The notes beneath the pieces were generated by a model, which searched no databases, was not told where the DNA came from, and saw only the letters and a list, made by a program, of their open reading frames with translations. The position numbers and the translations under genes are program-made. From positions 35,533,501-35,597,500 of the forward strand of contig NC_091966.1 in NCBI RefSeq assembly GCF_036711975.1: a stretch of DNA of 64,000 nt, written 5' to 3'. The number at the start of each line of letters is the position of its first letter. Position 1 is the first letter of the stretch. Source of the DNA: Onthophagus taurus (taxonomy: Eukaryota; Arthropoda; Insecta; Coleoptera; Scarabaeidae). Below are positions 1 to 64,000 of this stretch, one piece after another.

Positions 1-3000
1 ACAGCCGACATTTCCGCTATTTAATGTGACAGTGGTAAATTGGCGTTCAAAATTTAAACCAATTTATTTTAATTATTTTTAAATCTAAACTAAAAATACA
101 CTTAAAAATATATATAGTCGAATATATAATCGAATATATAAAAAAGAAATTAAATGCCTTTATCGAAGGCTTTTAAACATAACTTTTTTTTCTCAAACAA
201 TTAAAGAAACAATCGAATCGTTCATAAACTTTGATATTAACAACCATTGTTGTCGTTCTGTCGTCTGTATTGTGTCTGGCGTTTAAAGGAGCTTGGGCTG
301 TTTACGATCCGAGAAACGAATACAAAAACGATTGATAAAGAAAAACGGGGGAAGACAAGAGCATCGGAAGAGACGGTTATTTATTCGCGAATCCACTTCG
401 AACTGAATCTGTGACGTAAAACGCGACTCTTGATAGTTTGCTCTCATCGGTTCACTGCTTCAGTTATCTCCGATAAATAATTGAGCTTGAGGCACTCCTT
501 TTATCTCTTTCTTTCCCTTTTATGAGACAATTATGTTTACTCCTTTTGTTGCTCATCATTTTCTTTATCAATTTGGCCCGTGGCTATTGATAGAATATGA
601 TTTCTTGGAAAACAATAAAATTTTATTATTAATAAAAAAAAGGGTACAATATATTCCTAATTAATACTTAATTGTTTCACATACAAAAATTATTATTAAC
701 ATAAGTCTGCTTTATGTAATATTCCCACAAGAATAAATTCATTAAAAACATTTATTAGAATTCAACATTTAAACACTTTCTATTAAACAGATAAAAACAG
801 TAATGAATATACAATAAACGAAATTCTATAAATACATTTTACTGTGATTGACGATGTTTTACTACATCTTCTATATTTATAAATTATTTCCGTTGAATTT
901 TTTTGAAAATTATTTTTAGTTTTATTATTAACGGTTTATGAATGTTGTAAAAACATTTAGAAAGGCTTAATTCTAGCCTTCTACCATTTAAACCATTTAT
1001 CTTCATAATTACTGGTTTTAAAGTTGATGTTTGATGTTTTAAAGTTGATTTACTTCTCAAATTTCATTGACTTACTTTATTATACTTGTTTTCATCTTAA
1101 TCTTGTTTCAATTTCTAAATATTTCTAGGAAAATTTTACGATCTCCGACATATTTTTTGAATGACATTCGTTGTGGCTTTTGAATACGTAATGTTTTCCG
1201 AAATCTTTCCACCATATTACACCACTTTACTTAATAAGACTTGACACACTCAACTAAAAACAGCTAAAGTCTACATGGTTGCAATAATTTTAAATATATG
1301 AAGATCTATCACATCACTATCGCATGAAACTTAACATATTTAAAAGATACTAATTCTAAAAAAATCTGTTCTGAACAAAGATAGCTCTGATTATTAAGTC
1401 CTCTAGTTTTATAACACAATAATATATTATTTACTAGGTAGTATCAGGTATATATATCATCGCGAAAATGGTTAACACATTGCAGCTCCTCCGCTACAAG
1501 CTACCTCAGTTAAACTTATGCCTAAACTTGTAGGCGAGATCGCTTACGGACAAGGCATAACAGTTAACATCATATCATCGCAAAAGTGCCCTCAATTAAA
1601 CTTATGACTAAACTTAACGCCGAGATTGTTTTCTATGTTTTATCAGATTTGGATGGACATAGTATTAATTGGCTTAATCAGGTGAAATCATAGATTCTCC
1701 ACTCTATATTTATCCGAGATCATTTATGACTGAGACACTGCAAAGTATTGAATAGTTCTGGGTTGTTATGACATTAATTGTAACACCTCTTGCTGTATCT
1801 AAGGTTAATATGTATAGGTTGCGATATGGTACCTATATGTTTATTAGCAGGGAATGAAACGAATCGATTCGCGTTGCAACATTGCCCAAAATTTCTATCT
1901 GAAGCCATTAACCTTACTAAACATAACTGCCCTTTCCCAATCTACCTGTGTGTTGACTATAATAAACAAAATTAACCTTCCGTAACATTTCTACCTGGCG
2001 GTCATTACCTTACGCAATTCTCTTGACAATTCTTGCAGGTGTTTATTTTTCTGCCTTCTTTACAAGGACAAAAACCTGCACAAATTTATACGTCTCGTAA
2101 CATATCATAACAAAAATTGCAAAAGGATGTTAGTTATTTCTGGAAAAATTTTTCCATTTCATGCAGGTGTTTCTTATCTTCTTTAAGTGGGTAAAATGTT
2201 ACAAAAGAACATATTCCCACATATGCAAACGATTGGAAATGCAAAAAGATATTTAGATGTGTCTGGCAAAGCGAGTTTTTACATTTATACCAGGTGTTTG
2301 TTGTGTTTTGTCTTTGATACAATGATGACAAGTAACCAACCATCATTTTTCCGGTTGATACAGAAACCTTGATGAAGATTACAAGACGAGTGAGTACAAG
2401 AGTGAGTTTGCGATATCAGAGCTGACCAGCTAGTTGAAATGAACAGAACTAGTTATTCACAGTACCACTACGATTGGTGTTTTTCAATTTTCAGTTAACT
2501 TTAACGTATATAGAGCGTAATTTTTCTGCCTGTAAGAACCAGAAACTAAAATATAATCTAAATTTTTACGAAATCAGCGAATTTCTCTTTATTCTTTTCT
2601 TTCATCACACGTTGCTTTGGAATCAATTCGAATTTCGTATCGAATTTTGGTAGCTATATTGTGCATGGTTTGGTGAAGTTCGTCTTTAGAGGAATCTCAT
2701 TGCCTGAAACTTTGGCAATGAAACTGTGAAACTTTTATTACCCTTAAGATTAAAGTAATTACCATGCCTATATGACTTCTCAAACATAACTCACCTGCAG
2801 TTTTATTGTTATAAATCATTAAATTAAATGCCCACAGTTGACATTTATAAAACGCAATTGAAGAACGTAAAGCTGGCGTAGGTCAACATGCTGCAAGCCA
2901 AAAGTGTACACTTGCACAGACTCATCATTGCAATATTATGAATGCGAATCTAACCATTTTAACTTATAGGCTTGATCAGCTACTTTCCTCTGTTGGTCTT

Positions 3001-3887
3001 GCTGAGGTCAGCTTTAATATCCTCGTCCTCGGTGCTCTGTATTTTCAAAAACAAATTCCTTTTACGAAACTTTTAGCTATAAATTTTTATGAACAGATGA
3101 TTTTAGATATTGGTACAGAAGAAATTATATATTTTAGTAGTTTTTGTTGTGTAATAGCTATCATAGGCTGATAATGACATAACGTGTGATATAATTTCTT
3201 CATGTTTAAAATCTGACACTTTATTTTTTTGGTGTGGCTATTAATGCTCTTTTTTTCAAAAATTCTTTTGTCAAGTTGTCAGTCTCATCCAAAATATTGA
3301 GTAAGTAGTCCCGGCCAAGAGGTGCTCGTTCACCATAAATACAACATATTTATAGCTTTTATCCGGAATTTTTGATTATTCAGAATTAAGGGATATATTC
3401 TATGAGTAGCATTATCGTCGATATCTACTAAAGATACTATTTTTTTGGCATATGCCTCCAATTGCCAATTTTGGTTGAATATAGCTTGTCTAGCTTTAAA
3501 TGACTTCCAACAACTCCTGCATTTTTCTCTCAACTATTACCTTATGTTTTAACGTCTTGTCAATTTGGCCCAGATTTCCCTTAGTTTTTCTTTTTTCAAG
3601 CTACGTACTGCTTTGTTGTGGAATATTATTAACTAGCGTAGGTGTCACAAAAAGTTCGCAGTTTTCTGAACTAAATAAAGAACGTTATTCATGATTAGGT
3701 GTGCAATGTGGATCTTTGAATCATTGCCGGAAAAGTTTTCTCTCTCCAGTTCCAGAAGATGTGCTATTGATGTGAAGAACATGATTCGTCTGTAATTCTT
3801 CTTTCTTTACACCTTTTTCTTTTTCTTCAACCTCCTCATCTTCTATTAAGCGTTTTTGTTAGGTTGGGGTTTATTTAGCAACTCTCA

Positions 3888-3975
3888 TGTGCGGAAGACG
3901 AGGAGACGATTGAGCATGTTTTATGCCACTGCCCTGCTGTTAATCATATCAGATTCTCGATTTTTGTAATGTATT
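3888..3975 (+). mobile_element. LINE scrap, zinc-knuckle-like tail after reverse transcriptase
   Basis: One frame reads CAEDEETIEHVLCHCPAVNH. The pattern of acidic residues, then ETIEHVLCHCPA, is typical of the Cys/His tail that follows the RNase H or C-terminal domain of R1/Jockey-type non-LTR retrotransposons. Only about 30 codons survive. No ends, poly-A or target duplication are visible, so the family cannot be named more closely. Confidence 0.6.
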
Positions 3976-4193
3976 GCTGATTCCGTCTTTCCATAATTAC
4001 GTCTGCGATAAATGCTTCTTCTTCTCAATATATATATTATATTCTATATGATTTCTAAAAGTATTATGATCTACTTCTTACTAAACTGATGGCTTCATCT
4101 TGAGTACTTGTCAAAAACTTTATTGGTCTCGATTTTTCATCTATTGTAGCATAGATGCTTCATAAACAAATAGTTTCATGCTATGTTTACAAC

Positions 4194-4417
4194 ATAGATT
4201 ATCACATTCTCACCTGTCACTATATTTTTTTTAAGTCATAACATCTAACGTATAAACTTTCTAATGTCAAAACACTCTAACTAAATTAATTTTAATATGT
4301 ATATTAATGTATGTCGTAGTAATAATACTAAATGTCAATATGGTATTTTTCTAGCATATTTTTGCTAAAAATTCCAATATGTTTTTAACTGATTGTTACT
4401 CGTTTTCAATGTAAACA
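4194..4417. promoter_or_regulatory. Two FoxO-like motifs upstream of the Sestrin start site
   Basis: TGTTTAC occurs at 4194-4200 and GTAAACA at 4411-4417, both full matches to the FoxO/DAF-16 core, about 0.7-0.9 kb upstream of the predicted Sestrin start. Sestrin genes are known FoxO targets in flies and mammals. A 7-mer in AT-rich DNA is common by chance, so this is only suggestive. Confidence 0.25.
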
Positions 4418-5096
4418 ATGTTATTATTTGATTCAATGTTAACTGATAATTGTACCCAAAATTGATCTACTTAAAATTGAGACAGCCACAATTTTTTTAG
4501 ATGTTGTACAAGTAATAATAAAATTGCACTTAATTATTAATTTTCTTTTATTCATGAAAATTTTAAATACAACATTGTAACTAACAATAGACTTATTAAT
4601 CAATTACGTCTATAAGTTAGATTAAAAAAGTGTGATGAAATAGTATGTATATCAGGTGCATACAAACACTTGCGTTCAATATCCTTGAAATCGTGCGACT
4701 TTAACCGCAAACTTAATCAAGTTTTGAAACTTCTTTTTATTGCATTTACGACAAATAATAATCTATTTCAATAAAAAGTATCAATACTAATAACAAAATC
4801 AATTAATTCGATGATTTAATTTATATCAATTTTGTAAAGTGCAACATAAATATGTATAAAGACAGGAAAGAGATGGAAGTTGATCATACTGAAACGAAGT
4901 CTCTGTTCGTTGTGTTCAGACTGTTCAGTTCGGGCAGTAGCCCGGTTACGTTGTTACTATGCGGCCACGATCAGCTGATGTAACAATACAATGGTCGATG
5001 AACAGCCAATGAGATGTTAGAAAATCACCCCTCCATCGTTGCCTCGTGCTGTGAGTGCCGGTCGGAGACACTTCGCCGGCCGACTTGGTTACAAAC

Positions 5097-5130
5097 TCAG
5101 TTAGCGTGTCGCGATCGTAGGGTTTAGTTC
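5097..5130 (+). promoter_or_regulatory. Candidate Inr + DPE core promoter of Sestrin
   Basis: The sequence CTCAGTT fits the arthropod initiator TCAGT, placing +1 at A5099. At exactly +28 to +32 (5126-5130) lies AGTTC, which fits the downstream promoter element RGWYV. There is no obvious TATA box. The motif sits in a GC-richer, CpG-containing block (4900-5120) that also has a CCAAT box near 5005. Transcription from here would give a 5'UTR of about 398 nt before the ATG at 5497. Confidence 0.5.
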
Positions 5131-5496
5131 AGTTTCGCTTTTCTAATTTAAGTTTTTTTTCTACCTCCATAAAGAGAAAGAACATTTTGTTATTTTCAAT
5201 AAAAAAAAATAACCCACTATTTTGATGTTACCCAGAACTATTAATGTAACATTTTTTTACTGACATCAGTGTTTTCTCTTTGTGTGAAATCTTCTCCTTC
5301 GTCTTTAATCTTTATAAAAACGTTGTTGTTGCCGGCGAACTTTTTTCTTCGCATTCGGATCGCTTTTAAACGTCTCCTGCTTTTTCTTTGGTAATTTTTG
5401 CCGATTGTGTGAAAGCTGGAAACAGTTAAGCTGTACTCGAATCTGCTGAAAATTCCAGTGGCAAAGAGCCTCGGATCTGCCTGCGAAGGAATTACT

Positions 5497-8400
5497 ATGG
5501 GCCAGATACCTCAAAATGTAAGTGTTTAGAAAAAAACATTTTTTTTAAACTTTGAGCCATCAAATAAAATTTCAATTTTATTTTAGTACTATTATATTAA
5601 GTGTTTCAGCTGTTTAAGATTAAATAATTAGGGTTGAATAAACTTTTATTATCAAGTTAATCGAGATTTAACGTGATCGTAATCGAGCATCCTCTCTTTC
5701 TGATTGGATAACCCATCATGTTACCCTTGCGTTAAGTTGTCTTAATCGAGCTTTATAAAACAAAGTATTACAATTGTGCCTGGAACATTAATAATAATCT
5801 AATTTCTTCAAAATGAGTTCAAAATTGAGTCGGGTATGTTATTGAAATTGTTTTGGAATCATTTCATAGTGATCAAAATGATCAGAAAATAAGTAGAGTA
5901 AGAAAGTAGAAAAGAGAGATTTCTACTAATAGGAAATACAACTTGTATACATTACTAAGCAACTCTGCTTTGCTAAAAACGAGATTTAACATTAACTACA
6001 TAAATTAGACAGCTTAAACAAACATTAATACAATTAGGTCCCACTCAAAAAATGGATTTTCTGTTTTCAGTTTATCAATTTCTATTATTTTTGTGGGAAT
6101 GCTATAAAGAATGTTATCAAAAAATTCCTGAGTGTCTTGCTTACAAAATGATTCTAGATTTTGGAGATGGTAAAACTTGTTGAACGATATTTTAATGATC
6201 TCAATGCAGTCTAATGGCACCTATGCTCTTAGTTTTCTGTTTATGACACCTACATTTTTATCAGATTCCATGTAATAATGTCTGCGGATTGAAAACACAA
6301 ACAAGTCTGCGCTCGGTATGAACTATCTTGTGCAAAAAGTGACAAATTGCAGTTTACGTTCTGGCTTCTGTAAGAATCACAAAATATGTAATTATATAGT
6401 TATGGATTTCCTTCATTTTGGTATCCAGAAAATTGTGGTAAATCTTACACGTAGAATGATACATCAACACTTCCTTTTTCCGCAACCACTAAAAAAACGC
6501 TTTCTGCAATTCTTTTCTGAATAAGAATCGCTTGTGTAAATGATTATGTAAAGGTTTTATCAACATTTCCTTAGTGTTGGCATCTCCAACAATATATCAG
6601 ATTGAATGATTGATCAATTAATTTAACCTAGACTATAAATGAGTCATATCTCAAAACAACCTATATATTTTATATAAATTTAGCTCTTCCAGAAAATATC
6701 CTTTCTACTACCTGTTACCTACGCTCTAGTAGCTTTTTCTACATTTAAAAAAATATGATGTAGTTGAAATTTGTTTCGTAAACATTACGTTGTATGTTCC
6801 GAGGATGATTAATGTTCTGGTCTTGATATTTATTGGAGCCATTCCGGTCAATCGGAGCAAATTTTATAAATAAGATTATTCTTTATGCAATGAATGGACG
6901 TTAATGCTTATTTGCAAACCGAAGCTCAAATTCCTTAACTCATCATTTTAGGCTTAAGCGGCATCTTTTCAAAATTTTAATTACTTCATTTCCCATTTCT
7001 TTGTTGATTCCTAGTTTCTGTCACAACTCTCAATTATTGTGAGCCGGACCCAAATGTACATCGTTTGATCTATCTCTATAGTATTTTAGGCTACAATTTC
7101 CGCGTCACAACAAAGCAGGACAGTAAAAAGGGCAATTGTGCACCAGGCCTAACTTTAGCACAAGCATATCGGAAATATGTGAATCAGCTACAAACAAAAC
7201 TTAACATCATCTCCAAATATCTCCCTTCCTATGGCATAAATAAAAAGGGACACATTTTTTATGTAATAAATAAATTGCACTTTTCCTGCATTCGAAGGTT
7301 CCTAATAGGTCTCTTAATAATCTGATTATAAAGTTCTTCTTCCAAAGAATCTTGTATTTTCTCTTTATCTATTCATGTTTGAGAGTACTATTGTCCCTGA
7401 TGTAATCAGCATACTCGCGAATTTATTATTTAACCACATGGGAATAAATGGATATGTTGCCACGTGGCAAAAAAATGAGAGTGATCGGAATTTCAAATCG
7501 ATTTAATATTAAATTAGACTTCTACACATGCGATAAAGAATAAATAAAAGAATTTCCTTAATCATTACCAATTTTCATGAAATATTGATGATGAAGTATG
7601 TTAAAGCTACCATTTTTGAGTTAATATAACCAAAATATTGGGATTTAAGATCATTATTTGAACAGCTCAAAAGATGGCTAAACATGCTCAAGTTAACAAT
7701 AATGATGATTAATATTTAACATCAAATAATATACAAATTCGATAACATCAATATTTGATTTATTATGACGTTAATGTTGTGTTAAAAAACATTATTTAAT
7801 TAGCGATCGTTTAACTTCGCTTTTAGAACAGTTAATACGATCTCGATTGATTTGGGCTTGTTTGAAGTTAACATGGCGCTAATTGAATTTTATAAAAAAG
7901 ACATTTTTAATTATCGTGACGCTAATCCAGAGTTAACGCTCATTTTAACATCAAATTGAGCGTTAAATTTAAGGAGAATAACATAATTATTTAATCAGTT
8001 CAACTCGTCCTTAAAAACACATCGACTTTAATCCTCCAGAGTTCGCTTAAAGTTAACGTGGCGTTAATCAGGTTTTATTAAACGGTTAAGGTGATACTAT
8101 TTGGCGATGAGCGTTCGATTAAGTGGTGATTAAACCCATTTTTGATTTGTCGTGATACTAACAAAAAATTTAAACTCTATGAACTTGAGGTTGCGTTGAT
8201 TAACATATGATTTAGGTTTTATCCAGCTTAACAGACTATTAATTTTGTGAAATTTTAAAACATTTATTGCTGCCGTAAGATGATGTTATGATCGTTAATT
8301 AAGGTTTATAGAAAACTTGAGGTAATATTATTACGTTATATACTTGATTAACAGAATGCTGAGCGTCGATTAGCACTCAATCAATATTATATAACGCTCA

Positions 8401-11400
8401 TTATTGATATATGACGTTTAATTGGGGTAAAGAACCTGGATTAAAGATGATTTTTCCATTAATAATCGGATAAGTTGATTTTATTAAACCTATGATGGTA
8501 AATTTGATTGATACAAGGTCAAAGAAAATCAAAATGATCCTCATCATGTTTTATAAAAGCATGCATAAGTTATCGTGAAACTCATTTTTGATTTAATGTG
8601 AACCTAACCTAAGGTTATCTCTACAATTAGTCTAGTATTAATATTAGAAAGAGTAAAAGTTGGTTGCCGAGTGCTCGATTATTTAACTTAATATTATCAA
8701 GCACATCATTTCATCTTTGGTTCTTTAACATTCGGTTAATCTATCGTTACAAATCCTTTACAATTATCTTTATAAAACCATATCTAAATTGACGTGACAC
8801 TATTTGTCAATTAACGTTCAAATAATACCTCAATTAACATCATGCTACGCATCAATTAGCGCGTGATTAAAGCTTTATAAATACTATTTTTGACGTCATA
8901 TGACGTAAGCAGTGAATTTTAAACGATAAACAAAGAAAATTTGATGAGCTTTTTGTTAAATATTTAACCATAATAGAGATCTTTATAAAACCATATTGAA
9001 ATTGATATTTTTTTATCAGTGAAGTTTTTGTGAAAGTCATATTTTATTTATTGCAACTTTAACCGAGAGTTAAGCGTTGATTAGCATTCGAATTGGGTTT
9101 TAGGAGTTCCACTTAAATTCAATGTGCTATAAACGGTTTAATCTTATGATTAGTGTTTGATTAAGGATAGATTAACTTTTCTTTCATAAAAATGACCCCT
9201 GTAACATTTTGTATAAAAACCATTTCTGATAACATTATCTTTTATTAATAAAATATGACGTTAATGTGTTAAAGATCGTTATTTCATTAGTAATCGATCG
9301 ATAACCATTCGCTTATAGTTAACTTAACTCTAATTGAGGTTCATAAAACTTTGTCGTAATAAAGGTGATAAAGATTACAATAAACCTTAACCGAGAGTTT
9401 ATATTCGATTAACGTCAGGTTAAGCGTTGATTAGCATTATTTGAATTAGTTGTTTAGGAAATCCTAATAGACTGCATGTGTTGTAATTTTATGATTAGTG
9501 TTTGATTAATTTTTCTTTGTTAAAAATGATGCCTTTAACATTAAATCGAAAGGTTGAAAAATCGATTTCCTCAAAAATGGAAAGAATTTATTTCTTATTT
9601 GTTATAGAAAAGGTAGGATACGATAGCACTAAAAGAAAATCGATTTAAAGTCATCACGTTAAAGCTTTTCCAATCGAGTTCAAAGCGTAACGGTTTTGCT
9701 TTAAATTGTTAGATAGTTTGAAAGCTTGCGATAGAATTATTTGAAACCGCTCAAAAATAGTTTGAACGCGTTTAAAATGTAATGTAAATAATGTTGAAGT
9801 AGCTTTGAATTTTCTTTCCCATATTTGAAATAACTTCTCGAATAGTTCTCGAATGGTAAGGACTCTGTAGTCAGGGTCACGAATCGGTGCACTAATAAAT
9901 AATCTTGACAGAATGGTAAATATCTCGTATGATCGATTTGATGACCAGCATTGATCTAAATAGATAAACATATTTGTATAGATAGCATCTTCAGTCATCT
10001 TAGAAATATGAATAACATCTTTTATTCAGAAGCATCGGGAGTGATATATGTTAATAATTTATGTATTAACATGTTATTTGTTCTCAATTTAAGGAGTTAG
10101 GTTGGGTTAGAATAGCCCAACTATAAATTTTTCTCTTGAATCAAAACCTTTTCTCTTCAAGTTTTGTTTGAGCATACAAGAAATTTAATACCTAAACCCA
10201 ATCGAGTGAAGTATTAAATGACCGATTGGAGAAAGCCAGTGGATTCTAGAATCGAGAGAGTGATAGCTAAAGCTCAACCATTAGTTTCTTCGCTCCGTTG
10301 ATTAACAACAGGTTTATAGAAAAGAATTTAATTTATTTTATTAAAATGAACTTAATTCTTCTCCTCCATTAAATATAAAAGTAGTTTTTTGACCTACATT
10401 CAACCTATATGTTCATTTCAATCTCGTAGTTTACCTATACATACCAATTAAATAATTTAAACTGAAGGTAAAACAAATTATCTTTCATTCTGATTAATAT
10501 ATCTTTATCTCTCTTAAAACCCAATTAGTTAACCAAGACATAAACTTAACTTGTTTTATTTATTATTTGATACAAAACGTTTTTATATATTTATTTACTT
10601 TAGCAGTTAATTAACGCCGCTAAAACTACTTTATTTAATTTTGTTTTAAGAACTCAATAAATTGATTTATTAATCAATTACTGGAGATTGCGAACGTGAA
10701 AAGAACTCGTATATTTCCTGTTTTTAAGTAGTCAAAATAAACACAAACGTTATTAACTTGTGTTAATTATCGCAAACGAAAGACGTAAACGACTTTTTCG
10801 CAATTTTCACACTCAAAATAAAAAAAAAATCACCAAGGATAATTAGAATCGCTAAACATTTTCTCTTATCATCGTTTTTTTGATTTGATTAAATCGATCA
10901 CGCAATTATTCTCGTAATAAATAATAATCTAATTATAAAACGATGTGTTTTTCGGGTTTAGATTGAGAGGTTTCGTACCATTTCGAACCGCATAGAAACA
11001 AATTAATTATTAACAAAGTTGCGGGCGCCAATTATTCTTAAGTAATTATCAGAATGATTGGCAAAACACATCACTTTGAACTGTTATTTTTATTTTATGC
11101 AGTTTGTAGCGAATGGATTGCATCATAATGAATTTTTTTAATTTGCAAATTGCTTGATTTAATAGCACTCGGTATTTCCAGGTTAATTTAACTTGGAAAC
11201 AATTTTAATTTGATGGAATCAATTTCTTTTTTTTTAACATTAAATTAATTAAAAATTGATTTGTTTTTGTGCAAACTAATTTAGAACTATTAGAAATCGA
11301 TTAAAATGGTTTAAATTTATCATAAACGTTCTATTAAAGTTTTGTAAAATCCATATTTTATTTATTGTAACCTTAACCGAGAGTTTACATTCGATTAACG

Positions 11401-14400
11401 TCAGGTTAAATCGTTGAAAAAACGATTTTCTCAAAAAACGGAAAGAATTTATTTCTTATTTGTTGTATAAATTGTAGGATTTCTACACTCTTGCTCATGA
11501 TTAAGCACTTGATGTTTATATCTGCTTCTCTTACAACCTTCTCAACGGTGATGTTGAAAAGTATGCATGACATTGAGACAGAGATAAGGTGTTAATGTAA
11601 ATGTCTTTTTAACTTTAAAGAAGTGTTTATAAATTTCGGGGCTTTAATGTGTTTAAAATGCACGCATTCGATCACTTTCTTGAGAAGAAAATTTACGACG
11701 ACACTCGAATAACACATAATTTATGACGGTTTTGCTACGTTCCCCGTAATTCATGTCGTTTTAGTGGCATTTATGCGGCCATTACGTTTTCGACTGACAC
11801 ACAATCAGTTGATTAAAACGTTTAGACAGAATACTAATAGAGTCGTTCGATTACAATTTTTATTGTTATTGGGAAATGAAACGCGAATGATAATATTGCC
11901 TAACAATATTGCCTCCGGTTGTGGAATTTCAACGTTATTTTAAAAATGATCAGCATATAATATTACGAATTTTCGAAATGGACCTTGAACATATTATTAC
12001 TGATAAACGTGATATGTACTAATTTATGTTCTTTTTTATTATCATTTTTTTCTTAGTTACTTTAATAATAGGTAAAGTTGTTTTTAATGAATTCATGAAT
12101 AGGTTATTATTTGATATTTTCAGTGTCACGAAGTGGTTAATTTTTTTATTATGAACAGATAAAATCTTTATGAATAGGTTTACCATATATATGTGGTATA
12201 ATTTTTTTAATTGTTTAAGTTTTAATTAACACGAGTAATTTTAAAATTCTTTTGGATGAAAGTATTTACGGTTAAAGTATAAAACTTTATGTCCTTAACA
12301 TAAAAGAAGTTTTAAGCTTTGTATTGGTGAAAATTTCAAGATTTTGCAATTATTAGTTTCTTAGATACAAAACCTCAAACTCAAGTCAACCTAAAAATGC
12401 AATAACTGTCAATTTCTTTACACGGTTTATTTTAAAAATTCTTTTGGAAGAAACGATTTGTAATTAAGAAATGAAACTTCTTGTGGTTATAAAAAAAGAA
12501 TTGAGCTTTACGTCGGTGCTGATTTCAAGTTTCTAGAATCGTTAGTTGTTATGAAATAAAATCTCAAACCTATCCTAAATATGTAATTCTTTTACACGGA
12601 TCTTTTTAAAAATTCTTTTGGAAGAAAATTTTAGTAATTGAGAAATGAAACTTTTTGAGGTTATAAAAAAAGGATTGATCTTTATGCTGTTGAAAATTTT
12701 AAGTTTCTAACATTATTAGTTTCTATGAAATAAAATCCCAATTCTAACTTGGTACTTAATTACACAGATCCGCAAAAAAAGGAATGTTTATTATTGTTGG
12801 ATCGCTGATGATCACTTCAGAAGTAATTTTTTACGTGGAATCAAAATCCGAACACAGAATTGGACCATCACGCCAGGATTTTTAGTTATTTGAGGTTATG
12901 TACACGAAAAGTGGCTACTTTTGAAGTTATGTGTTCAAAATGTGTAGTCCGAATTTTGTTTTGCATTTAACTTTTATTATGTCTTTTGCTTGTATTCCAT
13001 AGATCTTATGCCAGATCGCCTCTTGTTTTGAGCATGTGGCTCATTACATTGAAGTGACCAGTAATAGTCGGCTAATATAGATGTGGACCATTTTCCTTGA
13101 AATGCAAACCGTTTTTGCATTTCTTTTATATCCTAATGAAAACGCTCTCCTTGCTCTTCGCTAACATCACCTAAATTGTCAAATTGTAAATAAGTGTGCA
13201 AATAGTGCAACATGCTCATGTTGCAACCAAATTTTGCAGTTTTTTGAAGTTTTCTAGCATCACAACGATTCGCACCTTATAGTTAGCAGCCTAAGTAACC
13301 ATTGACAGCTTCTTTAAAGCTAGTCCAGGCACCTCTTTCATCCGAAATTATCAATTTGCGAATCTGTTGCCCAACGAATATCTCTTCTTTTATTTTAGCA
13401 TCACTCAAGTTGAGATATTTATCTACAAGGTACTTAAAACAAGCACCATTTTTATTAAGCGTCTTTACAAACTGCTTCATTATTCTTAATTTGTTATGAA
13501 ATGGAGTAAGATATTTTTTGCATTAATCAATGGATCTTTGAAAATGTTGTTTGACATAGTAGCCAAAAAAGTCCTTTTTCTTGTACATAACCTCAGATAT
13601 TTCAAAATCTTAACGTGATAGTCCAATTCTGAATTCGGATTATGATGCTACGCAGAAAATTACTGTGGAAATGACTGTGTTATTTACTGTGTTATTTTAC
13701 ATGGGTAACTTCAAAAATTCTTTTGGACGAAAGTATTTGCGGTTCAAGTATGAAACTTGTTAAGGACATAAAAGAAGATTTAAGCTTTATATTGGTGAAA
13801 ATTTCAAGATTCTGCGATGATTAGTTTCTCTCATACAAAACTTCAAATTTAACTAAACCTAAAAATGTGAAATCTTTTGCACGCATCATTTTAAAAAGTC
13901 TTTTGGTTCTTGTTATTAAAATATAAAACGTTTTGACATTATAAATGAGAAACAAAGCTTTACATTGCTGAAAATTTTACGTTTCAAGTATCATTAGTTT
14001 CTTTGAAATAAAATCCCAAACTAATTCTAACCTAAAGGTTCGTTGGAACTTACTTTTCTTGTACTTTGTAGCTTACTTATAATTGAATACCAATTGGACA
14101 GAACCTCATGTTCATTTATATCTAGAACGTAAACAGTTTTGTGTGGTTATTTAAAAAAAATTCATTTTTTCACAAGTTAGCAAGAATTAAAAGCAGCAAA
14201 AATACCTTATTTTCTATTATCACAGAAAGGCAAAATAGAAATCTTTTGTAATAGCTAGTGATCTTTGATCGTCAATAACAGAGCATTTTTGTGTCATATA
14301 TCTGTTAATTATCGATATCCGTTAAGCAATACTTAAATTGGAACTAATCGAAATAGCACATGTTGTACAAAAAGAGATCTCCAAGTCAATGGGATTTGTT

Positions 14401-17400
14401 CGTTTGCTTCAAAAAGTTCCACCACCACTTTCTAAAAGTTTCTAGAATCTCTACTTTGATCAATATAATCGTGAAATGTTTTATGCTAATGTGTTATTAT
14501 GAAAGAGATAACTAAGGCAAAATTTTAAATATGCTAACTCATTTCGAAACTATTATTAGATTTTAAAATAAATACATCTGTTAATTACGATTTTTACAGA
14601 TACATAATTACGTTATTAGTGATACACTACGTTATAATTGGAAAATAATTGCTTTGATAAACACAGATGATGATGTCTGTTGCTGTCGTCAATAATACGG
14701 ATAAATTATTTTTCAACCAATTCTACTCCGATGTTTATCGTTAAAATTAGCGAAAAAATTAAACGTCGCAGCACGACAATAATTATTATACGCGGTTTGG
14801 TTGTTTTCGAAAGAAAAACACATGGTTTTAAACCATCCTGTCACGCTAAGGAACGTATTTACACAAGATTTAGATTAAACGTGGACTTAGATACGGGTGG
14901 GCAGCTGTTCCTCTATTGTACAACTTAAAAAGAAATATATAAAAATAAAAAAAAACTTGAGTAGCATCGGATGTTTTCATTCCGATTTTAAGTGGTCTCA
15001 TTTAAATCGAAATTTATACGATTTTAGCTCTTTCAACGATGGGCAACATTTGCGTAATCTTCGTTTATAAGTGAAGTAATCCGTCGATGCCATAAATACC
15101 GATAAAACACGCAGATACCGTGCTAACGAGATATATTCTAACGGGTCGTTCGTTGTTTGTGAGTTCCCGTTATCAAAGTGAAAATATATACGTTATTATC
15201 GTCCGGGATTTGTATAAGATTACCGATATTTAGCCGATTGTCTATTTAACCATGTCTCTTTCTTTTTCTCTTCTAGTTCTCTTTTCTTTTACAACATTAC
15301 AAAAAGGTTTTGCAAATAATGTCTTTTGATACTTTACGCGTAAATGCACTTACTCAAAAACAACGTTTAAAAAACCATGCGGAAGTTTTCTTTTTGTTAA
15401 AACTTGGACTGCACATGTTCTATTTAACGCACTCAATCGACTTTGATGCGTGTGAGGGTGTAAGTGCAACGTATTACAAGGACACTGTGTGTGTGTGGGT
15501 TCAATGACTGTCTGACTCTCTGTTTCTGGGTAATCTATCATCGTTACACACTCTGTCCAGCTTTTAAAATGTTATAGTAGTGTAAACGTTTAAGTAAATA
15601 ATATATTTTTGGGTTATCAAAAAGAAAAATTATATAGTAAAATCTCGATATAACTAGGGTAAATAATACAAATTTATAATTTGCACTTTAACTGTTTGAA
15701 TGAATAATTTTAATAAACACAAATTCGGTCTACCTGTGTTTATATTAAGGTTGGTAGAATCTAAGAGGACTGCTACATCCTGGGAAGAGGTGCAAAGCTC
15801 GAAGGACCGTTCATGACGTCAGCGCTCAATAACAATAACTATCACTAATACTAGACCTAGAACTAGAAACATTCGGGTTTAGCCGTACGTCTCTTAAGAC
15901 GGCTAAATCCGAATGATTCTAGTTCTAAGTCTAGTTAATGCTAGTGTTAGTTCTCGTTTTAGCTGTTATTTAGAGTTAGATTGTTGCTTCTTGTTTATAA
16001 AACTATCACTAAACATAGAACGAGAATCATTCGGGTTTAGCCGTACGTCTCTTAAGACGGGTAAATCCGAATGGTTATAGTTCTAGATCTAGTGTTACTT
16101 CTAATGCTAGTGTTAGTTCTAGTTTTAGCTGTTATTCGGCGTTAAATTGTTGCATATTGTTCATAAAACTAAAACTAGAACTAACACTAGACCTAGAACT
16201 AGAAACATTCGGGTTTAGCCGTGCGTCTGAAGACGCAGTTAGTTCTAGTTTTACACTAACACTGTTACTATATAGAACAAACACTATACCTAGAATTAGA
16301 ATCATTCGGGTTTAGCCGTCTTTAGAGACATGCGGCTAAACCCAAATGATTCTAGTTCTAGGTATAGTGTTAGTTCTAGTTTTGCACTTGCACTGTAACT
16401 AGAACTAACACTATACCTAAAACTAGAATCATTTGGGTTTAACCGTACGTCTCTTAAGACTACTAAATCCGAATGGTTATAGTTCTAGATCTAGTGTTAC
16501 TTCTAATGCTAGTGTTAGTTCAAATTTTAGCGGTTATTCGGCGTTAAATTGTTGCATATTGTTCATAAAACTAAAACTAGAACTAACACTACACCTAGAA
16601 CTAGATACATTCGGGTTTAGCCGTGCGTCTGAAGCCGCAGTTAGTTCTAGTTTTACACTAACACTGTTACTATGTAGAACTAACACTATACCTAGAACTA
16701 GAATCATTTGGGTTTAGCCGCCCGTCTCGAAAGACGGCTAAACCGGAATGATTCTAGTTCTAGGTATAGTGTTAGTTCTAGTTTTGCACTTGCACTGTAA
16801 CTAGAACTAACATATTTGAACATATTTGAACTAACACTAGACCTAGAACTAGAATCATTCGGGTTTAGCCGTCTTTAGAGACGTGCGGCTAAACCCAAAT
16901 GATTCTAGTTCTAGGTCTAGTGTTAGTTCTAGTTTTAATTGTTATTCAAAGTTAGATTGTTGTATATTTTTATTAAACTAAAAGTGGTACTAACACTAGA
17001 TCTAGAACTAGAAACATACAGGTTTAGCCGTCTTAAGAGACGCAAGGCTAAATTCAAATGTTTCTAGTGCTAGATCTAATGTTAGTTCTACTTTTCGTGC
17101 AATACACCGTTATATTGAGGTTTTGCTATAGTTATAAATAAATAAAAATTGAAATAAAAGCAATATTTAAAGTATTCAGTGATACAGCTTATTACAACTT
17201 ATATTTGTCTTATTATAACATGTATATTTATATAATTTAAAAATGAGTGTACATTGGTTTAAGTTGTTTAATTTCCTTGTAGTAACGAATGTAATCAACG
17301 CCAAATAAACATCAAAACTTTCCGACGGTTCGAAAGTAACTTTTAATGAGAAAAGTTTTCTGCTTTGCCTCCCACCAAAGTTGTTTCTCTACGTTATATC

Positions 17401-20400
17401 TAACCATTTCTTGTCTTTAATGAGTGGCTAAAAACGAAACCAACCAAAAACAAAACGTTATATAATAAAATTTAGTGTATTATAACGTTTTGAGAAATAA
17501 ATCTTAAAAACATAACCATTGGCATGGTAACAGTGGTCATATTAAATACTTGATTCATGCCGTTTCTTTTTTTTTCCCGTTAACGACTTTATAATTAACG
17601 TCTCCAATTGACGTGTCGACTCGGGTATGACTTGCGATTTCGGGTTCCTTTTAGGAAGGTGCCCGCGAGGTGGGTGCCAAGCCCCCTTTTTGCGAGAAGA
17701 GAAAATGCAATGTGTGCAAATCGTTGCGGCGTTTATTGTGCAGAAGGAAAGAGACCCGGCCCCCCAAGGTTCGTTGACCTCCACCGGAGTGGTCTCTCGG
17801 TGCACTGGCACATACGCGCGTATACGTGCTCAGCACGTTCGATATGACCATACGATGCTGATGGTTCAGCTCTCCTCCATTGGTTTTCTCTCTACAAGGT
17901 AGTTTTCATGGTACATATACTTCGGTGTACCGCATGATGTGTTGTCCCGGTATCAAGATCGAACGCGCCCCCCCGGAGTCAAAGTGATGCGATTACTAGA
18001 TTAGTTTTTTGGTCATAAAATGACAGAATAATTTTAATAACAAATTAAAATAAATTGGCAAGCTTGATAACATCTAATAAAATTCTGCGTTGATCTATCA
18101 ACTAAATCATTGCTTAATATGAGGTTAACCGCGAAGTTTCACTTTTTGATTGGCTGACGAAGCATGTTAATGTTTCCTTATTTTAATGACGCCAATCAAA
18201 CTTTATTTGACATTAAAGCATATAGTTAAAGTTCGTTAATTTAATGTGCGGTTTAATAACGCATTTTTGTTAATATGCCCCTTTTAATCGTAAATTAGGT
18301 ATGATTTCAATCTTTACAATAAATGCTAATTTTGAGTCCATCAACTTAATCGATGCTTTAACAAGTTAATATTTTACAGTATGTTAATACTTCATAATTA
18401 ACGATTTTTATTAAGGCTAATAATAAATTCACTCATATCTTGGTCATTTTTAACGATTTTTTCAAGGTCTATTCTCAAGGATTTTTAATGAAAATCAAAT
18501 AATTCATATTGATGATTGCGTAATCCAACCCAACCCTTGACATTATAGGATTTTTATACAGTTGAGTTTATGCGGATTAAAAATTTTCTAGATAATCTCG
18601 ATTTCAACCGTTGTTCATGATTGCTGTCGATGATCTCTATGGTGGCAGTACCATGATTCCTAAATTGATGCATCCCTAAAATTAAGTCTCATGTATCCAA
18701 ACGGATTTCAGTATTTGGGTATGTTTATTGGTAAACTTGACACATTTGTATTTATTCAACTATACATATAGCAACATTGTGGCTATATTATTTGACATAT
18801 TAGAACGATTGAGGTTAAATGCATTAATGATGCGCACTGGCAGTCCAGATAAGTCTTTCCACAGTAACTGATCCATCGATTTGTCAACCTCTACTGATAA
18901 ATGCAGTTCTTATTAAGTCTGCAACTGTGGCATGAGTCAATAATTTTGCTTCCCGAAAAAATGAACCCTAAACTTTAAATTATGAGATCGTACTAATGCA
19001 CTAATCTTTGGGAAGTAATGTGCTCCTATCATGGTGATGCGCTATGTGCTAGGTACATACACTATTGCATTTATGTACAATAGTCAAAACGATTTAGTTT
19101 GTTGCTTCTGATTTAATCTTTTCCATTAAATCTTCAAAATGGGAAGTTGTTGAATATTCTGCTCTTTGCACGTCGATTTATTTGAGCTACTATTTGACGC
19201 ATCTTTCTGGAACTTCTTTTTGAAGTGTTATAGTACCATTACGACAGATTGACGTGCATAAAATTCATACACAGCACAAGGTTTCTCAGTATAAACCTGA
19301 TATATGCATGAATGGAACAAAAGGAAAGGCGAATAAAACAAAACCAACCTGATAAGTTATATATTTTTCTTTCAATCTTTAAAATAAATGCTAATGCTTC
19401 ATACTTAATGATTTTTATAAAGGCTAAGGATATTTAGCATGCAACCAATATCACAGTATAGGTATTAAAATACATGATTTGTGTCTTTGGTTGCATACTT
19501 GCAATGATGACGTCGGGTACGATAATTAATTAACACACTGTACACTGTTGCATCTCTGTACAATAGTCAAAGCTGCTCAGTTTGTCAATGAGGCTGGGAG
19601 AAATTGTGAGCAATAATCTTTTAATCTTTTCCATAAAATCTTCAAAATGGTCAGTTGTAGAATTTTCTGCTCTTTCCACGTCGATTTATTTGGGTTTCGT
19701 GTGAAAGGCCCTTATGCTCTCAACCTTTTCTTAACTGTCAGAAGACGACCTGCTGATTTTCTTTTATAAACACATCTTGTAGTTTTAAATTGCCTATACC
19801 ATCGCCGAATGCAGTTGATACTTGACGCATCTTTCTGGAACTTCTTTTTGAAATGTTATAGCACCGTTACGACAGATTGACGTGCATCAAATTCATACAC
19901 AACACAAGGTTTTTCAATATAAACCTGATATATGCATGAATGGAACAAAAGGAAAGGCGAATAAAACAAAACCAACCTGATAAGTTATATATTTTTCCCG
20001 ATGCAGAGTTTATACTTTCCTGTTTAATTTCGAAATATATCTCTAACAGAAAGGATTTCAATTACTTACACCATACTTTATCAGAGTCCTTCACCATATT
20101 TTTTTACATGTGGTGGAGTAGACTGCCTTCTCCACTATGGGATTTTCAATTATATCTCTATTTCTGCGATGATCAAATGTTTTTCAGAAAACCAAAATGA
20201 TTTTTTTAATTTCTTGAGAAATAATCTTTCGTAGAGTTTTGAGATGACAGTGTAACTTCATCATCATTTTCCACATCATTAGTCATCTTAATACTAACTT
20301 ATGGAAGTTGTTTCATAACTTTTCTGATAATAAAAGGGCTTTTTTTTTGGATTGTTATTTGTTTTAGTTTCGAAATATACTTCTCTTTAGAGAAATAGTC

Positions 20401-23400
20401 CTAATAATTATATCTTCTTGTTCTGCTTCGATCTAGGTTGGAGGATCTTCTCCATCATTGAACGACCATTTGTAGATATTTAGCAAATCTTTTTGATTTT
20501 TATCTCGAACTTCTTTATTTCTATCTTCATTTTTAATTGATGGGTTGGGTTAGGTTGCTGGTGTTGTAATACCATTTTCTTCTAAATTTTGTGAGATGAA
20601 ATCTCCATTTCCTTTGGGCAGTTGTTTCCATTTATTCTAGACCTAATCTCAGGAGTATTTTTCCAAATAGCCTGCTGTATATACTTGGCAGAAAGTGAAA
20701 TTCTGCACTTCCATCTTTTGCTGCATTAATACTAATTAGAGTTATTCTCTTCTTAATTCTTTGAGTAAGTTAATAGCTACAATTTAAGTTGATTCCCAAC
20801 TCCTCTACTCCATTTACAATTATTTTATAGTTTTTTGTTCATAAAAGTATTCATATTTTATCGATGCACTTTAATCCATTTTTTAAATTTATTCCCAATT
20901 CAAAATATACATTCTGCATATCATTTACTTGAAGCTGTTTTGATTAGTTAGTCATTCCTTTTTAAATTCAGAATTATATTATGCCGCAAAATAGTACTTG
21001 CTCATTTAGTGTCCTTGCACTATTTTCTTGAAACAGTGCATTATTCTATTGTATTAAAATCGCCTCATTTGGTATTGGTGCTGACTGTACTTGCGAATAC
21101 ATTATTCATTTAGCGATAACTTACGCCCACCGTTGTCCGTCGATGGATTTCGCGAATATGACACCTGCTTATCACTTCGATTCGTAACCCCCGATATTTC
21201 CATCTCTATAAATTTAACATTTAACAATATCAATGAGTAAAGCATCAAAAATATTCTTTGTTTATATAAATCGATCGATCAATTGATAACTCCTTATACC
21301 ATACCCAATTAAATTACCATGTTATCATAACTATCTCAAAATCAATTATATAGTCATCATCTACAAATTGATGATTCATTATGATTACTTCATAGAATCA
21401 TAGATAATAACATCGAATAAAATGAATATTTCGCAACTTTAGCACGAAATTTATTGATAAACTTAAAGTTTCATTATTATAACGAAATAACCCTGTATAT
21501 ATCGATGCTTATTATTATAAATGAAATGGAAATAGATCACTTATTTTAAAAACGAAAACAAATTGTAAGGTGTTGACTTTCATTTTTAAGGTTTTGATAC
21601 TAAAATATTTTTAACCAACTTTAAAATTTATTTATGCCGCTGAAAAACAGTGAAAAAAATATGTAAGTATACGCAGACGCGTTGGCAGACCGACAAATAA
21701 CTGATTACAGTATCCCGAATATCGTACGATACGATTTTCTAATATTAAATTTTAGTATTTATAGACGCGAGTGGTTTTATTTATTTTTCGTTTTTTTAAC
21801 ACTTTTTAAATGAATCGAATCAGACTCGTGTGCCATCTCCACTTTTCTTTGAATCATAACTGTTTTATTTTGTATTTTTACCGCCGCTATTTAAAGTTAT
21901 TTCATTCTTATCAAGAAAACACCATAAACAATAGTTTTTAATCTACATGAGGACCCCTATAACCATCGTCGACGTGTTAACATTGTAATAAAACAAACAT
22001 ATTCTCCTATCTCTTTATCCCGTTCCTTCACCGCCCCGGTATTTCCTTATCTTCTTTGTTAAACGTATACAAATTATTATAAATGATTTTCCTTCGAATG
22101 ATAAATTTAATGTCGTTGCCCGTTCAAAATGAAGGTGAAGAGAAATAGAAAAAACCATCGCGTTTCCGCGTATATTTTACGTAACGAATTCGTGTTCGAA
22201 TATATTACACGTTCTGTGATGGAATAAAATAGTAGTTTTGGCTTGAGAGCAACAACACGACGTATTTTTGTGGTCACAACCACACGCGTCTATAAAGAGG
22301 ACGATAACCTTGTTGGTTTGATGGAGAATTGCTGGACCACTCCTAGGCTAAAAGTAAAAAAAAAGTTTTTAAGACGAGAAATTTTAGATAAATCAATCGT
22401 GTTTTTACTATTAGTGTCAGAAAATCCATAAAAATTTTCTTTTAATGTGAAGTGTATTGTCAACACGGGGTTTAGCTATTATATTCTCTTTGATAATGTT
22501 GATAGAAGTTAATTTTTATAGCTTTTAAATTTTATTTAAAAAAATTAAACATGAAAATTAAAATAAAAGTATCATTTTAATGTTTAAAGTGTCAGAAAAG
22601 TAAATTAAATGTCAAAGATAAATCAAAATTATTGATAAAATCAGTTTCTTGGATTTGATTAGGTTTTTATGAAAATTTTCAGCTAATATTAAACATCTTT
22701 ATTAAAACTATGATTTTAGGTGAAGTTGTGTGGATATCACATAGTTTTATTGCACTTCTGTTGCTTAATACTAAAATTTCGGTTATATTTTGAAGTTTTG
22801 ATGAAGTTCTTTTAATTTGGTTAGGTTGCGAGAAAGTTTTTTGAGTTAATATCAACTTTTTTCCTTGATAGCAACGTTTCATTCTATGTTAAATAGAATA
22901 GATATTCTTTAATTTGGGCACGTTACAATGAAGTTTCGTAGCTTTAGTATTATTTCATTGAAGTTTTTCTCGTTATTAATAAATTTTTGAATTAAATACT
23001 TTATATTCAATCAAGCTTTTATTGAATCAAATCGAAATAATTGCTAAAACATTAATGAAGTTCTTAAATAGTGCTTCTAAAATTGAAGTTTCGAGCTTGT
23101 TCTATCGTTATCAAAAAAATTTTTGCATAAATATGAGGTTTCGATGAAGTTATTATTGAATTAAATCAATGTGCGATGAAGTTTCTTGAATTATATTCAA
23201 ATTTTTGATAAAAAGCTGCGAATTAAAAATGAAGATTCGGCGATGTCTTCAATTTGATCACTTTTCAATCAAGTTTTTATGTTAAACTTCTTGTTGGCAA
23301 TTAAAGTTTAATAGTGTTGAAGTTCCTTTCATTGATACTATATTGTTTAGGTTTGGTTAGATTTGAATGCAATTTTTAGGATAACATTGAATTATCTGTT

Positions 23401-26400
23401 CAAAATTTAGGTTTTGATGAAGTTTTATATGTTATGTTTGGTATAATGAACTTTTTTTTACTTACAGCTAATATTTCTGTTATAATTAATTAAGTCCATG
23501 AATTTTTTTGAATTAACATTAATTTTTCAGATCAAAATTAAGATTTTAATGCTGTTTTAAAGACTTCATGTAGGTTCATTTATTTCATTCTAAAGTTTCG
23601 ATTATAATTTGAAGTTTTGATAAAGTTTCTTGGATATGGCTTCATTTCGATGAAGTTTTTGGATAAATATTGTCCAATGTAACAAAATTGTGGTAACTGC
23701 ATTTAGTTTTATTGCAATTCCTTAGGTTGATACCAAACATTCGGTTACATTTGACGTTTTGATGAAGTTCCTTTATCTCTATTAGGTTTCATTGAAGTTT
23801 TTGAGTTAATATTAAATATTTTGATCGGTACTAAGTCATTTCGATAGGTTTTTTCAGTGAAGTTTTTTGAGTTAATTGTGTTATCTTTAGTCAATAATAC
23901 ATTTTTGAGTAAACTTTAAAGTTTGGATTAAGTCAAATTTTGTCCATATTGCCGTCATGATGAACAACCTTAACTCCATGTCTGACCTGATCTTCTCCTG
24001 TTCTTCCTCTTCATCTCGTAAATTATCATCATCTTCCTAGACATCAAAACAAATCCGATTGAATGCGGATTATGTCGAGAATTAACTTCAACAAACGTCT
24101 TCAAAACTTAGTCGAGCTAGCATATCCCTTCAAAATGAGTAGATATATCAACTTTCCATCGTGAGTGCAGAATTCTGGAAGATCCTGATCTTAACAGAAA
24201 GTTTAATGAACTAAATCATAATGCCCAAAATATGTTATGGCCAAAATATCAAAAATTGTCAAAAAACGCCCAAGCCACGATCAATGCAGAAAATATTTTT
24301 TTACTGAAAATTTTTCGTTCTACTAACTTAACAAAACTATATTAGATGATGAGTTTGTAGCTGCTTTGTCGACCTCAAATTATACACAATACTCGTTTGC
24401 TATCCTAAAAGTAAATCCTAAAAATTGGTTATTTGATTGTAGCTTCTCGGCCCTAATAAATAACTATTATGTTAAAAAATATTTATTACCTGTTATCATA
24501 TATTAATTTAGGTATGATAAGGAACTTTTTTCAATTCAATTTTTTGCCATAAAAAGCATGTCAATAGATATTCGTAATTAATTTCACATATATCCATCAT
24601 AATAAAGTTGATGAACCCAACAATAAAATGCCACCAATCACATAGAGTGTAAAAGAATCTTGTTGTTGTTACAACAAAATATGCTTATTTATTTTTTACG
24701 TATTATTTCCATGTATTAGTTCAACAAGCTTGTTTATCCAAAGAAATTCGATAAGTCTATTTTTTGCTCTTTTCCGCCATTTAAAGTTTACAGTATCCAG
24801 TTGCAGAAAACCGAGTAAATATCACCAAAGTGCACATGTGCACACTAAAGCCACGGGGTATTGTGTTACAACAAATCGTAACATCTCGCGAACTTTGAAA
24901 TGTTTCTATGTAAAACAAAATAACACTCAAAACATTAAAGGTATTAAATTTCCCATAAATCATCACAATTTAAGAATGTGACCACTTAAACCTTAAAACA
25001 TGTTTGGTTCGATATATATACTTTTTTTGTCTAAAATAAATATATCAGATTATCAGTTCCTGATTGAAACTTTATCAAAGTTTCCACGTGAAAAATAAAA
25101 ACTTAATCGAGGTCACCTTTATTAGAAAAAAGATGACACTTTTATCTACACACATACATTTATTTTTATATATATATATATATATTTCTGCCAACACGTG
25201 TACGAATAAAATAAAAACATTTTTTTAAAGAGAAAAAAATCTGGGTCATTCACCAAAACTTTATTTTTCTTTTTAAATATATTTTCGAAGAGAGGCCCTC
25301 GAAGGTCACGCAGTCGTTGGAGCGAAAATAAATCAACGAATAATAAATGCAACTCGAACTGAATCATCATTGTTCGTTTGTGTGTTTCAAACCGGGGGCC
25401 CCGCATTCAAAACACTTTTATCACCATTGCAAATGGCAATTGTTTATTAACTGATAATTATTTATGAAGGACGTCGTCGTGTGAGTAAACAGTTTTATAA
25501 CAATCGAGAACGATTAACTAATCTAGCTTTAATACGCATTTTTTTTAATTATTTCAATTTTTCTTAAAAACGTTTTTTCTTTGTTTCAGACGCATACTCT
25601 CTTTGTGGATGCGTTTCTTCAAAATAATCGCCTCGACCACGTTAGCCAGGTAATGGGGTTCCATCCTGCGTATTTGGACCACTTCCTTAAGACTCAAAAC
25701 TTCATTTTGAGAGGTGATGGACCACTTCCTTATGCCTATAGACATTATATTGCCATTATGGTAAGTACAAATAAAAAGTGATGAAAGAGTTAGAATAAAA
25801 GATTGGGAGGAAAGTTATTACGATATTCTTCTTTTAATACGATAAACAAAATCTTGCTGCTTCCATTTAACACGGCCATCGTTTACAAAACATACCGTAA
25901 TGATTACAACTAGGCGCCTTTTTATAAACATTTGTGCGTTATATCTTTCTCTATTGGACATAAACAGGAAATTCCATGGGTTGTAATGATTATACGAAAA
26001 TATCTAATGAAATCTTTTTTTAATTTTATTTTGAATTTTTTTTAGGCTGCTGGTCGCCATCAGTGTAGCTATTTAATATCCCTTCAAAAACAAGAATTTC
26101 TTCTCCAAGGGGGTAACCCGGATTGGTTGAAAGGGCTGGAACACATTCCGGCCAAGCTACGCAATCTGTATGATATCGCAAAGATCTTAGCTCATCGGCC
26201 GTGGCTTCTCAACAAATCACACATCGCCAAATTGACCAAATGTAATGATAGTTGGTCTTTGGCCGAAGTCGTCCACGCAATCGTCATCTTAGCACACTTC
26301 CATTCGCTTTGTTCTTTCGTCTTTTCATGCGGCGTCAACCAAGAGGTCGATCAAGCTGGTGGATATCGATATGAAACACAAGATGAAGTTCATAGAGCCG

Positions 26401-29400
26401 CTTTAGCTATTCATCATCGTCATAGTAAAACTGATCCAAAAGATATTCCTGTTAATGATACTAGACAAGGTATTATTGCACATTTATTTTTTTTATTACC
26501 GTTTTATTTAAAAATTACGAACTCAAAATCTAGCTCACACCAGATAAAACATAAAAAAATAATTTCATGCGTATCTTTTTAATGTCTACGCGCCATAAAA
26601 GATTAATTTTATTGAAAAGCAAATATTAATTCTAAAATTAATTTTTTTAATTTGTCTTTGTAGAATGGAAAAACAGTAATTGTACAAGATCTAGTCCGCC
26701 ATCGCCAACCGAACCAGAAGTGGGTATCTCAACGTTAATGCAACGTATGAAAACTTTAAGCGAACAGACTCAAGAGTGTACACCCGTTGAATTAACGAAA
26801 CGTTTTGAGAATGTTGAAAGTCAATCGGCGGAGCTAAACGCCGTAGGTCAAGAGCCACAAGAAACGCCGGCCGATATCGGAATCTTCGTCGACGATCCCT
26901 TGTTCCTTTACCAAGACTTTGCAAAACGTAGCGATCAGGAAATCTCGACGTTCCGCGTTCAGGACTACTCGTGGGACGATCACGGTTACTCGCTAGTGAA
27001 CCGTCTTTACAACGATGTCGGTAACTTGCTCGATGAAAAGTTCAAGACCGCTTACAATCTAACGTATTACACGATGGGAGGACGAACGGACGTGGACACT
27101 TCGCGTTTCCGTCGTGCTATTTGGAATTATATACAGTGTTTGCTTGGTATTAGACACGATGATTATGATTATGGTGAAATCAATCAATTGCTTGAACGGA
27201 CTCTTAAAACGTTCATCAAGAGCGCATGTTGTTATCCGGAAAGAGTTACTAAGAAGGATTATGATAGAGTTCTCAGGGAATTTAAACACAGTGAAAAAGT
27301 AAGTAAAACAAAATTATAAGTCCAAAATTATTATCATTTTTAATTTAAACATAATAAGATCAAAGAGGCCAAACATTTTAAGGCTGCGAAATTCTTATGC
27401 TGATATGTTTACATGCTGATGAAATCTATGGATGATGTATCCCTATAACCAATAATAATCTAGTTTATTATTCCGATCAAAACAAACGTCCTTAAATTAG
27501 GTCAACAGATGATATGTAGATTAGCGTCAAGTTAATTTATTGGAGCAATAACATGATTTGTAAATTTAGTTTAGCTTTTTGCCAATAAACCTTAGTTGTA
27601 ATGGATAAAATAAATGAATGGATTTGAGTATCCTTAATTGTGTAAGTTGTGAACTAAATTGGAACCAACATTCGATTTGGAAAAAACAATTTTTGACAAT
27701 ATTTTTGTTAATTTTCGTCAAAATTCTTTTTGAATTCGCAACGAAGTGTTAATTCCGATTTTAATTCCAATTTCATCTTTGATTTTGATTCCGATTTAGT
27801 TACAAAATACTTCGAATCATTTCGGGCCATATTTCCGCAATTCTTTTATAGCTATGTTATAAAAATTATGTTGACTAAATGTTCTTAATGGGCAACATTA
27901 AGATTAATCAATCAGGGAACATTCTTTGCAACAAGTTGTCTAACTTATATTGAATTCCTTAATTTTGTGATGTAAATGTTACAGTGTAGGTATGTACCTG
28001 AGAGTGTCAGTAATAATAAGACGAACCTCTTCTGCACTTTCAATGGTAGTTATTAGATACTGAAAAGATCTTTGGTGGGCGTTACAAAGATTTTCAATAA
28101 ATCAGTAACGAAAATCTGCTTTACAAGTACACACTGACTTTTTACACTTTATCTATTTTGACAAACTTCATTTTTGAACAATCATAATCGTGTCAGGATG
28201 TAATTTAAGGTCAATCAGCTTCACCATTCGAATCCTTTCCATATTTGAAGTTCAGAGTCATGTTTCCAAACAGAATGTGCTGCTTTATTAATGCTTTGAC
28301 TGCAACGATGTTTGTGAGTGCGTTTGAAACAAATTTCTACCACAAAGCCTCGTTGTTCACATGATCATAACATATTGACAAATAGTATACCTATATAATT
28401 AGAAGAGTCGACTATCTTTAAAACCTAACTAAAGAAAAGCTCATGAACCATACGTATTAAGCGGAAATAGATAGCTTTTGAGTTGTTACTTCCACATTCG
28501 ACGCTAACGTATAATCAGAAAATATGTTACACATTAGCTTTGAAGCTGTTTTTATTATCATTGATGTGGTAAATATGGATAGGAACTAGTCATAATTACA
28601 AATCTAATAAGGTCCGTCTCAAACACAAGATCTATCTCTGAATAAATACGTACGAAAGATGTTGAAGAATAATGCATGGAGATATTTAAGACGATGTTGA
28701 TAAATATTGGAGAAAGCATAGACGAAGGAGCGCTGAACAGTGTTGAGAGATTCAAAGATATCTGGGACAATATTACATTAAATTAATAGATATTAGAGGT
28801 GAAAATGAGAGATATTGAGGAAGATGTTGAGAAATATGTTAAGGAGGGAGGAGGAGTATTATTGAGAGATGTTAAGGATTATATTGAGATCACAAAAATG
28901 ATTTTGAGATTTATTTGGCGATATTTGAGAATACTAGCCGGTAGCTGTTATTATCATTATCATATTTTCTTGTATATTGTTTAATTCCTAACTTTATCGT
29001 CGCAAAAAGCTTAAATAAGTTAAGAAGACGTTACTTCATCACGAAAAAATAACGTTTACAATCAAAATCTCCCGAGAATCTTCAAGAAGGTCAATCTCTT
29101 CAAAAACTCCTCGAAATATCCTCTAAAAAATATCGGAATAAAAATCAGAATTTCAGTGAAAATTTTAAAGATTTCGAAGGATATCTAAAAGTTTCTAACA
29201 CTTTTTAAGAGTTTTTTCAAAATATCAGAACAACTTGTAGGGAATTTGTAAGGATTTCGTAAATTTATTAAAGAACTTTGAGAAAGTATCTAATATTTTT
29301 AAGAAAACTTCAAGAATTTCGAAAAATTTTCAATGTTATGCCGGATTTCTAAAAAACTTGACGATGTTAAGTATCATGTATAATATTAAAAAATGTTAGA

Positions 29401-32400
29401 GTTAATGATTAATGAATTATTAACTCTAACATTTTCTGATTAATTATACCATAGATGTTTAAAAAGATTAATTCGCTTGAACCTGTATATTATTGTATTT
29501 TTTATAATCAAACTAACAATTTTATGAGAAAATGTTAAGAGACAAATTAGTTGCGTCTAGATTTATCTCTCTTAAATCAAGTTTTTAAATAGCAACGTAG
29601 ACGCATTAAAAAGTTCTGATGTAAAGTATTATAGAGGTTGATTTTTTAGCCAACATTTTCCGGTTATAAAAATCGTCAAAAAGTTATCTCCATAATTTTG
29701 CCTAAAAAAATGTTTCGCATCAATTTAAAAACACCCTGTATATTAAGAAGGAATTCTTAAGTATAACACTTAAGTTATAGTTGTTAAAACATTTATTTTT
29801 CACTTGAAATCAAATATTACTGAAGAAATGCGTAATTGAAATAACAACACCATTATTTACAAGAGACAGATGAAGAGAACAATAGAAATCGAAAAATTAG
29901 GAGCAGGTGTACTAGTTGTTGTAAAAGAATGATGAAAGGAAATAAACAAGCTGCGGACAAACCTAAAAATGTTACGACATTTTGTGGAGTGTGCCAAGGA
30001 AACTCATTTATTTATGCATTTATCTACGCAAATTGGACTGCGTTGTAAATTTCTTTTCTATCTTCAGGGTGTGATTATCTCACTTCCTTCGAGAATGTTT
30101 GAAAACATTCATCATATAATTTTCTACGTCATTTTTCTTTTGTATATTGCAGAACAACTTATAGAAAAAGTGTATCGGTGTTTCTACACAACTTTCTGCA
30201 AGCAAAATGTAACCCCAAATGGGTTTACTAGTGAAATCCTGTTTAGAATTTCTCCCTTGCAAATTTGTTTTACTTCTTTTCATTTGTTCTGAAATAGGAT
30301 GCGAAATTTGCATAGAGCTAGAAATTTGCACATTTGACATCTACTGCAGATGTGGTGAGAACACGAAGAATTTTAATTCAGAAAACTGGCGAGCTGAAGA
30401 TGGTCTTTATCACTAAATTATTGAGAAAATTAAGTAATAAAGTAATAAGTAATAATTTAATATAAAAAGTAGAGAACAAATTCTCAACCAAAAAAACTTG
30501 CTTTCTAACGTATTAGGTCGAGGCAGTACAATTAATACCATATCAACACAAGGTTGGTGTCAACCAACGTATCGCCTCGGCCGCAAACGACCTCAGCTTA
30601 ATATACGATGTCATTGTAGTAATCCAAGGTCGTTTGCGGCCGAAGCAGTACAGTTAATACCATATCAACACAAGGTTGGCATCAACCAACGTACCGCCTC
30701 GGTCGCAAACGACCTCGGCTTAATATACGATGTCACTATTTTAAGCCGAGATCGCTTGCGGCCGAGGCAATAGTGTTAATACTATATCAACACAAGATTG
30801 GTGTCAACCACCGTATCGTCTCGGCCGCAAACGACCTCTGCTTAATACACGATGTCGCTGTATTAAGCCGAGGTAGTACAGTTAATACCATATCAACACA
30901 AGGTTGGTGTTAACCAACGTACCACCTCGGCCGCAAGCGACCTCGGCTTAATGTGCAATATAACTGTATTAAGCCGAGGTCGCTTGCGGCCGAGGCAGTA
31001 CAGTTGATACCATATCAAGACAAGTTTGTTATCAATCAACGTACCGCCTCGCCCGCAAACGACCTCGGCTTAATACACGATGTCACTGTATTAAGCCGAG
31101 GTCGCTTGCGGCCGAGGCAGTAGTGTTAATACCATATCAACACAAAGTTGGTGTCAACCAACGTACCGCCTCGGCTTACTATACGATGTCACTGTATTAA
31201 GCCGAGGTCGTTTGCGGCCGAGGCAGTACAGTTAATACCATATCAACACAAGAATGGTATCAAGCAACGCAAGGTCTATAGAACATAAGGTTACCTAATT
31301 CCCTATGCCTCTGTAGTATCGATTATTACCCCGCAGATTGACATCACTGGTTCGATACAGTCAGAGTAAAAGATAGCCTATACGTGCCTATACTGTGGTA
31401 CAGTCTATATAAAATATTTAAACCTCGCATCATGTTGTGTTGTTCATAGAGCCAGCTACGTCACTGACCCACCTTGCCCGTCAGAGGAGGAGAATTGGCA
31501 TTGGGCAACCTTATGTTCTATAGACCTTGCAAGCAACGTACCAGTTTTGTCAGCACACAATCGTCGTTGCTTACACGTCTTCACTTACAGCATACGGCAA
31601 AATAATATTGACACCGAGCAAACTCATCTAGTACAATTGTTAGAATATGGTGTGTTAATTAATTATCGTACCCAACGTCATCATTGCAAGTATGCAACCA
31701 ATATTACATTACTGGTATTGCAATACGCGATTTGCGTATTCAGATATATTCAGTGTGATATTGGTTGCATACTTGCAATGATGACGTCGATTACGATAAT
31801 TAATTAACACTCTGTATGTGTATTGCAATATACGGCGAGGTGGAACTGCCTCAAACGTCGTATAACAATGACGAACAAAATCGTTCATCCAGATATACAC
31901 GGCACAATAGAGGATTAAAGACAAAACACTCGGTGCGGAAGCTATATCGAGGTAGCGTCTCAGCCGCAAGCGACCTCGGCTTTATTTTCTCAGTTATTAA
32001 CATAATATACAGGTGCCCATTATGTATGGAATATAGTATATATCTTGGTAGGTATCTTATATAAAAAAACATTTTATATAAAAGTTGTTTAATATTTTAT
32101 TTGCCATAATAAGAGACAGCATTCAATTGTTTTTATTTCAGAAAACAAATGAGCAACGAATAACACTTGAAGTTTTTTAAATAGCAGTGTACCCTTTCGT
32201 TAGGCTCATTTGATAGAGATTTTTTTTCTCTTTACGATAACGTAAAATTTTAGTACCCTTAATCAGAAAATTTTTGAGAATATGTATAAATTACTTTTTG
32301 TACTTTTCAAATATAAAAAAGGATTTTAAAAACCCTTTGGTCGATCTTGGCAAGACATTTATATAAAAAGTCGATCTTCATCAAAAATTAGTGGACACCA

Positions 32401-32943
32401 CTGCTATATTCCATACATAATGGGCACCCTGTATAATTACAATAAGACATAATTAAGATAGGTCTCAATCGGCAGAAGTAAAATATCGCAATCTTGTGTA
32501 TAAAGAATTATTGTATACTAATATAAAAACGATATATTTTTGCTGGGCGCGAGAGGTATCTCGCCCCGCAAGCGACCTCGGCTTCATACCCTCAGTCGGT
32601 GAATTAATACTTAATGGCAATGAGATATAATTAAGTGATTATAGCCTATCTCACTTGTGATAGAATTACTAATACTTCCTATCTTCGAGATATCATGAGC
32701 ATAAAAAAGTATAATTGCAGCGCCTCGGCCATAAATGACCTTGGCTTTATTATATTAGCCGTTAAAAATAAAATATGGCGATCTTATCATATAAAGAAAA
32801 CATCTAATATAAAATAAATCTTGATATTAAAGAAATATTTTTTTTCTTTATAGGTACATGTAAACTTAATGATTTTGGAGGCAAGAATGCAAGCGGAGTT
32901 GCTGTATGCCCTAAGGACCGTAAATTGTTACATGACAAACTAG
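5497..32943 (+). CDS. Sesn: Sestrin, stress- and leucine-responsive inhibitor of TORC1
   Basis: Sestrins bind GATOR2 and restrain TORC1 in the cytosol; the N-terminal half is AhpD-like. Coding exons are 5497-5517, 25590-25760, 26046-26469, 26664-27298 and 32854-32943. All junctions are GT-AG and the joined frame gives 446 residues ending in NCYMTN. Family marks are RHQCSYL (Cys71, Tyr73), the AHRPWLL segment, [23 protein letters not shown], the DDYDYGE loop (371-377) and HSEKVHVNLM. Leucine-pocket positions Thr339, Tyr340, Thr342, Arg355 and Glu416 are kept. Two changes stand out. The residue aligned with human SESN2 His132 is Gln78, and that aligned with Trp444 is Leu409. The protein is about 35-50 residues shorter at the N-terminus than human sestrins. 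The frame upstream of ATG5497 stays open for about 26 codons without another ATG, so other first exons may exist. Confidence 0.95.
7600..9560. repeat. Degenerate TTAA/GTTAA-rich repeat region
   Basis: Phrases such as GTTAACG, TTAATCGA, GATTAGCATT and TTTATAAAAC recur dozens of times over 2 kb without a fixed period. The same vocabulary appears at 5640-5770 and 18040-18440. It looks like an old, decayed family of short repeats rather than unique sequence. No ends or coding content are visible. Confidence 0.45.
9370..9620. repeat. Dispersed repeat, three copies in intron 1
   Basis: The block beginning CCTTAACCGAGAGTTTA and running to TTTATTTCTTATTTGTT occurs here, in part at about 9050-9230, and again in shortened form at about 11345-11485. 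The third copy joins the start and end of the block with the middle missing. This is a local repeat family of unknown origin. Confidence 0.55.
9654..9998 (-). other. Unrecognised 114-codon open frame in intron 1
   Basis: An uninterrupted frame of 114 codons (starting [11 protein letters not shown]) runs antisense to Sestrin in AT-rich DNA, where stop codons should be frequent. It is rich in aromatic and charged residues and includes [13 protein letters not shown] do not recognise a family, signal peptide or membrane segment. It could be chance, a transposon scrap or a small gene on the opposite strand. Confidence 0.2.
12236..14045. repeat. Tandem repeat of 175-190 bp units, split by an inserted element
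   Basis: Five diverged units share the order: AATTCTTTTGG, then GAAACTT, TTGAGCTTTA-like, GAAAATTTCAAG-like, ATTAGTTTCT, AAATAAAATC and CCTAA. Unit starts are near 12241, 12431, 12605, 13711 and 13891. Units 1-3 and 4-5 are separated by the TIR element at 12811-13677. The period and arrangement are satellite-like, but the array is short. Confidence 0.7.
12811..13677 (-). mobile_element. TIR-flanked element with a broken DEHGERFHQD-family gene
   Basis: The two ends are imperfect inverted repeats of about 105 bp: left 12811-12920 with CAGAATTGGAC and GAGGTTATGTAC, right 13559-13677 with GTCCAATTCTGAA and GTACATAACCTC. Inside, on the minus strand, are pieces of a protein seen repeatedly in insect and hydra genomes: [16 protein letters not shown], then [14 protein letters not shown], then [23 protein letters not shown]. 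The frames are broken by stops and at least one deletion. The family's function is not known to me, and the inverted ends suggest it rides on a DNA transposon. Family recognition is from memory. Confidence 0.6.
15635..17128. mobile_element. Pogo/Tigger-type MITE expanded into a nine-hairpin array
   Basis: The outer ends are inverted repeats TAGTAAAATCTCGATATAAC (left) and TAGCAAAACCTCAATATAAC (right, reverse complement), close to the pogo/Tigger consensus CAGTAAAACCTCGATATAAC, and each is flanked by TA. Between them a core reading ATTCGGGTTTAGCCG recurs nine times (near 15869, 16027, 16206, 16301, 16430, 16609, 16706, 16857 and 17015). Most copies are followed by the complement, making hairpins framed by CTAGAACTAG-type arms. 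A block of roughly 400 bp starting at 16027 is repeated from 16430, so the array also has a higher-order duplication. No transposase is present. Confidence 0.75.
17590..17990. other. GC-rich, CpG-containing island within Sestrin intron 1
   Basis: About 400 bp of clearly higher G+C and CpG content than the surrounding intron, with a CGCGCG-centred palindrome ATACGCGCGTAT near 17812 and a C-run near 17970. Open frames overlap in several phases, as expected from GC-rich DNA, and none resembles a known protein. A possible splice donor, ACAAGGTAG, lies at about 17895, but joining it to Sestrin exon 2 gives no useful frame. It could be an alternative promoter, an untranslated first exon or an enhancer. 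Confidence 0.4.
19087..19320 (-). mobile_element. DUF4817-type (mariner-like) transposase scrap, copy 1
   Basis: On the minus strand the frame gives pieces like [15 protein letters not shown] and FKKKFQKDA, matching the start of the helix-turn-helix (DUF4817) domain common in insect mariner-like transposases. The central part present in copy 2 (19600-19950) is deleted. The copies share almost identical ends, so they are duplicates or two insertions of one family. Confidence 0.5.
19436..19550. mobile_element. Half of a palindromic TA MITE
   Basis: The right arm, TTGCATACTTGCAATGATGA followed by CGATAATTAATTAACAC and ending ACTG before TA, matches the complete palindromic element at 31648-31814. 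The left arm starts only at GCATGCAACCAATATCAC. It lies between the two DUF4817 scraps, so it may be a deletion derivative of that transposon, but the end sequences of the parent are not visible here. Confidence 0.6.
19600..19950 (-). mobile_element. DUF4817-type (mariner-like) transposase scrap, copy 2
   Basis: Minus-strand translation gives [25 protein letters not shown], and further on [14 protein letters not shown] and ILWKRL. This is the DUF4817 helix-turn-helix pattern ([18 protein letters not shown]) of insect mariner-like transposases. Stops interrupt it and the DDE domain is absent. The 19826-19998 end repeats 19196-19371 almost exactly. Confidence 0.65.
22660..23950. repeat. Degenerate GAAGTTTTTGAGTTAATATTAA-like tandem region
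   Basis: Short phrases (GATGAAGTTC, GAAGTTTTTGAGTTAATATT, TTCGGTTATATTTGAAGTTTTG) recur over about 1.3 kb. A longer stretch at 22730-22870 reappears around 23690-23830, suggesting a diverged unit of up to about 1 kb as well as the short phrase. No coding content or ends were found. Confidence 0.5.
25167..25185. repeat. (TA)n microsatellite
   Basis: An uninterrupted TA dinucleotide run, 0.4 kb before Sestrin exon 2. Confidence 0.9.
28590..28900. repeat. Purine-rich minisatellite-like region
   Basis: Variants of GAGATATTGAGGAAGATGTT and AGAAATATTGGAG recur with a loose 12-ish bp rhythm. It gives open frames by composition, but none resembles a protein. Confidence 0.4.
29390..29432. repeat. 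Perfect short hairpin
   Basis: AAAATGTTAGAGTTAA and its exact reverse complement TTAACTCTAACATTTT are separated by about 11 bp. The region just downstream belongs to the TIR-element relative at 29450-29738, so this may be its inner part. Confidence 0.6.
29450..29738. mobile_element. Partial TA-flanked TIR element, relative of the one at 57242
   Basis: The right end TTTCGCATCAATTTAAAAAC, then ACCCTG before TA, and the inner phrase ATAATCAAACTAACAATTTT match the complete element at 57242-57904. The left end is missing. It is non-coding and probably mobilised by a mariner-like transposase. Confidence 0.6.
30505..31269. repeat. Array of about seven GC-rich hairpins
   Basis: Units of about 103-125 bp begin near 30512, 30626, 30742, 30860, 30971, 31096 and 31199. 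Each full unit is a long hairpin. The arm reads GCCGAGGTCGCTTGCGGCCG and its complement, and the loop holds AGTTAATACCATATCAACAC and the inner hairpin GGTTGGTGTCAACCAAC. The G+C content of the arms contrasts sharply with the AT-rich intron. Single arms are scattered to about 32740. The outer ends are not clear. The last unit is interrupted by the element at 31270-31529. Confidence 0.75.
31270..31529. mobile_element. 260 bp MITE with perfect TIRs and a 9 bp target duplication
   Basis: The ends are CAAGGTCTATAGAACATAAG and its exact complement. The 9 bp CAAGCAACG directly repeats on both sides (31261-31269 and 31530-31538). A 9 bp duplication is typical of Mutator-like elements; hAT elements usually give 8 bp. 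It is non-coding and inserted into the GC-rich hairpin array, so it is younger than the array. Confidence 0.85.
31648..31814. mobile_element. Palindromic 167 bp TA MITE
   Basis: Arms of about 60 bp, with GTGTTAATTAATTATCG and GTCATCATTGCAAGTATGCA on the left and their complements on the right, flank a short centre. TA lies on each side. Its right arm also occurs at 19436-19550. It is probably driven in trans by a Tc1/mariner-type transposase. Confidence 0.75.
32010..32431. mobile_element. TA-flanked TIR element, 422 bp
   Basis: The left end CAGGTGCCCATTATGTATGG and the right end CCATACATAATGGGCACCCTG are inverted repeats of about 28 bp (one base differs), each bordered by TA. The inside is AT-rich and non-coding. 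It fits a mariner-type non-autonomous element. Confidence 0.8.
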
Positions 32944-35460
32944 GATAACCCATTCGAGATCTAGTCTATTTAAAAAATTATTAATGAATTAAAAAAAAAA
33001 ACTGTTTAGTAATCCGAAATGCTAAAAAAACAAAAAATGAAAAAAATCATGTGTGAATGAAATTATTCTTGTGCTGTACTGACAAGTAACCGAATTAACC
33101 GGTAATGAAAAGATGGACGTACTCGACTGAAAACCCATTCTTCTTCTATATATTATTAATAGAAAGGTAATGGAAGGGTGCGTTCCGCACAAAGAATATT
33201 AATAATAATAAATAAGAATAAATTGTCCAGAAAGGAACTGATCGGTGTCCTATAATTAATTTTTAAAGACACCACACTGAATCATGTTTAATTTAAGGAT
33301 TAAATGTATATAAATATTTGTATATGAATATTTTAAAATAACGTTCGTTTGATTTTGTGCTATTTGTTTTTTCTTTTTGTTATGTTCTATATTTGTTTTA
33401 TTATTTTTTTTTCTCATATAGTTGAAGAGTCCTTGCACCGTATATATACTATACTAAAAAAAATATAAAAAAAGTACATATTATATTAAAAATATAAACG
33501 CATAATTGAACAAAATATGACCATTTCGTATGGCTTATAAAAAATATATACATACATATAATATAGACACATATTATAATTTTTTAATTATATTATATGA
33601 AAATATAAACATCACCAACGTACTACTCGGCTTGTGAGCACCCGTTTTTTAAATAAATATGTAAAAGTAAATTTTTGTGATCTGGTCGTAATAAAAAATT
33701 TTAAAAAAAAATGGGGGACAGACAATAAATGATAGTGAAAAATTACGACCGATAAATGACGAATATCAAAATGAAAAAAAAATAATTTTTTGCCAATTGA
33801 TTGATGTTTTTTTTTTAATTAATAGTGCTAAGATTTGAGTTTTGATTTAATTTTTTTTTGTGAGAGAACATTGATCTCAGTATTAATCTTTAATACATTG
33901 TGTTCCGCACTGCCATAAATAATGAAAAACTACGGTTTCCAATATTTTTTTTATTTTTTTTTTGCTTTGACGACTTCGGTTTGAAAAAAAAGGAAATTTG
34001 AGCAATTTTAAAAGCACTTTAATGGTTTACTGAATGTAATAGAGTGGGATGTTTCAAAAGTTTATGCCAAAATATTATTAATATCATAATTATTAAAATC
34101 ATTTCTAAAAAAACCATCTTTAATAATAATAAATTTTATTTCATTAATTAATACACCTTGTAATGCAAAATCCTAATGATGAAGATGGCTTTACGAAATC
34201 GGTCGAATCAAATTATTATTTTAAAACGAATTTGATTAATTTGGCATATTATTTTTGAAACACACCATATATAAATTTTTCTAATAACCATGGTATCGCA
34301 TTGTGATCAATAAATACAGGGTGTATTAATATGGTGATTAAAAAAAAACATTGTAATCACCATAAACCATCCTGTACATGTTAATTAAAAAGTCGCTTGA
34401 GAGAAATCCGAAAAGAAATGTTGTTTTTTATAATGTTATAATTGTTATATTGGCATTTTTTTAATTATTATTAATTAATTAATTAATTAACAAGCAAGGC
34501 TAACGAAATGATGAATGAAAAAAAAATCAAATTGTAATTATTATATAATATAGATATATATACATATATATTTGTAGAATTTAAAGAAAAAAAAAGGAAA
34601 TGCTGTGATGTAAATTTTTCTGTATTTATTTGGAACAATATCATTTTTTTTTAATTTTAAAAAAATCTAAAAAGTAAACTATTTGGCCTATTTATCACGA
34701 TTTTGTTTATTAATGACGAATGTAATTTTACTGTGCCATTTTGGCACTTGGTAAAGCAGAAAATTTTTTTGTAGGTTTAAAATTAATAAATTATGGAGCG
34801 ATGGAAATGTAACGAATCGTAGCCGGATTTCATAACTGATCGATTTTTTTTAAACTCACATATTACACATAAATCGAAAACATAATCCCATTATTACACA
34901 CAAATACACTTACAATTATTACGTTCTACCAAGTAACACTTCAAAATAGTTAACCAAGAAAAACAACAATATTAAGTTGTTTTCTTCAACCTGTATAGAT
35001 ACATTATACGATTGTGGTTAGTTGTTGTAATCTAAAATAATAATAAAAAATACAACAACATGGGTAGAACACTGGACTATAAAAAACTAAAACGGAATAC
35101 ATTTAAACCCGTTTTTCATATAAAGTATGGTGTTTTTTTTCTTTATAATTATTATTAATTATTAATTTTTTCTCGTTTATCCTCTTGCGCAATATAATTA
35201 TTAATTTTTACTGTTTCAATAATGTGGTAAAATAAAAGTGGTTATGAAATCCCCAAATTATTCAGTTGGAGTAAGGTATTCTCCAATTTGTGATATTTCT
35301 CTGAATGTGATGACCGTGTAATAGATTTTTAGAATTGTTTCAATTTGAATACCTACCTGTACAAGTTCTGTTGATGTTTAACCATAGACTTTTAGTGAGA
35401 TGTTTTAATTAATCCTCTTTCAAAATAAAGTAGTTTGACACTAAAAAAATAAAGTGTTTT
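32944..35460 (+). other. Probable Sestrin 3'UTR and downstream flank
   Basis: AT-rich sequence after the stop with many A- and T-runs and no coding potential. Candidate poly-A signals (AATAAA) lie near 33199, 34307 and 35444; which is used cannot be told. Two small inserts are visible: a 58 bp hairpin at 34317-34374 and a looser inverted pair (GATGTTTCAAAA near 34049, TTTTTGAAACACACC near 34252). Confidence 0.5.
34317..34374. mobile_element. 58 bp minimal TA-flanked hairpin element
   Basis: CAGGGTGTATTAATATGGTG and its imperfect complement CACCATAAACCATCCTG form one hairpin with an A-rich loop, bordered by TA on both sides. It looks like an extreme deletion derivative of a mariner-type element. 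Confidence 0.6.
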
Positions 35461-36339
35461 ATTCCTTATCAAAATCACATTTAAATTTAATAAGTTATTA
35501 ATAATAACACAATATATCATACATTAAGAAAAAAGTGTGGCCCGAGATAACAAGCCAAATAAGCTAATAATAAAGAGAAAGAGGATTCAAATCTTCTCCA
35601 ACCAACATTTATTATTTTTAAAAACATTAAAATCAAACATAAATTAATTAGAAAGCGACATCTATTTACCAATAGCGAAACTAATTACATGTAGTCAAGT
35701 TTCAAACCAATACCTGTTGAAAAATTATACCGGGTGATTCAAACCAAACGAAAACACGAATTTAAAAAAATTAAAATTTTCATTTTGTTGGGGCCACCCC
35801 GTATGCTTTTTCTTTAGCTAAGTTTCAAACCATCGAAAAATTGTGATTAGTTCCACTACTACCGAACAGATGTCGCGTTTGATTTTTTCCAAAAAAATGA
35901 AAGTTCTATTTAGGTGGGGAACATTCTCAAGTTTTTTGAAAATTTCAAAAAAAGTTTACTTTGCTGAGACACGAACTTGGCTCCTTTTGCATACAAAGCA
36001 ATTGGATGTGTTATATTGTGAATGTCATTAATCCAACGTCTAGTTGTTCGAACTTATGTTGAAGTTTCTTCAAAAAGATGAAAGTGTTTATAAGTTAACT
36101 ATTAAGAGGTATTCTACTTTGTGCTTATATTGCTTGATTGGAAAAGAGACCAAACTCCATCAATTCTTTGCCTCATTCGACACCATCTCAATCATTTTCC
36201 CGCCGAGGCAATTTAAAAACTTACCCCTGAAAAGCAGTCAAGAATGTAATGACGCTTACACTGGAGGGTATTATTAATATGTAGACATGTTGAATCGATG
36301 TCATAAAAAATACTTACCTACTTTCACGGTTCTATAAAT
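35461..36339. other. Intergenic stretch without recognised gene
   Basis: It holds short open frames (for example 35843-36031 and 36044-36277) that match nothing I know. The phrase CGGGTGATTCAAACCAAACG near 35731 resembles a transposon end, but I found no partner end. The rest is unremarkable. Confidence 0.4.
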
Positions 36340-36650
36340 GTTACTACACTATCCAAAATCTTGATTATGCAACAATAAAATTATTCTTAAATAATTTTAT
36401 AATAATGTTCTTAGGGATCCATTTTCATGTCGCCGACGCCCACCGAGCAAGTTTTTTTAGTTATAAAAATTATTATAATATTTCTAGGACCATTGTAAGA
36501 CAACTTACTCTGTGGCAAGAAAACTATAGCTCTTTCTTGTAATTCGAATAACTTGTTGGATTTCAACAAATCAATGGATTGAATGCGAATGATAATGTCA
36601 TAGCAAAAAAGACGCACAAACGATTTCTTTCACATTGTACAGGGTCAGTG
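36340..36650. repeat. Left copy of a sequence flanking the 5S cluster
   Basis: This block, with CTTGATTATGCAACA, TCTTTCTTGTAATT, TTTCAACAAATCAATGGATT and GATGCACAAACGATT-like phrases, is homologous and collinear with 43845-44110 on the other side of the 5S cluster. Minus-strand frames are open over 60 codons here but broken in the other copy. I do not recognise a protein. Confidence 0.65.
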
Positions 36651-36846
36651 TAGATGAGCTGAGTCTATATGTATATGGCAAAACTACTGGCACTATTTTA
36701 ATATAAATTTGCGCACATGATTTATCCGAGGAGATTCAGCTAAAATATTTTCAGTTTTCTGCAACTTCCGGATATACCGGAAATGGACCATTACTTCATT
36801 ATTTTAAATGGAATCCCAGTTAAGTTATTGAAAAAATAAAAGAAAA

Positions 36847-36964
36847 GGCAACGGCACGCGGTGTTCCCAAGCGGTCACCCATCCAAGTACTAACCGCGCC
36901 CGACAGTGGTTAACTTCGGTGATCAGACGAGAACCGGTACATTCACTGTAGTATGGCCGTTGCC
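36847..36964 (-). rRNA. 5S rRNA gene, copy 1
   Basis: 118 nt matching the insect 5S rRNA layout. Its ends pair as helix I (GGCAACGGC with GCCGTTGCC). The internal control region is present: box A-like GAAGTTAACCACTGTCGGG, and box C TGGATGGGTGACCGC then TTGGGAACACCG. A T-rich terminator follows. It faces copy 2, and the two with their upstream spacers form a large inverted repeat. Expressed or not cannot be told. Confidence 0.8.
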
Positions 36965-37621
36965 TGTGTATAAAATTTCATGCTAGCTTACGTTTGATGT
37001 CTTCGTCGAGAAAATACAACGCATTACAGACGTTGTTTCGGTCAAAATGTTGCATTGCGTTGCAATATAATAATATATTCCACCAACGTAAAACCTAAAA
37101 TGTGAATTATAAAATATTCCTGCGGATTGATATCTATATTCTCACCCTTCAGATTACTTATCTAACTTCTGTTTGCGAAACTAATCGCTCGTTTACTTGA
37201 GTTACTGGAAGCAGGAATACATAAGATTTTTCGTCGTAGTAATATATTATTACATTTCAACGCAATGCAACACATTGCTCGACACGACGTATGTAATGTG
37301 TTGTATTTTCCCGATAACACATTGTGTAAATCTGAAATGACACTATTATGGTCAAATAATACATGTGTCTAAATAATACGCCGTCTAAATAATACATGTG
37401 TGTTTGCGGAACTGAACGCTCATTTATTTGAAACGCTGGAAGCAGGAATACATACGATTTTTCGTCCTAGTTGGTGGAATATATTATTATATTGCAACGC
37501 AATGCAACATTTTACTCGACACGACGTATGTAATGCGTTGTATTTTCCCGACAACAAATTGTGTAAATCTGAAATGACACTATTATGGTCAAACGTAAGC
37601 TAGCATGAAATTTTATACACA

Positions 37622-38202
37622 GGCAACGGCCATACTACAGTGAATGTACCGGTTCTCGTCTCTTAAAATCACAATCACACCCCATAGTAACGCACACACA
37701 CACACCCACACTAATCAACACATCACCAACACAAACAGCCTCACCGCTGTTATAACACGCTAGGATTTTTTACCCTCCCAAGCGCTCTCCCGACACTCGT
37801 CCGCCCTCAATTAGGAGATTCAACCGCAACCGATTAACTAACTTCCCCCCCAATCGTCTCAGCTATATTGTCACGCGGCTCCCTTGCAACCCCTTGTAAT
37901 TTGTACATATATTTATCTTTTGTATATAGATCGTTGCAACACCCGTATTCACTATCCCGGTTTAACAAGCGCCGCCGCTTCGAAAAAACCGCCGTCGATT
38001 CCGTAGTTTTAAGATGTATTATGATATCTTAGGTTAATTTTAAGTTAATTTTAAGAAGTATTGTAATATTATCTGTATCAACTATTTTAATGAATAAATG
38101 TATATTTGAATTTGGTTCTCGTCTGATCACCGAAGTTAACCACTGTCGGGCGCGTTTAGTACTTGGATGGGTGACTGCTTGGGAACACCGCGTGCCGTTG
38201 CC
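37622..38202 (+). pseudogene. 5S rRNA gene, copy 2, split by a retroelement
   Basis: The first 40 nt of the 5S gene (37622-37661) and the rest from 38114 are separated by a 452 bp insertion. The 11 bp GGTTCTCGTCT is present on both sides (37651-37661 and 38114-38124), a perfect target-site duplication. The downstream part carries the control boxes, with two base changes (CGCGTTTAG, GTGACTGC), and ends in a T-run. The split makes a normal 5S transcript from nucleotide 1 impossible. Confidence 0.9.
37662..38113 (+). mobile_element. 5'-truncated retroelement 3' end inserted in a 5S gene
   Basis: 452 bp lying in the same orientation as the 5S gene. It begins with a CACACACA-rich stretch, has AACACGCTAGGATTTTTTAC and TAGGAGATTCAACCG, and ends ATGAATAAATGTATATTTGAATTT just before the duplicated target. 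A poly-A-signal-like AATAAA sits near its 3' end. It has no long open frame, so it looks like the 3'UTR of a non-LTR retrotransposon or a SINE using one. The same sequence is found at the same 5S nucleotide in copy 3. Confidence 0.75.
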
Positions 38203-38319
38203 TTTTTTTTATTTTCCAAAAATTCATTAAATAAATTCCCTCCTATCTAGGCCCGCAAACTACATCACACCATTTTCCACGCCCAGCTATTGTTATGGTC
38301 TATGGGTCTATGCGTTTTC

Positions 38320-38420
38320 TGTGTATTTTTAGAGGTTACATCCTAGACGTATTCATATTATTTTTGAAGTTTTATGTTTTTAGTCGTATTAATGTCTATC
38401 ATATAACCTCTAAAAACACA
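38320..38420. repeat. Short inverted repeat
   Basis: TGTGTATTTTTAGAGGTTA (about 38319-38337) and TAACCTCTAAAAACACAGA (about 38404-38422) are near-perfect complements separated by about 65 bp. This is possibly a small TIR element in the 5S spacer. Confidence 0.5.
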
Positions 38421-38515
38421 GACAGTTACCAGCCGTGGCAAATAGTGTGAAGTAGAGTGCGGGCAACCAACCCGTAGTGGACTAATACAAAAATACAATG
38501 GATATAGTCTTGTTA

Positions 38516-38966
38516 GGGTGCGTTTACGTTGGAGTTGCGATAAACGATACTAGTAAAATAACGAAATTGTTGTCATAGTTTTATATGCAGGTGTTTATAT
38601 TGGAACAAGAGCTGCGATAAACGATAAAAGCAGTAATGAGAGCAGCGATAAGAGCTGCGCAAAATTCGTTTCTATGATATGCTGTTTATAGTGGAGCGTC
38701 GATCTGTTGTGGTGATTTTTATCTTTTTGGTTCCACAAGGGGGATCTAACAAAAATTTCACTAATTAAACAGTCGATATCCATGCCGACCACACCTGATA
38801 ATAGCAAAGAAAATAGGGAATACAATTAGCGTCGCTCTTATCGTTAGTCTGCTGTCAAGCGTGTGACAATGCGTCGCTCCAATATAAACACTTGCATATA
38901 AAACTATGACAACAATTTCGTTATTTTGCTAGCATCCTTTATCGCAGCTCCAACGTAAACGCACCC
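38516..38966. mobile_element. Harbinger-type MITE, 451 bp
   Basis: Terminal inverted repeats of about 90 bp begin GGGTGCGTTTACGTTGGAGT, and the 3-bp duplication TTA flanks it (38513-38515 and 38967-38969). TWA duplications and GGG-type ends are characteristic of PIF/Harbinger. The inside has several AGCTGCGATAA phrases and no transposase frame. It is inserted in the 5S spacer. Confidence 0.8.
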
Positions 38967-39564
38967 TTAGATTCTACTGTCCTTGGTGGTACATACCTGT
39001 TCTTTATTGTGTAGGTGAACCCTTGTTTGGACAGCTTAGCTGCCTCCGCGTCTAAATAATTCTTGTGTATTATAAAATATTTCACTGTCTGTTATGGTTA
39101 TTTATTTTAGAGTATAGCTGCCGTGCATTACTAAATAATGGGTATACATGGAAAAAAGTTGTACATTTTGTTCCTTACTGTGTACTTCAACTCATGCCTC
39201 GGTAGCACAACTGTCTCGGCGTCTACATAACGCATGTATCTTGTAAAAGATTTCACTGTCAATTTGAATGCTAAAATGTGAATTCTAAAATATTCCTGCG
39301 GAATGGCATCTATATTCTCTCCCTTCAGATTACTTCTCTCTCTATCGTCCGTTTGCGAAACTAAACGCTCATTTACTTGAGTTTGCATCCTAGTTAGTGG
39401 AATAAACGGATATCTTTGTCATGACTCCGTCATCATCATAATATATTATTATATTGAAACACGGCGTATGTAATGCAGTGTATTTTCACAAACATACTTC
39501 ATCCTGTAAATCTAAACTGGCACTATTAATGTCAAACGTAAGCTGGCATGATGTATTATATGCA

Positions 39565-39721
39565 GGCAACGGCCATACTACAGTGAATGTACCGGTTCTC
39601 GTCTAACACGCTAGGATTTTTTACCCTCCCAAGCGCTCTCCCGACACTCGTCCGCCCTCAATTAGGAGATTCAACCGTAACCGATCAATTAACTCCCCCC
39701 CCCGCAAAACGTGCCGTTGCC
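39565..39721 (+). pseudogene. 5S rRNA gene, copy 3, middle replaced by a retroelement
   Basis: The first 40 nt of the 5S gene (to GGTTCTCGTCT at 39604) run straight into the same retroelement as in copy 2. The gene's last 11 nt (GTGCCGTTGCC, 39711-39721) and T-run follow. The 3' part of the insert and most of the 5S gene, including the control boxes, are missing, presumably through a later deletion. It is not functional. Confidence 0.85.
39605..39710 (+). mobile_element. Second retroelement copy at the same 5S nucleotide
   Basis: It starts at AACACGCTAGG, an internal point of the insert in copy 2, directly after GGTTCTCGTCT. It stays nearly identical to that insert for about 95 bp, up to the C-run, then is cut short. 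A different 5' truncation at the same target nucleotide is what independent target-primed reverse-transcription events would leave. Confidence 0.75.
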
Positions 39722-40584
39722 TTTTTTTTTTGTTTTTTCAATAATTTAATAAATAAGATTATTTTCCCAAATATTATGCCATTATCCGCCGACTTAATAA
39801 TACATGTGTGTTACTACGTGCTTCTATTGTTGAGTACACAAACCGTTATGTATGTATATTTAAAAAGGTTTTGCTGTCTGTTCTTTTTCTAAGTACTTGA
39901 ACCACTGCCTCAGCAACTCAATCACAGAGTCGATTTCAAAGTTTTAGTGCCTCTGTCTATACTCGTGTGTGCTCCACAATTTCGGCTGCAGAACAACTTC
40001 AACCTCTAAACAACATACTTTTACAAAACTGTCTCTGCAGCTTAGCTGCTTCGGCTTTTAAATAATGGATACATATTGAGAAAAGAATTTACTTCCTGTT
40101 TCTTACTGTGTACTTCAACTCATGTCTCGGCAGTACAGTTAGCTTGGCATCCAAATAATCCATTTATATTGTAAAAGATTTCACTGTCAACTTGAAAAAC
40201 TAAAGTTCAAGAAACCTTCAGATTACTTCTCCTATCTTCTAACACTCTGTTTGCGGAACTGAACGCTCATTCGCTTGAGGCGCTGGAAGCAGGAATACAT
40301 AAGATTTCCGTCCTGGTTGGTGGAATAACGGAAAACTTTATCATGACTTCGCCACCATCGTAATATATTATACAGGTCATCCACGACGACCATCCATTAT
40401 AACTATATAGAGAACTAAATGAAGTAGGGGTTTGAAAATTATGATGTTTGATGCGAGCTTTTTAACTGAAATATTTTCAGATTCCGGGTACATGTGGTTA
40501 CACCGGAAGTGGTGTACATCATCCTGTAAATCTGAAGTGGCATTATTAAGGTCAAATGTAAGCTGGCATGATGTGTTATACGCA

Positions 40585-40702
40585 GGCAACAGCCATACCA
40601 CAGTGAATGTACCGGTTCTCGTCTGATCACCGAAGTTAATCACTGTCGGGCGCGGTTAGTACTTGGATGGGTGACCGCTTAGGAACACCGCGTGCCGTTG
40701 CC
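40585..40702 (+). rRNA. 5S rRNA gene, copy 4
   Basis: A 118-nt copy with intact control boxes and a T-run after it. It differs from the consensus copy at 43491 by GGCAACAGCC (a helix I mismatch), TTAATCACTG and CTTAGGAAC. The upstream spacer shares CTGTAAATCTGAAGTGGCAT, then AAGCTGGCATGATG, with the other + copies. Confidence 0.8.
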
Positions 40703-40740
40703 TTTTTTATTTTTCCAAAAATTTATTAAACATATTAGTT

Positions 40741-40774
40741 AAGCCGAAGCTGTACGATTGTACAGCTTCGGCTT
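40741..40774. repeat. Perfect 15-bp-stem hairpin after 5S copy 4
   Basis: AAGCCGAAGCTGTAC, a 4-nt loop (GATT), and the exact complement GTACAGCTTCGGCTT. It lies 38 bp past the 5S T-run. It is too short for an element with a visible duplication. Confidence 0.8.
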
Positions 40775-40811
40775 CTCGACAATGGATATATTCAAAAAAA
40801 GTTGTACTATA

Positions 40812-41243
40812 GTAGACGCCACGAGAGCTGTAAATCATCGTTTTCCGCTCATACAAATGCCATACGTAGTGCACAAACCGCTAGAGAGTACGGTGTGTTA
40901 GAAAGAGATAGCATTAGTTTAATATGTCTGCTGTACAATTCAAGTGACCACGTCGAAAAAGTACGTCTGTTCTTCTAAGGGATGTAACTCTATAATTATA
41001 ACCTCAAATCGAAACGCCTTGTGAGCGTTGTCATGAATCTGTTAGTGTTTTCACAAGCCGAAAATGTTTTCTTTGAAAGGAAAATCATTAAATTATATCT
41101 TTGACAATGTTTGACATATAACCTCCGTTACTAACATAACCTACATTTAAATGTATGTGGTGAAATAATCTAAGTCGTACGTCCATATCTTGATTCATAC
41201 CATTTTTAAACGTCAAGTCTATGCCAGCTCTCGTGGTTTCTAC
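40812..41243. mobile_element. TA-flanked TIR element in a 5S spacer
   Basis: The ends GTAGACGCCACGAGAGCTG and CAGCTCTCGTGGTTTCTAC are inverted repeats (2 mismatches) bordered by TA. Related 5S spacers at about 38990 and 39130 continue across this point without the insert, which supports a real insertion. It is non-coding. Confidence 0.75.
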
Positions 41244-41856
41244 TATACCTGTTCTTTATTGATTAGTTGAACCCTTGTTTCGACAGCTTAACTGCCTCGG
41301 CGTCTTATTATAAATCGTCGTATTATAAAATATTTCACTCTCTGCTAGGTTATATATTTTTGAGTTTAGCTGCCTCGGTTTCCTAAATAATGGATATACA
41401 TAGAAAAAGTTGTACTTCTTGTTCCTTACTGTGTACTTCAACTCATGCCACGGTAGCACAACTGTCTCGGTGTGTACATAATGCATGTGTATTGTAAAAG
41501 ATTTCACTGTCAATTTGAATGCTAAAATGTGAATTCTAAAATATTCCTGCAGAGTGACAACTACATTTTCTCCCTTCAGATTACTTCTCTCTCTATCTTC
41601 CGTTTGCGAAACTAAACGCTCGTTTACTTGAGGCACTGGAAGCAGGAAAACATAAGATTTTTCGTCCTAGTTGGTGGAATAAACGAATATCTTTATCATG
41701 ACTCCGCCATCATCATAATACATATATTATTATATTGCAACACGACGTATGTAATGCAGTGTATTTTCACGACAAACAATTAAACATACATCATCCTGTA
41801 AATCTGAAGTGGCATTATTAAGGTCAAACGTAAGCTGGCATGATGTGTTATACGCA

Positions 41857-41974
41857 GGCAACGGCCATACCACAGTGAATGTACCGGTTCTCGTCTGATC
41901 ACCGAAGTTAACCACTGTCGGGCGCGGTTAGTACTTGGATGGGTGACCGCTTGGGAACACCGCGTGCCGTTACC
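41857..41974 (+). rRNA. 5S rRNA gene, copy 5
   Basis: A 118-nt copy with intact control boxes. The 3' end reads GTTACC instead of GTTGCC, which breaks one helix I pair, and the terminator is CTTCTTTTTTT rather than a plain T-run. It may be less competent than copies 8 and 9. Confidence 0.75.
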
Positions 41975-42076
41975 TTCTTTTTTTGATTTCCCAATAATTG
42001 AAACGCTGGAAGCAGGAATACATACGATTTTTCGTCCTAGTTGGTGGAATATATTATTAAAAAAACAAAAAAAAAA

Positions 42077-42194
42077 GGCAACGCCACGCGGTGTTCCCAA
42101 GCGGTCACCCATCCAAGTACTAACCGCGCCTGACAGTGGTTAACTTCGGTGATCGGACGAGAACCGGTACATTCACTGTAGTATGGCCGTTGCC
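42077..42194 (-). rRNA. 5S rRNA gene, copy 6
   Basis: A 118-nt copy on the minus strand. It reads CTCGTCCGATC, the base found in most animal 5S genes, where the other copies have CTCGTCTGATC. It also has GTCAGGCGCGG and GTGGCGTTGCC, the latter a helix I mismatch. With the truncated copy 7 it forms a divergent pair that repeats the copy 1/copy 2 arrangement. Confidence 0.75.
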
Positions 42195-42654
42195 TGTGTA
42201 TAAAACTTCATACTAGCTTACGTTTGGACATAATAGTGACACTTCAGATTTTCACAATGTGTTGTCGGGAAAATACAACGCATTACAGACTGTTACAGAC
42301 GTTGTTTCGGGCAAAATGTTGCATTGCGTTGCAATACAATAATATATTCCACCAACGTAAAACCTAAAATGTGAATTATAAAATATTCCTGCGGAATGAT
42401 ATCTATATTCTCACCCTTCAGATTACTTATCTAACTTCTGTTTGCGAAACTAATCGCTCGTTTACTTGAGTTGCTGGAAGCAGGAATACATAAGATTTTT
42501 CGTCGTAGTAACATATTATTATATTGCAACGCAATGCAACACATTGCCCGACACGACGTATGTAATGTGTTGTATTTTCCTGACGAACACATCGTGTAAA
42601 TCTGAAATGACACTATTATGGTCAAACGTAAGCTGGCATGAAATTTTATACACA

Positions 42655-42684
42655 GGCAACGGCCATACTATAGTGAATGTACCG
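42655..42684 (+). pseudogene. 5S rRNA fragment, copy 7
   Basis: Only the first 30 nt (to GTACCG) remain. They are followed by ACAGTGG, which matches the complement of an internal 5S segment, then about 255 bp of unrelated sequence. This looks like a recombination or repair junction between inverted 5S copies. Confidence 0.75.
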
Positions 42685-42946
42685 ACAGTGGTACATTAAG
42701 TTCCTATGCTGCAATACTTTGATTTTAGTTTGTGGGCGAGGGGCAAGAGCAGGAGTGTTTCGTGACGTAAGTGATCACGGATTGCGCACGCAACCTCATG
42801 GCCATGTGGTGCTCCATGCATTTGTTTGATTTGAATTGTTTGGCGGTATTATTTTCCACATGTGACGTAATGCGAAGTATGGTTGCGTACGAACCTAGAC
42901 AACCTTTTATATATAAACATTCAGCTAGCATGATGTATTGTACGCA

Positions 42947-43064
42947 GGCAACGGCCATACCACAGTGAACGTACCGGTTCTCGTCTGATCACCGAAGTTA
43001 ACCACTGTCGGGCGCGGTTAGTACTTGGATGGGTGACCGCTTGGGAACACCGCGTGCCGTTGCC
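42947..43064 (+). rRNA. 5S rRNA gene, copy 8
   Basis: A 118-nt copy with perfect helix I pairing, intact control boxes and a clean run of T after it. It differs from copy 9 only by GAACGT for GAATGT. The spacer immediately upstream is shortened compared with other copies, with only about 30 bp recognisable. Confidence 0.85.
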
Positions 43065-43490
43065 TTTTTTTTTGAAGATTTTACTTCCTGTTGCTTACTG
43101 TGTACTTCAACGGTTGTCTCGGCAGTACAATTACATTGGCGTCTAAATAATGCGTGTATATTGCAAAAGATTTCACTGTCAACTTGAAAACTGAAATGTA
43201 AATTTTACTTTCAACCTGTTAAATTTGCAATTCACTAAAATTCAAGTAACCTTCAGGTTACTTCTCCTATGTTCTAACACTCTGAACACATAAGATTTTT
43301 CGTCCTAGTTGGTGGAATAAACTGATATCTTTGTCATGACTCCGCCATCATCATAATATATTATTATGTTGCAACACGACGTATGTAATGCAGTGTATTT
43401 TCACGACAAACATTTAAACATACTTCATCCTGTAAATCTGAAGTGGTACTATTAAGGTCAAACGTAAGCTGACATGATGTATTATACGCA

Positions 43491-43608
43491 GGCAACGGCC
43501 ATACCACAGTGAATGTACCGGTTCTCGTCTGATCACCGAAGTTAACCACTGTCGGGCGCGGTTAGTACTTGGATGGGTGACCGCTTGGGAACACCGCGTG
43601 CCGTTGCC
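43491..43608 (+). rRNA. 5S rRNA gene, copy 9 (consensus copy)
   Basis: 118 nt matching the consensus of the cluster at every position where copies differ. Helix I pairs over nine bases. Helix II has the paired change CACAGTG with CACTGT where most insects have ACGCTG-type with CAGCGT, so pairing is kept. A run of nine T follows. This is the best candidate for an active gene, subject to having a working upstream promoter. Confidence 0.85.
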
Positions 43609-45058
43609 TTTTTTTTTGTTTTTTAATAAATAAGAAGAATATGTTTTACACTTTCAATCAAAATCATTTTTTTTTTAACCTATTAACAGACTATTAATCT
43701 AATGCAGGCTCATGTCCACAAGAGGCATGTTCATATCGTTGATAAAACCACTCCACTTATTAGCTTTCAACTACACCTTTCTACACATATTTGAGCTATG
43801 TGTATCCCCTTATATATAAAATAATTCATCTGGCACCATTCAAAGCCTTGGTTATGCAACACTGCTTAAATGAGACAACATCCACAGAGAAAGTTCTTTT
43901 ACTAATAAAAACTATTATATTATAATATTCCTGGAATCAGTGCAAGACATCTTACTCTGTAGCAATAAAACCATCGCTCTTTCTTGTTATTTGACGAACT
44001 TCTAGAACTTCAACAAATCAATAGATTTAATATTATAGCAATAATTGCTATGAGAATGATTAATGTCATAGCAAAGAAGATGCACAAACGATTCCTTTCA
44101 CATTGTATAATCACGCTCAAAATTCACAATAATGGTGGGTAAATCAACACTAATTCCAATTACACTATTCTAGTATTCATTTCATCATATTTTGATGTGC
44201 GGGTTCCTATTATAGCATTCTTAGATGAGATTGTGGTTCTGCTTAGAACGTTGGGAACTATCAAAGTCGATTACACTCAAAAATTGGAATAAGTTTCGGT
44301 GCCAGTGTGATGACAAGAAAGTAAAGTAGCGTCACACCTTTTTCTCTGGCATTGTTTGTGTCATCACCTAGAACATTCAGTAAAAGATGTCTTAAAATGA
44401 TTGTATTTGTATTTCCCGTTTCTAAAGTTTCATCAAACGCTTCGATTGTTATCATTAAAGCTCAAAGAACTCGAGGGATTTGAAAATAGCTTGCACGTTG
44501 AAATAATAATTGATAAAGTATCTGTTAGTGTGATTAAAAATAACTGTTTTTTCTCTTTCCTTCTACTTTCCTACTTACTAAAAGTAAATAACTGAACGTC
44601 CGCTGGTCTTTCTTCACGTTATCACTTAAAACTTTAAAATTGAGACATCAGAGTTAACTAAATATATTATTGTTCATAACAATATAAACAAACATATTAT
44701 GAAAACACTAAATGAATAGTTCTTGCTAAATAACATACCTGTTATTGTCTTCGTTTTTTAAGAATCTACCGTCAAACATTTAAAACACAACATGAATAAT
44801 ACATCATGTCCACTCAGTGTAGCCGCATAATGTATTGGCGTTCTTTTCACCCGGTTTGCCCTCTGCGCGTTGTGAGGCGGGCACCGCGCTTTATCGCATT
44901 TTCGCACCGATAAATATAAAACCACGGATGAATTATAGAAAAAAGGAAAAATGTAAAAAATATAGCAACATTTCCATAATTTTCAAACATTTTTCTTTTT
45001 TATTTCAATTCTTTTCAATACATTCAGTCTTTTTTAAATATTACTTTCCTTACACAAA
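43609..45058. other. Intergenic stretch between the 5S cluster and the zinc-finger gene
   Basis: It holds the right flanking copy (about 43845-44110) of the sequence at 36340-36650 and otherwise unrecognised AT-rich DNA. A short GC-rich patch near 44845-44905 has no RNA-gene fold that I can see. The 3'UTR of the minus-strand zinc-finger gene must lie in its right end. Confidence 0.5.
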
Positions 45059-48000
45059 TCAACCATTCTCTTGTTTAACATTGTGTTTCTTTAAATGCGT
45101 GGACATTGAGGATCGTGTTATAAACTTTCTGTTGCATACTTCGCAAGAATAAGGTCGTTCTCCCGTGTGTAATCGTTTATGAATCATCATTGGTGAGAAT
45201 TGAGTAAATGTTTGCCCACAAATATCACATCTAAATAATAATCATCAATAAATCAAACAATAAACATTAACGATATCTAAATACATACGCATATGGTCTT
45301 TCACCAGTGTGAGATCTTCTATGACACCGTAACGCGTCTCTTCTTGCAAAAGCTTTTCCACAAATCTCGCACATATAAGATTTTTCACCTGTATGCATGG
45401 TTGAATGGATTCGAAGATCAACTCTTGTTAAAAATCCTTTACCACATACATTACATGGATAAGGTTTTTCGCCGGTATGAATTTTCATATGGGTTTGTAA
45501 ATAACTTTTTGAAACAAACATTTTATTACAAACGGTGCAAGAATATTTCCGGTTGTCTTCACCTGTATGCGTTTTTTGATGTGCTCTTAACAAACCTAAA
45601 CATAAAAATTTATTTATATTAATATATAGAGAGCGCCCGTAAATTACGTGATATAGGCGATAAAACCATTATAAATGGTTGATGGAAAAATTCCTGACGG
45701 ATTTAAATTTTTTGCATTGACTTGCTGGAGATTTTAAATTTTTTCCGCCATTTATAGCAACAATGTTGCAATGACGACGAAGACTTCGTCGAGGAAACAT
45801 TTACATTGAGCGGACAAATAAATAGACAAAATTATCAGTATTAGGTTACCCAAAATCCACATTAGACAAGAGAATCAATATGTGGAGCGGCCAGATTTCC
45901 CGAAGACGTTGATCGAACATTAAGCTGGAAAGAATTTCCAGGTCACAGAAGGTCACCAAAGAGGTTTTATACCTCAGCAAAGGGAATCTAAAGTCGCTTT
46001 TAGGTTTCCTGGCCGGCCATGCGCCCCTAACATACCACCTCTTCCATCTTGGACAAGCTGAGAATCAAACTTATCGATTTTGCAACGACGTGTGAATGAT
46101 GTGTGAATGTGTCGCCAGAGGCCGCCTAAGACACAAAATTTTCTTTTTTAGAGCAATACTAAAGTTCATAAAGGACCTACATTTGCCTTAAACTTTTGGA
46201 GGGATTAAGTTACAATCGATCTTATAGGTCGCGGTGACGAGAAGAGTTACCATACTATTATTCCTACTTTGAATGATTGCTGTCGAAGCTTTACATTTGA
46301 CATCTGGACAAATAGTTATGTAACCAGTTACATAAGCTTTACCATCCATTTTATCAATGACGTGTTCGATTAACATTATGTTCCGCACATTTGCAACATG
46401 CTTGAAAGTCATACTAGTGAAAATATTCTACACAAATACCTCTAATACTGAGGGATAGTGGCGCCAACACGAAGAAAGCCACAAAAGATTTTGGAATTGA
46501 AATTAGTTGTTATAAACGCCAACATATCTGTAGAAGAGATAAAGGAGTTGATTAATAAATGTGGTAAAATCGTAGGTCACTTTAGTCATTCACCATCATC
46601 ATGTAGTAAGATAAAATTGATACAAAAACAGTTTCAAATACCGTCCAAACTTTTAATACAAGATATTCCAACTAGATTGAATTCGTCTTTTTATATGCTT
46701 GAACTCTACTCAAACAAAAAAAGACCTATCACTATTTTTGCCGTTTCAGGGATATTTCCATATAACATTTATAATGATTTTATCAATATTATATGATTTT
46801 ATTTGAACAAAATCTAAAAAAAAAGTGCAATGATGTATGAGGCGGAAGTTTGGGGATGGAAGAGGCAGGATATTCTGGAGGACGTACAGAATCAGTACAG
46901 AAGGTGGGTTCTGGGCTGGCGAGGGAAACACGGGGTATATTGTGAGGGAGGAAGTGAAGGTGGATGAAATGAGGGTGGAGGCGGGCAGAGAAGCAGTTAA
47001 ATATGAAGGAATTATAGATAGAAGACCATTCTGTGGGAGTGTTGGAAGTTAGGGAGGGGAAGATTAGATATGGTAAAGGAGAGAGGAGGGAATATTACAA
47101 AAGGACGGGTTATTCGGAGGCAGAGGTAAATAACAGAAGAAGAGAAGGGATGGAGATGTGCGGAGAGGTACGCGACAGGGATTGGGACGTCCAGAGACAG
47201 GAGAGAAGGACGCAGATAAGAGAGGGAAGATACAATGAAATATATGGGGACATAATGACGGAGGGGCTTCCAAAATACTTGATGAAGGAAGGGACTGAGA
47301 GAAGGAAGAGGCGCTAGAATATATGTTGAGGATGTAGCGAGCTGAGAGAAAAGGAAAGGAACCAAAGGCAGATTCTGAAAGAGTGGGACGAGAGGTGGGA
47401 GGAAGAGGTATATATTGTAATGGAAAATATTGTAAACTTATAGTTGACAATAAAAACACTTAATATATAAAAAATAACCTTTTGTTATAAATCCTCTTCC
47501 GCATATATCACAAATATATGGTTTAACACCTAAATGTCTATTAGTATGATCCATTAAGGATTGTTTTGTTTTAAAATTTTGTCCGCAAGTTGTACATGGA
47601 TAAGGTTTAACATCTGAATGTACTCTTTGATGTACCATTAAATAACTTTTGCATTGAAACCCTTTACCACACGTCGAACAAGCATAATCATATTGACCTA
47701 ATAAATTGATTATTAGATTTCTTAACGTTTTCTTTTTTTTATGATATCACCTGTATGTTTAGCTTCATGTTGTGCCAACCCAATTTTTGACCTAAACGCT
47801 TTATCACAAGTTCCGCATTTAAAAGGTTTCTCACCCGTATGTTTTCTCATATGTTCCGCCAATTTATAATTACTCTTATAAGATTTCCCGCAAATATCAC
47901 AAACTTTAGGATAACCCCTTTTAGGTTTTGGTTTAGTTTTGTTTTCCGTTTCTTCAATTTTTTCATCACTTTCGTCTTCTTCAATTTCAGTTTCTGATTC

Positions 48001-50008
48001 GTTACCTTTTCGTGAATCTCTTTTTAAGCGATCTTTAATATTTTTCTATCAAAAATAATTGTATTAAAATAACAAAAAAGTTAAATTATAATGTTATTAC
48101 CTTAATAGTTTCGGTTGTATCTCCGTGTACTTCTTTTGAATGATTTTCTAAAGCTTCCTTATTAGAAAGAACAGCGCTGCAAACAATGCATTTTAAAAAA
48201 TGTTGTTCATAATGAGCTGTAAAATCGTCTTTTGTAAAATTTTTTTTACAAATATTACATATTTCAATTGTATCAACCACCGTTTTTTCATCGTCAATTG
48301 TGACGTCGTCCATGTATTCTTCGCAATCAACCCCAATAAATACATGATGTTGACCTTCGTCGATTAATAACCTACATTCGCTGTTACTATCTTCATGTTT
48401 AATGTATTCATTTGAATCGTTCATTGTTGGTGAATCAATTTCGTATTGTTTTTGAGTTAAAATACTTTCAGGTTTTTGTAAATTCGATTGTACATCGAGT
48501 ACTGTGTGTATATCGGTACTAAAATGAGTATCTTTTTCTTGTACAACTGCGTTACTTAACGTAATATCATTTAATGATGCATAAGCAGCTTGGGATGTGT
48601 ATAATTGATTATGTTGATGAATCAACTCTTCGCTATACCTAGAATTGTTAACGATCATTGTTTCTTGTACCTGTAAATTATGACCGTTCACCGTTTGACT
48701 TAATTCGTGATGATTGATTTCGATTGAGGATAAAGCATGACTGTTTATATCGATTATTTGGTGTTCAACAATTAAAGCGTCGCGGTGTTCGAGTTGATTC
48801 AATTCGAGTTCGCTAACTTCATGCATATTTTCGTTTAATAAATGGTGTTGTTGAACCATCATTAATTCTTCCGTTACCGCATTTAATTGTTTGTAAAGGT
48901 CAATTAATAAAGATTCGGTGCGTAACGATCGTTCTCGAAAATCAAAAAATAAATCTAATTTATAAGCGCATTGGTCGCATATCATTTTTGGAAGTTGGTC
49001 AGCTTCGTGTATCTGAAATTTGAAAAAATTTAACTTAGCGCCATCTATTGACCATAGAAAATAGCTTAGTAGAAATGTAAAAAAATTTCGTATAAAAATT
49101 GAACGCATGTGGCGCCATCTGTTGGGGATATTTTGAAATTATTCAGCTAAGAACCGAACCACTAGAATACAGGTTGGATTGGATATATATATAAAAGCTC
49201 CAATCACACAATAACTGCTTGGAGCCACTCAAATTAACGTTTAGACTGGTTGGGAATTCCTCAGATGCAATTACGCCTGTCAAATAATGCCGCCACGTTT
49301 GAATTTCCCTGCATCATAATATATGACATGTGAGATTGCATCTGATGAGCTTCCAGCCAGTTACATATAACGTTAGCTGAAACAAAGCTATAATGACAAT
49401 TATAATCTAATTATTTAATCAAACCATTATTACTTTATTATACTCTTACCGAAAAATCACTTTAAAGTGACGTTTACATTTGTCATTCTGAACAAACTTC
49501 AACTTTTAAAATTCTTAGCGGCAAATTTAAAAATATGTATAACACAAATTGGGATTTATACGTTTTAAATTAAAAAAAATGATACTTGTAATAATTGTTA
49601 TTACTGTCTCTCATCATTCCCACTATTAATAACAAAATTGTTAGTTTAATTAAATTATTTCAGTATAGACGCTAATGCCCTCTCGTGGTGGGATTGCGAC
49701 ATATAATCATCCAAGTTCTAAGATATCTGGGACTGTCTATTGACTGAAATTTAGTGCCCTCTATGAGTGGATATCCAAAGTTTTTGGGTAAAATTCATCA
49801 TGGCTACCGTCGATAATCCAAATTATATGATTGAAAAAAGGGGAAAATTTCTTGTTATTTTACTTACATGAACGGGTAAACATTCGCCGATTTTCTTATC
49901 TAATTGTCGGGAGGTGCCGTCGTTGGTGAAAATGTTCACCGCTAATATTTCATTGATTTTCTCACCGCACAACCTACACAACTCGTTGTACCTTGTCGTG
50001 TCCGCCAT
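45059..50008 (-). CDS. ZAD and twelve-finger C2H2 DNA-binding protein
   Basis: Six coding exons on the minus strand: 50008-49868, 49012-48101, 48045-47751, 47697-47479, 45595-45289 and 45230-45059. All have GT-AG junctions and join in frame to 681 residues. The N-terminal ZAD dimerisation domain has its four zinc ligands at Cys11, Cys14, Cys59 and Cys62. A long acidic, His/Gln-rich linker follows, with two weaker fingers at its end. Then come ten regular C2H2 fingers, mostly joined by TGEKP-type linkers. The 1.9 kb intron at 45596-47478 cuts a finger between CDICGRGFITKG and LLRAHQKTH, and the joined finger has perfect CX2CX12HX3H spacing. ZAD proteins are insect nuclear transcription or chromatin factors. 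I cannot name the orthologue. It is head-to-head with IFT88. Confidence 0.92.
45890..46140 (+). mobile_element. LINE C-terminal scrap in the zinc-finger gene intron
   Basis: One frame reads LLGFLAGHAPLTYHLFHLGQ, then AENQTYRFCND. This is the end of RNase H and the start of the Cys-rich tail in I/R1/Jockey-type LINEs (FLTGH..LNYHL...G....CRFC). It lies antisense to the host gene and is broken by stops, with no visible ends. Confidence 0.6.
46225..46790 (+). mobile_element. hAT transposase scrap
   Basis: Frames read FTFDIWTNSYVTSYISFTIH, then ESHTSENI, then GKIVGHFSHSPSSCSKIK and LIQDIPTRLNSSFYML. These are the hAT catalytic-core landmarks: DIWT, HTxENI, and the VGHF.HS...L...Q and DV.TRWNS.F.M pattern of ZBED4/6-like transposases. 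Here TRWNS has become TRLNS. There is at least one internal stop. It is antisense to the host gene. Confidence 0.7.
46830..47450 (+). mobile_element. LINE ORF2 C-terminal scrap, purine-rich
   Basis: Frames read MMYEAEVWGWKRQDILEDVQ, then YRRWVLGW, then GYIVREEVKVDEMRVEAGRE. This is the C-terminal region of an insect LINE family (YGAE.WGW..E..E..Q..Y.RW.LG....TPGYIV.EE). A frameshift lies between the pieces. The GA-rich strand gives long proline/serine frames on the other strand that are not genes. Confidence 0.65.
49038..49770. promoter_or_regulatory. Four CTCF-like motifs in and beside the first intron
   Basis: GCGCCATCT at 49038-49046 and 49112-49120 are both exact complements of AGATGGCGC, which fits the fly CTCF core AGRKGGCGC as I remember it. 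The second continues GTTGG as in the long CTCF motif. TGCCCTCTCGTGG at 49676 and TGCCCTCTATGAGTGG at 49755 are weaker versions in the same orientation. All lie within 1 kb of the shared promoter. Binding is inferred from sequence only. Confidence 0.4.
49235..49375. mobile_element. Short imperfect-hairpin MITE in intron 1 of the zinc-finger gene
   Basis: The arms TAACGTTTAGACTGGTTGGG then CCTCAGATGCAAT (left) and the complement of ATTGCATCTGATGAGCTTCC then AGCCAGTTACATATAACGTTA (right) pair over about 40 bp with mismatches. No target duplication is clear and it is non-coding. Confidence 0.5.
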
Positions 50009-50451
50009 TGTCGCCGACTACTATCGAACCTGAGAAAATCGGTTGACAAACTACACGTTTTTCACCCTTTACGAATCATTTAAATCGTTCTGAAAGTAAT
50101 CCGAACACTTTAACCACACGAACCGTCTCATTTCAGACTAAATATGCACAAAATTAATTAAAACCATCTTCGTTATGTGCCGGTAATGTTTACAGGACGG
50201 CCATTCCATGACCACTGACAACTTTACGATTGCGCAAGATTTGTGCGCATGTTTTCAAAACATTATTTTCAATTTAAAATAAAATTTCGATTTTATTTAA
50301 ATAAACTAAAAGTTAAAATTAATATGTTAATAAATAAATAGCTTTTGTACACAACATTTTTAAATAATCAAGAATTTTCCCGATTTATGTATACTTTATG
50401 GGTCAATACAAACATAGCAACCACTAAATAACCTTAAAAAATCATCTAAAA
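50009..50451. promoter_or_regulatory. Shared divergent promoter of the zinc-finger gene and IFT88
   Basis: 443 bp separate the two start codons, so both 5'UTRs and promoters must lie here. No TATA box is obvious. A half RFX site, AGCAAC, is at 50416-50421 on the IFT88 side, but I see no full X-box, the usual signature of cilia genes. Confidence 0.6.
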
Positions 50452-53400
50452 ATGAGCAAAATTCCTTTAAATTTCACGGAAGAAGACGAAGATCTTAAAG
50501 CACTCTTTAGTAAACCAGCCCCTGTATATGAAGATGACGCCATACCAAGGAGTGCTTTGGCAAGTCGGAGACTTAATTCTTCAATGCGATTGGGACTCTC
50601 AACTGGGGTACTTTTACCTTAATTAAAGCGTTTGCAATCAATATATGTGTTTATAAACTTTTAGTATCAACGTCAAGGTACCGCAATTTTACCAGTTAAA
50701 CCTGGAACAGCCGGGTTTAGGCCCATGACATCCGATAATGTTAATAGACCAATGACTGCTGTGCGAGGTGCTGGATACACATCACAAAAACCTATATTTG
50801 ATCCACTAAATCAAGAGGCGTTAATAACTTCACCTACGGAATTACAAAAAGATGATAGCCCAGAAGGAAAAGTGCGCATTCAAGAAGAAAAAATAATGCA
50901 ACTTGTTGAAGAATCCTGCGTTGCTAGCGGCGAAGGAAATTTTCAATTAGGATTATCGAAAGCTAAGGAAGCTTCTAATAAAGAAAGAAATTTGATTAGA
51001 ATACAAGAACAAGCCGGATTAAGTGATCATCACAATATGGATCTCACATACTCAGTTTTATTCACTTTAGCAAATCAATACACAAATAATGAATTATATA
51101 GTGAAGCTTTAAGCACTTATCAAATGATCACAAAGAATAGAATGTTTACAAATGCTTATCGATTAAAAGTTAATATGGGTAACATTTATCATAAACAAGG
51201 ACAACATCACAAAGCTATTAAAATGTATCGAATGGCGTTAGATCAAGTTCCATCAACCCAAAAAAAATTAAGGTAGTGTTTCAAATTTTAATTACACTTA
51301 ATGATTAATTTTGTTTTAGAATAAAAATTATGCATAATATAAGCATGGTTTTCGTTGAAATGAATCAATTTGAAGAAGCTGTAACTGGTTTGGAGTACAT
51401 TATGAATGAAGAACCCAATCATAAAGCTGGATTACATCTTGTTTTATGTTGTCGAGCGTTGGAGGATAAAGAAAGGATGAAAATGGCTTTTTCTCTTTTA
51501 TTAGCGATACCATTAGATGTTGAAGATGAAGAAAAATATAACTTAGAGCAGGTTAATAAAATAAAAATGAATTACAAACCTCGATATAATGGATTAATAT
51601 GGGAAGGGAGTGTCCATTATATGAAAAATTTTTAATTTGCACTTTAAACTGTTTGAATGAATAAGTTTAATTGCACACAAATTCGAACTGCTATCCACAC
51701 CGTTGTGTTCTGTATTAGTTAATTCTACTTTTAGTTCAATAAGAATATACAACAATCTAGCGCTGAAGAACAACTAAAATTAGAGCTAACACTAGCACTA
51801 GAAACATTCGAGTTTAGCTGTATGTCTCTTAAGAGGGCTTCAAAAGAAAACTGACCTATCATAACATTGCTTCATGGTACAATTAGAGGTTCAAAAGAAA
51901 ACTGGCCTATCCTAACATTCCTTCATGGTATAATTTTGGTTTCAAAAGAAATCTGACCCATCTTAGGATTATAGTTGACATTACAAAAGAATACTAACCC
52001 TACCCAACGTTCTTTCTTGGGTTGATTGACATTTGTAAACAAAACTGCTAACATTCTTGCTTAACATTCTTTACTTCAATTAATTTCTTATTAATTTTTG
52101 GTAATTGATATAATGCAAACTAATTAACCAATATTTGTTTTTGAGATATCTTTTCCAAGAGTTGTATAGATATAGTTTTGAGAAAATTGCGTTTAAAGCT
52201 TCGAATTGTAAAAATTGAAAAGTGGAGAGCAAATTTTCTTTTCAACATGTCCAATACAGTTGTATTCTATCTATGAGCGCTAACATTTATATTAAAATAT
52301 ACCCGTTCTAACGAGGTCCATTATATCGTGGTTTTACTGTATTATTGTAATCTACATTATTTATTAATTTATTACAGGATAATGCTGAAGATGTAATGAT
52401 AGCATCAGCAATACAAAATGATCCTCTACACATTTATGAAAAAGATAGACGAACAGAAGCCGAAACAAGTATTTTAACAGCAGCTAAATTAATAGCTCCT
52501 TTAATAGAATCATCATTTGGTGTTGGATATGATTGGTGCGTTGAAGTAGTTAAAAATTCCGAATACGCTAAACTTGCTGGGGATTTAGAAATAAACAAAG
52601 CTGTGGTTTATTTAAAACAAGGACAATTAAACGATGCCATTGAAACATTGAAAGTTTTGGATAAAGAGCAAGCGATTGCAACAAGTGCTGCTATTAATCT
52701 TAGTTTTATTTATTATTTAGTAATAATACTTTATTGCCATTTAAAAAATAATACTTTAAATGATTTTTTTAGCAAGGTGATTATGAAAATGCTGAAAAAT
52801 ATGGTAACATTGTAAAACAAGGAGATGGTTATAACGCTGGAGGTTTTGTTAATTTAGGAGCTTGCGCTTTGACTAAAGGAAAACTTGAGGACGCTAAAAA
52901 TTATTTTTTAAATGCCTTAGAATGTGACCCTTCAAACGTAGAAGGACTTTATAACCTCGGGCTTTGTTTAAAACATCAAGGATATTACGAAGCTTCTTTA
53001 GAGTGTTTCCAAAAATTTACAGGTTCTTTATCACTTCTACCTGAAGTTGTTTATCAAATAGCATGCCTTTTTGAAAGACTTGGTGATACTGAAGCTGCTT
53101 CTGAAGCTTATCAACAATTATTAGGATTAATACCGGCTGATGCGGGCGCTATACAAAAATTAGGCGAATTATTTGATGGGGAAGGTGATAAACAACAAGC
53201 TCATCATTACCATTATGATGTAAATCAAACAAAAAATGATATAAAAAAATTAGTAAAGAAAGTATTTTTTATAGGCGTTTAGATATTATCCCGGAAATTT
53301 ATCAGTAATCGATTGGTTAGGTTCTTATTACATAGAAATGCAAGTCGTTGAAAAAGCTTTGGTTTATTTTGAAAAAGCGGCTCAAATGCAACCGGGAAAT

Positions 53401-54055
53401 CCTAAATGGCATATGATGGTTGCTGGGTGTCATCGGAGAAGTGGCAATCTCCATAAAGCTTTAATACTTTATCAGGAAATTCATAAAATGTTCCCTGAAA
53501 ATTCAGAGTGTTTAAGGTTTTTGGTTAGGCTTTGTAGTGATTTGGGGATGAGAGAAGCTCAAGATTATGCGCTTGAATTAAAGAAGTTAGAGAAAGTTAA
53601 AGAAGTTAGAGAAAGAGTTTCTAGTAGTCGACCAGGTACTAAAGATCATCAACTCTATGACAAATTTTAACCTACAAATTTGTTCAAAACGAAACCTTAT
53701 ATATTAAATTAATTTAGGTTCTATAAGAAGCGGAAGTAGCCTATCTTCGCGTGGAGGATCAGGTTTTAGTACTGTTCATGAAAATGTTCGATTAGAATCA
53801 AGCGCTAAAAGAACAGGACGTTTAGTGCAACTTCATGATAGTGCCGGAAGTGGAGATTCTGGTTTTGGACAACCAATAATAGGTAAATTTAATCAATCAA
53901 TTTATTATTATTAAAAAATAATTAAATTTGTAGATGCTCATTATAGCGATCCATTAGGACCTTTACCACAAAGACCAAGAACTGGATTTGAAAAACCAGC
54001 CGAATATGATGATTTTGGTGATGAGCAATTAGGCGATGATTTATTACCGGAATAA
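50452..54055 (+). CDS. IFT88: Intraflagellar transport protein 88 (IFT88/Polaris; fly nompB)
   Basis: IFT-B core subunit needed to build cilia, which in insects means sensory neurons and sometimes sperm. Eight coding exons: 50452-50607, 50665-51272, 51320-51551, 52378-52719, 52773-53219, 53275-53635, 53718-53882 and 53934-54055. All junctions are GT-AG and give 810 residues, close to the 820-830 of vertebrates. The N-terminus has RPMTAVRGAGYTS. TPR repeats run through the middle, with landmarks LANQYTNNELYSEAL, AAKLIAPLIESSFGVGYDWC, DLEINKAVVYL, ALYNLGLCLK-like GLYNLGLCLKHQG and MVAGCHRRSGN. The C-terminus DDFGDEQLGDDLLPE is nearly that of mammals. The third intron (51552-52377) carries a pogo-type MITE. 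It starts 443 bp from the divergent zinc-finger gene. Confidence 0.96.
51632..52339. mobile_element. Pogo/Tigger-type MITE in an IFT88 intron
   Basis: The right end CATTATATCGTGGTTTTACTG followed by TA is the pogo/Tigger terminal repeat. The inside (TTTGCACTTTAAACTGTTTG, then CTAGAAACATTCGAGTTTAG) matches the Sestrin intron element at 15635-17128, including one copy of the hairpin core. The left terminal repeat is missing. So the family has single-hairpin members, and the nine-hairpin array is an expansion. It includes an unrelated TCAAAAGAAAACTGACCTAT-type triple repeat at 51840-51970. Confidence 0.7.
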
Positions 54056-54517
54056 AATTAAGAAAAAAAGGTGAAATAATACGTTTTTGGAATTTACCTT
54101 TATAATTACGTATAAATAAATAAAAATATAGATTATTATTATTAGCAAATACAAATAAGATATTGTTTTTAAAAGAATAGTCTCAAATTGGTTTTTCTTT
54201 ACGAATTCTTTCAAATAATAATACACTTTAAAAATCACAGTTTTAAATTGCAAACAACCAATTAATTAGCTAATTAAGAATAACATTTATATTGAAAAAA
54301 AAATTACTTAAAAATCCAGTTTGGATTAAAAATGGCAAAAAAAATGAAAAGAAAAACTATCCATTTATCATTAATAGCTGTCCTAAAAATACCTTTTTAA
54401 GTCACTTTGTCTCTTATATTACCATTCATTCATATGCACACTGGTCAATAATAATACTGATATTTTAAGTGTGCAATAAATAATTCAATTGGTTTAATTT
54501 TTATTTTCCATACCATA
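54056..54517. other. Tail-to-tail spacer between IFT88 and HIF1AN
   Basis: AT-rich 462 bp holding the 3'UTRs of both genes. AATAAA occurs on the + strand near 54116 and on the minus strand near 54500. The transcripts may overlap. Nothing else is seen. Confidence 0.6.
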
Positions 54518-59200
<4,683 letters not shown>

Positions 59201-59629
59201 TTCATTTAAGCAGTATAAGATATGTTCTACCTTTGCAAGTGTTATTTAATAAACTATCTAATCTTATTACAATATTGCTCTATTTACTTAGTATTTCTTA
59301 ATCGTAGTTACCTGTGGCGCAAGGAACTATTCTGGGAATATTTTAATTTATTATGTCAACACAGGTACTCATTTACACACTCAATAAAAATCATAAATAA
59401 AATAATTTAAATAACTATCATATATATAAAACAACATTATTATTTTTCTTATTTATTTCATCAAGAAAAATATAAATAAATAATAATAAAGAAAGATTTA
59501 GAAATAATATTCCACGTAAATAGTTATTTTAATTTTTTAAGGTTGCACGTTTGTTAACATGTAAAGATGGCTGTGTGAATCTGACAGTTCATAAAGAAAT
59601 TTTTTGGCAGTTTTATTAAAGAAATTGAA
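59201..59629. promoter_or_regulatory. Shared divergent promoter of HIF1AN and MIC19
   Basis: 429 bp between start codons, mostly AT-rich, with runs of T and A and no clear TATA-Inr pair. Both 5'UTRs fall here. Shared regulation is inferred from the spacing only. Confidence 0.55.
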
Positions 59630-60411
59630 ATGGGTGCTCAACAAGGGAAAACGAGGAAGTTGACCCTTGAAAACGACGACCCTACCAGTGTTATTAAAGT
59701 ATCCGATGATGTAGTTCAACGGCTTCGATGTGCCGAAGGTGAGCTAACCTCAATTTTTTAAATTGCAAATTTTGAATGAAATTATAAACCATACAAGATA
59801 TCACTTTAAGAGTGGTAAAATCTAGCCCAATTTTCGTTTTATTTACAAAAACAATTTATAAAACGAATTTGGGATGTGCATTTATATTTTTGTTGATTAC
59901 ATAATCAATATTTATGTTACTTTTAGCTAAACGGCGCGGTTCAAGTGGACAAGCGCCCCCACAACAATTACACAGTCATCAGATAATTTCAAACAATCCT
60001 CCTCCTCCATTCTATCATTATGAGCCAACATTTACATCCTTACAAATTCGGCAAGAAGCAGCTGAGAAACTTAGAAAAAATGACGAATATTGGACAAGGA
60101 GAATACATGATTTAGAAAAAAATAATGAAAAGATGAGAATTCTCATGGAAGAGGAATACAAAAAAGCTGTAAGATGTAAATGTAAATCGGTTTAATTAGA
60201 AATGACATTTTTGATATTTTAGATGGATGAAATGAATTCAAAAACCAGTAAATCACCGTTTAGCGAAATGCCTTGTATTATGAATAGAAAGAAAGTGATG
60301 GAATGTTATCAGCAATATCCTAATGAGCCAATGCGTTGTGCCAAAGAGGTACAGGCATTTGCTGCTTGTGTAGATATGAAAAGTATCAAAGTTGTTGAAA
60401 ATAAACGTTAG
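59630..60411 (+). CDS. Chchd3: MICOS complex subunit MIC19 (CHCHD3/CHCHD6-like)
   Basis: Peripheral inner-membrane MICOS subunit that supports cristae junctions. Exons 59630-59738, 59927-60168 and 60223-60411 give 179 residues. The N-terminus MGAQQGKT has Gly2 for myristoylation, as in vertebrate MIC19. A charged coiled-coil segment follows (RQEAAEKLRKNDEYW, HDLEKNNEKMR). The C-terminal CHCH domain has a twin CX9C motif: Cys135-X9-Cys145 and Cys156-X9-Cys166, which form disulfides after Mia40 import. The insect protein is shorter than the human one (227) because the central coiled-coil is shorter. It is divergent from HIF1AN. Confidence 0.93.
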
Positions 60412-61810
60412 AAAATGTCTTTTGTGCAGTCATGGTACACGGTTTGTTAAGTACCTAGTCGATAACTGTAAATATATCATTATTTCCTTATTAGTTATGC
60501 TTTTTTTTATAATTAATAAATTTATAAAGTTCTTATTGCATTTTGAACGATTTATTAATGATAATTATTTTAAGCAACTTCATAGAAAGGAAATTATTAT
60601 AAGAATGATTTTATTTTGCAAATTAATGGCCTGTATAACATATTTATTTCATTTTTATTAATTTACTTTGATTCTGAGAACTAACAGTTTTGTATCAAAT
60701 GCAAAAGTCAACCAAAATTTCGTTAAGTTTATTTTATTTAGCAATTGGTCGCCCATCAGGTAAGAAAGTTTTATTATTTATAACAAAGTTGAATGTTTTG
60801 TTAATTCCTGTAGATAGGAATTTCGCTTTAAGGATATTATGTTAATGTGATTATGTCAAACAAAACTTGCATGAGAAGCAGTATTAAATGTATTCCTAGA
60901 TATAATCGATATTTAACAAGATTTAGAACAACTTAGTGTAACCCAAAGAGTGATGGAACAGCAATGCTGGCAGCTACTCAAAGACCAACAATGCTTTGTT
61001 TTATAGACAACGAATCATTTAGTTTTACAATATAAAGCATTAAACACAAAATGCAGAAACTGCTTCATTTGGAGTGAAGTAGAAGGAAAACAGCAGTATC
61101 TTATCCAATATTTTAAATCTCATGAAGGATCTAAATGAATTGTCATTACAATGTGCTTGGCTGCTGTGCTATTATTAACAAAGTAACATGGACCAGTACT
61201 AAGAATATGCTATTATTGAAGATAACAAAACCTCTGTATAAGTATTTAATTCCTATTCCAACAGAAAAAATACAGTAATTCTATCCCATCAGAGAGACAA
61301 ACAAAAAAATGGATACATTTTTAGAAAGCGACATAGATCATGATAACAAATAAAGTGTTAACATTAGAAATATTATAAGATTGTTGCAAATAAAAGCTTT
61401 TGTGTCATCTTTGTTTTATTCTGAAGCATAAATGTGGATAATTTCTTTTAAATCTATTTCCAAGTTAGTGTAACAAGTAGATATCTCTGTTTTTTACGAG
61501 ATTATTAATAGCCATGTCTAATTTATCTTACAAACGAAGCAGATTTAAAAGGTGCTACTTAAAAACTTGAAATAGAATCTTTAGATTCATTAACATCTAC
61601 TTTTTATAAATCGTAATTTTCTCGGCACAGCCAATTTTAAAAATATATCGCTTTTGGTGTTAATCCTGCCATTTTTCTCATCACAAAGGTGGTTTTGATA
61701 ATTTTGTCCATGGATAAGATAATTGTGCATAAATTTGGATCGAAGTTATAATAACTGATCGTTTTAATAAAAATTAAGCCATAAAGGGTCTTGTAACTGG
61801 ATCAGCACAA
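60412..61810. other. MIC19 3' flank and unrecognised sequence
   Basis: It begins with the MIC19 3'UTR (AATAAA near 60513). At about 60900-61130 a frame reads SVTQRVMEQQCWQLLKDQQC, then NCFIWSEVEGKQQYLIQYFK, which could be the remains of a coding sequence but matches nothing I know. The final part may include the decayed endonuclease start of the LINE that follows. Confidence 0.4.
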
Positions 61811-61813
61811 TAG

Positions 61814-64000
61814 TTTTTTGTATATTCATGATCATACACGTGATTTTGTGTTTAGTCGTCTTCTAACACTAACAGATTTTCAGCTGTATGATTCACCCTT
61901 GATATGTGAAGAAGTTCTATGCTTGAATTTTGTTTTGATGTGCCTCGAGAGAACAGTCTTAATCCGCACCCCGTTGTTACTTATAATTTTTCTAAAGCAT
62001 CATACGACGAAATTAATGATTATCTCAATAATTTAGATTGGCCAAAAATTCTAGGAGATGTCTTTGTTGATGCGGCCGTATAAACCTTTTATATTTATCT
62101 TAATGAGGTTATTGAGAGATTTGTTCCGCGCAGGAACTTGCCTAATAAAAGTTGTCCTACATAGTTCTCTCGGCACACAATACATCGAGAGAAAAAAAAA
62201 AGGTCGCACAGAAAATAGAAACGTTATTAAATTCGATTACCACAATTTTTCCATGTTGAGACGGCGTTCTAAATATCTTAACTCACGCGACCTTTAAGTT
62301 ATGCCACACCAAAGAAGCACAGGGAAACATTTTGTTCTTTGTTGTTGTAACCTGTTTAGGAAGCAGAAACAAAAACAGATTTATCACAAACATTCTGTCC
62401 ATACCAAGAAATCTCATTTTAGTCGTTCATCACTGTATTGCCGCAACAAAAAACTTTCCGTCTACATCAGGTTAATGAAAGGAAGAAAATTTGGTCAGAA
62501 AAAGAAAGTTTGTAAATGTTGGACTAGTTCGACTCTTTTAGAAAGAGGTAAACCTGGTATCATTCGCCTTATGAATTCATTAAAGAAAGATGATTTAATA
62601 GCAGAGTCCAGGATCAACAATGGAAATGTAAAGAACTTTTGTACATGAGTGCTTTACTAATCTCCACCCACAAATCTCGTCTTTTGTAACGATCTTTAAA
62701 ATTTTTATCACATCGGTTTCACAAACACTCCGCACACAAGTTTCGGAAACAAGTTACAACGTGTCCACACTGCGTCCGAAACAAAAATGTTTACAGATGT
62801 TTCTAAACTTCCTAATGATATTTATCGCTAAATAGGGAAACAAGCATCTTGTAGGAACCTTTCTTTTGGCAACCATAAACAATAAGCAACATCCAGAAAC
62901 TTTGAGATACAAGTTTCAGAAACAAGCAACATAAACACAATGTCCCTTTGTGTTCCTTTCGGTATGGACGTAGCTTAAGACTTATTTAATTCATGTTCAA
63001 GATTCGATTGCCTCTGACGCTAAACAATTTTGAGCCTATGCAAAACAGAAAAGAGGTGGTGTTGGCGTGCTGGATGTTCGTCATAACGGCGTTTCCTCTG
63101 CTAATGGGGAAGAAGTCTGTGCTCTTTTCTCAGAATTCCGTTTGGTATTTGTACCACCGGTTATTGGTGTATATCCTAAAGGGGATCAAAGTCATAATAC
63201 GGTTTCCATTGACTGCTTTGATTTGGGGGTTAGAGTGGTTATTGATGGTGTAGCTAACTCTAAGGGTCCGGGTCTAGACAGCATACCTGCAACTTTTATC
63301 AGCAACTGCTCTCAAGCACTCGCGAAGCCTGTATGGTTAATATTTAATATGTCAGTACGCCACGGCGTCTTTCCTGCTGTATAGAAACAGTCTAAAATTA
63401 CTATTTTTTTTATGCCTTGTAAACAACTATAGCCCTATCCATTCTACCAATAATGGGAAAATTTTTGATTGGTATGGAACAACACGGTTTCTACCCTAAA
63501 CAACATTGATAACAACGTCCAGGTGGTTGCTATTTACACTGCCTTCAGCAAAGCTTTTGATAAGGTTGATCACAATTTATTACTCTTAAAGTTGCAACGC
63601 GTTGGAGTCGCGGGTGTCTTGTTGAAGTGGTTTGCCTATTATATCTCCAACCGATCTCAGGTAGTCATGATTGGTGGGCACTCATCTGACCATACTGTTA
63701 TGACTTCTGGGATACCTCAAGGCAGTCATTTGGGGCCGCACTTGGAACCGCACCAAGACTTGGAATCCTCAACATGATGTTTATATTAATAGAATAGAGA
63801 GAGTTCAGATTAGGTTTCTGAAACACCTTTCCTAACGATTTCGTCATTCTTATACAGATTATTTGTGTGCCTGCCAAATCTATCATATGCCCACTCTTCA
63901 ACAGAGTAGATGTGATGTTCGCTTCCTGTTCAGATTGATCAATGGTAACTGCGATTCCCCATATCTACTCACAAGAATTGACTTGCATGTTCCTCCTCGT
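61814..64000 (+). mobile_element. Jockey-type LINE, broken, running off the window
   Basis: In order: the end of the endonuclease and linker (INDYLNNLDWPKILGDVFVD, VIERFVPRRNLP, and LRRRSKYL); then, after an insertion, ASDAKQF with GVSSANGEEVCALFSEF and GPGLDSIPATFI; then the RT blocks YTAFSKAFDKVDHNLLLLKL and SGIPQGSHLGP. The RT centre with its catalytic Asp pair is deleted after SHLGP. The C-terminal part resumes with RIERVQIRFLKHL and further on RLINGNCDSPYLL. Several stops and shifts are present, so it is dead. The 3' end lies beyond the window. Confidence 0.8.
62295..62975 (+). mobile_element. Insertion inside the LINE, possibly PIF/Harbinger-derived
   Basis: The LINE frame breaks after SKYLNSRDL and resumes near 62985, so about 680 bp is foreign. 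It has a 115-codon frame with WTSSTLLERGKPGIIRLMNS, then LKKDDLIAESRI, reminiscent of the N-terminal part of Harbinger nucleases, and phrases such as GTGTCCACACTGCGTCC typical of their flanks. The ends (GCCACACCAAAGAAGCACAG, and CCTTTCGGTATGGACGTAGC) are only loosely inverted. TTAAG occurs at both borders. The family call is weak. Confidence 0.4.

Follow-up and report, generated by a model that had tools for sequence, protein, structure and literature searches.

The occurrence of one and the same sequence within two different 5S rRNA genes, in each case after the same nucleotide, raises the question of how an insert comes to occupy one exact base of a 5S gene more than once in a 64,000-nucleotide stretch of Onthophagus taurus DNA (hereafter the window). 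The inserts are probably 5'-truncated copies either of a 5S-specific non-LTR retrotransposon (LINE) or of a short element that a LINE mobilised, with an endonuclease that would cut a fixed site in the 5S gene. The evidence for a 5S-specific LINE comprises two copies, both of them incomplete and with no reverse transcriptase (RT) or endonuclease sequence linked to them.

The 5S rRNA gene cluster spans approximately 36.8-43.6 kb of the window, and Rfam and blastn searches of the window found nine 5S copies, of which six are complete, two carry the insert and one is broken otherwise. Rfam identified the six complete genes and, as a seventh match, a weak one (42 bits) crossing the 3' junction of copy 2, and a blastn search of the window with the 5S gene as query contributed a 30-nt stub at 42655 as well as the 5' half of copy 2 and that of copy 3. 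The target is uninterrupted in the complete genes detected by Rfam at 40585-40703, 41857-41975, 42947-43065 and 43491-43609 on the forward strand and at 36846-36964 on the reverse strand; the complete gene at 42076-42194 (reverse strand, Rfam) has C, not T, at nt 40. The two genes in inverted orientation, 36846-36964 and 42076-42194, agree at 239 of 249 aligned bases over 260 upstream bases and nt 1-29, which suggests a duplicated inverted unit. Segments common to the units of the 5S array are found in both orientations.

Copy 2 carries the longer insert. Nucleotides 1-40 of its 5S gene (37622-37661, forward strand; blastn and sequence) are followed by an insert of 452 bp (37662-38113, forward strand; sequence) and then by nt 30-120 (38114-38204, forward strand; Rfam and blastn). 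The segment nt 30-40, GGTTCTCGTCT, closes the 5' half and opens the 3' half, and flanks the insert on both sides as a perfect 11-bp duplication, for which the probability by chance at a set border is 4^-11, or about 2e-7. The limits of the insert are unambiguous in this copy, its first base being C where the gene has G and its last base T where the gene has C. The start of the insert is C/A-rich and its end AT-rich, with an AATAAA that starts 21 bases before the end and no poly(A) tail after it.

The insert at 37662-38113 appears to be a retroelement's non-coding 3' end. No long reading frame is present in the 452 bp, the longest open stretch being 64 codons, and no RT or endonuclease ORF was found in the insert, as expected for a truncated copy. 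Its termini form no strong inverted repeat (best terminal inverted match, 10 of 15). With regard to a Pol III head, the insert has no sense-strand A-box match, and a 5'-truncated SINE would be without its head anyway; a single B-box-like sense match, with three mismatches or fewer, lies at insert position 331, and the A-box and 5S-box-C-like matches in the insert are antisense. RNA folding of the last 161 nt gave z = -1.54, and no structured 3' end is claimed for the insert because 15 of 200 shuffles folded equally well. The want of a long frame, of a strong terminal inverted repeat and of a clear Pol III head, together with the composition of the two ends, is compatible with the 3' untranslated end of a LINE or, alternatively, with a short element that depends on a LINE for its mobility.

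Copy 3 shows the same border with a damaged 3' side. Its nt 1-40 (39565-39604, forward strand; blastn) are joined, on the same strand as in copy 2, to insert positions 93-190 (39605-39702, forward strand; blastn and sequence comparison). The insert in this copy begins 92 bp further in than that of copy 2, at position 92 or 93, the homology at the join between gene and insert being 1 bp, with one T that fits either side. It stops at about position 190, after which the sequence jumps to gene nt 107-119 (39710-39722, forward strand; sequence comparison), leaving copy 3 without the 3' part of the insert, the second copy of the duplication and nt 41-106, the latter amounting to over half of its 5S gene. 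The duplication is visible in copy 2 only, because copy 3 is deleted on this side. The retained insert agrees with that of copy 2 at 94 of 98 bases (96%), and the four mismatches all fall at insert positions 166-183, within the last 25 bases and near the deleted end, a clustering that hints at complex repair there.

The fixed site, the same orientation, one duplication and two different 5' starts support the footprint of site-specific target-primed reverse transcription (TPRT), and TPRT at a fixed 5S site is the likely mechanism. The bottom strand would be nicked between 5S nt 29 and 30, and the nicked end would prime reverse transcription from the 3' end of the element RNA; the top strand would then be cut after nt 40 and incomplete cDNAs would be joined at this cut, the expected outcome being a repeat of the 11 bp at nt 30-40 and 5' ends that vary from copy to copy. 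We infer the cut positions from the anatomy of the duplication, and likewise infer the RT/endonuclease enzyme, the order of the cuts and a family-wide preference for 5S genes. The original prediction had described two 5S copies interrupted after nt 40 by the same sequence in the same orientation, a 452-bp insert with a perfect 11-bp duplication and an AATAAA near its 3' end in copy 2, and a different 5' start in copy 3, all of which were borne out, with the correction that copy 3 has suffered a deletion on its 3' side too. It had also combined site, orientation, variable 5' end and duplication into a joint signature of TPRT by a site-specific non-LTR element; the first three hold for both copies and the duplication for copy 2 only. 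The interpretation is supported in part, and neither an RT nor an endonuclease frame was detected for the element.

The internal promoter of 5S genes lies further downstream than nt 40. Because the insert parts nt 1-40 and the upstream region from this promoter, both interrupted copies are probably dead as genes. Exact-pattern scans gave no match in IMG/VR, either to a pattern from the 5S gene or to one from the insert, and none in GTDB genomes, either to the insert-5S junction or to the 5S gene, and carry little weight for an insect element.

Among the alternatives, the one that survives best, though unlikely, is that copy 2 alone arose by retrotransposition and that copy 3 resulted from break repair or gene conversion, which copied part of the copy 2 insert, the rest being deleted. 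Such an origin fits the loss from copy 3 of the insert 3' end, the duplication and nt 41-106, the position of its four mismatches near the deleted end, and the presence of shared segments, in both orientations, among units of the array. However, the gene in copy 3 is joined to the insert exactly at the end of nt 40, across no more than 1 bp of homology, and a conversion tract carrying the border of copy 2 would also carry insert positions 1-92, so that a later deletion would have to begin precisely at this border. The upstream flanks of copy 3 are also unlike those of copy 2, with 73 of 90 aligned bases in agreement for the proximal flanks (81%) and 186 of 256 for the longer flank (260 upstream bases and nt 1-29). 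Fisher comparisons of insert identity with flank identity gave p = 0.002 (proximal) and 2e-7 (longer), values that take the sites as independent and serve as a guide only. The downstream flanks of the two copies are unlike as well (0.57), though all downstream pairs are dissimilar (0.48-0.64) and hence little informative.

The relationships of the flanks to other units of the array point the same way with respect to a simple duplication. The proximal flank nearest to that of copy 2 belongs to unit 42655 (94/99), and those nearest to that of copy 3 belong to units 43491 and 41857 (83/89 and 82/89, respectively); for the longer flank, copy 2 is nearest to 42655 (237/283), with 41857 close behind (209/254), and copy 3 is nearest to 41857 (229/248). 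Since the inserts are more alike than the flanks and the nearest units differ, copy 3 is not a tandem duplicate of copy 2. Duplication of this kind had been named with the original prediction as a finding that would speak against it, and is contradicted by flanks that are 81% identical beside inserts that are 96% identical. On these comparisons it is excluded unless gene conversion hit the insert alone, and such conversion would not bring the border back to nt 40.

It is more improbable still that an ordinary LINE or SINE without 5S specificity landed in the array, the shared site being due to coincidence or to chromatin. Two events only are seen, and the insert may represent a SINE or some non-autonomous derivative; both points accord with this explanation. 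Against it, the chance that two inserts would begin at one base, and on one strand, of a 120-bp gene is estimated at about 1 in 240, and no third copy of the insert is present within the 64-kb window, where blastn (E up to 10) found none beyond copies 2 and 3, the next best match having E = 0.082. Both insert copies in the window (2/2) sit in 5S genes, after nt 40 and on the same strand; a majority of copies outside 5S genes, the other finding named in advance as adverse, is thus not what the window holds.

A target-specific DNA transposon such as Dada-5S is very improbable. Dada families resemble the present element in having 5S rRNA genes as a target, those of fish in the account of PMC8869645, but they are DNA transposons with duplications of 6 or 7 bp according to the same source, and neither feature is matched by the 11-bp duplication and the weak terminal inverted match observed here; the internal start of the insert in copy 3 is also unlike the ends of a cut-and-paste element. 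An assembly artefact is the least credible explanation of all, for although 5S arrays are prone to mis-assembly, the duplication is perfect, its position in the gene is fixed, and both copies are surrounded by flanks that have diverged.

The broken 5S gene at 42655-42684 (forward strand; blastn), in which the joined sequence is not the insert of copies 2 and 3, was considered as a candidate third insertion. It stops at nt 29/30, the position of the proposed bottom-strand nick, and its upstream flank is the nearest to that of copy 2, yet it was rejected because the joined sequence opens with an 11-base inverted 5S match (nt 55-65), a length attained in 1 of 5000 trials when the 23-base junction was shuffled base by base. 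The junction points to a fold-back or an inversion. The approximately 230 bp beyond the inverted match in 42655-42923 have no other match in the window at E 1e-8 (for the array itself, 1e-10). At 63034-63777 there are remnants of a decayed LINE-like reverse transcriptase, distributed over two frames, one matching RVT_1 (E = 1.1e-5, below the Pfam cut-off) and the other recognised by eye. The frame with the RVT_1 match, 63469-63774, is separated from the inserts by about 25 kb and has no link to them.

Several other features were recorded in the window. Between copies 2 and 3, at 38513-38969, lies an element of about 450 bp with inverted ends of about 90 bp that are 94% alike, which starts GGGTGCGTTTACG and has TTA on both sides; it resembles a MITE, perhaps of the PIF/Harbinger type. 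A complex tandem array with periods of 106, 122, 228 and 350 is organised around GCCGAGG motifs and inverted segments at 30519-31269, and a 402-bp unit is present in two tandem copies with 92% matches at 16001-16812. Host gene exons at 26046-27319, 48086-49138, 50665-53670 and 54918-55286 correspond to sestrin (PA26), zf-AD zinc-finger, TPR (IFT88-like by eye) and Cupin_8 proteins, respectively; the zf-AD domain, carried by the protein at 48086-49138, is one that has expanded in insects, which accords with an insect host.

The preferred reading, a LINE or a LINE-mobilised element specific to 5S genes, is of a kind already known elsewhere, and the element is not assigned to a named family. Mutsu, a 5S-specific non-LTR retrotransposon of zebrafish (cited in PMC11202950 and PMC3706591), is of the same type in that it inserts in 5S rRNA genes, and differs as a fish element of about 5.5 kb with two ORFs; the likeness is one of description. 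TRE5 of Dictyostelium discoideum is likewise a non-LTR element found near 5S genes, its insertions lying 37-41 bp upstream of those 5S genes that are extrachromosomal, as described in PMC5911963. Unlike the present inserts, it settles beside Pol III genes through protein contacts, with no fixed base within the gene as its target. The R1 and R2 elements of arthropod rDNA work in a similar manner, with a fixed site in an rRNA gene, TPRT and 5'-truncated copies, but they target 28S genes.

The statement accompanying the original prediction, that there is no well-described insect example, needs qualifying. In Tribolium freemani, 5S arrays show regular interruptions by Jockey-like LINEs of about 5 kb, whose association is mainly with 5S genes, and 32 of 113 5S copies, found exclusively in arrays with the Jockey-like element, are without their first 30 bp and were termed pseudogenes by the authors (PMC11202950). 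In the open-licence literature searched, LINEs in insect 5S arrays were found only for this species (PMC11202950). The likeness to the present locus lies in an insect host, a LINE associated with 5S and a 30-bp loss which, on one reading, fits a 3' junction at nt 30 within about one base; such a junction would leave halves without 29 bp, and the gene is counted as 121 bp in T. freemani and as 119-120 here. The differences are that the T. freemani elements are about 5 kb long and regularly spaced with the TfSat satellite, the spacers consisting of TfSat monomers of 71 or 122 bp there and being mostly several hundred bp here, and the comparison is by description.

The 5S search in T. freemani kept hits covering >70% of the query (PMC11202950), and because of this cut-off a 91-nt 3' half (about 75%) would have been kept and a 40-nt 5' half lost. 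Tentatively, and with more doubt than confidence, insect LINEs may cut the 5S bottom strand at nt 29/30, at the same site in the present host and in T. freemani, and the 'pseudogenes' may be the 3' halves of insertions of which the 40-nt 5' halves were missed. The link is weakened by Tribolium castaneum, for which the same source describes about 20 5S copies without 30 bases at the end of the gene and Jockey elements that are not associated with 5S (PMC11202950), since these losses show that a 30-bp loss can arise otherwise.

The elements known to target 5S rRNA genes are few. A 5S-specific insect LINE, if true, would carry over to the 5S genes of insects the strategy by which R1 and R2 exploit rRNA genes, and its endonuclease would be one whose defined target lies within a Pol III gene. 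Such a LINE might account for the beetle 5S 'pseudogenes' that have been described as a class in print. It would also help to explain the loss of working copies from 5S arrays, in which respect two of the nine copies found here carry the insert.
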